Shown in pieces: positions 1 to 64,000 of a stretch of 64,000 bases of DNA (positions within the stretch are counted from its first letter, which is position 1; every line of letters starts with the position of its first letter). The notes beneath the pieces are model-generated. The model saw nothing but the letters and a program-made list of their open reading frames with translations. It was not told the DNA's origin and ran no database searches. The translations under genes and the position numbers were made by a program. Location: assembly GCA_003290165.1 (NCBI GenBank), contig QNQO01002079.1, positions 96,001 through 160,000 of the forward strand. The letters run 5' to 3'. Source of the DNA: Berberis thunbergii (taxonomy: Eukaryota; Streptophyta; Magnoliopsida; Ranunculales; Berberidaceae).

Positions 1-1460
1 TTTCTTGTACTGGGAGAGAAATTTTGATATTTTTCTTTGTTGAAACTCTATCAAAATGCTTTTGTTGAAATCCATCAAGTTGTCAATTAAATTACAAGTT
101 AGTGTGAGCAAAAGAGATGATCTCATACTTACAGACATAGTCAATCTTATCTCATCGAGTAAAAAATCGACAATGACTCTTTGGTCAGAACGGTCACTGA
201 ACTACATAGCATAGTCGATTTTGCCATGTTCTAGATCTGAAATTGAACTCTAGTCGCCACCAATCCCTTTTGGCTCTTAATTTCAATTGGACGTATCTAT
301 TTGTGACATTTGACTAGTCTTCTTTTCACCCCTTTTAAGTCAACCTTTTGGACTTAGTCTTCTTGAAAGTTGACTTTGATTGACCGATTTTTTTCTTTGA
401 CTTTGATATTTAAATGTTGAATATAGTTTTTTATTAAATTTAACTGGCATTTCTTATTTGTTTGTTTGGGACGACACCTTCGATTAAGTCTTCTTGATCT
501 CACTTTGAATGATTTAACTTTCTCAACCATTCGCAAACTCAATATGCACGACTTAATAATTTGGTCGCACACTTATACATTTTTTGTTCAAAGCTCAGCC
601 TATATTGATTTTACAATCTTTTAGTCTATTCTACGTATGCCCCTTGGTCCATGTTCTTGGAATTTCTTCAACCTTTTTAGACTTCAGTATTCTTCAATAT
701 TTGATTTTGTACAAAAAAATTTGACTTCAACTTCGGTCTTCTTGTGTTGACTTCAGATTTTGGTTTATCTATATTGACTTTAACTGGCACTTCTAGAATG
801 ATCATGAAATTCCATATAGGTTGAGTTTTATTGGTGGCACTTGAATGACGTAATTAGTTTCCTAGATTACTTGCAAACCCTAATGTGTATGGCTTTATAA
901 CATAGTCATTCATTTATACTTCATATGAACTACTCAAGCTATACAGGTTTTATAAATCATCCAATCTGTTTTACCCCTAAATCTATTGCACATATTTTAA
1001 AAAATAAGATGAGAGACTTTTTATGATGAAACTTAGAAGATTAATGTCATTAGAATCTTATCACCTGGGATATAACATGAATATAAAAAAGATAGCTTGA
1101 CATTAGAAGAATCAGATAAACCAACTCCATATAGTAAACATTGGCTATCACATTTTTTTAGTATGAGAGACTATGCATTATGGTCTCTGAACCAGTATGT
1201 CACCAAATATCTAGATCATAGTGGTTGGTTCACTGAACCAGTGGATGGGTCATATGGATGCTCAACATGTCAATGAGATTAAAACTCTACTTAAGGCAAA
1301 TATTTTGTTGGGTAAAACCAGAATTTAAGGCAGATACCTACAAATCTCCAACCTCTAAACAACAAAGTAGTTACTTATCTACATATATGATAACAATCTT
1401 AAGTTGTAGCCACAAACATAAACAAAAATCAATGTCCGCGTAGGACATACACCCACTAAT
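1..1460. other. Unassigned AT-rich flank
   Basis: No open frame here resembles a known protein. The stretch lies beyond the recognisable 3' end of the minus-strand copia element, and its right part (about 1070-1460) may include degenerate element sequence, because a weak trace of the reverse-transcriptase active-site region (tyrosine-valine-aspartate) can be read near 1374-1390 on the minus strand. A perfect 15-bp palindrome, TGGTTCACTGAACCA, lies at 1226-1240. No second LTR matching the 14208-14500 region was found. Confidence 0.4.
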
Positions 1461-1997
1461 CTTTTGGTATATACATTGATCCACAATGTTCTCTACAAAA
1501 CCAAATGAGAAAATAACATTATGGAATTTTAAATATCATTGGCGGGAGGCGGCTTGTTTCAATCCATATATGGATTTCTTCAGCTTGCATACTAAGTGCT
1601 CACCATCACCAGAGGAGAATCCTTCTGGTTGTTTCATATAAACCTCTTCCTCTAAATCACCGTTGAGGAATGTCGTTTTCACATCCATTTGTTGCAGCTC
1701 TAGGTCAAAATGAGCTACTAATGCCATCATGATTCGTAAGGAATCTTTGTTAGACATAGGAGAAAAAGTCTCCGTGTAGTCGATTCCTTCCCTTTGAGTG
1801 AATCCCTTTGCAACGAGTCGTGCCTTGTATCTCTCAATGTTTCCTAATGAGTTTTTCTTTGTTTTGAAGATCCATCTGTAGCTAATGGTTTTTGCACCAT
1901 TAGGCAACTCAACAAGATCCCATACCTCGTTATTCTTCATAGAATTCATTTCTTCTTTCATGGCATTGAACCATAATTCTGACTCGTTACAACTCAT
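1461..1997 (-). pseudogene. Copia reverse transcriptase fragment
   Basis: The 153-residue open stretch at 1536-1997 is the N-terminal half of a copia reverse transcriptase. Typical segments include YRWIFKTKKN, ERYKARLVAKGFTQ, the first catalytic aspartate in QQMDVKTTFLNGDLEEEVYMKQ, and KKSIYGLKQA. It ends at a TGA exactly where copia proteins have a conserved tryptophan (the family reads RQWY), so a TGG to TGA change is the likely cause. Recognisable codons continue in the same frame below 1536 and then degrade before the second aspartate pair. RNase H was not found. The product would have copied element RNA to DNA in cytoplasmic particles; this copy cannot. Confidence 0.85.
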
Positions 1998-2000
1998 AGC

Positions 2001-2595
2001 CTATGAAAACGACTCATGCTCATTTTCTGTTCCAACATTAAAGTCAGATTCTTGCAGACACACAATGTAATCACTAGGAATTGCTGACTTTCTTGCTCTA
2101 GTGGACCTCCTTAATGTTGAAACAACTAGGTTCTTGTGGATTATGTTGTTGTTCAACTGGTTGTTCAGGGTTTTCTGGAATTTCTTGAACAACTTGATCT
2201 ATTCGTATATTGCCAGCATCTTGTGGAACTTGAATGATTGGTTGCTCAACACCCGTTTGTAATAGAGGGGTGTTGTGAATGATAACCAATCTGTCTCCTG
2301 GAGTGGAAAGTTTATCTCTCATAGAAACTATGTTTTGAAATTGATCACTCCTACTGATTAAGTCATTCTCAAGAAAATTTTCATTTCTTGATTCCACGAT
2401 CCTAGTACTGTGAGATGGACAGTAGAATATATACCCTTTAGACCTTTCAGCATATCCTAGTTTCTTTTCTTTTTGATTGTAAACTCTTACTTCAGACAAA
2501 CACCCCCATACGCGTATATGTAGCAAACTTGGTTTCCAACTCTTGAATAACTCAAAAGGTATCCTTGGGACAGCCTTGGTTGGAACTCTGTTTAA
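2001..2595 (-). pseudogene. Copia integrase C-terminal part and linker
   Basis: Minus-strand frames from 2595 to 2098 encode the segment after the copia integrase core, including the family-typical HIRVWGCLSEVRVYNQKEKKLG and a Pro/Gln/Glu-rich linker. The frame changes near 2100-2190, where a run of RRSTRARK residues, typical of the linker before reverse transcriptase, lies in another frame. The upstream half of the integrase is at 11463-12089, on the far side of the nested LTR element. One target-site copy (TATAT, 2596-2600) marks the junction. Confidence 0.8.
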
Positions 2596-2600
2596 TATAT

Positions 2601-4461
2601 TGATGCAGATTTTATTAACCTAAATTAATAAGCTAATAAACTCACTTGTAATAACCGCAAGTGCATGGTGTCTAACTGGTAGACAACAACAAGTACGGGT
2701 CGATCCCACGAGGAAAGTGGATGCAATTGAATTTAATAATTTAATTAAACTAATTTCGAGGAAATGGGGTTACAACATTTTAAAACTAAACTAAAAATAA
2801 ATTAAAAATAAGAAAAATAAAATATGGATGTTGTGGGGTTTTGTGGGGCTTGGACTCACCAATGAGTTAGCAAAAATATTTAAATCTAAATTACTAAAAT
2901 TATAAACGAGAAGCTTTAGAGATGAGGATCCCTTGCTTACACCGAAGATGTGATCATTAAAATCCAATTCCAATCATATTAAGTTTCTCACAAACATTAA
3001 CAATTTATTTCAAGCAAATAAACTTTTACCAAGTATTAAGTGTCAAGCATAATAATTTTTAGCACATGCTTTGAATATTGATAAAATGTGTATCTAACTA
3101 CCAAACATATCAATTTTTAATCGAACATGAAAGGTAAAAGCAATTTATCAAATTTCTGAAATAAAATTGTAATTAACAATTAAGCATTTAAGTCAGTAAA
3201 ATAAATTAAAATGAATTATGCAACCCTTTCCGTTTGTCACAAACTCGATGTGGTGTTACTCAGCAGATCAGCAGGTGGTCCGAACACAAATCCAGAGAAA
3301 ATGTTCCAAAATGCTCTATGGTTGCTAAAAAAGAAGTCGGGGTGCCAATAACCAACTGATTTGAAAATTAGTTGGTTCCCGCCAAATTTTTCTGCACTGT
3401 GCACCTTCGTCTCTAGCGAGCAGCGCCGCTCGCTGCGCCTCATTTTCGCTCCTTCGTCCTCCAATCGGCTCTAGTACCTGCAAAAGAGAGAGAGGGATGG
3501 AAGAACAGAGAGAGATGCGATAAGAACACAAAAAAAACAGAGAGAAGAATGCGATGACTGCCCTGTTTCTGTGGCAGTAATGGTGTGCGAGCGGTTGCGC
3601 CGCTTGCTCTGTGGTGGTTGCGTTGCTGAAGAAGAAGAATAGGCAGAGAGAGATGGGAAAGAGGACGAGAACGGGCGATTGAGACAGGGAAGCGCTGTCC
3701 TCTTTCTACTCCTGTCGCGGCGGTTGCATGCTGGCTGACGCGCCGCTTGCGTCGGTGGTCATGAGAGAGGGAGACAGGAAGGAGGCCGAGACGAAGAGAG
3801 GGCGGTGAAGGTGAAACTCGGTAGTGTGGACGGTCTGTTTGGTCGTGAAGTGGAGATTTGATGTGAAACAGGGTTGTCACGCCCCTGTATCACGGTGGTG
3901 GTGGTGCTCGGGTGATGGTGGTGGCGGCTGTGGTTGTTGGATAGTGGCGGAGAGACAGATGGTGGTTGATGGTGGATGGAGGTGGTGATGGTGATGAGAA
4001 TCACTGTATGAGAAAGAGGTATTGATTTTCTGTAATTTTTCTTTTCCCTTCTCTTCCTCCCCTTTTCTCACCCTTTTGTCTTGTATTTATAGAGAATGAT
4101 CAAATTGAATAGAGATGAGATAATGGGATGATTCATGGAGTGAATCAAGGGATAATTGGGAGAATATTCTTTAGGTTTGCTTGGGCTTGGCATTGGGTTT
4201 GGGTTTATGGGTTAGGTTTTGGGTTTTAGTTATGGGCTTGGTTTTGGGTTTAAGGGTTTAGATATGCGACCCTCTGCTTTATACCACTGCTAGAATCGAC
4301 CAATTGTCATTCCTAAAATTGTCGCCTTAATACGATTTCATCGTTCAAGCTCAAATTCCTACAAAATCATGAAAACGAAATAACTACTATAAAATATAAT
4401 AATCAAAACACTAACATATATAAATTAAGGGATATATTATGTAATAATTATGTGAATATCA
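2601..4461 (-). repeat. 3' LTR of the Tat/Retand-like element
   Basis: This 1861-bp LTR pairs with 9491-11372. On the minus strand it begins TGATATTCACATAATTATT and ends ..TCTGCATCA. It contains a GC-richer block (about 3400-3980) with many short open frames rich in His, Ser and Arg; these are repeat sequence, not genes. A TATA box (CTCTATAAATACAA, minus strand, 4081-4094) lies upstream of that block. Confidence 0.9.
4081..4094 (-). promoter_or_regulatory. LTR TATA box (3' LTR copy)
   Basis: The minus strand reads CTCTATAAATACAA, a canonical plant TATA box, followed by a purine-rich stretch. The same box occurs in the other LTR at 11007-11020. Confidence 0.6.
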
Positions 4462-6685
4462 AATATCCCCAAACCTATATTTTTCTAGTCCTCGAGCAAA
4501 ACAATAAAAAATAAAATTCTAACTCACTTTCACAGGAATCATCGGTTGCACTTACCTTAAACGTGCAACAAGGCTTTGAACCCTTAGATTACCTCTAGGG
4601 GACGAGTTATAGTCTCATGAGGGTTTCCAGAAAATGTTACCCAAAAACATTACTGACTCAACAAAACTTGGTCAAACAGTGTTTATTTTAAAATTTCAAG
4701 ATATGCAAGAAACCAACAGTGTCATTTTAGTGTATCAACCAATCTCAAAATAATTTAATATTCTCCAAAAGTTAGAAAAAATTCACAATCATCCTCAACT
4801 CAATGTGTGTGTGTGGATAGCACTATCAACATAACTTTTCATTTCAGAGTAAAACAATGACTAAATCTCCTGTAGAAAGTTTGTTTTAACTTCAAACCTC
4901 TCATGTCAGTCACAGTAAAACACTCAGAGATTTGGTATTTCACTCAATTTATATGTGAGGAAAGAGTAAATAATGTAAAACAATCATTTCACATATAGTA
5001 TTGTGAAGAACGGACTTTTCAAGAATGGAATGAACATGATCTCATGGACATGAATATCAATTACTTTTGGGAATGTTGAATCAAACACCATAGGTCTTGG
5101 TTATTAAATGTCCACATCTATGGAACCAACCTTTACCTAAGATCAACTCGGACTTTGTTGGGTTGTAACGGGGCTTGGGTAATGGTTAATAAAGAATGTC
5201 AAAGGATTCTAACAAAAATTTCTAGGAATGTATACACTCATTCAACGAACAATTAGGGCTGTCAAGAATAAATCAATGTTGCGCACCATCAATTTTTTCT
5301 TCATTCTCACATCTTTATCCTCATTGACATTCTTCTTCTGCTTTTTTTTTCATAGTGGATTTATGAAATATCTCATATTTTGCTCTTTAATGCCCTTTTT
5401 ACACCAAGTATATTCATCCATACACATTCCCATAAAAGTTGGGTAGAGGTTAATGGGTTAATAAATAAAAGTTATTCTAAGGCTCAAAAGGGTACAAAAA
5501 GGTTTATGTTATGGGTAAGTTAAAAGGCTAGTTAATGGTCTAAAAAAAATGTCTAGATCATTTCCTAAGTTCGGGTCAGTATTATGACATCTCAATTGAA
5601 TAAGCCAAGAAGTTCTAGTGTAATAATTCAATTTTGATGTCATTCCCAAAGCAATTGATCAGAAAAATGAGGATAATGAGATCATCAACGAGATAATACT
5701 GACTCAAGAAAAATCAGAGTTTATGTATAACCCTCGAAAAAATAGAAATGTTCAAAACTTTCAGGGTTAAGTCTCCACTATTATTCTAAGGTTTTCTAGC
5801 GCATATTTCACTCATCAACTTCAAGTTATGCTAACATGGCTCATGGTGCAAAGATAATTGAGTTGAAAAATCTTATGAACTAGATCTAACTTAAGGATCA
5901 TACTAAACTTTTAGTCTTTATCAACATACCAATATGTCAAGTTGGCTTGCATTTTCTTGAGCATAAAACATTTAAAATTCATTTTCATAATCGCAAAAGA
6001 CCAAGTTTTCTTGACAGAAAAGCATTTTTTTAAGCATAAGAAAAGAAAATACTACAAAAAATTCACCAATTCATCTCCAAACCTAATCCAAACATTGTCC
6101 TCAATGTTTAACAAAATAATTCTGACAAATGAATGAAATAAGTACATGAGAGGAGGTTAGAACAGTATTACCACGGTGAAGATTTTACCAATTTCCAAGA
6201 AGTCATCCATCAATGAGGCTCACAAACATAAGAATCATGGAATTTTCATTAGAAATCGATAAAATGCAGATTCGATACTAACAAAGAAAACTAAAAAAAG
6301 GCAAGTTGTAAGTCAAAACTGTTATGAAGCTAACGAGTATGAGTGAAACACAACTAAATAGGGGGTACTCGAAAATCAATCCAGACTAATAGCAAAGACA
6401 CACAACTAAAGCTAGGCTGCCTCCTAAGAGTGCTTGGTTTAACGTCTTCAGCCCGACAATTCTCCCTCATGAATGATATATCATGAAGTGACAAGGAAGA
6501 ACATACGGAACATTCACCTCCAAACCTAGTCTATGATATAAACGAGTCAAAAGGGTTAAAGAATCGTATACCAACAACCTGAAAAGTTGAGGATCAGTCC
6601 ACTTAAAAATAGCAACCACATGCGTTACAAGATATACTATCACATCCCAAAAGTTGCAAGGGCACCATCTACAATCATATAGAAC
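4462..6685 (-). other. Non-coding interior of the Tat/Retand-like element (3' side)
   Basis: Apart from the polypurine tract at 4462-4475, this 2.2-kb AT-rich interval has no recognisable coding sequence. Where autonomous relatives carry reverse transcriptase and integrase, none is seen here. Confidence 0.5.
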
Positions 6686-7342
6686 TTATAAAGAAGCTCG
6701 CATTCCTTGGAAGTCAGTAGGGATCTTAAACATGAATGGGTCGCAAGTAGTAATATGCAACAAAGGATCCTCCCTTACTCCTAAAATGGAACATCCTAAG
6801 TCTGGTTCCAAATCAGAAGATTCGATAATTTTCACATCAGGATGGTGAAAATGGAAATCCTCACTCAGGAACATGGGATCCACATAATTAGCCCTGGTCA
6901 ATGGAAATGTGATGTAAGTAGATGTAACTATAGATATATCAGGTGGTACAGGCTCATCGCATAAATCAAACAAAAATGTTGGGCTGGATAGCTCAACAAC
7001 ACCCCCAACCCTAGAGTTGACACTACTTATGGATTGCACTCTCTTACTAGATATCTCTCCCGACTTCTTTGGGACAACATGTTTTGAATTCAATATAGAT
7101 GAAATAATAACAGGCAAAGTATCATCAGTACCTGAAAACGCATACCTGAGGGTGTCAGGTAATTGTTTAAGGTCAAGCTCAGGTGGCTCAACTGATGGGA
7201 CTAGTATTGACTCACTGAGTGGAAGAGGCTCCATTTTAGATTTCCATTTATAACTAGGATCGACAATGGGAACTGAGTCAAGCAAATCATTGACTTCCCT
7301 AATGGAATCATCAACATCAAAGTCTAAACGAAAATGAGTCAA
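6686..7342 (-). pseudogene. Tat-type pol N-terminal remnant (before reverse transcriptase)
   Basis: A 218-residue open stretch. Its residues 50-90 (PPELDLKQLPDTLRYAFSG followed by TLPVIISSIL) match the conserved linker that Tat/Athila polyproteins have between protease and reverse transcriptase. After that the family's reverse transcriptase should start, but the sequence turns into an acidic, serine-rich tail without catalytic motifs. It lies downstream of the gag-tail frame at 7550-8143 in the same direction. It may be a defunct piece of polyprotein or a new short product of the non-autonomous element; the sequence cannot decide. Confidence 0.6.
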
Positions 7343-7549
7343 ACAAGCCTCTAAATGGTCATGTGTATCATGAAAACAGTCAAGGGGAGACTCTAAAAAA
7401 TGTTCACAGTTTGATTCTATGCATGAGTCACTAGGAATGCATATGTCTAATGAGTCAACATGGGAAGGAGATGTCTGTAGTGTCTCATAATATACAGGTT
7501 CATCAATAAATGAGGCTTTATCAGCCTTCTTATGAGAGGATGATGCAAC

Positions 7550-8143
7550 CTATATAAAATTGGGTGAGGATATAGTAACACTTATGTCAGGCATTCCTAC
7601 CTGATTGTCAACCAATTTTCCACTCCTAAGGGTAGTAATGGATTGGACATCTTCACTGTCTGGCTCAGATGTGCCACTAATTTCAAATTGACCATTTGAG
7701 TTGGAAATAGGTTGGCTAGGGACTTCCTCTGACTCTATCTCAAGATGTGACTCAGCTATTTGACTCAAAGTCATCTCAAGTTTCTTGATAGCTTGAGAGT
7801 TTTGTTGATAAATAACTGTCAATTCTGTGATATCCTGAGAATTTTGCTCAAGCATTTCTCCTGTTCGCTCTATAAAAAGGTTCAAGATATCTTCTAATCT
7901 TGATGTGTTGGATGGAGGAACAACTTGATGAAATTGAGACTCATTGTCAGGAATGAAAGCTTGAGGAGTCTGAGGAGTGTCTAGATGGCCTTCATGGTAC
8001 TGACCATGAGCCCATGAGAAGTCAGGGTGATAGGCTAAACCTGGGTTGTAATAATCTAAATATGGATCATAATCAGGTCGTCGCATGGCATTAAATGCAT
8101 TGACTTGCTCAGGAAACCAAGATGGATAATCCCTTGTGTTCAT
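7550..8143 (-). CDS. Gag-tail-like protein of the Tat/Retand-like element
   Basis: The chosen start is the methionine at 8143 (MNTRDYPSWFPEQVNAF); an open frame extends to 8233, but the upstream residues look like untranslated sequence. The N-terminus is rich in Tyr, Pro and Asp (DYDPYLDYYNPGLAYHPDF). A coiled-coil-like Gln/Glu/Ile segment follows (around residues 100-150), then the family-typical TTLRSGK near residue 182, found in Tat gypsy polyproteins between the gag zinc knuckle and protease. No zinc knuckle and no protease motif follow. The protein could still bind element RNA or particles supplied by a relative, but that is inference. About 198 residues. Confidence 0.5.
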   Translation of the reverse strand: MNTRDYPSWFPEQVNAFNAMRRPDYDPYLDYYNPGLAYHPDFSWAHGQYHEGHLDTPQTPQAFIPDNESQFHQVVPPSNTSRLEDILNLFIERTGEMLEQNSQDITELTVIYQQNSQAIKKLEMTLSQIAESHLEIESEEVPSQPISNSNGQFEISGTSEPDSEDVQSITTLRSGKLVDNQVGMPDISVTISSPNFI

Positions 8144-8233
8144 TTTTTTTAAATCACTAACTCTAAAAATATACACAGACTTGCACGCAATCATCAACCA
8201 ATAAATGCACAAGAAACATGCCTCCCAAAGCAA

Positions 8234-9490
8234 TCAACATTTTTGAGATCAATTATCTTTTTATCTTTGGCGGACAATTATTTCTTATGTAATCTTTATG
8301 ACAAAGCAATTGGTGCTACAAGTTGATCCTAAGAGTGTACACTTTACACCGCAAAATTCAAAATCAGTAGGCTAGAGTTTTTTTTTCAAAGAAACCAGAT
8401 TATCGCACAAGAGAAGGAGGCACAATGGTCCAATTAAGTACTTCCTTGTGCTAACGCTCTGTAAGCCAATAGATGTGAAGAATGATGTGATGTTAAATGT
8501 ACACTTGAGGCTTGTCTTCCTAATCCAAAACTGTTAGTTACACCAATCCTTCTTGTGGATCGTAGCTTATTTATGACTCGGCGTACCGGGTAAATTACCC
8601 TTGTGGTAGTGACCTCTCGGAGTTCATTGAATGATTAAACCCATCGTCACTTTTAGCAACGGTCAACACAAAAATTATTAGATTCGCCTTGGTCTTGGTT
8701 GTCCTATGAACACCGTACCTAAAAGATGACTCTATCTAACTTGCTAACTGATTTTAATTATGTTTGGATATTGGTTGCACACAGCTGGAGTGATGAGGTG
8801 GGGATATCGACTCCCACCAGTTTCTATTTAGAAGTCGAGTCTACTTATTATGAATTACTAAAGTTTAGCATCCACAATTACAGTAATTAAACAACCAATC
8901 ACACAATTTCAAACAATTACACAAAGCACCCGGTCGCTAATACATTGCGTGTGATAGAAATACTTACAGTGTGCGTATTCCGTTCTGCACAAAAAGTTAG
9001 CACAATAAAAAAATGTCCGACTTCTTTTTATCCGTTTCACTCTACACACAAGCACATGCAAATAAATTTACTGATCTTGGTCGTAGAAGTCAGATTTCTA
9101 AATCATAAAAACAAAAATTATTGGGTAACAATTAAAATTGTTTCTCTATAATTTCTTTTGACTTAGAAAATTTTGGGGTTTTTTTTTGGTGATTAAACAA
9201 AATGAAAAACAGTAGAGTTTAAAAATTATTACACCACACACTCGTAAAACGAGGTGAAAATAAAATTAAAACTCTCCTCACAAAAAAAAAACTTTGCTTG
9301 ATGTTTGCAGGATCGTCCAATTTTCTCGAGAAGCGTGTATTCTGCAAAATCAAACACAAAATGAGTGTAAAAAGAACTTAATAAAATAAAAATAAAAATT
9401 TATTTTTTTCTGAATTTTTTTTTAAATTAGAGAAAATAAATCTTAAATTCAATTACACCGCTACCTTCTCCGGCAACGGCGCCAAAAACT
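8234..9490 (-). other. 5' leader of the Tat/Retand-like element with tRNA primer site
   Basis: The primer-binding site TGGCGCCGTTGCCGGAGAAG lies at 9465-9484 on the minus strand, six bases from the LTR edge. The rest of this 1.25-kb leader is AT-rich with no recognisable coding sequence, the usual long untranslated leader of this lineage. Confidence 0.65.
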
Positions 9491-11372
9491 TGTTGCGGGC
9501 TTAACCGACCTAGATAAATAGGCCAATTTGGCCCACTTGTAATAACCGAAAGTGCACGGTGTCTAACTGGTAGACAACGGCAAGTACAGGTCGATCCCAC
9601 GAGGATAGTGGATGCAATTGAATTTAATAATTTAATTAAACTAATTTCGAGAAAATGGGGTTACAACATTTTTAAAACTAAACTAAAAATAAATTAAAAA
9701 TAAGAAAAATAAAATAAAAGATGGATGTTGTGGGGTTTTGTGGAGCTTGGATTCACCAATGAGTTAGCAAAAATATTTAAATCTAAATTACTAAAATTAT
9801 AAACGAGAAGCTTTAGGGACGAGGATCCCTTGCTTACACCGAAGATGTGATCATTAAAATCCAATTCCAATCATATTAAGTTTCTCACAAACATTAACAA
9901 TTTATTTCAAGCAAATAAACTTTTACCAAGCATTAAGTGTCTTTTTAAGGCACACTTAATCAAACTTCAAGCTTAATAATTTTTAGCAATTGCTTTGAAT
10001 ATTGATAAAATGTGTACCTAACTACCAAACATATCAATTTTTAATCGAACATAAAAGGTGAAAGCAATTTATCTAATTTATGAAATAAAATTGTAATTAA
10101 CAATTAAGCATTTAAGTCAGTAAAATAAATTAAAATGAATTATGCAACCCTTTTGGCTTGTTGCAAACTCGATGTGGTGGTAATCAGCAGATCAGCAGGT
10201 GGTCCAAACACAAATCCCGAGAAAATGTTCCAAAATGCTCTGTGGCTGCTTAAAGAGAAGTCGGGATGCCAATATCCAACTAATTCGAAAATCAGTTGGT
10301 TCCCGCCAGATTTTTCTGCACTATGCACCTTCTTCTCCAGCTAGCAGCGTCGCTCGCTGCGCCTCGTTTCCGCTCCTTCATCTTCCAACCGGCTCCAGTA
10401 CCTGCAAAAGAGAGAGAGGGATGGAAGAACAGAGAGAGATGCGATAAGAACACAAAAAATAGAGAGAATAATGCGATGATTGCCCTGCTTCTGTGGCAGT
10501 GGTGGTGTGCGAGCGGTTGCACCGCTTGCTCTGTGGTGGTTGCGTTGCTGAAGAAGAAGAACAGGCAGAGATAGAGATGGGAGAGAGGACGAGAACGGGC
10601 GACAAAGACAGGGAAGCCCTGCCCTGTTTCTGCTCCTGTCGCGGCGGTTGCGTCAGGGCTGACGCGCCGCTTGCGACAGTGGTCGTGAGAGAGGGGGACA
10701 GGAAGGAGGCTGAGACGAAGAGAGGGCGGTGATGGCGAAACTCGGTAGTGTGGATGGTCTGTTTGGGTCGTGAAGTGGAAATTTGATGTGAAACAGGGTT
10801 GTCACGCCCCTGTATCACGGTGCTGGTGGTGCTCGGGTGATGGTGGTGACGGCTGTGGTTGTTGGATGGTGGCGGAGAGACAGATGGTGGTTGATGGTGG
10901 ATGGAGGTGGTGATGGTGATGAGAATCACTGTATGAGAAAAAGGTATTGATTTTCTGTAATTTTTCTTTTCCCTTCTCTTCCTCCCCTTTTATCACCATT
11001 TTCTCTTGTATTTATAGAGAATGATCAAAATGAATAGAGATGAGATAAATGGATGATTCATGGAGTGAATCAAGGTAAAATCAAGGGATAATTGAGAGAA
11101 TATTCTTTAGGTTTGCTTGGGCTTGGCATTGGGTTTGTGGTTATGGGCTTGGTTTTGGGTTTAAGGGTTTAGATATGTGACCCTCTACTTTGTACCACCG
11201 CTAGAATCGACCAATTGTCATTCCTTAAATTGTCTCCTTAATACGATTTCATCGTTCACGCTCAAATTCCTACAAAGACATGAAAACGAAATAATTACTA
11301 TAAAATATAATAATCGAAACACTAACATATATAAATTAAGGGATATATTATGTAATAATTATGTGAATATCA
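9491..11372 (-). repeat. 5' LTR of the Tat/Retand-like element
   Basis: This 1882-bp LTR pairs with 2601-4461. Its promoter TATA box is on the minus strand at 11007-11020. It carries an extra block near 9940-9970 (cacacttaatcaaac) that the other LTR lacks. The outer edge is followed by the target-site copy TATAT at 11373-11377. Confidence 0.9.
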
Positions 11373-11377
11373 TATAT

Positions 11378-12428
11378 ACACCACCGTCTTAAGAGCTTCG
11401 ACCCATAAGGAATTAAGTAGCTTAGAGCTACTAATCATACTACGCACCATGTCCATCAAGGTTCAGTTTCTTATTTTCGCTACACCATTTTGGTCTGGAG
11501 AACCTGGCATAGTGTATTGGGCAACTATCCCATTTTCTTGAAGAAACTCCGCAAATAAGCCAAGTGCTTGTCCATATTCAGTATATCTGTCATAATACTC
11601 TCCACTTCTATCAGTCCACACGATCTTGATTTGTTTTTCACATTGTTTCTCTACTTCAGTCTTGAAGACTTTAAAAGCATCTAAGGCTTCGTCTTTATTA
11701 TGAAGCATGTAGAGATACATATATAGTGAGTAGTCATCTATAAAGGTGATGAAGTATTTCTGACCATATGCGTCCATGTCTGGACAACATATATCTGAAT
11801 GTATGATTTCTAATATGTTTGTGCTCCTCTTGGCACCTTTCTTTGACTTGTGGGTCTTCTTTCCCTTAATGCAGTCCATGCAAGTACAAAAATTAGTAAA
11901 ATCAAAAGTCCCAAGTCCTTCGTCTTTTACTAATTTCTTGATTCTTTCAATGGAGATATGTCCTAATCTCCGGTGCCACAAAATAGAGGAATCTTCATTC
12001 ATAACACACCGCTTAGTCCCAGCTTGAACATGCATAACATCATGAGTGATTTCATTTTTTAAATTAAGAGAAAAATGACCATCAGACAATGTATTGTTCC
12101 CAACAAGTTTAGATTTATGAAATAAATCAAAATGAGTGTCTGAAAGTTAAAGGAATATCCAAAAGGTACAAGTCTTGAGACTGAAATCAAATTTCTAGAG
12201 ATATTTGGAATATAAAAATACCTTTTCAAATTTCAAAACAAAACCACTACTTAAAACTAAATTGCATGTCCCTATGGCCTCCACATGCGAACGCATCTTG
12301 TTGCCTGAATAGATGCATTGTTCACTTCCCACTGGTTTCCTTAGGTTTTGTAAGCCCTGTGAGGAATTCGAAATATGGATTGTAGAACCAGCATCAATCC
12401 ATCGTGTGTGATAACCAGCATCAACCAT
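11378..12428 (-). pseudogene. Copia protease and integrase N-terminal/core part
   Basis: Residues read from 12428 (WIDAGSTIHI) are the retroviral-type aspartic protease: the catalytic aspartate is kept, but the usual Asp-Ser/Thr-Gly triplet reads Asp-Ala-Gly. From 12089 comes the gag-pre-integrase zinc site with intact His-His-Cys-Cys spacing (HRRLGHISIERI, then CMDCIKGKK). The integrase core follows: IHSDICCPD (first Asp), VWTDRSGEY (second Asp), then PDQNGVAKIRN, where the family has a catalytic Glu; here it is Lys. A stop at about 11463 follows. The frame continues to the insertion point and resumes at 2595. Two inactivating catalytic changes suggest long decay. Confidence 0.85.
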
Positions 12429-12482
12429 ATTAGATTCAAAACAGACAAATGAGATTGGATTAACTTTCTTCTCAAGCCATTT

Positions 12483-13280
12483 TTAAAATTTAGTACAATC
12501 CTTCCTCATGTGCCCCTTCTTTTCACAGAAGAAACACTTGGATTCTTTCTTAATGTCAGCTTTGGGAGGAATTTTGTCTTTGTCCCTTTTATTGGCTTGA
12601 TTTTTCTTCTTTCCTTGTGTCGCCATGAAAACACTTTCTCCCTGTTCCATTATCAGCCTCCCTTCCTCTTGAACACACATGGTCAAAACTTCATTAATTG
12701 ACCACTTATCCTTATGCGTGTTGTAAGAGATTTTGAAGGGTCCATACTGCTGCGGAAGAGTGTTCAAAATGTAGTGCACAAGGAAAGTCTCAGACATCTC
12801 AACCTCAAGTTTTTTTAGCTGAGCAGCAATGTCTCTCATTTGCATGATGTGCTCTCGCACACCTTTCACACTTGTGAACCTTAAGGATGAAAACTTCATA
12901 ATTAGGGTGCTAGCAAGTGCCTTATCTTAAGTCTCAAGTTGTTCATCAATAGCCTTCAGTAATGCCTTGACATTGGTATACAGTTTGACAGCACCACGAA
13001 TGTCAGCAGAAATTTTGGTCTTAATGAGCATCACACTGAGGCGGTTAGACCGCTCTCATTGCTCATGAAGAGTAATTTCAGCTTGAGTGTTGGTTCCAGA
13101 AATTGGTGGTTCTTCTTTCCTGATAGCATAGTCAATGTCCATGCACCCTAAGTGAAGGAGAATTCTTTCCTTCCAAACTCTATAGTTTTCACCATTTAAT
13201 TCGGGAATATCAATTTTAATATCAGAGAAATTCGCAAGTTGCACAATTGCAAACATAAATAAATACATGTTTAACAACAA
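12483..13280 (-). pseudogene. Copia gag (nucleocapsid) with stop codons
   Basis: Two open pieces in the minus direction make up a copia Gag. 13056-13280 holds the start of the capsid region (LNGENYRVWKERILLHLG). 12483-12899 holds the rest (MQMRDIAAQLKKLEVEM, VHYILNTLPQQYGPFK) and a CCHC zinc knuckle, CFFCEKKGHMRKDC. Between them the reading is broken by a TGA at about 13055 (tryptophan in relatives) and a TAA at about 12930. A further stop after the knuckle at 12483 breaks the join to protease. Gag would form the particle that packages element RNA. Neighbours and order agree with copia. Confidence 0.85.
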
Positions 13281-14500
13281 TTGAGACAGATCAACAAATA
13301 TTATGATTCACCAATGTAAACCATATTAAGATTGAATCCAATGACATAAAAATTGCATGTGGGCTAAATTTTTAATTCAACTAGATTCATATTTTTTGAT
13401 AGAATTATCAAATTTGTTTCACAAAATAATTTGATATACTATCCATTATCTCTATGATAAAACTATCAAATTCTTGTCCATAATTCCCGTGGGTAGATTA
13501 TGCAAGATTATTTAATATTTTATCCTAATTAATTATGCAAAATATAATAAATTTTCCTGTGGGATAAATTTTATTATATTGAGCATAATTAATAACAATA
13601 ATGTCTAATATTGCCTTATGTGATCCTAAACTTAACATAATATATAATTTTATTTAATCAAAGATATTGTGACTACTCTCTAATTAAATAAGATTATGTG
13701 GATCACAAAATTCAATTGCTAATTCATTATGCAATTTATAACTTTTGTATGTGATCTCAAAATGCATACAACAAAAGCAAAAATCTAAGCACATAAACAT
13801 TCAATATTAACAAAATATGCAAAAATGATTCTAGTGGTGCAAATAGCACAAAAACAGTTTTGGGCTAATTCAGACCCACTAGTGTGACCCTGACCCAATC
13901 TAGGCTACTAACTAAATTAAATGAAACAACCCAAGATGATATAATTGTTGACCCAAAGGAAAGAGGTCCAATCCATTCAATTAAAAAGAAAACAAAGTGT
14001 TTAATTGAACATCAAAATTGAGTCTACGACCACCCAAACACTGTATATTTACGATTTCTAACCGACCCATAAAATTATGTCGCATCAAAACAATTCAATA
14101 TTGTAACTTAGAAATCAAACATACGATCGGTGTTTACAAAATAAAAAATAATTCGCAAACACACAAACAAAACAAGGCAGAGGCTATATAGGTGCTCTGA
14201 TACCAAATGAAAGTCATCTAATTAAACTTCCTAACATGTTTAAATGACATAACAAAAGAATAAATAATCTAAAACAAGGATCGATAAATACCTCTCGCCA
14301 TTGCTAGTTGATCGTTTAGCGTCTTCTCTTTTCTGCGTTGGATTCTTCAAAGCATTCTGAAATCCTCACTTTTATGGAGCAGTTATTTTTAGAGAAAATC
14401 ATGCTTGGGGACCCAACATGGCACCACTTTTATAGACGTTTTTTCATCCAAAAACCGTCTTGGTTAGGTGCCATAGGCAGCTATTAGCAGTTCACAATTG
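13281..14500 (-). other. Copia 5' leader, primer-binding site and 5' LTR region
   Basis: The minus strand shows TGGTATCAGAGC at 14194-14205, the complement of initiator tRNA-Met. LTR-like sequence starts at about 14208 and includes a TATA-like CTATAAAAG near 14430. The 0.9-kb leader between the primer site and gag is AT-rich with no coding signal. The LTR outer boundary could not be fixed because the partner LTR is missing. Confidence 0.6.
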
Positions 14501-14981
14501 TGAGACTCTTGGGTGGTTTCTGAAAATTTACGGACCACTTATGGAGAGATTCAAATAACTTACAATTATGAGCAATTTGGAAATAGAGAAATGAGAAAGA
14601 AAATACCCAAACTAGATAGACGATCATCATCAATATTAAATCCTTGATATGACACTTTGTTGTTTCAACTTTAACAATAGGGACTTTGATACATGAGGAC
14701 TTCATGTTATCATGGGACTCACATTAATATTTGGTTGCAAAAACAAAAACACTTGTTTTATATAACTATAGCCACATGTTCTATCATCTATGAATTCCAC
14801 TTATGAATGATTCTCATAGAAAACACTTTTAACCAAAAACATAAAAAAATAAAAACCAAAAAAGAAGGAGAAGAAAAATGAAAGATAATGTTTTCAAAGA
14901 TAAACAAATGCAATTTGGTTATTGCTTGATGTCAAATGAATACATAACACACTTATATATGGAGTGAAAAGAAAATAATAG
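14501..14981. other. Unassigned spacer
   Basis: AT-rich sequence between the copia 5' LTR region and the next Tat-like element; nothing recognisable on either strand. Confidence 0.4.
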
Positions 14982-15560
14982 TGATGCGTGCAAAATCCAT
15001 TCTCCAGTAAATGTGACCTGCAAAACAAATGTTAGACTGCCAAAGACCACCTTTTCGGTGGCCGAAGGCACTGCGATCTTCAGACAGTAACTTAGTTTGA
15101 AATGGAGATAAATATGGACAAATTCACTTAAAAGTTGCATGCCTTTGTCGAATGTTCTTTTTACCTTTTTTTAATCCCTTAACCCTTTCCACCCCAGATA
15201 CCATCAGCTGGGATCAACTCCGTGACCTAGTGATACCATCCGCCACTGCTCAACCACTGAGCCATCACACCTTTGGCCTTGTTCCATTCACCTTATATAA
15301 TGGCCGTTGTTAATTCCTTGCGTGACTTAAGCATGTGAGGCGCAACGAGAAGAAACGTTATTCGTAACGGTCTCGTTCTTTATGAAAATATGTTATCAGA
15401 GGCATAACTCCCTCCGTGACTTTTTTCTCTGTAAAGTTCCCTCTCTTTAAGTGTGAACTTTATTGGGTCTGAATTTGGGCTTTTAACTAAGGTTTATTCT
15501 GACGGGCCCTGTTTGGGCTTTCAGGACTGGATTTTCCCTTTTGGGGTTTTATGAATTGGC
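14982..15560 (-). repeat. 3' LTR of the gag-only Tat-like element
   Basis: The first 130 bp match 19691-19825, and parts match the reverse complement of the plus-strand LTRs 31254-31714 and 32853-33284 (for example CGTTGCGCC, TTAAGTCACGCA and the TATA region). A SINE interrupts it at about 15165-15283. The left edge at 14982 is sharp; the right edge is approximate. Confidence 0.6.
15165..15283 (-). mobile_element. tRNA-derived SINE copy 1
   Basis: Read on the minus strand: a tRNA-like head (GTGTGATGGCTCAGTGG, box A-like, then GGTATCACTAGGTCACGG), a box-B-like GTTGATCCC, and a pyrimidine/purine tail ending in an A-rich run (aaaaaaaggtaaaaag). A second copy of the same family lies at 58720-58838, also minus. 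It interrupts LTR sequence, which supports a separate insertion. The target duplication is unclear. Confidence 0.6.
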
Positions 15561-15935
15561 CTGGTTTTGGGATACTTGATCTTGGTGATGGATGATTCCT
15601 TCTACATGTACGGCTGCAATATCAGTCTTATTTGATGAATCATCAGCTACTCCCTTTTTATTTAGTGGGCATGTCGATGTGGCCACTATCTTGGCGACGG
15701 TTGGACTTTTGAATTCATCATTGTCTCGCATTTAATGTTGTTAGCAGCTTTTGGTGAGTTGGTATCAAGATCTCTTATTCGTCGATTCATTTTGCGCACG
15801 TATTTTGGGATTTCGTGCAACCATCATATCTCTAGTTTTTGCTTATTAGGTTCAATATTTTGATCTGCCAAAAAGCCCCTATGACTACATCTTGATTTAT
15901 ATGTCTGAACTTTCTAATCTGATATATAGTGTTGA

Positions 15936-16600
15936 ATAAGTTGACTTGCTTGTCCCAACTTTGTTGGTCTAGCGTATTAATCAACCCAAGGTTTACCCAA
16001 GTAAGTTAACTTGTTTTCTCCAACTTTTACTTCGTTGGTCTGACGCGTCGGTCGACCCGAAGTTTGTTTGAGTAAGTTGACTTATCTATCCCAAATTACT
16101 TCGTTGGTCTGACGTGTTGGTCAACCCAAAGTTTATTCAAGTAAGTTGACTTTATCCGTCTCAACTTTTAATTCGTTGGTCTGACACGTTGGTCGACCCG
16201 AGGTTTATTTGAGTAAGTTGACTTTATCCGTCCCAACTTTTACTTTGTTAGTCTGACGAGTTGGTCGACCCGAATTTTATTCAAGTAAGTTGACTTATTT
16301 GTCCCAACTTTTACTTTGTTGGTATACGTGTTGGTCGACTCAGTTTATTTGAGTAAGTTGACTTTATCCATCCCAACTTTTACTTCGTTGGTCTGATGTG
16401 TAGGTCGACCCAAAGTTTATTTGAGCAAGTTGACTTTATCCGTCCCAACTTTTACTTCGTTGGTCCCGACTCGAAGTTTATTTGAGTAAGTTGACTTGAT
16501 CCGTCTCAACTTTTACTTTGTTGGTCTAACGTGTTGGTCAACTCGAAGTTTATTTGAGTAAGTTGACTTTATCCGTCCCAACTTTTACTTCATGGTTGAT
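15936..16600. repeat. Tandem array, about 71-bp unit, about nine copies
   Basis: The phrase GTAAGTTGACTTTATCC recurs at about 15936, 16001, 16072, 16141, 16213, 16285, 16352, 16425, 16488 and 16558, a period of about 63-73 bp. Each unit also carries CCAACTTTTACTT, GTTGGTCTGACG and TTGGTCGACCC or close variants. It sits between the gag remnant and the 3' LTR, where Tat-lineage elements often carry tandem repeats. Each unit contains at least one TTGACT (W-box core), some also GGTCAA. Confidence 0.85.
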
Positions 16601-16795
16601 CAGACAAGAAGTTTTGTGTTTGACTTATATGTCCCAACCCTTTGTTTGTGGCTTGATATGCTAATTGTTTGGCTTTAATGCCTCAATTTTGTGCTTAAGA
16701 TGGAGAGTTTTGAACTCATAATTTTATTGATAACCTTGTTTCGGGTCTTTAACAATCTATAGTAGTAGTAGTCATTCATTTCTCATAAAGTTACA

Positions 16796-17161
16796 CTATG
16801 TTGTATGGTTTGCATTGTATTTTTTTTTTACTTTTGCTCGATTTGTTCTACCTTGAGCGGTCTTAACTTTTTCGTTGTAACTTCTTCCTCCATGATTCTC
16901 TGTAGTTTTGGTGTTTGTATATTGTTGTCGTGAGGTAGCTAATAAACTCGGAATGCTTCTTGATCGAATTACTGGTCGTATGCCATTGACAGGTTGGTTC
17001 TGACGAGCATAATATAATGTAGCCTCGAATTGTCCAATCATGCTCACATCAGTACCTGCTACCAAGGCTTCATTAGTCGATTCATAAAATTGGTTTGCGT
17101 CAAATTCATTGTCAGTAATGTAGGAGGCGTTGTTGGCCTTGTCGTGGATGATGTGGGTCAA
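16796..17161 (-). CDS. Unrecognised 121-residue frame in the Tat-like element
   Basis: A single open frame, basic at the C-terminus (ends KVKTAQGRTNRAKVKKKYN) and acidic at the start (YITDNEFDANQFYE). No family was recognised. It lies downstream of the gag remnant and upstream of the tandem array in the same direction, so it may be an element-specific protein or a leftover of the gag-pol polyprotein. It could also be chance. Confidence 0.3.
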   Translation of the reverse strand: MTHIIHDKANNASYITDNEFDANQFYESTNEALVAGTDVSMIGQFEATLYYARQNQPVNGIRPVIRSRSIPSLLATSRQQYTNTKTTENHGGRSYNEKVKTAQGRTNRAKVKKKYNANHTT

Positions 17162-17377
17162 GCTTGTAAGTCCTTTGGGTTATATTGGTTGGCTTCCATT
17201 TGAAGTGTCAATTTTCTTCACGCTCCTCGTTGTGAGTTGTCATACTGATTTATCTGGTCTTGTTTGATGTCACTGGCGCTTTTTTGATTAGATCAGCTCG
17301 AGTGGGCGATGTTATTGGTTGTTTATTTGGTTGGCTTGATTGTTTGCTTCATCTAGCTGCGCGGTGTAGGGCGTATA

Positions 17378-18480
17378 TCAGTTCTTTGGGTTTTTATTTT
17401 GATCTAGTAAGGGTGTATGCCTTCTTTTTCCCTTTGGGCTGTTTGTCAAACAGCCCGAGAATTCGTCTAGTGATCCTCTTTGACCCCAGTGCTCGATTTC
17501 ATCTTTCAGGTTGTAGGAGTCTTCAGTGTCATGCCCGCGATCCTTGTGGAAAGAGTAGTATTTGCTCTTGTCTCGCCCCTCTGGGCCTCCTCTCATCTTC
17601 AGTGGCCAATTGACATCTTCCCATTTCGCCATAGATTTTAGTATGTTCACTCGACTTGTCTTCAAGGTCATGTATGGTTTGTATGTCTTTTTCACCAAGC
17701 TTGTTACCCGCTCATGCCCGAGCCTTGCCAGTTGTAGCTTTTTGGATTCTTGTTGTTTGAATTTGGGTCTGCCATTGGTCTGATGCCTTTTTGACTGAAC
17801 GTTTTCCTCCCAGGGTCTGTCGTTTCTTCTTATTTCTTCCCTCCTTTTCGCACCTCTTCGAGTGGGCTTCTATCTCGAATTCGTTCTTCTTTTTGGCAAC
17901 TATCATCTCCTCGAGAGTGATATGTTTTTGAGCGGTCTTCAATACAATTGCCATGCTTTTCGAGGTTCTAGGTTCAGAGCATCGAAAAAGGGTCATCTTT
18001 TCAACCCGACGGTGAAAGTATCGATGGCCGTGTCGTTACTGCATCCGTCGATCATTGTCAACTCGTTAGTAAAACGAGTGATGTACTCCATTATTGTCTC
18101 CTCAGGCTTCTGTATGATATGAAGCAAGTAGTATGGCCCTTCCTCATCCGTTGACTGCCGATGAACCTTGTGATGAAGGCGGTAGCTAGCGCCTGGAATG
18201 AATCTATTGAGCTTGGTGGTAGGTTGTTGAACCAAGTCATCATTGTAGAGGTGAGACTGGTCGGAAACGTTCTGCATAAGATGGATTTTGTGTTTTCCTT
18301 CAACACCATCATGTGGTGAAAGTGTCACAGATAGTCTGTCGGATCGATGGTGCCATCATATACTTCAAACTTTGGTGGGATGAACTTATTTGGCATAGAA
18401 GTCACCATGAATGCGTCGGAAAATGGTGGCTTGGCTAGTTCGTACAGTACATTAGGATCTGTGACTCTTATCCTGAATGA
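17378..18480 (-). pseudogene. Tat-type gag with frameshifts
   Basis: Capsid-region sequence is split over two frames. 18091-18312 reads CRTFPTSLTSTMMTWFNNL then ITRFIGSQR. 17993-18328 continues with YLLHIIQKPEETIMEYITRF and NELTMIDGC, all typical of Tat/Retand Gag. After a broken stretch, 17378-17698 shows the spacer and a degenerate zinc-binding segment (YYSFHKDRGHDTEDSYNLKDEIE; relatives start with Cys where Tyr stands). Gag would build the particle. At least two frameshifts make this copy dead. No pol domain follows. Confidence 0.75.
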
Positions 18481-18665
18481 GATTCAGTAGGAGTCTCATC
18501 GCTTCGAGGATCCCATCTTGAAGTGGTTCGCTGCTTTTGAGATTCACCTGTAGAAGTTCTGCTGGAAATTCATTGGCAGAGTTTTGTTTGGAGCGGCAAT
18601 TGGACGAGGTCGGCGGATGGAGCACGCTCTTGGGTGAATTTTTCTACCATTTTGATCATGCGGTC

Positions 18666-19332
18666 TGTAACGACCCGATCCGCACAATACGATATTGTTC
18701 GCTCTGGGCCCAACCGGCCCACACGACTTTAAAAGGCCTCGTACTATGGGGATCCAACTTCGCACATATATAGCACATCCCCCTGCCACGCCCAGGCGAT
18801 ATGGGACTATCTCCCCCCTTTGTAACTTGCCAACCCTCTTAGGCATGGGCCTGGGCCTATTGGGATCCAACCCTCGTCCACATCGGCACACTTCCTGCTG
18901 GGTCAGGCTCTGATACCATTCTTTAACGAGCCGATCCGCACAGTAAGATATTGTCTGCTATGGGCCCAACCGGCCCGCACGGCTTTAAAAGGCCTCGTAC
19001 TATGGGGATCCAACTTCGCACATATATAACAAATCCCCCTTCCACGCCCAGGCGATATGGGACTATTTTCCCCCTTTGTAGCTTGCCAACCCTCTTGAGC
19101 CTGGGCCTATTGGGCTCCAACCCTCGCCCTCCCCCTTAGGTCCGCCCACACAAGGGTCTCCACAGTCCACCCCCTTAAGGCCCACCGTCCACATCGGCAC
19201 ACTTCAGGCTGGGTCAGGCTCTGATACCATTCTTTAACAACCCGATCCGCACAATAGGATATTGTCCGCTTTGGGCCCAACCGGCCCGCACGGCTTTAAA
19301 AGGCCTCGTACTATGCGAATTGGGTCGTTACA
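18666..19332 (-). mobile_element. TRIM retrotransposon, tandem form with three short LTRs
   Basis: Flanked by a perfect CGGTC duplication (18661-18665 and 19333-19337). It starts TGTAACGACCC and ends GGGTCGTTACA. About 100-bp LTR copies begin at 18666, about 18923 and about 19233 and share CCGATCCGCACA, GATATTGT, GGGCCCAACCGGCCC and CTTTAAAAGGCCTCGTACTATG. Two complements of the tRNA-Met primer site (GGCTCTGATACCA) lie at 18906-18918 and 19217-19229, each just left of the next LTR, giving minus orientation. There is no coding capacity. The arrangement LTR-interior-LTR-interior-LTR implies unequal recombination or insertion of a multimer. The sequence type resembles the TRIMs beginning TGTAACGGCCC found in many eudicots. 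Confidence 0.8.
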
Positions 19333-19690
19333 CGGTCCATCTGGGCCACGAGTGTCCGTGGCATTTGGATGAATTTTTCTACCATTTTTCTACACGAGGG
19401 TCTATGGCATTGTCGCCAGATGTTTGTGATATTTGGGCTATTGCATGTTGTGGCTCTCCATTGTCGGGCATGATTAGTCCGACATTTGTTGCTGGGTTTG
19501 AAGTGTGTACTACCGGCAGCGCAGCTTCGCTGGTGGAAAAATTGTTTTGATTGTTGTCGGGCAAAGGGTTTGTAGAGTGTTCCATCTGTTCTGAAGGTTT
19601 CTCAATCGTTGATTAGAGTTGAGAAAATTTGTTACTATAGATTCACTTCTTCAAAGGAAAACTTGTCATTCTCCATGGACGGCGCCAAAC

Positions 19691-19825
19691 TGATGCGTCC
19701 AAAATTTGTTCTCCAGTAAATGTGAACTGAAAACAAATGTAAAGACTGTCAAATACCACTTTTCGGTGGCCAAAGGAACTCCGTTGCTTAAGTCAGTAGA
19801 TACTTCATCATTATTTCGAAATCAC
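19691..19825 (-). repeat. Truncated 5' LTR of the gag-only Tat-like element
   Basis: This stretch matches 14982-15115, including TTCTCCAGTAAATGTGA and TTTTCGGTGGCC. Beyond about 19825 the similarity stops, so the promoter half is missing and this copy cannot start transcription normally. The adjacent primer-binding site is at about 19669-19687. Confidence 0.7.
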
Positions 19826-19940
19826 ACCACGTCACCCTGGTTGTAAAAACCTGGTTTCCAGCATTTTTGTTGTTACAATCCTCCATGTACATATTTACTT
19901 AAACTTGAGTAATAAATGGGGGACCCCAGAAATGAAATAT

Positions 19941-20050
19941 TGTATAATCCTTCAGGTGCACACTAATTTTATTGATGGATGATTATGGTTTCCTTGATCT
20001 AGGTGGATCATCTATCATTAGAGTTAGTGTGCACATGGAGGATTGTATCG
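19941..20050. repeat. Long imperfect hairpin (fold-back, miRNA-precursor-like)
   Basis: The left arm (TATAATCCTTCAGGTGCACAC, continuing through TGATGGATGAT) pairs with the right arm ending ..GTTAGTGTGCACATGGAGGA. The second half of the stem pairs ATTGATGGATGAT with ATCATCTATCATT. Arms are about 45 nt and the loop about 13 nt. A related phrase (TACAATCCTCCATGTACATA) occurs just upstream at 19875. It could be a small MITE or a precursor-like foldback. Confidence 0.55.
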
Positions 20051-20204
20051 CACATTCTTTATGTGATTCCCAATTATCACTTTTTATTAGACAACGACTA
20101 CTCCACACAACCATATATGTTGTCTCACACGACCATGTATTTTTTTTCTCTTAACCCACACTACCCAAAAAACTGTTTTTGAAAAAACAGTAACATAAAA
20201 AAAG

Positions 20205-20765
20205 AATAACTTTTGACCAATTTAATCTCTCAATTGAGATTGATTCTCAAGCTCATAAAACCATAAAAATTATAGTACTATGAGTTATCTAATAAACACA
20301 ATTTGAATCACTTGAAAATATTTTGAAATGAGCAAGTTATGGTCATTTTACTAAAATCGCGCAAATCTTTATCGCCATGAGAACGGGGTAGTGTGTCTGA
20401 CTTGCGGCCAATTTATATGCTCGATCAAGACTGATTATGAAGCACATTAAAACACAAATATTATATTACTATGAGTTATCTAATAAACACAATTTAAATC
20501 ACTTAAAAATGATTTGAAATAAGCAAGTTATGGTCATTTTACTAAAGTCGCACAAATCCGTCTTGCAATGAAAACGGGGTAGTGTCTCTGACTTTCAACC
20601 AACTTATATACTCGATCGAGACCGATTCTCAAGCTCATCAAAATCGAAAACTTGTATTACTATAAGTTACCTAATAAACACAATTTAAATCACTTAAAAA
20701 TATTTTGAAATGAACAAGTTATGACCATTTAACTAAAGTTGCGCAAATCTGTCCGAAAAAAGTTT
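20205..20765. repeat. Satellite-like tandem repeat, about 190 bp, three copies
   Basis: Three diverged units contain in order: CCAA(T/C)TTA..CTCGATC, GATTCTCAAGCTCAT, TAATAAACACAATTTAAAT, GAAAT(G/A)A(G/A)CAAGTTATG and GAAAACGGGGTAGTGT. Repeated anchors near 20214, 20404 and 20596 give a period of about 190 bp, close to nucleosome-length plant satellite monomers. No coding signal. Confidence 0.75.
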
Positions 20766-21399
20766 GTTTTCACCAATTTGCCTAGACCTATGCGAGGATA
20801 AGCCTAAACCTCCATTGGTCAGGTGAGGGTTTGAAAAAACCTCGCATTGATCTAGGAGAGGATTTGCCTTCCCTAAATTAGATTATAAAATCTTTTCTTT
20901 AAATGGTATTTATTTCCTTGTCTAAAATGAAGATGACACTTTACAACCCTTTTTTTACTTTCGATCCTTCTATCTCTATCTCCATGCAAAACCATATCTT
21001 TGTCCCTTCAACATCTCTCCTCACCCTAATTTTTCTTCTTCTTCACCACTATCACGCGCTAAAACCTTCTCTTGGAAATTATACACGCTCATTTGTGAAA
21101 ACCTAATCTTGTAATCTTCTAAAAACCCACCCTATAAACAAGACTTGTATCGAGTTCAAAACAAACCACAATGATTAAGGTTTTTTTTTTTTTTAAATTT
21201 AATAGATATTATCTAATTTTGACTACAAGGTTGAAATAGAGGAAACTACATGTCCTCGTTTACTATTTTATATTTTTATATCAACTCCCACTACCAATGG
21301 AAATGGATTTGTATTGTCTCCTGTCCACATTCACCAAGTTTTCTACGCGATCTCATCAAATATCACCTCTTTTTGCCGATCACTATTTACATTTTAGTG
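20766..21399. other. Unassigned spacer
   Basis: AT-rich sequence with short pyrimidine-rich frames only; no recognised gene or repeat apart from the target-site copy GAATC at 21400-21404. Confidence 0.4.
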
Positions 21400-21404
21400 G
21401 AATC

Positions 21405-22587
21405 TGCCGTCCGTCCGGTCGGGTCGGGTCGGGTCATTTAGAGAGCAAAACATCTTTTTGCTGAAATTTTTATTTAAATGAAAAATTGAAATGAGTCCAA
21501 ACGGTCTCTCAAGACCACGTCTTGGCTCCGTGATTTTTGGCGAAAAATCCGCCACCATATCTTCCCACGACTTGATCTTGCTAATGCATCTAGTCCTTAT
21601 CTCGGTTTTCGTTTGTATGTTTTCAACCTATAAATACCATTTCGGTTTTCAGAGTTAAAAAGGAAGAACATATAACAAAAGAGAAAAAGAGTGATTGCAA
21701 TATCGTTTTCTGCTTGAGAGAATGAAGAAAACAGAGTGATTTCTAAAACAGAGACAGTCTTGCATCTTCGAGTTCTTCCAGTGTTCTTCGAGTTTTTACA
21801 AAATAGAGAAAGTCTTGCTTCTTCCAGTTCTTAAGAGTTTGCAAAAACAGTTCTTCGAAATCAGAGTTTGCAAAACAACTCTCCGAAATCAGAAACAGTT
21901 CTTAAGCTTCTTCGAAATCTATTTTTTCAAAAACAGTTGCAACTTCTAAATCAGAAACAGTGCTTGCGTTTTTTTTTCAAAATAGAAACAGTTCTTCCAT
22001 TTTTTTTGCAAAACAGTAGTGCATCCAGAACGTGTTTTGTAAACAGTCATTGTTTCTGCTTATTGCCGATTTTGATTCCGAGCAAATAAGGAGATTAAGG
22101 GTGATAAGTATACCGTTCATCTATTGTGCATATTTGAACGAGACAGAGAAGATTCTGGGCTGTTTTATCCTGGGGACGGCGGGGCTACGAAACTGCTAGC
22201 ACAATCTTGGGCAGAGCCGCAAAACGTCTTAAAGAGAGCGACCTAGTCCGCGACTCAACCCAAGAAATACTGGTACCATCGATCCTAACTATTTATTGGA
22301 ATTATTTACAGCAGTTGAATCTTATACAGAAGTTACAACAAACAGGTATGTTAAGTATGAATTTACTTCATAGATTTCGTTTGTTTGTCAAAGAATGTTT
22401 GATTACATGAGTATGCTTATTTGCAATTACTATTGTTCGTATGCTTAATGTTTGGATGGAAATTATGCGTTATATTTGCATACTGGAATTTACTTAAGTA
22501 AAACATCCTATACATTATTCTAGCAAAATAATTAGGAATGTCTTACTGTGACATTATAGGTGCTGATCTATATAAGCAATTCCAACA
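21405..22587 (+). repeat. 5' LTR (232 bp shorter than its partner)
   Basis: Starts TGCCGTCCGTCC directly after GAATC and includes a (TCGGG)n run, a TATA box (CCTATAAATACC, 21628-21639), and repeated ACAGTTCTTC-type phrases. A 67-residue frame at 22207-22410 occurs in both LTRs and is likely chance or leader sequence. Confidence 0.85.
21628..21639 (+). promoter_or_regulatory. TATA box of the copia 5' LTR
   Basis: CCTATAAATACC is a canonical TATA box, repeated in the 3' LTR at 26594-26605. It lies downstream of the missing 232 bp, so the core promoter is kept. Confidence 0.6.
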
Positions 22588-24780
22588 ATTTTAAGACGTG
22601 TTCTTTCTGCCATGATTACAAATACTGAAGTTGCTAAACAAAGTTTGCATATATTTGTAATACAAGAATGCACACATGTGATCACACATAAGATTTAAGT
22701 TAAGTGTAAAAAAAGTGAATCGTATATAGATGGATATATATAGATTAGCAATGAACAGTTAATATTCTGAACTCAATGCTTTTTGTTAGCATAAAATTTC
22801 TGAGTCGGGAACTTAAGCTTCGTTTAGAAATTGATCCAACTGTTGGGAACAATAATTTTTCTTTGATCTATATGCTTCATTTCCTACAAATGTAATGCAC
22901 ACTAGAAGTGAAGTTGAGTTATGATACTGACTTTAACAATGGACTATTCCTTGCTCCAAAGGGATCCAGGGATAACTTGGCAAACATTACTTTGATGTGA
23001 AAATATTAGGAGAAGTTGTGCTCTATAAGCTTATTGACATACTGTTTTGTTATGCAAGGATGATTATGTGTATTTTGGTTTTGACTTTTATTCATGGTTA
23101 TAGAATAAGTTATATCCTCATTATTCTCATGTATTAGTTATACGCTCGTTGATTGGAAAAATCATTCAATCGAGTTTGAGAATCTTTTCCTGTCATGTAA
23201 CAAACATAAAAATGGAGTAGCAGCCATGTTTATGAAGGTCATATAAGTCTAAAAGTAATAAATGAGGATATGTATGAAAGCTTTGAAATATTGCTTTTGA
23301 AGAGCCAAACAAAATACATGAATGGGACGTTTTCCTTGTTTTGTACAAGTTGGACTATTCAAGGAAGCGTATGTTATTGCCATGTTGCTTCAATGTGTCT
23401 GGTTGTTATGGATCTCATTCGCCTAAACAAACTTTGTTCCAAGGATTGAAGTTTAGTTTTGTTTGCACTATGATGCTTTAATGTATCCTTGGGTAGTAGT
23501 GTTTGTTGTGAAATTGGGATTGAAGCAAGTTTCTCCATTTATTTATTTTATAAATTGGTTATGGTAGAATCTATGCAAGGGCACAATCCATGGTAATATT
23601 TGAAAAGTTTAGAAAGAGAGTTATATTTAAAGATCCACATGATTTAGAGTTTTACAACTACGTTTGCAATATCAGATATCTTTATCTATAATGGTGGTTT
23701 ACCATGTTGTGTATTTTTTAAAGATATTTTTATGGTGACTTTACTACCATATTGATATCATATTAATTATGATTAACGTAGTTAGAGATTGACATACATA
23801 TACACATGTTGACATGTCAAATGTAGTTTAAACTCTAAAACCTTGGAGGAATAGAACACCATGCTTTAAATTTAAATTTCATAGAAATTTAACTATGAAA
23901 TAGCTGCTCTTTTAGGCTTTCTGAGTTGGAATATCATGAAATCTGAATCACTAAATTCCATTTGAACATTTCGTGAGAAGTGAATAATATCATCTATGCA
24001 TGTTACTCTTTAGATAATGAATATGCAGTTATATGATAATTATGTTATGCATTTTGGATGATTCAGTCTATTTTGGTGAGAACAATAATTGATCTATTGT
24101 GCAAATTAGAATGCCTCTAATTATCAATACTATTGATGGAAAGAAAAACCTTGTGTTTAATGTTATAGTCGATGTTTGATGTTAAGCTGACAAAAGGAGG
24201 CTATAAGGAATCATTTATATACAGATTGACCTGTGGATTTGTTCTTGATGTCAATACATAAATGATTTTGCTCAGACCATAAGTTGGTCGAACTTCCACA
24301 TGAGGACATGTATTCTTATGGAAAGGATATGTTCTCATGATGATGATGTTGATGGCAATCTAGATCAATTGAAGCTATTGCTTGATTTTGTTGCGGAACT
24401 TTGTTATCAAAGTCTGCAACTAAATCCCCAGAGGCTGAACAAATATAGCTTGATGTTTACATCAAAGTTTGAAAAATTCAGAAGCTGAATTTAAGGTACG
24501 TGTTCTAATGATATTCTTAGTTGATCCTTGAACTTAAAAGAAAAATGAGAATAGCGAGATGAATAGAATGAGTATTTTATTCGATATTCTCATTTTGTGA
24601 GTCCTTAAGAGTTGAATGCATGGTCCGCTTCAGATAGCAAGAAGACCGTCACTTAATATGCATTCAAAAGATAGATAAACCTGTTTTTGACAATAGATAG
24701 AGGGACCAAAGTTCAAAAGTCCCTTAATGGGAAGCTTACGTATATTTTTATACATGCTAAAAATAATTTTGTGGATTCTG
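22588..24780 (+). other. Unidentified interior of the young copia element
   Basis: 2.2 kb of AT-rich sequence where gag, protease and integrase would be expected; none is recognised. A 62-residue frame at 24300-24488 (DQLKLLLDFVAELCYQSLQ) ends near a good splice-donor-like TTTAAG/GTACGTG at about 24494, so it could be an exon of a captured host gene. No family was recognised. Confidence 0.35.
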
Positions 24781-24787
24781 ATTTTTT

Positions 24788-25592
24788 GTGAAAAGATTTT
24801 GTGTTTCTCAAGGAATTTTTCATGAAAAGATAAATTGCATTTATTTTCGAGGCATAGTGGGGGTTATTTCGAGGAATAGTGGGAGTATATCTTCAAATAA
24901 CGTGCCTATGATAAGGATGCATGAAACTGATAAAGTCATAGAATCTGAGCCTAAAAGAAGTAAACGTAAATGAACTTCTTGGCCCCGATTACTATGTATT
25001 TTCAGTAAAAAAGGTTTCCCTTAAATTTCAAGGAGCCTTAATAGATGCAATTGAAAAGGTCATGAGGTACCTTAAGAGGATTACGAACCTCGGATTACAG
25101 AAGTTTTCCGCTGTCCTTGAAGGATATAGCGATGCTGATTGGAAAACCCTTTCAGATGACTCCAAAGCCACCAGTGGCTATATTTTCATTATAGCTGGTG
25201 GAGCTGTTTCTTGGAAATCAAAGAAACAGACCATTTTGGCACAGTCCACGTTGGAGTAAGAGATTATAGCATTAGCTACGGCTAGTGAAGAAGCAGGTTG
25301 GTTGAGAAACCTGCTAGCAGAGATCCCTTTATGGGAAAGAATGATTCCAGATGTCTTGATCCAGCGCGATAGTACCGCGGCTATTGCGAAAAATATAGAA
25401 CCGTTATTATAACGGCAAGAAACGACAAATACGTCGTAAGCACAGTACGGTTAGAGAATTTCTATCTACTAGTGCTGTGAGATTGGATCATGTACGAACT
25501 GATGCGAACTTGGCTAACCCTTTGACGAAAGGATTAGCTAGAGAGAAGGTTTTCAAAACCTCGAAAGGAATGGGACTATGGCCCTTAGTTTG
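24788..25592 (+). pseudogene. Copia RT linker joined to RNase H by an internal deletion
   Basis: 24788-24973 ends in a basic linker (ESEPKRSKRK) typical of the segment before copia reverse transcriptase. The next frame reads LGPDYYVFSV and then jumps directly to AIEKVMRYLKRITNLGLQ, which in intact elements comes after the whole polymerase domain, so most of reverse transcriptase is deleted. RNase H follows: GYSDADW (catalytic Asp), TSGYIFIIAGGAVSWKSKKQ, LAQSTLE (a stop follows), TASEEAGWLRNLL, QRDSTAAIA, then DHVRTDANLA and LTKGLAREKV. Several stops break it. Confidence 0.8.
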
Positions 25593-26134
25593 ATGAGTTA
25601 TTCACGATGGTAACCCAACCTATAGACTGGAGATCCCAAGAAATAGGTTCAATGGGTAATAACAAGTCGTGAATGATATGATGTGAATCATGCTGATAAA
25701 ATAGCAATCCCATTCCTAGATTAAAGCATGTATTCCTGAAGCGATAGTAGGATGAGTTAAAAACTCTTAATGAGGTCTATACTCTATGTGGAGTGGAGTA
25801 CCTAGCTACAGGAGTAATCTTGATAGACTCACCCAAGTGATTGTGGAAGTTTGGTCGCTTCCTATGGAATTTGTGGGCAAAATTCCTAGAGCCTTCACTA
25901 CACTGGGATATACGTGCATGACCGTAAAGCACGAGCTTTTTAGACTTCACCCTGGTAAGGTTGTGCGTGTCATGTCTGTTAGAGATAGAGTTCAAAACTA
26001 CGAGTTACTCTAGTATATTCTAAAGCATGAACACTACGCAAGAGTTCAAGTCGAAAGACACTTTTGTTTATGCACAATCTTATATTTTAAAGATTGCTCG
26101 ATGAAAATTGTTTTTAAAAATCCAAGTGGGGGAT

Positions 26135-27554
26135 TGTTGGAAATTTGGCTTTTTAAAAATAAAAACAAATGTGTGTTTACCTGGTTTTGAACCCTGGACC
26201 TCCCTCTCCTATTTTGATTGTTAAACCACTCTCTTTTTAATAGTCCCATATCTACTATATATCTCTTTGAGGTAGAGTATATAAGAAGATAGTTAGGACT
26301 TGGGTTTGGACCCCTTGGGGGTACCACTCTTTTATGAGGAGGGGAGAGATAGGCCCTCGCCGCCGCAGCCGTCCGTCCGGTCGGGTCGGGTCGGGTCGGG
26401 TCATTTAGAGAGCAAAACATCTTTTTGCTGAAATTTTTATTTAAATGAAAAATTGAAATGAGTCCAAACGGTCTCTCAAGACCACGTCTTGGCTCCGTGA
26501 TTTTTAGCGAAAAATCCACCACCATATCTTCCCACGACTTGATCTTGCTAATGCATCTAGTCCTTATCTTGGTTTTCGTTTGTATGTTTTCAACCTATAA
26601 ATACCATTTCGGTTTTCAGAGTTAAAAAAAGAAGAACATATAACAAAAGAGAAAAAGAGTGATTGCAATATCGTTTTCTGCTTGAGAGAATGAAGAAAAC
26701 AGAGTGATTTCTAAAACAGAGACAGTCTTGCATCTTCGAGTTCTTCCAGTGTTCTTCGAGTTTTTACAAAACAGAGAAAGTCTTGCTTCTTCCAGTTCTT
26801 AAGAGTTTGCAAAAACAGTTATTCGAAATCAGAGTTTGCAAAACAGCTCTCCGAAATCAGAAACAGTTCTTGAGCTTCTTCGAAATCTGTTTTTTCAAAA
26901 ACAGTTGCAACTTCTAAATCAGAAACAGTGCTTGCGTTTTTTTTCAAAATAGAAACAGTTCTTCCATTTTTTTTGCAAAACAGTAGTGCATCCAGAACGT
27001 GTTTTGTAAACAGACATTGTTTATGCTTATTGCCGATTTTGATTCCGAGCAAATAAGGAGATTAAGGGTGATAAGTATACCGTTCATCTATTGTGCATAT
27101 TTGAACGAGACAGAGAAGATTCTGGACTGTTTTATCCTGGGGACGGCGGGGCTACGAAACTGCTAGCACAATCTTGGGCAGAGCCGCGAAACGTCTTAAA
27201 GAGAGCGACCTAGTCAGTGACTCAACCCAAGAAATACTGGTACCATCGATCCTAACTATTTATTGGAATTATTTACAGCAGTTGAATCTTATACAGAAGT
27301 TACAACAAACAGGTATGTTAAGTATGAATTTACTTCATAGATTTCGTTTGTTCGTCAAAGAATGTTTGATTACATGAGTATGCTTATTTGCAATTACTAT
27401 TGTTCGTATACTTAATGTTTGGATGGAAATTATGCTTTATATTTGCATACTGGAATTTACTTAAGTAAAACATCCTATACATTATTCTAGCAAAATAATT
27501 AGGAATGTCTTACTGTGACATTATAGGTGCTGATCCATATAAGCAGTTCCAACA
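26135..27554 (+). repeat. 3' LTR, full length (1420 bp)
   Basis: The LTR starts TGTTGGAAATTT after a purine tract and ends TTCCAACA at 27554, followed by GAATC. It contains the 5' 232 bp (26137-26368) that the left LTR lacks, plus one extra GGGTC unit. Confidence 0.85.
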
Positions 27555-27559
27555 GAATC

Positions 27560-29182
27560 TTTAGGTTTGGGGTGTATCATAATGTTTTTAGATGTCTAGC
27601 TAATTTATTTTTTTGGTTGTATTGTTGAGAATATATGTTTATGTGTTTATATTGGTTGTGTTGCCAACTCAACTAGCATGTCGAAGGTACAAGTACATGC
27701 TAAATGAGAAAAAAATAGGTGGTTGTGCCAAGAAAACGACTACATGTTAGAAAATTTGCAAGTTCCATTTGATATTTTTTCATTATTCCTATCATATAAC
27801 TATTTACTAAAAATCCTAGCTAGCTATGCATATCCATCTTACACATAATGCCTCAAGACGTGTGGCTAATAAGATCACACCTCACTATGGGAACCCTCAA
27901 ATCAACCTAAGTCCTAGTTTTCCCCTTGACCGAGACTTTGACCCATTAACTAAGGTCCAATGGGTTTTCGACATTCTACGCACTTCTGGTAAATTCAAGA
28001 TGCTCAATAATAAAAATTGCACCTAAACAAGCGGCCTTGAACTACTAAATTGGTTCAAGTCTAGATTGTATAGTGAATTGAAGCTTAATCCCCAACCTAC
28101 AACTTGACATCTGGACAAACTTTGACCGAAAAGATGGCTAACATAATTTTTTATATCCTGGGTTTGATAACAACTAAACACTCTAACAACCTTGTTGAAC
28201 AACAATTGACCCATAACTGACTCGGTCAGACGTGTGATCACATAGTTCACCCAAGCTCAGCAACTACTGTGTTTAATGTATATTTGACCAAGATTGCATG
28301 AGAGACTAGTGATAGATCTCAAATCTTATGCAAGTGCACGATTGTCTATTTAGTTATACGGGTCGAATCCCACAAAAAAGCCAAATTTTGAAAATCAACT
28401 TAAAATAGTTAACCTAGTTAGAATGATAGGTTTTGAAGAATACTTCTAAAGAAGAAGAGCGAATGTGAATCTAGTTTAGGATGGAACTTAAAAATGAAAA
28501 TTTAGGGGGATTTAGGAATTAATATCTCCCTTAGGCCACTCATGAGCACACTGTAAAATGGATTATCACTCACCTTAGGGTGAAAAAATAACTTTTAAGC
28601 ACTTAAACATCAAGCCAAATGAACTTCTAACCTAATCATACAAGCATGGTATTAAAGCTTCCAAAGAGTCCATATTAAAATGAAATAATGAAGATCAAAC
28701 TTACAATAATTGGTGTTCACACATCATGCTAGATTAGCAAGTTAATAACCTCAAAACCCAAAGAGTAAAGGTTAAGTGGCTTGGGAGTCTTAGATTAAAA
28801 AAAAAACTCATAAACACTTAATAAAAGGTTTCTTAGAGTAAGTAATATGTCCATATAAATGAAAGACAAATCTTGTTAATATTTGTTAATGATGAAAGAC
28901 AAAACTTTATACTTGTTAATGATGAAAATAAACAAAAGTGATCTGTCCATATAAATGAAAGACAAAACTTTTATCATTTTCATTAATGCAATTAAACCAA
29001 TGTCACTAAACAAAGCTAACAGTTCTAAATACAGGAGGTGTGAATATAAATAACCTAAGTGATCCTAATTGTTGTCATCCCCCCATGGGGCTCACCCACA
29101 CTCTAAGGTGGTACATGCTTAGCCATTGATGGTAGACCCTAGGTTACCCGTGGTGTTAAACATAAACACAAGGAAAACTAGA
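27560..29182. other. Unassigned region with an old LTR-like remnant
   Basis: Mostly unrecognised AT-rich sequence. Around 28318-28380 the phrase GCAAGTGCACGATTGTCT followed by ACGGGTCGAATCCCAC resembles the tail of Tat/Retand LTRs, including those at 2644 and 9535 (GCAAGTGCATGGTGTCT, GGTCGATCCCACGAGG). A small duplication (CATATAAATGAAAGACAAA) occurs at about 28853 and 28947. No gene seen. Confidence 0.35.
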
Positions 29183-29480
29183 AAAACTAAACCATACAAC
29201 AGTGACCTATAAAGTTTTCAATATCTAATGCAAACTTTTTCTCTCATTCAAAGTGTGTTTGTGACTCCAACATAAGGGTACTTATAGGTGATAAGGGGTA
29301 AGGCAAATGTATGGATAGAGATGGTGGGTATGGATGATAGCAATGTGATCCAAATTAGACTAGTTAAGGAAAATTAGACTAGTACCCTTATGTTGGAGTC
29401 ATAAACACACTTTGAATGAGAGAAAAAGTTTGCATTAGATATTGAAAACTTTATAGGTCACTGTTGTATGGTTTAGTTTT
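29183..29480. repeat. Near-perfect 100-bp inverted repeat with 98-bp spacer
   Basis: 29183-29282 (starts AAAACTAAACCATACAACAG) is the reverse complement of 29381-29480 (ends CTGTTGTATGGTTTAGTTTT), with one mismatch seen in 100 (GTTTGTGACTCC against GTTTATGACTCC). The spacer ends with the short direct repeat AAATTAGACTAGT. There are no flanking duplications and no transposon-type ends, so a template-switch or fold-back duplication is likely. Confidence 0.85.
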
Positions 29481-29764
29481 GAAGGTCCTAGACTTAGTCA
29501 TATAGAGCAATTTGCGTCACTTGAGGGTGAAAGCCAAACATTGGCAGTCACTCAAAATGATGGACTTATCACTAAACCTACAGTTGCTGCTAGAACTCTC
29601 AAGATAAAGCCTTTGTGCGTCAGGGCCACTAAAGCGCTTACCTCATTAGGGTTCAACTTGACAATCAACCCATGTCATGACCAGACGCAAACTATCTGTC
29701 ATGCGTGAGGAGAGACATTACGCGACACCAAGGAGAGACATTACGCGACACCAAGACTCCCTTA
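29481..29764. other. Spacer with a 23-bp tandem duplication
   Basis: Around 29709-29755 the unit GAGAGACATTACGCGACACC(AAG) occurs twice in a row. No gene recognised. Confidence 0.5.
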
Positions 29765-29919
29765 CCAAGGGTTAGGGGTGGGCACTAGACGAGATGAATC
29801 TCATCCCTATCCCATCTCATTTCTTCGGGATCGGGACGTGATAGACCTCATCCAGAACTCGTCTCGTCCCAAATGGGTTCGGGACAGAATGGGATCGGCA
29901 TGTTATAATTTGTAAATAG

Positions 29920-31253
29920 TACAACAAAACCCAAACCTAGAGCATTCAAAAATCACAAATCAATTAATCAAATATCACGTACAAAAAATTAAAAACTTAA
30001 AATAACTATCTAAGAACTAAAGGTAAACGAAGGGTTCAAACTTACCAGTGGTCTCTTCATCCTTCGATCTTGGGTTTAGGCTTCGAAATTCCAATTTGGA
30101 GGTATTTTGGAAACCTAGTTGTTCTTCTTCTTCTTTTTTACCAGTCTTTCAAGTCAAATTGTTCGAAATGGGTTTGAATTGATAGAGAAGATTGAAACTT
30201 GAGAGAGTTAGATATCGATCTCGATTTGGAGAGAGAGAGATGAACTGATAAAATTAGTACCATGAAATCAAAGTACAGAAGCAATACCTTTTCACCCAAG
30301 AACACAAGAATCTCATTAAGAAGTAGGAATGACTTTGAACACTAGTTCCAGCTCCCTCCACAGTCCGAACTCCAGATCTCATGATCTTCATCAGTTATTG
30401 ACTTTTCTTATCTTCTTTAGTTCTAGTACAACGATCTTAGGGAAGACAGGAACCCTAAATGAACTACTGGCTTCAATTGGTGGTGGTGGCCAAAAGGAAG
30501 AAAAACATATGAAGGATAGATCGTTGGAGATGCACTCTCGTCTAAGTCCTCGGTGGTAGCTCATCAACCTCACCCACTGGAACACTCTTGGACGCTCTAG
30601 TTTGACAATCCCTTTGATAAATCTAAGCAGACTGCTTGGGGAAGTTTCATTCGTCCCGTTCACACCTTTTCCACCGACGAAGAGTTCTGGAGGTACCTGC
30701 GTAAGAGACTAAGAGGGTGTTTTTGCTCCTGGATAGAGTTAGAAGTCTTAATAAGAAGTGGGACACCATGTTTAGAGTGTTTGTTTTAGTTTTGATCAGA
30801 AGTTCAACTTCCAGTTGGAGTAAGCAACAGGGAGGTGTTGATCACTTAACACTGAGTGCTGACTCAAAACTTATTCCAATAGTAACCTTAAAATAACTTT
30901 GTAATGGAAATTGTTGCCCCCATCTTCCTAAAACAAGCAGGGAAAAATTTTGATGGCACACCTTCATTCTCTTCACCAAGCATTGTCGTTCTACCTACCT
31001 TCACAAGGAAACTTAATTGGTTTCTCTCTTTTATCTTTGTTTTCTTTCTTTATATTTTTCAAGTTTTTCTTCATCCTTCCAACTCTCCTTCTCATGTATA
31101 TTTTTGAATTTTCATCATGTAGTTTTCATTATGCACATGTAGTTTTAAAAGCTTTGACAAATTGATCACCACCGTACAATGTCGGATTTCCAACCCACCA
31201 TCTCTCTATTCCTGTGCCTCCTCAATTGGGAAAAAATGTCAAATAGTTTTTAA
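29920..31253. other. Interior of the hAT-like element
   Basis: No transposase or other gene recognised. Short frames at 30329-30559 (+) and 30391-30663 (-) overlap on opposite strands and look like chance. Confidence 0.4.
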
Positions 31254-31999
31254 TGATACATAAAATCGTCATCCTATCATGGCCATACACGTGGCTCAAA
31301 TCATCTTAAATATTGGAGTGTCGTTACGAAGGCTCAAGTCATCATAAATATTGATGGACCGTTACGAAGAAGATGAAAGGAATCACTCCATTTCGATGAA
31401 AAAGGATACTGTTATAATAAACGCTCCCCTTCATTGAGCCAACCGAGCTTAAATCACGCACACAACTGAATGCAGTCATCAATTCACTCATTATATAAGG
31501 TAAAAAAAGGTATGAGAGGGGGATGTCGATTCGCCTATCCTATCTACACTATGCAACTTTAACTAGTTTTGTCCAGATTTATTTCCATCTTCAAACAAAG
31601 TCGCTGACTTAAGCATCTGAGTGCCTTCGACCACCAAAAATGTGGTCTTTAATTGGTAGCCTAATATCTGTTTTGCAGGTCAAACTCTCAGGAGGACAAA
31701 ATTTGGTAGCATTTGTTTAGCGTCGTCCGTGGGGAATGACAATTTCCTTAAAAAAAGCCTATACTTGATCACAACTAAGCAACAAGATAAGAGAATGTTA
31801 CAATCATCCAAAGTTGTTTCCAATATCAATGGTGAAAAAAATTCTAATATTCTATTTTGGTTAAAATTACTAAAATTGTGTCCTGTGAGTTAGACAGAAA
31901 ATCCAGGTACATCTGGATATATTGATACAGAAGTAAATGTTTTGTCAAAAGTGAACTAGCAAATATGGTAAAGGCGTTTCTTAGAAGACCTTAGGTCAT

Positions 32000-32800
32000 G
32001 GATTCGAACTCGGCTGGTAGCATAATTATTAGTTTAAAGTTTTGTTGGTTGGTCCACGAGCCCAAATAGAAGCTAGCCCGTGGAGGACAAACTCTTAAAA
32101 AATAAAAAAGAATCTGGAGAACGAGTTCGGCGTACGGGCCCGAATGGAGAACGAGTCCGGAAGACGAATCCGAATGAAAAAAGGACAAACGCAACTAGAA
32201 GCTTGCCCTTGAAAAACAAACCCGAATGAAAAATGAATCCGAAGGATGAACCCAGCTAGAAGTTGACCTGAATGGAGATGAGCCCAATTGGAGCACGAGT
32301 CCATAGGACGGGTCCAACAGGCCTGAGTAGAGATTTGTCCAAAAAGGGACATATCCAACATGGATAGGAAACATATCCAACATGCCCAAATAGAGACTTT
32401 TTCTGACAGGAGACAGGTCTGAAAGAATCAGATCTGCATGCCCGACTTAAGACTAGTCAAACTGACTTCGTCTGGCTCAGACTCATGCGGTTTGATCACG
32501 CTGACTTCATCTGATCCGGACTCATGAAGCTGACTACGAAGATTACTTCACCTAGTAAACATTTGATCCAAACTCACGAAGTTCACTTAGTAACGAACTC
32601 ACGAAGTCGACTATGATGATTCGTCACGGGCGACATCTGGTCCGAACTCACGAAGTCCGAATAAATAACCTGTCACAAAAATCTTCGTCTAGTCATAATT
32701 CATGCAACTCTAATCTGATGATTTCATCTGGTCCAAACTCACGCAGTCCGACCCTGATGACTTGTCACATTGACTTCAAAGAACGAATAAAAAAACCCTA
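32000..32800. repeat. Degenerate tandem repeats inside the short Tat-derived element
   Basis: GAACGAGTCCGG-type phrases recur at 32100-32300. Then a roughly 50-bp motif (CATCTGGTCC, AACTCACGAAGTC(C)GA, GATGACTT) recurs about six times at 32455-32770. Tandem repeats before the 3' LTR are a Tat-lineage habit, also seen at 15936-16600. Confidence 0.55.
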
Positions 32801-33299
32801 ATTAACAAGTTAATGGCCACGCAAGCAAGCCCACTAACTAAAGAGTAGCTGATGATACATAAAATCGTCACCCGATCATGGCCATACACGTGGCTCAAAT
32901 CATCATAAATATTGGAGGGTCGTTACGAAGGCTCAAGTCATCATAAATATTGATGGGCCATTATGAAGGAGATAGAGGGAATCACTTCATCTCAATGAAA
33001 GAGGAGACCACTTTAATAAACATCCCCCTTCGTTGCGCCAACTGAGCTTAAGTCACGCACACGATTGAATGCAGTCATCAAGTCATTCATTATATAAGGT
33101 AAAGGAAAAGGTATAAGAGGGGGAGGTCGATTCTACTATCCTATCTACACTATACAACTTTAACTGAGTTTTGTCCAAATTTATTTCCTTCTTCAAACAG
33201 AGTCGCTAACTTAAGCATCAGAGTGCATTCGGCCACCAAAAAGGTGGTATTTGGCAGTCTAACAACTGTTTTGCGGGTCAAACTCACTACACCAAAAGG

Positions 33300-33655
33300 C
33301 CGGTTTAGCTACGCCGAGCTGGCCACGGTTCTAAACCGTTGGTTTATTTGCCACGGCAAAAAACCGTAGCTATAAGTACCAACGGCTTAAAACCGTGGGT
33401 AAAAAAACCTGGCCACGGCTTAAAACCGTTGGTATATTTGGCACGGCTAAAAACCGTGGCTATTAGTAGCAACGGCTCCAAACCGTGGGTATTATTCGCA
33501 ACGGCTCAACACCGTTGCAAAAAACAATTTAGCAACGGTTCTAAACCATGGCTAGGTCTAGCAACGGCTCAAAACCGTTGCAAAAAAAAATTTAGCAACG
33601 GTTCTAAACCGTGGCTGTCTTTAGCAACGGTTCAAAACCGTGGCTACATGAAAAG
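33300..33655. repeat. Left subterminal repeats of the CACTA element
   Basis: About eleven copies of a 10-16-bp motif of the form GGCT(T/A)AAAACCGTGGC occur in both orientations. Such subterminal motifs are binding sites for the small DNA-binding protein of CACTA systems. The matching array is at 49870-50430. Confidence 0.85.
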
Positions 33656-33659
33656 CTGA

Positions 33660-33960
33660 AAAAAAAATTGGGCGGGCTATTTTGGCGCTCGACCTTCCCT
33701 CCACTTGACTTCCATCAACAAAAACCTTCCCTCCCCTCCACAAACCTGCTCCCTCCACTCGACATCGACATCGTCTCTTTCCCTGCTCCCTCTCTTGACT
33801 CGACTTCCCTGTTCCTTCTCCTTCCCTGCTCCCTCCCTCGACTTCCCTGCTCCCCTCCTTCCCTGGTCTTCCCTGCTTAGTACTCGGTGTCTTCAAAATT
33901 GATTAGCCACTGCAACCGAACAGGTACTCTCTCTCTCTCTCTCTCTCTTTTATTTTTGAT
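33660..33960 (+). other. Pyrimidine-rich leader and (CT)n of the CACTA element
   Basis: A block of TTCCCTGCTCCCTC-like repeats is followed by GAACAG/GTACTCTCTC at 33918-33932, which looks like a 5'-untranslated exon with a splice donor next to a (CT)n run. It may be the leader exon of the transposase transcript; this is inferred from position and composition. Confidence 0.35.
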
Positions 33961-35280
33961 GAAATTAGGGTTCGATGATTTTTTTTTATTTATGTCTGGA
34001 AGTAATAATAATAATGTCCTTGGAAGTAAAAGATCAACAATGAGGGAAGATTCAAAATGTGAAATTAGATTTATAAAGTCTATAAGAGAAAACACTTTAG
34101 TGTATGGTTAATTTAGGAACATGATTGTCCGGCTTTCTAGTTCGATTTTCTTCCCATTCTGAATTTTGATATAGCTAGCATCTTTGGCTTTTAAATTTGT
34201 TTTGTACAACATATGATAACCCTTCCTTACATCAAACTAACTACTATAGAGTATGGTGTCACAATAATCTGCATTTATTTATGTTGTTCGCAACAAGCAT
34301 CTAATTAGTATGAGCTTCATCTTGTTCCCAGTTTGAGTTTCAATCTCTTTTGTTATCCTTTACAGTGAATATGAAGTTAGCACAAAGGTTTGTCTGATTG
34401 AACTTATATTTTGAGGTTTTTCTTTAGTGTAATTAATTTTACAACTATTAATAGCGCGTGGTGCCATTTGGCCTAACAACCATAATTAAATTTAATGAGA
34501 TCCTTTGTCAAGTTATGGTCCAAATAAACCTTAATCAAATCAAATCTTTGCTTCCTTTTCAAGAACAAAATATACATAAATAAGAGATGTTGAGAAATAA
34601 AAAGGAGAGATTTGTACATTACATTATTCAACTCATTTTGATCTAAAAAGAGTAAATTAACTATTTTTGCCTAATTTTCAATTTCATATCAATTCAAGAA
34701 ATTACTTCAAAATTAATAAATGCTTCTTCTGTTTTTATGGTTTCAATAGTCTCTACATGATATGTTCTAGGGCCGTTTCAAAACACTCAATTTTAATCAC
34801 CTTTGAAAGCAAAACTTAACTTACCATCTTTGAATACAATAAAAGCAGACCAAATATGTTGTAAAAGCTAAATAATAAATAAATAACTTTCCATTAAATT
34901 AAATAAGATTCCGAGTAGGTAAAGCACAAAATCTCCATGGCGTGTGAAATGATTTCTTGAAAATAAATGGGCAATCTCATAATTTCTACGACAAAACTAT
35001 TATTCTTTCTTTAAAATCATAAAGAAAATAAATACAGATGAATTTGGTTGTTTTAGAGTATATGATTTTTTATGCTGGACACTTTAATATGCAAAAGAAG
35101 TGAGGACTTTTTTGTTATATTTACTATGTTAGTTTGACAAATATCAAATCTGCTCGGAAGAGTTAACTGTGCATTCAAGTTGGTGCTAGACTAGTGATTC
35201 TTCTTTTTGGAAGAACATCGTGGTTTCTTGAATATCTCATTATCTTGACATGGGATTCCCAATGATAATGTTGCTTTATT
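33961..35280. other. Unassigned CACTA interior
   Basis: AT-rich, no recognised gene. It could be the first intron of the transposase transcript. Confidence 0.35.
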
Positions 35281-35293
35281 GTCTATCTTCCAG

Positions 35294-35382
35294 CTACAGC
35301 AGGAACAAACAAGGCTGCCTCCAGTGGCACTACTTTGAACACAAGGAAGCTTGATAAAGAAACATAAGTTCTTGCTCGTGAG
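35294..35382 (+). pseudogene. Captured exon fragment of an MBF1-like coactivator
   Basis: After an acceptor-like ATCTTCCAG the frame reads TAGTNKAASSGTTLNTRKLD, then KET, a stop, and VLARE. Multiprotein-bridging factor 1 proteins (small nuclear coactivators) have the near-identical segment before their helix-turn-helix domain; in them the stop position is Glu, so a GAA to TAA change fits. Only about 29 residues are present and the DNA-binding part is missing. No donor site is obvious; CTCGTG/AGTACT is weak. It lies 1.7 kb upstream of the transposase start, in the same sense. Identity rests on one short segment. Confidence 0.6.
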
Positions 35383-37070
35383 TACTCAACTCTTTGGATT
35401 TTGTGGTTTCTTACAGTTTAATTGTATCATCATTAGATTGCCTCTAGCTTCGACCAAGCTATAAGGAAATGCAAGATGCCATTAAAGAGGGATACGCATT
35501 AAAATGGGCTGGTTTTATCAAAATGTAAAGAAACCAGTAAAGAAACCTAAACATAAAACCAAATATGCGAAATTAGTAAATCCAACTTCGTTTTGGTTCG
35601 GGGATCCTAAATAACCCCTACTCAATTTAAAAAAAAAAAAAAAACATTTGCTTTGGTTGCTTGGTTCTTGCATGAATCTAAGTTAGGCGAATACAAGAAA
35701 ACTCACTCCTTTATCATCAGAAGGACTGAGTTTTCCTTAAATTAGTGAATCCCGCGATTTCACTTTTTACCCAAAAAAAATGTAATTTGATGCCTTTCTT
35801 TCTTCACTTTGGGTCTCAAGGTGTTCATGGCCTTACTGCGGTTTGAAATAGAGAAGTGCTTGATAAATGTAGCTTCCACCCTCTCAATGAGTCTGGTAAT
35901 CTTTGGAGTTTACAAGCAAAACTAGAACAGTTACATTAATGAAGACAACTATACTTGTAAAACTAGTACAAATCAGATTATGATACCCTGATGAATTCCA
36001 GTCACATCATTTTATCTTTTGTTGGTTCATTATGTGTTCAATTATTTCAGCCATATCTCCAAGATCCATGAAATAAAAATCCTAGGAGAATAGGTAAAGG
36101 AGCTCCCCTTGCATGCACAACATAAATAACAATTCACTCGTCATGAATAACAATTTTTTGTTTTCTTTTCGATTCGGTCCCTTCAAAGTTTTGAAGGAGC
36201 TTGTAGACTTGCTAAAATTAAAAAAACAAATGATTTTAACTTGTACACTTGCATCTTTTGCCAACAAAAACAGGTTATAAATTTGATTTGTCAAATTTTA
36301 ATTCATCCAAAAAGATGATTTCTTATATTCCTTGGATTTAAATGGAGTGGTACCTATATGATTTATCCTATACATCTATCAACTTTTAGGTTGAGTAGTG
36401 GTTCATGGATCATTTTCATCACAAGTCCATTTCTTCGGATTTCCAAAGTGATGATTGGGAATTATGCAATCATATATTGGAGGGTTTATGGTAGAAAACC
36501 CAGCCAGTGTGCTTCATGACCAGTCTACAACAAAATTAGCTATACTCACACCATATTTGTTTGGCCTTGAAAAAAAAAAACAGGAAAAAGAAACTCCATA
36601 TTTGTGCACAAAAACTATTGGGTTAACTGCCATTTCTTATTTCTTATTTGTGTCCCTGCCATTTCAAGCATCCTATAATTGATGTTAAACTGCCTTTCTT
36701 TCTTGGTTTTTGATATCTAGTTCTTTGTTTTATATGCTAAAATCCTCTAACGATCTTCCTTTTATTTGCACTCTTATGGGTTGTTGATGAATTCTTATTT
36801 TAATGTCTATATATTTTTATTTTGTTTTTTCTAAGATCAGCAATAAGCATGATTGTGGTATTTTAGAAACAATAGATCCAATGTAACTCAAGTAATTGAG
36901 TTGGAATGGGAATGTAGAAAGAAGGTCAATGAAACATTGTATAGGGTACCATAACAAATACAACAGCACAACTGGATGAATTGAAGTACATTAGATTGGT
37001 CAATGATTTTCAAGCAATTTAGATTCCTTTGGTCAATGACTAAAGTTAATCTTTTAATTTTTTTTTTTTG
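35383..37070. other. Unassigned CACTA interior upstream of the transposase
   Basis: AT-rich sequence with several homopolymers; no convincing exon. It ends in a long T-run and acceptor (TTTTTTGTGTAG, 37063-37075) just before the transposase start codon. Confidence 0.35.
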
Positions 37071-37077
37071 TGTAGAA

Positions 37078-40000
37078 ATGTCAACAATTCCTTTAGATAA
37101 GTCATGGATGAACAAACGGGGAAGTGCAATGTATATAAACGACGTTAGACAATTCCAACAGTTTGTTGAGGATAATGCAAATGGAGAGAGTCTTTTTCAT
37201 TGCCCATGTGTTCGATGTAGGAACTCGAGGGGAAACTTTAGTGTTGACGACATAGGTGTTCATTTGTTAAGCCATGGCATTGATACCAATTATGTCACGT
37301 GGATACATCATGGAGAGAATATAAACAAGCATGTGATTGATGTACCTATGACAGAAGTGGTTGAACCTGATGATGCCTGTGAATATCCTAGGATGAGCGA
37401 GCTAGTTGATGATGTATTCCTCAACATGCAAACTGTGGAGGCTGATGATGGGATAAATGACTTGAATTACACCGTCGAAGAATGTTTTGGCGGTAATCCA
37501 GAGGTGGTCCAGAACTTTCTCGTGAACCTGAGACAGTTATGAACAAGAAGTATCAAAAGTATAAGGAAAAAGCGACTGTGCCTTTGTACAATGGGTGTCC
37601 TAAGGATAAGACCATGTTGTCCACCATTATTGAATTGCAGAATTTCAAGACTCGTTTTAGTTGGAGTGGTAATAATGTGACGATGTTGTTAAAATGGCTA
37701 AAAACCTTATTACCGGATGATTGTAATTTGCCAGATAACTACCCAAACATGAAAAACACAATTAAAGATATGGGGATGGAATGTAAGACAATACATGCAT
37801 GTGCCAATGGATGCATACTCTATTGGAAAGAATATGAAGGTCTGGTTGCTTGTCCAAAATATAGTTCTGGTAGGTATAAGGTTTATGTGGATGTCGGTGA
37901 CAATGACTCCGGCAAGGTATACAGGAATAAAAAGGTTGTAAAGTATTTTCCATTAATTCCAAGGTTGAAAAGATTTTTTAGCATACCGTGGATTGGTGAA
38001 GCAATGACTTGGCACAAGGATGCTTGTTCAGATGGGAATTTGATGAGACATCCATGTGATTCAACACAAGGATGCTTGTTCAGATGGAATTTGATGAGAC
38101 ATCCATGTGAGATGGCCAAAGTTTGCCTCTGATAGTAGGAATTTGAGACTTGCAATATCGACTGATGGTTTTAACCCACGTGGAAATCTAAGTAATGCTT
38201 ATAGTTGTTGGCCATTAATAATAGCACCTTTGAATCTTCCACCTTCTTTATGCATGAAAAAGGAATTTTGTTTGTTAACCTTGTTAATATTAGGGCCAAA
38301 AGCACCCGGAAAGAATATTGATGTTTACCTGGAGCCATTAGTAGAAGAGTTGAAGGAATTGTGGGCAAATGGTGTTTCAACTTGGGATGTGTGTACTAAA
38401 AGCAATTTTTGGTTGAAAGCAATGTTGTTTTGGGGTATCCATGACTTTCCTGCTTATGGGACTGTAGCTGGTTGTAATGTTCATGGTTATAATGCAGGCC
38501 CTATTTGTGTTGATGATGTAGAATCTGAACGTCTTTCAAATAGTCGGAAGATATGCTAAAGAAGCCATCGACATTTTTTACCTACAAAACACAAGTTTAG
38601 AGATGACAAGGGATTCAACAAAGATGTTGAACATCGTCGTGCTCCACGACGGTTATCTGGCGAAGAAGTTGAACGAAGGATAGTGGAAATTTTGGAAGGT
38701 AGTTCTACACAATGTAGGGTTAGTGGGCAAAAAAGAATATGGTTGATAATGATACCGTCAATGATGAACCAGCCAATAACATTGCGCCACCGAGGTCTAG
38801 AAGGTCCATTTTATTTGATTTGTCGTACTGGAAGTTTGTTGAGCTACGACATAATATTGATGTGATGCATACTGAAAAGAATGTCATTGAACACTTATTG
38901 AACATATTGTTGAATGTCTCTAAGAAACCAAAGGATGGTGAGAATGCTCGAAAAGATATGGAAGACATGGGAACTCATAAGAGATATTGATTGAGCCATG
39001 ACAATGAAACGGGAAAAACTTCAATGCCAAAAGCATCATTTACCTTGACCAAGAAAGAAAAAAAAAGTATTTATGAATACACTAAAAGAGTTGAAATTGC
39101 CGAGTGGATTTTCATCCAAGTTGAGTAATTGCGTTCTTGGCAATCCCCTGGAGCTAAGAGGATTGAAGTCACATGATTACCATGTCATTATGCAACATTT
39201 ACTTACAGTTTTGCTTAGACATGTTTTTCGTGACAAGAAGGATAAAGATTTAAGAATTGCTATTCAAAGAATTAGCTTATTCTTTAATATCTTATGTGCT
39301 AAAGTGATCAACAAAACAGATCTTTAGTTGGCACACAAAGGTGTGATTGAGGCAATGTGTGTCCTTGAAAAGGAGTTTCCGCCTTCATTCTTTGTTATAA
39401 GTGTGCATTGCATGGCTCATCTAACCGAGGAAGCGATGTTTGGTGGTCAAGTTCGATACCGATGGATCTATCCCTTTGAGCGGTAAATAATTTTTCTAAT
39501 TTTAGTGCATGTCATCACGTTATCTTTTTATATTATATACTAATTTATCATTTTATTTATGATTGATAGGTTAATGAAACGATACAAAGACTATGCTAAA
39601 CATTTCAGATACATAGAAGGATCAATAGCAGAATCATACCTTGTAGATGAATCTGTTACATACTGCATGGAGTATATGCCAAAGCCACGGTTCGGAACTC
39701 ACAAACACAGTCAAGAGGTGTGGCTTGATGTAGATGATGAGTATGCCGATGAAAAGCCATTGGATAAAGGAAAAAACTATATGCTAAATAATGTACAATT
39801 TAAACAAGCTCGAAGATGGGTTTTCAATGCACTTGCTGATTCAAGTGATTGGGAAGAGTAAGATATATAATATTTTAGTCTTTTTTTATAACTAGAAATA
39901 TAGAATTATGATAATATGGTAACTTGTGCAGAAAATACAATGAATATTGCATGGAGTTGGCTACACAAAGTAAAAAAAAATGGTCAAAGAAAAATGTTGA

Positions 40001-40720
40001 GAAAGCTACAGATTTTATTCCTTGGTTATGTAATGAGGTATTTTATAATGTGTATTTATTCATATATATATATACATATATAATTTTTTATTTTCAGATT
40101 TCAATTCTAAGATGATTTGTTTTACAATGTAGTTGGAGAAGGCTGGGGAAACAAATACCACACTTCGGAGGTTAGCCAATGGTCCACAATTTTTGGCAAC
40201 CCGATATCCAAAATATTGTGTAAATGGTTTCATATTTGCGACAAATTCTTTGGATGAATGTTTGGTGACACAAGATAGTGGTGTCTCCATGGATGCCATT
40301 GCTCATTTTGTTGCTTGTAAGAATGATAAGAGGCCAAAGGACCAACTAGTCAAATGGTATGGAGTTGTTAGAGACATACTGGTTCTAGACTACATATATT
40401 TCAAAGAAACAGTTTTCTATTGTGATTGGGTCAAAGTGGAAGATAAGAAAAATGCATATAAGGTGGACCCAATTTGGAACCATGAGATGGTAAACTTGTC
40501 GAAGCTAAAAGACAAAAGAAAGGTGGAAGAGAATCCATTCATTTTAGCTCAAGAAGCAAGTGGGGTATTTTATTCGAAAGATCGATCAAATGACGGGTGG
40601 CATGTAGTTCTACATACTCAAAGAGGCTTGAACACTAATGTCGATATAAAGGAAATTCCCACTGTGTATCAAAGCATCTTGAAAGACAACCCCAACCTGA
40701 AGAGCTTACTGGAATTTTAA
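37078..40720 (+). pseudogene. TNP2-type CACTA transposase, frameshifted
   Basis: The start codon at 37078 follows a splice acceptor. Domains in order: a Transpos_assoc-type N-terminus (DKSWMNKRGSAMYINDVRQF, then FHCPCVRCRN) at 37090-37330; a Transposase_21-type core at 37560-38560 (NPRGNLSNAYSCWPLI, GKNIDVYLEPLVEELKELW, AMLFWGIHDFPAYG); then HNIDVMHTEKNVIEHLL; a DUF4218-type part (KLPSGFSSKLSN to WIYPFER, 39073-39483); and a DUF4216-type part (LVKWYGVVRDILVLDYIYFKETVFYCDW) ending in a stop at 40720. Introns are likely at 39484-39566, 39861-39930 and 40036-40132. It is broken by a frame change near 37540, a 52-bp tandem duplication (38013-38110), stops after 38132 and 38559, and a frame change near 38740. 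It would cut and paste the element. Confidence 0.85.
38013..38110. repeat. 52-bp tandem duplication in the transposase core
   Basis: CACAAGGATGCTTGTTCAGA...CATCCATGTGA occurs at 38013 and again at 38065. The copies differ by one G in a short G-run. It duplicates the HKDACSDGNLMRHPC segment and shifts the frame downstream. Confidence 0.85.
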
Positions 40721-40994
40721 TTGACTATGCTACAATATTTTTTGATGCATTTCTAATGCTATTTTAGTCATCCTCTTTGGTTGAGACCAAATATTTTGTC
40801 TTTGTTTCTTATTTTGACTTTTGAGTTGGGAAAGGGAAGCTTTGTAGCTATGTATTGGCTTTTCCAATGCTTTACAAAAATCTATTTGTGGTGATATGTT
40901 GTGGAAGGAAATTATCTATAAATGTGGTGTATATAGTTGATTCTTATTTATTTTTGTTTGACAATGGTTAATATCTCTAATGTCATTGATAGAA

Positions 40995-42708
40995 ATGGAT
41001 AGTACTCGCGACAATCTCTCCACCATTGATGTTACTAGATCTACAAATGATGACAGTGAAGTTAAACAGACCATACAGTTCAACCTCCACGGTTTAGCAG
41101 TTGGACCTGGTGCTAGAAATTTCAATAAAAACATTGGAAAGCTTGTTGAAACCCTTGTGCCCATCAAATTCAAGGGTTTGCACCATATTACTAACAACTA
41201 CAAAGAGGATGTGTGGAATGGCCTCAAGGTGAGATTTTACATCATTGATTTTCATAATGTCTTATTTTATTTTCAACTTATATCTCAATGGCTTATTTGC
41301 AGCGTGAATACGAGATCCCAAATTATGTGAAAAAGAGTGTGCATTTGAAAATGCTTGAATATTATAGAAGGTTCAAGGCAGATCTTAGGAAGAATTATTT
41401 AGATAAGTATCCTACCATTGAGGAACAAGAGAAGGATGTTCCAAATGGTGTAAGAGAGGAGGATTGGAAGGAGTTTGTTCGCTATGAGAGCACCCCTGAA
41501 GCGAAGGCAAGAGCCCAAAATGCAAAAAACAAAAAGGCTTCAAAGTATGTATGGGGGGGGGGTGACCAAAAGAGTGCTGCAGTCTGCAGAAGTAGAGTAT
41601 GAAATGGTAATTGAGTTTCTAGCCACTAGTACAATATTATATACCATTTAACTATATAGGCTGAGACTAATCTTTCAAGTATATAGGTTGAGAAGAACCC
41701 TGATAGGGAACCAGTCACACGCACTGCCATATGGATTGCTTGTCACACGGGAAAGGATGGAAAACCTATGCATGGTTCTGAACAATATATGGTATGTGCC
41801 CAATGATGTATTTTATACCCAATTCTTAATTTACTTTGTAGTTGTTTGAATATTATTTGTGTCCTGATTTATTTTATTTTTTTATTCTTTTGAAGGAACA
41901 AGTTAAAGCAAAAAAAGCTGCCTTGCAAGAATCTTCAACCCAGGGTACCACTGACCTCACTATTGATGATGATCCTCTAAGCCAAGTGTTTGGCCAAGAA
42001 GCGAGGGGACGTACTCGTTGTGTTGGAACCACCGTCTCTAAAAGGAAGTATGATGCTACACTTCTCGCTCATTCATTGCTTTTGGAAAAAACATTGGAAG
42101 TAAAAAAATGTAGCGAAAAATATGATAGATTGGAAGAAAATGTTAGATGGATACGAGAGAGACTTGAAAGTGGAACTTATGTGAGACCATCAACAAGTGA
42201 GGGAATACAAGGAGGGACACAAAGAACTGAAGATACACCGTCATCCTGTACACAATCGACAAGGCAACCAGAAAATCCATTACCTCCATCTCCATTACCA
42301 CCATCTCCATTACCTCCATCTCCATTACCACCATCTCCATTACCTCCATCTCCATTACCACCATCTCCATTACCATCATCTTCTCAAGGTGTTGCGAGGT
42401 TTCCTTCTCCAAGCAATCCTGTTCCTTCAGTGTCAAGGACTTACAAAGTTTGTGATTGGGAAAGGAATGTCATTGCGATAGCAATAGAGGTTGTAGATCC
42501 TATCCATCAATTCTCTTGCGCTTGTCATGGATCATTGAACCCTGCAACGGAGATCAGACTTTCCTTATGCTTCAAATTCAAGACTGGGGTGAAACTTTAC
42601 AAAAGTGATCCAAAAGGAGACATGATGGGGGATTTGGACGTTGGTGATTTCTTCGTATGGTGTAAAAATCGTGTGGAACTTGATGATTTGGACGTTGGTG
42701 ATTCCTAA
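40995..42708 (+). pseudogene. Transposase_24-type (TNP1/TNPA-like) second CACTA gene
   Basis: Four exons with GT-AG borders: 40995-41228, 41303-41616, 41687-41790 and 41896-42708. Exon 2 holds a Ptta/En/Spm-type segment (LRKNYLDKYPTIEEQ, PNGVREEDWKEFV, TPEAKARAQNAKNKK). Exons 2-4 continue with VTKRVLQSAEVEYEM, VEKNPDREPV and DGKPMHGSEQYM, as in that family. Exon 4 has a coiled-coil-like stretch (LLLEKTLEVKKCSEKYDRLEENV) and a proline repeat. A run of ten G at about 41553-41562 puts the 3' part of exon 2 out of frame, so the copy is probably inactive unless slippage restores it. In CACTA systems such a protein binds the subterminal repeats. Confidence 0.8.
42284..42380 (+). repeat. Proline-repeat minisatellite in the CACTA second gene
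   Basis: The 15-bp unit CCATTACCTCCATCT (with CCACCATCT variants, giving a 30-bp alternation) repeats about six times and encodes a PLPPS repeat. It is a low-complexity linker of variable copy number, likely tolerant to length change. Confidence 0.9.
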
Positions 42709-42911
42709 CCCCCTTGCAAGTGATCTTAGTTTCTCCAGGTATAGTGTTATGTGTCAATATGTAGTGTTGTATGTCAGCCTTCCTTGGAGCACAATTACCA
42801 TCCATTTATTTTCATGTCCTTAACTACTTTTTCATTTGTTCTTTGTAGATATTGGAATTACTTGAGGAAGCAAACATTTGTTCTACAAACAATATGTAGT
42901 GTTGACTTCGA

Positions 42912-43412
42912 AGTTGTTAAATTCAGGTCTGTTTATGGCTTTGCAACCAAAGATCATTGCATGTGGAAACACTTTAGCAGCATATGGGATGTTTATGAGG
43001 TTTGTAGCTGGGCCTGCTGTAATGGCAGCTGCTTCTGTTGGAGTTGGACTTAGAAGCCAAATACTAAAAGTCTCCATTGTTCAAGTGAGTCTTTACTTTG
43101 ACAAACATCAACTCCATTTGATGTTAAGCTTGTTTCTTGTATTGAATTCTAAACTTGTTTCTGATTATTCAGGCTGCTCTACCACAAGGAATAGTTCCTT
43201 TTGTATTTGCAAGGGAGTATAACCTACACCCAGACGTATTAAGCACCACGTAAGTTTCATATATTCATGTTTATTTTGTTTATCAGCATCCGTTTATATT
43301 GTGAATTCTTTATGTATCTATATTGACTTGCAGAGTGATATTTGGAATGATTGTGTCACTGCCCATCACCATGCTATATTATGCTTTCGTGGGTTTCCTA
43401 TACAATCCGTAA
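42912..43412 (+). pseudogene. Captured 3' end of a PIN auxin-efflux carrier gene
   Basis: Three exons encode the C-terminal membrane segments of a PIN-type carrier, which exports auxin across the plasma or ER membrane. 42912-43084 reads [14 protein letters not shown] and [13 protein letters not shown]; 43173-43249 reads [17 protein letters not shown]; 43334-43412 reads VIFGMIVSLPIT and ends in a stop. Both introns keep GT and AG borders and reading phase. Transmembrane helices 8-10 of the usual ten are represented; everything before is missing, so no transport function is expected. The last three exons of the gene, complete to the stop codon, appear to have been taken. It lies 200 bp downstream of the second transposase gene in the same sense, so run-through transcripts could include it. 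Confidence 0.82.
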
Positions 43413-44276
43413 GAAGATGAAAAGGCACAACTACTGCAATTTCAATGCCATTGAAGAACAATACCAGATCCACTGAATAAGCAGAACATTTGAAGAGAAA
43501 AATTACATTTGTTGAAGTATGGCAAAGGACAATGGCAGCTGAAATGGCATCAGCGCAAGTGGTTCGATGATTTGGCCAGTGGGTACTCTGCAGTGAAACA
43601 GAGCGCACTCTAGTTTGCAACCAGCAGCAAGCTCGCATCAGTGCGTCCCTCGCAGAGCAGCAGTTCATCCCTCGCAGCAGCAGCAGCAGTGCGTACCTCG
43701 CATCATCAGCAGATCGTCCCTTGTAGTAAGTCCCAAAATCTGCTATTGTTTACTTTTTTTTTTGCAGTTATATTTAGTTTTTTCACTGTAATAAAGGTTT
43801 TTAAATTGTTTCTAATGTTTTGCAAAGATTTTCAGTAACTAAACGCCAAAGAAAGAGTGGTTTTCTGTCCTCGTACGCCCTTGGTCAGATCTTGCACACC
43901 CAATAGTGTTATTTTCATATATTATCTCGGCCTCTAGGATATTTCCTTTAGGAGATCTTGCAGTGCTACACTTAACATTATAGTGCACATGCGTTCATTC
44001 ATTCCTTATGAGGACTGTTTCTCTTGGGTTTGTCTCAAGTTCTTAATTATATTTCCAAACCCAAATTTACCAAGTACAAACAATTGAGTTGCATTTATGT
44101 TGAAATGCCTCTTCATAGAATGCATGTCACAATAAAACTCATCATTATAGACGGCCTGATGTTCGAATTCTTTTATGTTCTGTTCATTTTACTCCCTTTT
44201 GCAAATCATGAAACCATTCTAATGGCTTTATTTGTTTCCTATTTGCTTCTGAAATACTTTATTTCCTCATTTTTAG
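43413..44276. other. Unassigned CACTA interior between PIN and P-loop pieces
   Basis: Includes a CAGCAG-rich stretch at 43620-43720 (GCAGCAGCAGCAGTGCG) and otherwise AT-rich sequence; no exon recognised. The end (TTTTTAG at 44270-44276) is a good splice acceptor for the next exon. Confidence 0.35.
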
Positions 44277-44350
44277 AATCCGAGAAAAGAAGGAATCTGT
44301 GACATTGTTGTTGTGCGGTACAAGCGGGTGCGGCAAGTCTACATTGTCAG
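44277..44350 (+). pseudogene. Captured P-loop exon (2-phosphoglycerate-kinase/LPA1-like)
   Basis: After the acceptor TTTTTAG the exon reads [20 protein letters not shown] followed by STLS. It contains a perfect Walker A nucleotide-binding loop (GTSGCGKST). The flanking residues resemble the plant LPA1/2-phosphoglycerate-kinase-like family. At the TCAG of its last codons (44347-44350) the sequence turns into RDR6 without losing frame. Only 24 codons are present; the assignment rests on the P-loop and its neighbours. Confidence 0.45.
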
Positions 44351-45395
44351 ATGGTATTGGTATTATAACACCAGATCTTGCAGCAGCAGTAGCAAATAAG
44401 TTAGAATTGACTACACACCCACCTTGTGCCTATCAAATCAGATATGCTGGCTGTAAGGGAGTCATAGGTTTATTGGCTGAGAAAAGGTGATGATAGGTGC
44501 CGTCTCTACTTGAGACCAAGCATGAACAAATTTGAGTCTAATTACACTATCATTGAGGTCATCAGTTAGACTAAATACCAGCCTGGTTTCCTGAATAGAC
44601 ACATTGTAACACTGCTTTCATCCTTGGGTGTTCCATATGGAGTTTTTTCAGAAAAGCCAAATGCTCAGTTACAGTTCGAATGCTTCTGACATTCTTACTT
44701 TGTCGTGGGGAGCAAGGAAATATTGCTGCAGCAATACTGAATGCTAGTTTCAAGCCTCAGACTGAACCTCATCTAAAAGGAATATTATCTTGCATAAGAG
44801 CTACCCAGTTGGGGGACCTTCTTGAAAAGGCAAGGATCTTTGTGCCTTCAGCTTGTTGGTTGATGGGGTGTCTGTATGAATTAGGTGTGCTTGAACAAGG
44901 ATTGTTTCATCCAAGTTTTGACCACATCATTAGAAAATTACTTCATCAAGGATGGATCTAAATTACCAGAGGCACGTAGGAATGTAAAAATAATCACAGG
45001 AACTGTGGCAATAGCTAACAATCCATGTTTCCACCCCGGTGATATTCGCATTCTAGAACCTGTAGACGAGCCTCGCTTGCACCTTGTTGGTTGTTTGATT
45101 TTCCCTCAAAATGGAGATATAGACCACATGCAATGAGGCATCAGGAAGTGATCCTGATGGGGATCTTTGCTTTGTTACATGGGATCAAAATCTTATACCT
45201 CCTAGCAAGAGAAGTTGGCCACCCATGGATTCTTCTCCAGTAGAAGAGAAAAGGTTTCCTCGTAATGTTACTCATAAGGTACACTTCTAACCCAATTCGG
45301 TGCTTCCTGCTACTTTATGTTAATTTTTGTCTTTGGCAAAGGTTTGGATGAAAAGAGTGTATTTTACTCAAAAAAGAAAGGGGAATTCTAAATGT

Positions 45396-45528
45396 CGAGG
45401 AAACGGGCGAGGGAAGGGACGTGGCGGGGTGGGGACCGTCCACCTCGCTCGGGATGCATGCACCAGAAATGTCAGCACGCATCCCGAGCAGGGTGGACGG
45501 TCCCCACCCCGCCTCGCCCGTTTCCTCG
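45396..45528. repeat. GC-rich hairpin in the intron of the captured RDR6
   Basis: The outer arms CGAGGAAACGGGCGAG (45396-45411) and CTCGCCCGTTTCCTCG (45513-45528) are perfect complements. The inner 34-bp arms (45424-45457 and 45479-45512, GCGGGGTGGGGACCGTCCAC...) pair with two mismatches. A 12-nt bulge and a 21-nt loop complete it. It is far richer in G and C than its surroundings. It could be a small fold-back element or a strong small-RNA precursor. Confidence 0.85.
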
Positions 45529-46680
45529 CTGTGTAGAATCACTCAAAAAGAAAATATCCACATAAAAGAATGTAGGACATAGTCCAAAAGTCCTCATATA
45601 GTGTTGTTGGAAATTTAGACATCAACTGTAATTCCCTTGATGCAATTAGAGGTATCAGCTGGAATTGCTCAAAATATTGATTCTGGTCCATGGTATCAAT
45701 AGTTTATTTAAGATATTTATCCATGGTTTCTAAAGCACGGTGCTTTAGAATGCTTGATTTGGGAGCCTATTCAGTTTTTATTTCACATTCAGGATATAGG
45801 ATATTGGAAAAGACAGAAATGGCAATAGAAATCGTTTTAGCATTCACAAATAGGAAAATGTACTAAAGTGCTCTGCAGTAAAACAACTTGAAATTAAAGT
45901 TTTAGATCAATACATCCAAAACACTAAATTCCATCAATATTGTTAGACACTTGAATTGTTGATTTGCTATATATAATAGACTTTCTCCAGTGTTCATTGC
46001 TATGCTCGAGCAGTAGCTGCAATAGTATTGTCATTATCATCTGCTGGATTATTTTCCTTTTGATTCTACATTATGTTACATTCTGTGTTTGTATCCCTTA
46101 CCTTTGGTGTTGGAAAATAACCAATACTAGCTTAAGAATAAATTGAGTTTTAGGGAAGAATGAAATATTGGCTAGTTCTGATTATATCTGCAAACTCAAT
46201 AGAATAGTATAGTTAGTACTATATTTGCCAGATGCTCCTATCTTTCAAAACCGCCTGTTTTCAAGATAGCACAGATAAAAATGTCCATAATTTCTTCCTG
46301 GTCAGTCATGTTCTCTTTGAATGCCTGGAGGATTTAATACATTGCAAAAAAATGATTATCTGGTTAAGTATGATTTAGTTCTATGATGAAAAAACCTCCA
46401 GATTGAATTCACTTTATGTTTTACTGTTGTCTATTTGTGCCACTTATGGGAATGTAAGACTTGCCCTTGTGTTTTGAACCTTCCTATCTCCTGTGATTGC
46501 TCTTTCACTACCCTTTATAATTCCAAAGAGGGTCTAATTGATGTATATATGGAATTATATTCTGGTGTTCACTTTGAACTGTCATGTGTTCAGATATGTT
46601 ATGAATTTTAGTTTAAGGCTAGTTTCTTACATTAGGAGCACCTTATGTACAAGCATGAATAACTCTACTTCTTTGTTCAA
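45529..46680. other. Rest of the RDR6 intron
   Basis: AT-rich sequence up to the polypyrimidine tract and acceptor (TTCAACAG, 46676-46683). No coding signal. At 1.4 kb the intron is bounded by GT and AG. Confidence 0.4.
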
Positions 46681-46905
46681 CAGGATATTGTAGAATTTTA
46701 CACCAAGAATATGGTAAATGAAAACCTAGGATTTATCTGTAACACACATGTGGCTCATGCTGATCAATGCGAATATGGGGTCCTTGATGAGAAATGCATC
46801 AAACTTGCAGAGCTTGCAGCCACAGCTGTAGACTTCCCCAAGACAGGCAAGCTTGTGACTTTGCCCTACCCTCGTTAAAACCCAAAATATATCTAAATTA
46901 TTGTC

Positions 46906-47409
46906 TCTTATTTGAGAAATTGTTTTGGTTTGCATGTCACTTATTTCATCGAGTTCCCTCTTATCTCACTCTCATTCCACTTCACACAACAACAACTACT
47001 ACTACTACCCTTCCTCCCCTTTGATTTTGGTATGTATGTAAAAACCTTCTCATTATCAACTGGTTTCTGATTCTCTGCTTGATTTCTAACTCTCTCTTCT
47101 TTAACTTATCTCTGTAATCTGTAATCTATCATCTTTTTCCATCTTTAGTGGGTTTGTACACATTGACAACTCCAACATGTTCCCATATTGGTCATTCATA
47201 TTACTTCACTGAAATTTTACTGTTTTTTGCATCTTCAGCACCTTTTTTTTTTCCGTTGTTTGCGATTGTTCATCTACTTTAGCTTCAATGCGGTTTCGTT
47301 ATTCAGTTCATGTAGGTCTTTGAACTTGATAGAGTTGATATATTGAGATGGGTTTTGGTTTACCTTTTTATATTCTATTTTCATGATTTTTACACTCTGT
47401 GAGTGACAG
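46906..47409 (+). other. Region upstream of the lipase fragment, with repeat copy A
   Basis: Contains (ACT/ACA)n-like CAACAACAACTACTACTAC at 46987-47010 and the first copy (47185-47400) of a segment repeated at 48845-49058. It ends with GAGTGACAG, the acceptor before the first lipase exon. Possibly the intron or 5' region of the captured lipase gene. Confidence 0.45.
47185..47400. repeat. Direct repeat copy A inside CACTA
   Basis: Pairs with 48845-49058 at high identity (shared phrases: CATATTACTTCACTGAAATT, TTTTTTGCATCTTCAGCACC, GTTTGCGATTGTTCATCT, CATGTAGGTCTTTGAACTTG). Non-coding, intron- or leader-like. Each copy lies upstream of an exon. Confidence 0.85.
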
Positions 47410-48563
47410 TCAGCCTGATGTGTCCCAATTGGTCCCAGCTCAAGATGGTATATGCAAAGCGAGACTGGAGATATATGGATATGTATGCAAAGAGCATACG
47501 GTACTGTGCTCTAAATTTAATCTATTGTTCTGCACTGAAGTGTGCATATCTTAACTCTTGCTGTTTGATATTAGGTGACAACGCAAGATGGCTATATTCT
47601 GAGTATGCAGCGAATTCCAGTTGGTAGATCCGGAGGCACAGCAAGACAGAGAACACCTGTTCTTCTTCAGCATGGTCTCCTGATGGTAAGTACTAACTTA
47701 CAATAAAACTAAATTAGCATATAGTTTGTCAATGTTTTCTTTCTTGGCTTATGGAGTTTGACAGCACTGAGACTGTCAGATTTTGGTACTTGAATCTGTA
47801 TATTACAGCATGATTGAGGATAGGTGTGATTTGATCATATATTCTTAATGCTTTGTCTGTTGGCAGGACGGTATAACTTGGCTGTTGAATTCTCTAGACC
47901 AATCATTGGCATACATCTTAGCCGATAGTGGTTTTGACGTGTGGATTGCAAATACTCGCGGAACTAAATACAGCCGTGGACACACTTCTCTTAGTGCGGA
48001 TGACCGGGTATTCTTCTATTAATTTCATGGATCCTTCACTGTGTGATTAGACTTATGGCAGATTGATTGATTCTTATTTTTGCAGACTTATTGGCAATGG
48101 TCATGGGATCAATTAGTGATGTTCGAGCTCCCAGCTCTTGTCCAGTATGTGAATGATCAAACTGGTCAGAAGCTTCACTATGTTGGGCATTCCCTGGTAA
48201 ATCTCCACATAGCCATATATGCTTTCTTTTGTTTTTGGATTTCTGTATTTTGAATATGCTCAGTTGGCTCACTGAGATTGGACCATGGTGTTCCTAGGGT
48301 ACATTGATTGCTTTGGCCTCATTCTCCCAAAACAAGCTCCTGGACATGTTAAGATCGGCTGCCTTACTGAGCCCAATTGCTCATCTTCGTCAAATTTCAT
48401 CTCCGATTGCACAAGCTGGATCTGAAGAATTTTTTGCTGAAGTAAGTTTTGCATTCGTTATGATCAAGTGTATTTTTTTCATAACTTAAAACTCATCAGC
48501 TGCCATTTGTTATCTGTAACAGAACCTTTACCAGTCAGGTACCTTTGAATTCAATCCAAAAGG
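47410..48563 (+). pseudogene. Captured acid/triacylglycerol lipase gene, 5' two thirds only
   Basis: Six exons with GT-AG borders (47410-47500, 47575-47685, 47867-48007, 48086-48196, 48298-48441, 48523-48563) encode the first half of a plant gastric-type lipase (alpha/beta-hydrolase, MPL1-like). Readable are DGICKARLEIYGYVCKEHTV, TTQDGYILSMQRIPVG, TPVLLQHGLLMDG (oxyanion region), LADSGFDVWIANTRGTKYSR, YWQWSWDQLVMFELPALV, the nucleophile elbow GHSLG split over exons 4 and 5, IALASFSQNKLLDMLRSAAL, and FEFNPKG. The exons join without stops to that point. The catalytic Asp and His, which lie further on in the family, are missing, so no lipase activity is expected. No signal peptide is included. 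It lies downstream of RDR6 in the same sense. Confidence 0.87.
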
Positions 48564-48844
48564 GTGAGGCATCATCTCTTCTACGTCCTTGCGATGACAG
48601 TGACGCAAATTCTAGTTTTTTAACCTTTTGTTTTGATCACTTGAGATCTTGCTATATACCAATTCAAGGGTTTCGATTTCAGTTTCAGTTTGAATTCTTT
48701 ATTTTCTTTTCCTCTGTTTGACTATCTTCAAGACATATTGCCTTTCAAAAAAATAATCTTGAAGACATATTGCCAAAAATCCTGATTAAATAATGATCAT
48801 AATATTATAATAACAATAACTGTGGAATAAATCATAATATTATA

Positions 48845-49058
48845 TTGGTCATACATATTACTTCACTGAAATTTTATTGTTTTTTGCATCTTCAGCACCT
48901 TTTTTTCCGTTGTTTGCGATTGTTCATCTGCTTTAGCTTCAATGCGGTTTCGTTGTTCAATTCATGTAGGTCTTTGAACTTGATAGAGTTGATATATTGA
49001 GATGGGTTTTTGGTTTATCTTTTTATATTCTATTTTCATGATTTTTACACTTTGTGGG
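48845..49058. repeat. Direct repeat copy B inside CACTA
   Basis: Second copy of 47185-47400, with a shorter T-run and a few substitutions. The region between 48564 and 48845 is AT-rich and unassigned. Confidence 0.85.
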
Positions 49059-49108
49059 ATTTGGCACTTATAATGAATTGAACAGGTGATCCTTGTTTCT
49101 TTTTCAGC

Positions 49109-49449
49109 TCAAGTGGTTGTTTCATACTGGGGAGATGGTGTTCTCATTGATTGGAAGCTGGGAAGGTTGTCTGATTACCAAGATTCAGAGAATGGTAAAT
49201 TTTCCAAAGAGCTGCCAGTGTTTTCATCATTTTCATCATCAGCTTTGGTTTATTAGCAATCTTTATAGGTCATGTTTGTCTATCATTGAGTACTGACTAA
49301 TTTTTATACTGTAGGGCTCTGAAGGTCTAAGCCAGTACGGGCAACAGTATGTTGGACAGGAGAATTCGCATACATTGCTTGTTTCTGGGGTGCAAAGTGT
49401 GTCGTTGTATCAACCATCACCGGTGCCATATACAAACAACTACCAGGTG
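49109..49449 (+). pseudogene. Two captured exons of an unidentified gene
   Basis: Exon 1 (49109-49195) after TTTTTCAG reads QVVVSYWGDGVLIDWKLGR and LSDYQDSEN and ends at a GTAAAT donor. Exon 2 (49315-49445) after ATACTGTAG reads GSEGLSQYGQQYVGQENSHT, then LLVSGVQSVSLYQPSP and PYTNNYQ, and ends CAG/GTGCTG. Both have clean splice borders and no internal stop, which argues for real captured exons, but I do not recognise the family. Exon 2 is rich in Gln, Ser and Tyr, as in nuclear regulatory proteins; that is only composition. Confidence 0.5.
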
Positions 49450-49860
49450 CTGCATTCTCATCATTTTCAGTATATTGAACAAGCAACTATCTAAAGAAAT
49501 GGGGCCTGTTCCTAAGGGCATCAATGTATTTTCTTACAATATTATAACTAGGTGGATTTGTATTGTTGGAAAAAACAAAGAAAAATTATTTTGTTTTAGA
49601 TGCGAGCGAAACATGATATAACAAAGTTCCATTTGTTCAGGTTAATCCTGTTATTGTACATTAGTGCTATTTGTTTACATGTTTTTGTTTGGCGTCAAAA
49701 CTTGACAAGTTCCTTTTTAAGGTTGATTTTGTATTTATCTAGCATATAGTTTGTGGAATCTTATTCGTGTCGGAGGCATGACACAAACCATAGTAAGGAC
49801 TGATTTTGCAGGTGCCACGGCTGTGATTTTGCTGCAGCAGCAAAAAAAATATATAAATTT
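49450..49860. other. Unassigned CACTA 3' interior
   Basis: AT-rich, no exon recognised; possibly transposon 3' untranslated sequence. Confidence 0.35.
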
Positions 49861-49869
49861 TTTTTTCGA

Positions 49870-50430
49870 TTATATTAATTTGCAACGGTTTGAAACTGTT
49901 GCAACAAAACAGATTTTTTTTTTTTGAATTTTGTTTTAACTGCCAACGGCTTACAACCGTGGTTGCATCTTGCCACGGCTAGAAACCGCGGGCTTTCTTC
50001 ATCAGTTGCCACGGCTTAAAACCGTGGCCATGAATTGACACGGCTAAAAACCGTTGCTATGACGTTTGCCACGGTTTATTTCTCACTGTTTAACCACGGC
50101 TTAAAATCATGGACAGGGTTAGCCACTGCTTAAAACCGTGGCTACCTTGTTAGCCATGGTTTAAAACCGTTGCTATTATCCATGCTTTATCACGGCTTAA
50201 ACCGTGGCTATTGTTGCCACGGTTAAAAACCATTGTTATTGTTCTTGCAACGGTTTAAAACTGTGGCTAAATGATGAAAATCACCACCCCTGCTCAAGCA
50301 TAAAACCATTGCTACAATGTTTAGCAACGGTTTATAGCCGTTACAAGGAATTTCGCGACGCCTCTGTAGCCCACGGCTCTTAGTCGTGACAATGGGTTAC
50401 GCCCACGGTTTAGAACCGTTGCTAATGGGG
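49870..50430. repeat. Right subterminal repeats of the CACTA element
   Basis: At least fifteen copies of the AAAACCGT(G/T)GC-type motif occur in both orientations over 560 bp, matching the left array. The terminal inverted repeat ends at 50445. Confidence 0.88.
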
Positions 50431-50476
50431 ATTTTTTGTGTAGTGACTCTCAGGAGGACGAGATTTGGACGCATCA

Positions 50477-50851
50477 ATTTTCATTCAGCACCTAAAAACA
50501 AATACATTTTAATTTTACAGCTTTTAATAAACAACACATTCAGAAGCAAAACTAACAGTTCCTGTAGAAGCTAATTCAGAACTACTAACTCCAGTTAGCT
50601 TTTAAGCACTTAAAAAAAACAAACACCGCCTAAAAGAAAGTGAGAGACGATCGAGAGAAATTGAGTTATTGAGAATTGAGCTAGTGGATGTTACATGGGC
50701 ATCCAACATTCCTAATAAATTATTAATAATAAATATTAAAAAATTTCAGTTTGGGACGGGATGTGCAGGATTGAAAATCACCATCCCACTTTAGATCAGA
50801 ATGGGACGGGATTGCATGGGATTGGGATTGCGGAAATGATGCCCATGCCTA
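50477..50851. other. Right part of the hAT-like element
   Basis: Subterminal GGGACGGGAT and GGGATTGGGATTG sequence and the right terminal repeat. No coding signal. Confidence 0.5.
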
Positions 50852-50904
50852 CTAAGAGTAAGGAAAACCTATATAATGGTCCACAAAACTAGAGGGGAAG
50901 CAAA

Positions 50905-50906
<2 letters not shown>

Positions 50907-50946
<40 letters not shown>
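50907..50946. repeat. (TA)n microsatellite
   Basis: About twenty uninterrupted TA dinucleotides just right of the hAT-like element. Frames through it encode only YIYI and are not genes. Confidence 0.95.
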
Positions 50947-50948
<2 letters not shown>

Positions 50949-51907
50949 GTTTATGCTTACTTTTATCTATTTCGGTTTTAGGTTTTGAGCAAATAAGAGG
51001 TGAAATGAAGCATTTTAAAAGCGAAAGCAGTAAAATGGCATGTGCTAGCCTGGGGCGTATGTCTGCCAAACATGAACTGCAATTATAATTTTGGGTGTAG
51101 GTCAATGAAGGAAAAAATGTTAAAGCCACCAAATATTAATGTCTAAGGTCAAAAACATATTTGGAAGATCTCTTTTGGGCAATAGGCAAACCTTCATTTT
51201 TAACATTTTAGAAACTTTCTATTGCGTCACCCTCTGAACATATCTCGATATTTTGGGCATATCTTAAGCTAAGGCATCAAAATCAAACGATTTCTTACAG
51301 CTGAATTAAGTTAACAGATAGGGCTACAATTCATATGTTTACCAATTTGTCCAATTCTACCGAATTCATAAAGAAAATCATCCCACAAGTTGACAACCTG
51401 GCATAAATCGAATCGTAAGAGGAGACAATTATTTCAAGCTAAGGTGAATGAGAAGTAGGGCTATAAATAAGATCTTGATGGCTTGAAACAAATAAGAGGG
51501 GAATCATTGAAGGTGGAGGCAATGCACAAAAGACCTGAGAAATGATGATTTTCCAATTTCTCCCTAGTTTCATCTTTTTTTTTTTTTTATCTTTCGTATT
51601 GTCAATGATAAATTCTGATTTGTTTCAATTATGAACTAATTCTTTTTGCTAAGGCTAAGATATAGCATAACTATGAAGTTTTAGATTTATTATTCAATGC
51701 TAATTTTGAGTTGATTATTCCATGTTGAGTGATCATTGTTGTTTTTAATGCTTTTAAATATTTGAATGTTTTGATGGTTATATTGAGACTGAGATGTGAT
51801 ATATAATGTTTGTTTCAAGTAATGAATGTCATAAATTGGATGCATGACAGCGATGTGTTGTGTGATTTGTGTGGTTATTTTTCTGCAAGAATCCAATGAA
51901 CGTATTG
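50947..51907. other. Unassigned spacer
   Basis: AT-rich; no recognised gene or repeat. It contains a T-run at 51571-51588. It ends with ACGTATTG (51900-51907), the left target site of the next element. Confidence 0.4.
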
Positions 51908-52618
51908 TAGGGGTGGGCATCCCATCCCACGACCCCGTCTCATCCCGTCCCAATTTCTTTGGGTACTTTTGGGTTTGATCAAACTCATTCTGATCCCATC
52001 CCAAACTTATTATTTAATATTTATTATTATTAATTTTAATCAAACTATTCTTCTAAAGAAATTTTTATGATGTGTTGAAATTAAATCAAAATATCTATTG
52101 TTTGAAAACTTAATTGATTTGATAGTTTTTGTTTAGATATAAATTTTAGTTTGAATATTTTAGGTCAAATAGAACCTATGAAAATTTATGTTTTTTCACA
52201 TTTTAAATTGATTATAGGACAACTATTTTTGTTGAAAATAAAGGCAAATAATGGATTGGTGTCTATGAGTTATATAGTTGAAAATTTGGTCAATGAGCAA
52301 TGTTTTTTATTTTTGAACTTATATTAAAACGACTTGATAACTTATATTATTCATACAAAATGCAATTATGAGTAATATGAGATGAAAGTTTATATAAAAT
52401 ATTATGATGAAAGTTATATGTACATAAATTAGGCATATTGGTGTGTGAGTAAGGTGAAATGAAATTTTTTTGTTATTCTTCATCAGAAGACTATTTAGTA
52501 CATGTTGTCCCAAACCCGTTTGGAAGGAGACGAGGTCTATCCCATCCCAATCCCGAATGAACGGGATGTGATATGGATAAGGTTCATCCCATCCTATCCC
52601 GTCTCATGCCCACCCCTA
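51908..52618. mobile_element. Small hAT-type element (MITE-like, 711 bp)
   Basis: Terminal inverted repeats TAGGGGTGGGCAT at both ends (right end read on the minus strand, followed by GAGACGGGATAGG). The 8-bp flanks ACGTATTG (51900-51907) and ACGAATCG (52619-52626) match at 6 of 8. CATCCC/GGGACGGG-rich subterminal sequence is shared with the larger hAT-like element (29773-50851). The interior is very AT-rich without coding capacity. Confidence 0.8.
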
Positions 52619-52626
52619 ACGAATCG

Positions 52627-54541
52627 TGCTTTATGTTTAAATTCACATAGAGATGGGTTAATGTATGAAAGTAATTTCAATGATGCTTGAAAGAGAATGT
52701 TGAATAATTTAGAAAATTCAATTGAGAATATGGATAATTAATTAATCTTATTATTATGAATTGGGTAGGGGTGAAATCAAATCACATCCCTGGTCAACCC
52801 AACAAACAATTTGTTCACCACGTCAGAAACAGAAACACACTACATAAAGACACGTAGAAAAGGTTGAGACCACATGGGTGCAAGTGACCGCCAAAGCCAG
52901 ACCCAACTGAAGTACTTGACGCATGTTGATCACTCTCCACGAGATGGCTCATCAATACGATTGAAATTGTGAACATATCGATACAACCATGACTCATGAA
53001 TATCCTTGGACAAACAGAAAAACAATATCGAGAAGAAGGTTGTTACACAATGTTGGCACAACAATAGTTGTCCAAGCTCGATCACTGTAATCGATATTAA
53101 CCCTCACGTACCAAAAATCATCAATCTGAGGGAAGCCGAGAATGAGACATTGATGACCAAAAGGTTAAAGCTATATAATGAGCTAGAGCGCAATGGAAGT
53201 TGTCAACTAAAATTAGGAGATGAGAAGAAGAAAATTGAAAACCGGGAGCTGCTACGAGAGAGTCGAGCCAAATATCACACTCTCAAGTAAACTTAATCTA
53301 GCTCAGAGGCTTGATGGTAGCTTCAATTATAGTATAATAGTTTTATGTTGCTCCAATGGTTTAAACACTTTATGGTGAAAGTATGAGGATGATCCCAAGT
53401 TACATTTATCCCCCCACGCCCTATCCTTACATCTTCAATGATCTATTTCAACTCAAATTTACAGTGCATCTACAACAAGATGATTCTTTTGCAATTTCAT
53501 GAAAAATTGTTCTGTCCAAATGAGGCTGGAAGAGTACTTTTCAAACAAAGGGGTGGGTTCTCACAACGCTCTTTCTTTGCCCTCATCGAGAGAGGGGATG
53601 GAATGCTAGCTTAGCTTTGCTCGTTTTGTTTTGCCTAGAATAAGTCTGAAGTTGCCCATCACCTAATTTTTACTTTTAGGCCCAAAAATTACTACAATTC
53701 CCACTTTAGATCATGAGGTGTTAAATTTGTGAACGCACAATTCAACCAACAAATTAAGTCAACCTAATAATAACTAATCATTGGAACTCAATTGTCTTCA
53801 TCTGTTTGACATGATAGTTAGTCGACTCTCTCTCTAATAATGTGTTCTCACTCCACTAATTACAATAAAGGATTTTGTTGATAAACAAAGATAGAGACCG
53901 ACCCCCCGACCCCTAGTTGTTTAAGTCAAATCCAACTCAACCAAACCCACATAAGAAAGTCCTAACAGTTAATGATAAACAAATAAGAACAAATGAACAT
54001 CTATTCCAATGTGTGAACGCCATTGCTAATACTGTTAATTGTCTTTCCAGAAAGGATGTTTTCTATTGAATATACAAGTGTTTCAATCTGCCAATCAGAC
54101 CATTCTGCATGCACAGACTGAACATCCACACTAAGCTAAAAAAAATTATACACTAATATAAAGCAGAGCATCTCTGTTAACTTTGATTAGATCTGCAACA
54201 ACTGTTTTTTTTTTTTTTTTTCTTAATCAAATCATCAGTATCTAATTGTATGAGTACTATACGAATATACAGAGGTGCATGGATAGACCATATGTGATTA
54301 TTGTACCACTATTGTAAGCTTTTAGGAGATAATACATAAGAAATACACAAAATTTTGAATTCTTATATGTAAGTGATAGCTTATGCATTGATTATCACAC
54401 ATGTGCAGTAATCCAATAGTTCAGCAACTGTGTAAGTTATGTAGGTATTGATGCATGCAATGTGTATTTATATATATATAGGAGCAATGTACAATAACAA
54501 ACCAAATGACCAAATAACCTCCCACGCATAATCTAACTAAA
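52627..54541. other. Intergenic region downstream of the MYB gene
   Basis: An open frame at 53006-53290 (+, 94 codons; charged C-terminus DEKKKIENRELLRESRAKYH) has no recognised family and no supporting splice or promoter signal; it may be chance. A long T-run lies at 54206-54221. Otherwise nothing recognised. Confidence 0.4.
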
Positions 54542-55705
54542 TCAAGCATTTTCATGGAAAAAGGGCCCTTCAAGAAGGAGCTGATCAGGCCAAAAGGGAG
54601 GAGCTACTTCTCCTCCATAGCTAGAAGTGCTGCAAGCATCACCTGAAGCTTCGGTTACTAAGGGAGGAAGAAGAGCAGGAAGCGAAGGTGATGGAGGAAG
54701 CCATGCACAATCATGAGGTGTAGTAGTAGTAGTATCACCTTGACAGAAATCTTTGCAATCATTAGAAACTTGGCCATTACTTCATGACCTGTTTGTAGAC
54801 TGAAAGGGAGTTGATGATGGTCTTGAAAATGGGAAAACGATATTGGATCGGTTGGACTTTCCAAAGGTGATGAGTTCATTAGGTTGAAGGAGTTGTCTAT
54901 GTTTGTAATGCATTTTGACATGGTGTTTGGGGTAGTTGTCATTGAAGAAGATGATGTTTGAAGGAGGTATTGTAGGTATTGAAGCTTAGCTACTTCAGCT
55001 TGTAGTCTCACATGTTCTTCCCATGGTTGATGATCCATCAACTCTTTCAAATTTGCTAGAGCTATCAGATTAGTTAAGCTAGAAAAAGCTCTGTTCGAGG
55101 CCGATGTGTTGTTGGATCAATACCATTTGAATTAGCTTCTTCTTCAAGTGGGTGTTCCAAAAATTCTTGATTTCATTATCCGTCCTACCGGGAAGGTGCG
55201 TTGCAATTGCTGACCACCTTCATAGAAATTAAAAATATATCTTATCAGTTATCTTTTTTGCTGAAAAAATAACCAGTGATGATCTACTCATTTAAGCTCA
55301 CAAACCCTAAACAAGTAAATAAAACAAATTTTTTTTAGCTTACTTGTTGCCAAGGGCTGAATGGAGATTGAGTATAGTTTGTTCTTCTTCTTGAGTAAAT
55401 TTGCCTCTTTTATATCAGGCCTCAAGTAATTTGTCCATCTTAGCCTACAACTCTTCCCACATCTATTTAGACCTAAAGAATATTAGAAAACAAAGGAAAC
55501 ATATAAGTTGACGAGAAAGAAGTAACTGAGAAGAAGCAGAGTGATGTGATATGGATTTGTTTATATATGAACCTGCAAATTTGGGTAGGGCTCTCCAGCT
55601 TCCATGACCATTTTTGTGGATGTATTGAATAAGCTTTTGGTCTTCTTCAGGAGTCCAAGGACCCTTCTTCAAACCATTTTCATCACAGCAAGGAGACCTT
55701 CCCAT
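54542..55705 (-). pseudogene. R2R3-MYB transcription factor, MYB9/MYB107-like (subgroup 24), four frameshifts
   Basis: Three exons on the minus strand: 55573-55705 (133 bp), 55344-55472 (129 bp) and 54542-55217. Introns have GT-AG borders at the positions usual for R2R3-MYB genes. Exon 1 encodes the R2 repeat ([33 protein letters not shown]); exon 2 continues [20 protein letters not shown]; exon 3 starts [20 protein letters not shown] and has [10 protein letters not shown]. After the repeats come PTTHRPRTE and LIALANLKELMDH, typical of the suberin/root-barrier subgroup. The tail is acidic, ends PFFHENA and stops at 54542. Four single-base losses, all in homopolymers (exon 2 A-run; exon 3 G-run, T-run and A-run), break the frame although the remaining codons look fully conserved. 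Nuclear DNA-binding regulator if intact; either a recent pseudogene or sequencing error. Confidence 0.9.
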
Positions 55706-55800
55706 TGTTCAAAATCTTAGATAGATATGATAGCTCAAATGATGTGTTTTTCTTTTGTTTTCCTGCCTCCTCCCTTTCCTACCAAAACCAGAGCTAAATG

Positions 55801-55810
55801 TTATATACAC
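55801..55810 (-). promoter_or_regulatory. Putative TATA box of the MYB gene
   Basis: The minus strand reads GTGTATATAA about 100 bases upstream of the ATG at 55705, a plausible distance for a plant core promoter with a short leader. No other element was judged strong enough to call. Confidence 0.45.
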
Positions 55811-55996
55811 TCCTTGGGGAGTCAGGATTTGTTGTCCCCTAGTTTATTTCAAAATTTTTAAAAAATTGATGCTTCTTCTTCACACTTGCGCGCGCTGCAT
55901 TAAAGCTTTTGTGTCTTAATTCTGTCCAAACATCCATTAAAAAATAACAATAGAAGAAAAAGGAAACAACAATCGGAGGGCGGTCATGTTTGTTAG
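55811..55996. other. MYB upstream region
   Basis: AT-rich putative promoter sequence; nothing specific recognised. Confidence 0.3.
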
Positions 55997-56143
55997 TCAC
56001 TTTTGGATCAAGTCTTGACTTTTTTTTATAATTTTATCTATTTTATAGGTGATGCTTGTTGTTGTATTTTTTTTAAAAAATAATTTAAAAGAATAATTAA
56101 AAAGTGTAAAAAAAAAAAAAATCCAGACTTAACCCAAAAGTGA
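55997..56143. repeat. Small fold-back element (MITE-like) upstream of MYB
   Basis: The left arm TCACTTTTGGATCAAGTCTT (55997) is inverted at the right as AAGTCTGGAT.. reading TTCACTTTTGGGTTAAGTCT on the minus strand (to about 56143). Arms are about 30 bp with a few mismatches around an AT-rich centre. No clear target duplication. Confidence 0.55.
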
Positions 56144-57172
56144 ACAGCAAATAAAATTATGGAAATTTTCAATTAAATTGTCATTGTAACTAAATGTTAT
56201 TTATGAAGAGCATCTCCAACCGATAAGAATGGGAAATAATAGTGAACAATGAGGAAAATTTATGCATTCCCGTAGACATTTTCTCGATCGGCATATCATC
56301 AAAATGTCATCTACGGGTTGATAAGTAGACCTTTAGAGATAGAGCTAATGATGTGAAGAGAAACACATGCCTTATGGACCATAATTTAAGAATGGTGGTC
56401 TGGGAGGGAGATTTAAGAAGTCATGTAAATGTGGGCTTTTCAAATGAGAGTGAAAAAGAGTTATGATTAATAAATAGTAGGATTCCTTCCGGTCTATTGG
56501 TTTTTATGAATATATATTTTCTAATTTATGATTTAAAATAACATTAAAAGTAAAAGAAAAATTTATGAAAATGACTTATTAATAGCCATTGAACTAATAA
56601 ATTTTAGAGGCATTGTAAAGCTATGCTCAGAACCAAGGCTTGGACACATGCATGGTTGGCAGCTCCATTGGTATAGTCTAATTAAACCATAGACTATACA
56701 TCTGGTTCATATTTTATTTGTTCATAAATTGAAAACACGGATGACGTGAAGAGTGGGAAGAGAGCAAATATGAAATTTTATTTGTACAAATACAAGACCA
56801 TAAACTTGATTGGAACTTGGTATGAAAAATTAAAATTTGGTAGTGAATACAAATAAATAAACAAAGTATGTTATGTTTGATCCAAGAGATTAAACAAATT
56901 AAATTAAGGGAAGAAAAACAAAATATGAGTCAACACGTGGCACACGACGACTGGTCAGAAGCCAGTTGATTCCATGCACCCAACACACCCTTTCCCTTCT
57001 CTTTATTATTGCACGACTGCTGCTGTGCACCCAATACTTGGAGAATCCGTCATCTCATGAGTAAGTCTAGGCAATTAAGTTTGGTACTCAATTTTTAAGT
57101 TAAATTTGTTTTTTTCACACTTTTTAAAACACAAATCCCAAATACCATTTATAGAACAAAAATTCTAGCCAA
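56144..57172. other. Unassigned intergenic sequence
   Basis: AT-rich with no recognised gene or repeat. Confidence 0.4.
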
Positions 57173-57300
57173 CCTTGTTTGTTGGGCTTATTTGGGTTTT
57201 TTTTACACTTCTACCCCTTATATAGATAGTGTCTGTGATTGTATTTTTAAAGAGGAGAGACAAAAAAGTGTAAAAAACACCAAACAAAGCCAAGACAAGG
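57173..57300. repeat. Small fold-back element (MITE-like)
   Basis: CCTTGTTTGTTGGGCTTATT and GGTTTTTTTTACACTT at 57173-57210 are inverted at 57266-57300 (AAGTGTAAAAAACACCAAAC, AAAGCCAAGACAAGG) with small gaps. Span 128 bp. Target duplication not evident. Confidence 0.5.
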
Positions 57301-57508
57301 CCAATTGTCGTCTAATCATCCAAGTCAATCCTTACAGGCCATAGGCCTTAGAGTAAGTGTAAGTAATCTTCTCAAAGAGAATGATGACTCCAAAAAAGGC
57401 TGGCTAGAATTACTCAAATGGGTAGAAAGTAAAAAAAACAAAAAATCAAAACTTGGCCAAAAAATGGCTACCAAATCTAGCTCCCTATACTTCTTTCAAT
57501 TTATTTTT

Positions 57509-58681
57509 GGGTTATTTACATTTGGTCCGCTATTATAAATGCACTATTCAACTTTACCCTATTATTAATCATATTAAATTTACCTCCTAAAACTAGCAAT
57601 TAACGTGCATTGACTGTCAAACACCTCATGTGTCATCATTCCGCTAATTTTGGATGACGAAAGTGCCCCCCACATGCTTATCACGCACAATGTGAGAACT
57701 TGCTGATCCCATTCGTCTATAACTTGAAACCATACACGTGGACGACCAAGAACATCTGGCTGATCACACTCTTGTAGGGATGGAGAGGCGAGATATTCAA
57801 CATGGGAAGATAAAATAGTGGTTGCATGAGCAAATGTATTCAAATTCAAAGCTTTCAATGAAATTTGAGTTCCTCACATGTTTTGTTGTAGATCAAATGT
57901 ATTTGAAGTGTGAAAGCTTTAGCAAACCCAAGTTTCAAAGTTATGGTTTCATTACATAAAGGTAACACAAACCTTACATCTGAGTTATTTCATCCGTAGA
58001 TTTCAATTTAGAACACCATCATAGAGGTAAGTCAAGTCAGCTATTTTCATTTCATCATTTCAGTGGATATTTATTGAGAGTTGCAGATCGTCTTCAACCT
58101 CTCGCAGACCATGTTTGTTTCAAAGGGCATTCTTAAAGTCAAATTTATTATATGAGGTTAAATTATTGCCAGTAATTTATTATAAGGGGGAAAATCAATT
58201 AAGTGTTGTTAGCCTTCAGGTTTACAAATTACTAGCAGTAACTTAACCCCATATAAATAAATTTAAATTTAATATTGCCCCCTGAAACAGAACAGACCTG
58301 GAGAGGATAAATGACCTGCAACTCAAGCTTAACTTAAAAACTTGGGTTTGCACAAACTTTTCCACTCTAAAATATTTAAACTACAGTGAAATAACATGTT
58401 GATGTAGTAGTAGAAGCAGAGACGAGTGTATCTTAACGGCTAATGGAAAGTTTGAATCTCAGCCCTAAGATTTTATTGCATCTGCCTACTTCAACTTTGA
58501 ATCTCAGCTTTCAGATCATTAAATGGTATTTTGGGCAATAAAATATGACCATTTTTGAAACTAGCACGTGCCTTGACAGTCAAGGCACGTTAACTGCTAG
58601 TCTAATGGGGTAAATGCAGTATGATTAATAATATGGAGTAAAGTTGAAGACATTTATAAGGGGTAAAATAAAAAATAACCC
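57509..58681. mobile_element. Mutator-like (MULE) non-autonomous element, 1173 bp
   Basis: Terminal inverted repeats of about 115 bp: the left starts GGGTTATTTACATTTGG and the right, on the minus strand, GGGTTATTTTTTATTTTACC. Both share TTCAACTTTA, TATTATTAATCATA and TTAACGTGC(A/C)TTGACTGTCAA. The perfect 9-bp duplication TTTATTTTT flanks both sides (57500-57508 and 58682-58690). Long terminal repeats and a 9-bp duplication are the Mutator signature. The duplicated 9-mer is low-complexity, which weakens it slightly. A 92-residue frame at 57580-57858 overlaps the left repeat and shows no transposase motif. Confidence 0.82.
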
Positions 58682-58719
58682 TTTATTTTTACACCCCCTC
58701 TCTAGGTTAATAGGTGACT

Positions 58720-58838
58720 TTTTGTTTCTTATCCCTTAACCCCTCTCACCCTAGATGCCATCGACTGGGTTCGACCCTATGACCCAATGATATCATCCGT
58801 CACTGCTCAATCACTGAGCCATCATACCTTTGACAGTT
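58720..58838 (-). mobile_element. tRNA-derived SINE copy 2
   Basis: Same family as 15165-15283. On the minus strand: AAAGGTATGATGGCTCAGTG (box A-like), GATATCATTGGGTCATAGG, box-B-like GGTCGAACCC, then CATCTAGGGTGAGAGGGGTT and an A-rich tail (ATAAGAAACAAAAAG). It lies just outside the MULE. GTGACTTTT(T)G at 58725 and 58857 could be the target duplication if the boundaries are slightly wider. Confidence 0.65.
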
Positions 58839-58866
58839 GGGTGTTTTGTTTATTGTGTGACTTTTG

Positions 58867-59208
58867 TCAGTTCCAAAGTTCAAATATTTTAATAAGCATC
58901 AAGGCAGCTAGCCATTCATCAAGGCCTAGGAATTGGATGGACGGGGTTCTTAGTAATTAATGATTAGTATTAAGTGCTTAGGTTCTTAATAATCTTTGTT
59001 TTATTAACCATTGTGTACATAATATTTATGGATTGAATGGTAGTCAATGAATCACATTAAAAGATAATCACTATTTAACAGGCTTCAAAATGCACCAACA
59101 CCAGTACTTGTTTTGTTGGATTTTCTTTGTTCGTAACCCCCAATTTTTTTTTATTTTTTTCCTTTCTTCACAACTCATGTCATTGTGGAAAAATACTCTA
59201 ATATTATT
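58867..59208. other. Unassigned spacer
   Basis: No gene recognised. Confidence 0.4.
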
Positions 59209-59410
59209 AACTCATGGTTTGGTAAGATTTGTGACGGATGATATTAGAAGTCTAGGATATAAACTCTCTGCCAAAGACATTTAATGTTTATGATATTCAT
59301 TAAACCTTACTTGTCATTTATATTATATATATATGCTAGCTCAATTGGTAAAACTTGCGGCGAATGGTATCACAAACTCAGACTTTAAACACTGTCAAAT
59401 GCAATTAAAT
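59209..59410 (+). repeat. Two diverged SINE-head-like copies
   Basis: 59335-59410 (CTAGCTCAATTGGTAAAACT, TGCGGCGAATGGTATCAC) resembles the tRNA-like head of the SINEs here, but on the plus strand. 59209-59284 (AACTCATGGTTTGGTAAGAT, GTGACGGATGATATTAG) is a second, weaker copy. Both end in a similar CCAAAGACATTTAATG / TCAAATGCAATTAAATG. Decay makes the call uncertain. Confidence 0.35.
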
Positions 59411-59781
59411 GATTATAAAATCCTATTAACAACTTGTTCACCCTTGGAAATCCTATTATAGATGCTCTAAGTATATATAGCATCTCCATAATTGGAAGAA
59501 CCTAAGTTCCTAAAAAGAAAGAAGTTACATGTTATTTGGCAAAATTATACAATATTAGAACTTCAAACTAGAACAATGTTTTATCCAACTCGCTTCCAAA
59601 TTTTGCATTAAAATTCAAATATTGATAGTTCTAGGAATTTCACATCTTGGTATAGTATTAAAGTCACGGGTCAACTGAATGCACGACTAGCATTGAAGAT
59701 AGTGATACTCATCCACTAGAGCTACTCTCTTTAGCACCCATAAAAGAGCTCATTAAAGGGATGAGGGAAGTGTTTGGATAC

Positions 59782-60030
59782 ACTCTTTTAGAAATGTATA
59801 CTTTGTCCTAATGTTTTTCGCCTTCTAATGTTCCTAGTTGTACATGCTCTTTTGGAAAGGTATATTTGTCTTAATGTTTTTACGCCTTCTAATTTTCATG
59901 TTTGTACATGTTCTTTTGGAAAGGCGTATTTGTCCTAATGTTTTTTCACCTTCTAATATTCATGCTTAAGTATGCTCTTTTTTAAAGGTATTTTGGTCCT
60001 AATGTTTTTTCACCTTCTAATATACATGCA
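59782..60030. repeat. Tandem repeat, about 62-bp unit, four copies
   Basis: Units contain CTCTTTTGGAAAGG(T/C)(A/G)TAT, TTGTCCTAATGTTTTT and (C/G)CCTTCTAATNTTCATG. Anchors near 59805, 59868, 59930 and 59995 give the period. No coding signal. Confidence 0.85.
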
Positions 60031-63000
60031 ATCCGTGAATCTCCACCCAAGCTAGTGGTCCCATGTCACCAATGATGTCAAAGTTGTTGAAGAATGAACC
60101 TTGGACGCCTCTTTATATTATATGCCTGAAACTCTCGTTTAATATTGTATTCTGGTGAATTATTTATTGGGGTAATTTTGCTCATTCCAATATCACAGTA
60201 TCAAGCACATTTTGATTTATTTTTTTTGAATTAATTATTTTGGATAAAATGAAAAATAGTAGAAGTGGGTTACCATAAAACAATTTTCAAAACATTGTTA
60301 TCATATATTGACCCAAGACTTTAAGATTTAAGGGGGAAAAAAAAAAGGATATCGCAGATACGTAAAATAAACTACAAAAATAATGATATTGTGATATATC
60401 ACGATAAAATAGTGATATATCTAGATATTTTGAACATTACGATAAACTGGTAAAAATAGCGGTACATTAAAAAAAAAAAAAAAAAAAAAAAAAACTCTGT
60501 TTGGCAACAAATTGTGGCTGATATCTCTCATGTGGTGTTTCATATGTACGTAGAACGAAGCGTTTAGCTGCGAACAGTGGAAACAATTGTTCATTTGATA
60601 AGGTTTATTTGCATTGGGCAAAGTAAATGGAAGGTTCTTAGTTGACAAAATTAGTGGCATCCGTGATAAGGCAATTCCATTATGGCCTAGAATTGGAAAA
60701 AACAGTGAAAAAATCATGAGGAGGAAGCACAATCATAAGCTAACTGCTCCTTGATTAGTCAAAGTAATAGAAAGTATTTAAGTGACAAAAATTTCTCCCT
60801 TTCCTTGTACGTTCTTCCCATCCATCCATCCTCTCCACACCATTTTTTTTCTTTGCTTGCTTATCTCATTAGCTCTTCCTACAAGTTACTTGATGAAGAC
60901 ACACTCTTTTATTCTTCAGAACGGGTGAGAATATAGTGATTGTTGCTTCTTCAACTAGTATTCCTTGTCTGTTGACCACCCCAGTTCCCTTCTTTTTATA
61001 TATAGAAAAATAAAATAAAAATTTGTTATTTATATGAGTGATCTCATTTGTCTTACTAGCTAATAACCTTGTTATATATCTTAATTCTCACTTAACTAAT
61101 GAATTTGATTTACTTGCTAACTTGGGTTAATGTACATGCACTCTGTCCAATACAATCCAAGTTTAAAGACTTTACCAAGTATGTCTGTCTCTCTCTCTCT
61201 CTCTCTCTCTTCCCAGACAGATCCCATGATCAGAGTATTGCAGAGTAGACTGCTGAGAGACTCTTTGTTCAATGCGATGTATAATTACACAATTTGGGGA
61301 TTAAGTAACCTTAATCTATGTTGTGCACGTTGGGTGTTTAATTTGTTACTTATTCATTATTGGTATCATACTGTTTCTAAATAATACAAACCCTAGCTAC
61401 CCTCTACACCAAAAATATTTTCTAAATGTAGTTCCACTTATTAAATGAGATTGTGTTCAATGTCTTAAGATTTATTTTCATTTCTAAACTAATAAATTTT
61501 TGTTTTCAATTGTAACTGAGACATTCATTGGATTATACAAGCTAGGAAGGATTTCTTCCAAGATGTTTGTCATTTTTAGTTATTTAATTAAATTTCTGAA
61601 GATTGTTAAGATGATTAATATTTTTATACAAGAATTTTGAAGATTGTTTAGATGGGGGATTATTTGGTTTTAATGAGTTTCTAGCAAGAAATTTGTCTTT
61701 TAGGTATTTGATTAACATTTTTGAAGGTTGTTTAATTAGCTGACCAATTTGATTTTGAATTTTTTTTTCTTTTCTTTATATCAAAAATGCTCCCTCCCTT
61801 GTGGGGTTTAAATTAATGAAACATGTGAGTTGTTGCATTGAAATGGCACTTGAGAAAAAAGTATATTGTAGTTGAGTAAACACAGGTAATCAGTGGTCAC
61901 TTGATGTCAATTGCATCCAGAGATTTATTGGTCTTCTTAAAAAGTTTTGAGTGCTTTATAATCAAGCCTTTCAACTTTGAATAACAACATAGATATCCAT
62001 CTTGGAAGTAAGATATCTTCCTCAAGGCATTTCTACCAAATGATGAGGACTGAACGTTAAAGAAATATATATATATATATATTTTGATTATCTTGACCAA
62101 CATACATGATCAAGTGAAAACAAACATACATGTTTAACTTGTGTTAGCCAATCTAACTCTTCCCGCTGTTTGCATAGACACAATGGTGTGAATGATAGTA
62201 TCTACACTGAACTTTAACAAAAAAACAAAAGAAAGATAGCATCTACATTACTCCTACTATGTTGTTTGAAACATGGCTCTATTTTTTTTTTTTTTTTTTT
62301 TTTTAATAATACATTAAGAATCCATTATTCAAACCATAATAAAAAATGTAAATTTCAGTCAAGTGAGATTAGTATTTGATAAAGGCCTGTCGAACTTAAA
62401 GTGTTTGTGCTGTAGATTATAAATATTAATGAACCAATGTCCACCGATAAATTATATGCTGTGCCAAATGCGGCTCAAGAAATTAAAATAATAATAATAA
62501 AATAATAATAATAATCTAATTAGTTGGCTCATTAACCAGCTACTTTGACGAGGAATTGGCAGTATGATCTCATCAAACAAATCCCTAAATCTCGAATGGT
62601 CAAATATTTACATAGGGTAACATTCGCTTTCACTGCTGTCAGAAACAAAATACTAATTAGCCTAACAACCCAAACCAGTATTAAAATCTAAACTGTGGGG
62701 TCAAGAAATCTCTGCTAATTTCATCAAATCTTGTACTGTTTTAATGTCCAACGTCGGCAGTTCACTTACTGTTTTTAGGGTTACAACCATGCATCATGGC
62801 TATTAAATATTCGACAAATCGAAGCGTTCTTACGTTAAATAAACCCTTGATCAAGAAAAAATGAAAACAACATTAGCAGAGAAATCTTCTTGAGGATCCT
62901 TCGCATGTCCATAGTGTCAAGTTTTCTTAACCAACTTGTCCAATATCATGGAATTGCTATTAGAATATTAATGGTTCTGTTTGTTACCAAATTTGCAATA

Positions 63001-64000
63001 TTTAAATACGGCTAATTCGTCTAGTTTATCATTGTTTGAGCCATCAACTATACTTACCACCTCTTGTTTGTTGGCTGAACTATGGATTAGTGAGAATGAT
63101 AGTTAATCAAACACTAATTAGACAACATAATAAATAACTGAGAGGTCATCTATAATTAATACGCACGTTTATCTTGTTCAATTACCAATCAGATTCAAAA
63201 TTGAGTCAGAGATTAAGGGGGATTTACAAATTATTATGAGATAATAATATTGACTTGTATGCTAAGAAAAAATGATAAGTTAATACTAATTAGTGTGAGG
63301 TGTTAATTAGTCAAACCTAAAATGAAGACATGGTGGAGTTTGTGTTAATTCTTCAAACCTAAATCAAGACCTTATGTAGTTTTATGTCTGATGGTTAGGA
63401 AGTTCTGCTGTTTAGGGTTCAAAAAAATGTATGTGGTGGCTATCCAAGTGTCAGAAAATCATTCCATAAACAAGTTATATATTTACCAAAACCCTAATTC
63501 TAAGGAATAGATTAGAATGCCAAAAACGGCATAAACTTCAACTAAGACAAATTATTTCATTTTATAACACCATATGAAATAAATAAGAAAACTGTTGAGA
63601 AATGTTGACAAAGTATAACAAGTGATACAATTTTTCAATCAATTATTGTAAATATTCCATGAAAAGTAGCAAATTATGTTCAGTTTGCAATGAATGTAGT
63701 CGTCTCAGCAGTTATATAACCGAGCCATAATCAAATTAGTCTTCAAGTTAATGGTGAATGATCATCTTATTTCGTTCAGTAAAATATAACATGAGAAGAG
63801 GTTATAACTTTGTTAGGTAACATTGTTAACCCTCCTTGTTCAGCATTTATTCTAGTTTGCTCTATCCGAACACGAAAGATGCTTCATGAAATCCTGACTT
63901 TCACTATCAGCATTTTGATAAGTCAATTAATTATTGAAAATGGTTGTAAAAAATACTTTGATACAAAGGTAGTTTGTTAAGCAAACCAGATTTAGCAATC
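60031..64000. other. Unassigned AT-rich terminal region
   Basis: No gene recognised on either strand. It contains simple repeats: A-run 60469-60494 (26 bases), (CT)n at about 61188-61210, (TA)n at 62068-62082, T-run 62283-62304, and (AAT)n at about 62488-62513. The 84-residue frame at 61130-61384 runs through the (CT)n and is likely chance. Confidence 0.4.

Follow-up and report, generated by a model that had tools for sequence, protein, structure and literature searches.

A DNA transposon that carries pieces of several unrelated host genes, all pointing the same way, raises two questions: how the pieces were gathered and why they share one orientation. Such an element had been proposed in an earlier note on the DNA analyzed here, a stretch of 64,000 nucleotides from Berberis thunbergii contig QNQO01002079.1 (hereafter, the window, whose coordinates are used throughout). 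The observation was confirmed: positions 33285-50445 hold a complete, gene-collecting CACTA element of 17,161 bp. Its features lie on the forward strand, apart from the target-site duplications and a foldback insert, to which no strand is assigned.

Structure of the element

The element begins with CACTACACCAAAA at 33285, ends with TTTTTTGTGTAGTG at 50445, and is flanked by ACT on the left (33282-33284) and right (50446-50448), so that the previously reported ends and duplication are exact to the base. In the terminal inverted repeats, 21 of the 28 outermost positions pair. Subterminal repeats accompany the left (33285-33700) and right (49851-50445) inverted repeats; the motifs AACCGTGGC and AACCGTTG occur six times each in the window, confined to 33285-33700 and 49800-50445. 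Termini, target-site duplication, tnp2 domain, and subterminal repeats at both ends together identify a member of the CACTA (En/Spm) superfamily.

The tnp2-type transposase gene is present in two parts. The first (37080-39486), with a broken frame in the open reading frame (ORF) list, matches Transpos_assoc (PF13963, 2.1e-17) and tnp2 (PF02992, 3.2e-63), while the last (39544-40717) matches DUF4218 (7.5e-7) and DUF4216 (4.4e-12). A second gene in the TNPA position (40970-42708) gave no Pfam match; its region (40830 to 42688) is 91.3% identical in a related element, S1, where tblastn also matched the gene at 1.9e-132. The claim of two transposase genes thus holds for gene remains, whereas the tnp2 frame is interrupted in several places, and the window element lacks the intact transposase frame of an autonomous element. 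Because the gaps come without substitutions, some of these breaks may have arisen from errors in the assembled reads.

Host gene pieces

Between the transposase genes and the right end lie pieces with strong matches to three host genes. The last three exons of a PIN auxin carrier (42937-43085, 43173-43250, and 43334-43412, the last running to an in-frame stop) match Pfam at 1.6e-24 and PIN3 in the PDB at 4.3e-38, and were present in all 10 fetched copies. Five RDR6 pieces match the RdRP model (E values of 6.2e-10 to 4.8e-18). An acid (triacylglycerol) lipase piece of five exons with introns (47402-48441) matches Pfam at 2.3e-20 and lysosomal acid lipase in the PDB at 8.4e-41; its best protein relative, in a search whose length limits excluded full-length lipases, is 69% identical. 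The lipase piece adjoins the left copy (47185-47401) of a 217-bp direct repeat, whose right copy lies at 48842-49056. The majority base of the two repeats differs at one column only; this likeness could also come from gene conversion between them.

Two further identifications are weak. A P-loop exon piece (44279-44342), presumably LPA1/2PGK-like from its translation, matches several P-loop Pfam models, all below the cutoff (among them AAA_29 at 7.3e-4), and is joined to RDR6 within an open frame. A probable MBF1 exon upstream (35294-35366) matches Pfam at 0.01, below the cutoff, with no PDB match at E values up to 1; of the 10 fetched copies, 4 contain it and the remaining 6 end before this point. 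Two exons (49108-49195 and 49316-49446) gave no match in Pfam and other homology searches, nor did 10 further sense ORFs of the window; the second exon falls in a 3' part common to the related elements S1 and S4. Of the at least four, probably six, host genes proposed earlier, four can be maintained if the P-loop piece is counted, and only three are strong. In agreement with the earlier description, all captured exon groups have the transposase sense and retain introns.

The RDR6 piece and its donor

Among the host genes represented in the window element, the one whose donor was located in the same genome is RDR6, on contig C499, with a near copy on C8134. The cargo comprises an exon 1 piece with a broken frame (44343-45279), an intron (45280-46683), and an exon 2 piece (46684-46878) that also matches RDR2 in the PDB (2.1e-8) and whose donor homology continues to 46899. 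The donor fixes the P-loop join at 44343. Positions 44343-45379 are 87.7% identical to the donor, and intron stretches 45545-45634, 45631-45733, and 46092-46549 are 79%, 85%, and 85% identical, respectively. Donor and cargo are collinear across exon, intron, and exon: four blocks are 85-88% identical, and a fifth, of 102 bp, is 79% identical. The RDR6 cargo thus consists of host genomic DNA, including an intron, and, as in transduplication, the homologous host gene lies at another place in the genome. The intron also holds a MITE-like foldback insert (45407-45529; inverted repeat arms of 55 nt, 87%). Similar sequence occurs elsewhere on C2346, C974, and C9515, which represent one locus and not three (C2346 is 96.8% identical to C974 over 20.1 kb and 98.2% identical to C9515 over 14.8 kb).

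Donor and cargo differ at 6.8, 6.8, and 14.2% of first, second, and third codon positions and at 12.4% of the intron stretch, the pattern expected when one branch evolves under constraint and the other does not. The RDR6 piece appears old, its own branch having changed by about 6-7%, while the copies of the element appear to have radiated recently, at about 1.3% per branch. Among copies, cargo exons were not consistently more conserved than introns. Because of this and the broken RDR6 frame, selection for encoded cargo peptides seems unlikely; neither the copy comparison nor the donor-cargo differences support coding selection.

Copies of the package

The same cargo was found at other places in the genome, as RDR6 exon 2 alone gave 40 scored matches at 96-100% (alleles not collapsed). 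C732 and C746 match the window element end to end, C8887 matches its part from 33640 rightward, and the cargo order is identical in all of them. C746 is an independent full-length copy that carries all the cargo between its own TTG target-site duplications. The package has thus been copied many times as a unit, the cargo being mobilized with the element as in transduplication. Pairwise distances among seven compared loci are 1.6-3.3%.

C732 calls for a separate reading. It is 97.3% identical to the window over 33285-62189. From 45280 to 50445, however, 8 of the 10 regions compared show 0.000 substitutions and the other two, the spacer and the left repeat, show 1.0% and 1.5%, while most regions further left show 1-4%. 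With a near-identical right part, a more diverged left part, and a different left flank, C732 is either recombinant or misassembled. The window element, C732, and C8887 share a common right flank and were rejected as separate insertions.

Related elements and the orientation of cargo

The left-end signature of this clade is CACTACACCAAAA, six free bases, and TTAGCTACGCCGAGC. Compared with the window element, the left end is 78% identical over 802 bp in S1 (12,815 bp), 72% over 247 bp in S3 (12,728 bp), and 88% over 374 bp in S4 (10,558 bp). Inverted CACTA..TAGTG termini are present in the window element, C732, C746, S1, S3, and S4; four of these six have equal 3-bp flanks (ACT in the window, TTG in C746, AGC in S1, and TAA in S4), and two have unequal flanks (TAA/ACT in C732 and TTT/AAA in S3). 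With a window-type copy as the positive control, tblastn detected no transposase in S3 and S4; in S1, it detected the second gene and no tnp2.

These sister elements contain host genes different from those of the window element: an AAA ATPase, ribosomal L7, RabGAP, a Ras-family protein, an alliinase-type protein, Myb, a GBBH-like protein, and a second RdRP. RabGAP, Ras, Myb, and alliinase were placed in S3, and GBBH-like in S4, by reading translations, as were the names HHO-type for Myb and TAA/TAR-type for alliinase; a test of 10 of the second batch's 50 ORFs gave neither Myb nor alliinase. From translations, we also tentatively take S3 to include kinesin-5 and SR45-like pieces, S4 to include MetE and OEP37-like pieces, and S1 to include F-box/LRR; these, like the LPA1/2PGK-like assignment, stand outside the count below. 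The L7 cargo of S1 has two genome places at 86-87% identity, a candidate donor, and the second RdRP has 19 genome places, giving many matches for both RdRP cargo types.

A strand-blind Pfam scan of S1, S3, and S4, taken together with the strong window pieces, gave 11 host genes in sense and none in antisense (sign test, P = 0.001), although orientation was read in four elements only and pieces that share an element may not have been captured independently. The 11 comprise the hits of S1, S3, and S4 and the strong window pieces (PIN, RDR6, and acid lipase); the weakest counted hits, from batch scans without cutoff display, are Myb (2.9e-4) and GBBH-like (7.2e-5). Outside the 11 are the P-loop and MBF1 hits, both sense, and two antisense hits at 0.006 and 0.009, both below the cutoff. 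No host family was found among 181 antisense ORFs at E values up to 0.001. The series of unrelated, sense-oriented captures first noticed in the window therefore extends beyond it: related elements have similar ends, different interior host genes, and only sense orientation among those identified. This is no general CACTA rule, since a grapevine CACTA element is described as carrying an antisense PPR piece (PMC2528002). Gene-collecting CACTA elements are already known (Tgm-Express1, Tpn1, and Pack-CACTA); the new part is that, in a set of related elements, cargo from many genes is sense-only.

Comparison with known systems

Helitrons transpose by a rolling circle and lack both inverted repeats and a target duplication. 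Those of maize have gathered several gene fragments in steps (PMC3288121), as is proposed here for the window element. Among CACTA elements, Tgm-Express1 of soybean carries, between its CACTA ends, fragments of five unrelated host genes in which exons and introns are retained; as described, it is 5.7 kb long and made of gene fragments (PMC1947982), whereas the window element spans 17 kb and has transposase remains, many genomic matches, and sisters with differing cargo. The Tpn1 family of Ipomoea nil likewise combines conserved terminal regions with interiors replaced by captured host sequence, but its gene-capturing members are described as nonautonomous (PMC5105172). Pack-CACTA elements of Arabidopsis, rice, and maize hold captured coding DNA within CACTA ends and are defined by lacking a transposase gene (PMC8903248); S3 and S4 would fit this definition, and the window element, with its tnp2 remains, does not. 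Long elements with transposase domains and captured host pieces are reported from Chenopodium and grapevine, in the cases described with one host gene per element (Neprosin and AP2; PPR); the Chenopodium piece lies upstream of the coding region and the grapevine PPR piece is antisense (PMC8978399, PMC2528002). Some grapevine CACTA families also have ULP domains (PMC2528002).

Origin of the cargo and its orientation

The window element is probably a single member of a family of long CACTA (En/Spm-type) elements that collect genes, to which pieces were added stepwise and whose cargo is drifting. We infer that pieces would be added one by one, by copying from elsewhere while internal breaks or gaps of the element were being repaired, because the lipase piece sits between 217-bp copies such as repair-driven insertions can leave and because a coding frame spans the junction of the P-loop and RDR6 pieces. 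Captured cargo would then drift as a passenger. The earlier note had itself named outcomes that would overturn a capture, namely that the exon groups form an ordinary local cluster of genes, present at orthologous positions in related species, or that the two CACTA ends come from different elements. C746 holds the full package at a second site with its own TTG duplication, so the two ends belong together and the local cluster is rejected; with many further matches and an RDR6 donor elsewhere, the chance of either is negligible. Gathering by fusion of neighboring insertions, the tandem-insertion model proposed for Pack-CACTA (PMC8903248), is a more serious, if still doubtful, contender. Clade elements do occur in clusters, as at C109, but the window element retains little trace of internal terminal repeats: within 33700-49800, four end motifs of 8-9 bases had no occurrence, and four 6-base end motifs occurred one or two times each, as rarely as outside the element. 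Moreover, several unrelated genes contributed to the cargo, and a coding frame runs across the join between pieces of two of these genes.

The orientation bears on how DNA transposons acquire host genes and why some gene-laden families multiply despite silencing. The earlier note had suggested selection for, or a mechanism favoring, cotranscription with the transposase; in the selective reading, cargo would be favored because it is transcribed together with the transposase gene and fused to it or to its transcript. The identified cargo is all sense, lies mostly downstream of the transposase genes, and keeps its exon-intron structure, and captured CACTA exons of soybean are reported to be spliced into transcripts (PMC1947982). 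Yet the cargo is equally sense-only in S3 and S4, with no transposase hit, and in S1, with no tnp2 hit, so that cotranscription with transposase cannot explain the bias in S3 and S4; the exon-intron comparison and the broken RDR6 frame also speak against this proposal, which we consider unlikely. Most likely, the pattern reflects either loss of lineages with antisense cargo or a capture process that may be coupled to transcription direction. For the former, we tentatively suggest that antisense read-through RNA would pair with host mRNA, trigger small interfering RNAs, and silence the element, such that only lineages with sense "camouflage" would amplify. If true, cargo orientation would preserve in the genome a trace of the pressure that RNA silencing exerts on transposons. 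One genome here offers related elements with differing cargo, many matches each, a surviving donor, and one-sided orientation, making both questions testable: junctions would reveal how capture proceeds, and comparing orientation with copy number would test for a silencing filter on cargo.

A role of the cargo itself in counteracting silencing, with RNA of the RDR6 and second RdRP pieces interfering with plant RNA-dependent RNA polymerases, appears highly improbable. Two CACTA subfamilies whose ends are similar do each hold RdRP pieces, from a different gene in either case and with many matches, and miR820 of rice CACTA elements, which acts on OsDRM2, offers a precedent (PMC3459959). However, the RDR6 cargo appears unconstrained, most remaining cargo is unconnected to silencing, and a donor-cargo difference of about 12-15% would weaken pairing. 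RdRP enrichment was rejected as proof owing to ascertainment, as S4 was itself found by an RdRP-model search. The elements nevertheless add a clear case of silencing-gene pieces, of two RdRP types, spread by transposons.

Structure of the window element

The window spans 96001-160000 of contig C2079, in an assembly that totals 2.24 Gb in 11,732 contigs, and the CACTA element occupies 33285-50445 (17,161 bp) of it. CACTA termini and an ACT target duplication are present, as the earlier note had described, and repeats cluster at both ends. Gene-collecting CACTA transposons are a known class, to which this element belongs; its distinctive aspect is that related elements share similar ends, changing multi-gene cargo, and a one-sided sense orientation. 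Reading rightward, the left end is followed first by a 3-kb stretch with a weakly supported MBF1 exon, next by a transposase gene of tnp2 type with broken frames, and then by a second gene, which occupies the TNPA position. To the right of these lie PIN (three exons, up to an in-frame stop), a spacer, and a P-loop exon fused to RDR6 exon 1, with the RDR6 intron and a partial exon 2. A 217-bp repeat follows, then a lipase piece of five exons, a second copy of the repeat, two exons without identification, and the right end. Exon boundaries are putative, read from homology and splice sites. A foldback, MITE-like insert is present within the captured RDR6 intron (45407-45529), and a similar sequence occurs at another place.

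Copies of the cargo package

A genome search with the RDR6 exon gave 120 candidates; the 40 scored, which include the window itself and count alleles separately, all showed 96-100% identity. Ten matches were fetched with 20 kb around them, or as far as the contig end. PIN, P-loop/RDR6, and the first two lipase exons were found in all ten, and the later lipase exons and unidentified exons in seven; the MBF1 exon was found in four, the other six stopping short of that position. Grouped by common flanks or long collinearity, the fetched copies and the window represent seven loci. With one representative each, these differ pairwise by 1.6-3.3% over 42709-47924 in a nearly star-like pattern. Two copies match the window element end to end: that on contig C732 at 96.2%, and that on C746 at 95.6 and 95.3% in two blocks separated at the foldback insert. 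The C746 copy is flanked by TTG/TTG, the duplication of an independent insertion. The cargo thus moves together with the element as one unit, and the same-cargo copies sought by the earlier note do exist.

The C732 copy lacks such a duplication. It matches the window at 97.3% from the left end of the element through at least 62189, while its left flank is unlike that of the window (TAA in place of ACT). Over 45280-50445, eight of ten regions compared contain no substitutions, and most regions of the left part differ by 1-4%. C732 is either a recombinant between copies or a misassembly.

Related elements and cargo orientation

Three related elements carry other cargo; S1 and S3 were met as neighbors of window-type copies, and S4 via the RdRP model. 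S1 (contig C109, reverse, 12,815 bp, AGC/AGC) adjoins a window-type copy and aligns with the window over 40830-42688 (91.3%) and 49245-50445 (92%, then 83%). Between these matches lie a piece of an AAA ATPase (2.4e-17) and exons for ribosomal protein L7 (1.1e-13). Among 40 scored of 110 candidates for the L7 piece, 38 showed 96-100% identity (35 near full length and 3 partial, S1 counted); the other two, at 86-87%, may represent the donor gene. CACTA elements are clustered on C109, where S1 and a truncated window-type copy lie head to head; another right end is located ∼2.4 kb past S1. S3 (C2346, 12,728 bp, unequal flanks) carries RabGAP, Ras-family, alliinase-type, and Myb pieces. S4 (C138, 10,558 bp, TAA/TAA) resembles the window at its left end (88%) and at 49216-50445 (89.6%), and carries a GBBH-like piece and an RdRP piece of a type other than the RDR6 cargo. 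This second type (profile 381/382-450), an open frame without a stop, was listed at 19 places; the one examined (L038 3903-4124, in a fetched stretch) lies inside S4.

ORFs running from stop to stop over 42 codons or more were taken from both strands of the interiors of S1, S3, and S4 (150 sense and 133 antisense, excluding terminal repeats and S1's second gene), and 48 antisense ORFs were added from the non-transposase interior of the window. In Pfam scans at E values up to 0.001, the 150 sense ORFs matched eight host genes (RabGAP-TBC, ribosomal L7, RdRP, AAA, Ras, GBBH-like, alliinase C, and Myb), and the 181 antisense ORFs matched no family. With PIN, RDR6, and lipase from the window, whose sense ORFs were a selected rather than exhaustive set, the count is 11 sense versus 0 antisense (two-sided sign test, 0.001, taking captures from the four underlying elements as independent). 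The sense orientation noted earlier in the window therefore extends to all four elements.

The earlier note had taken such a series to suggest selection for co-transcription with the transposase, or a mechanism that favors it. When five pieces of the window transposase genes were searched by tblastn, S1 gave a match to the second gene only, S3 and S4 gave none, and all five pieces matched the control copy C746. The sense-only set thus includes elements without any transposase match, which argues against cargo being kept for transcription with the transposase. The bias may instead arise from capture coupled to the direction of transcription or from loss of antisense-cargo lineages. In a literature search, with subscription papers mostly outside its reach, no description of CACTA cargo being biased to the sense strand across a clade was found; one CACTA element of grapevine carries an antisense PPR piece (PMC2528002). 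According to one review, captured sequences can serve as siRNA reservoirs or camouflage (PMC13317346).

Selection and relative ages

Comparison of exon with intron substitution in 10 copies (PIN and RDR6) or 7 (lipase and unidentified exons) gave no indication that the cargo is under selection. Mean substitution relative to the window, with related copies weighted fully, was 1.8% in exons and 2.7% in introns for PIN; 2.0% in P-loop/RDR6 exon 1, 2.2% in exon 2, and 1.5% in the intron for RDR6; 2.7% and 1.7% in exons and introns for lipase; and 2.6% in the unidentified exons and 1.9% in their intron. PIN alone among the pieces differs in the direction expected under constraint.

Searching with the RdRP model recovered an RDR6-like gene on contig C499, with a near copy on C8134. 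The C499 gene, which supplies the parent of the RDR6 piece, aligns collinearly with cargo 44343-46899 over exon-intron-exon, with identities of 85-88% in four blocks and 79% in a fifth, of 102 bp; four further RdRP loci were merely 69-70% alike across the main block. Genome-wide, 75 candidates for the model were scored (1733 at first look) and yielded 111 matches, among them several gene-like loci whose first exon is long. The family thus appears to be expanded, although its count is inflated by alleles, subgenomes, and transposon cargo.

Between donor and cargo, codon positions 1, 2, and 3 of RDR6 exon 1 differ by 6.8, 6.8, and 14.2% (19, 19, and 40 of 281 each; chi-square P = 0.0035), and exon 2 has 5, 5, and 5 differences of 67 per position. 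Donor positions 3000-4300, mostly intron, differ from the cargo by 12.4% over 788 aligned bases. This divergence is about what would be expected of one constrained branch (donor) and one unconstrained branch (cargo, about 6-7%), from which we infer that capture of the RDR6 piece dates back several times further than the spread of the copies. The 217-bp repeats differ in majority base at one column only (10/11 left versus 8/8 right copies). Given this near identity, the duplication and the lipase insertion that it brackets probably preceded the spread by only a short time, provided that the repeats were not homogenized by gene conversion.

Elsewhere in the window, long minus-strand ORFs lie at 1536-2526 and 11463-12899; judged by translation, these resemble pieces of Ty1-copia polyproteins.
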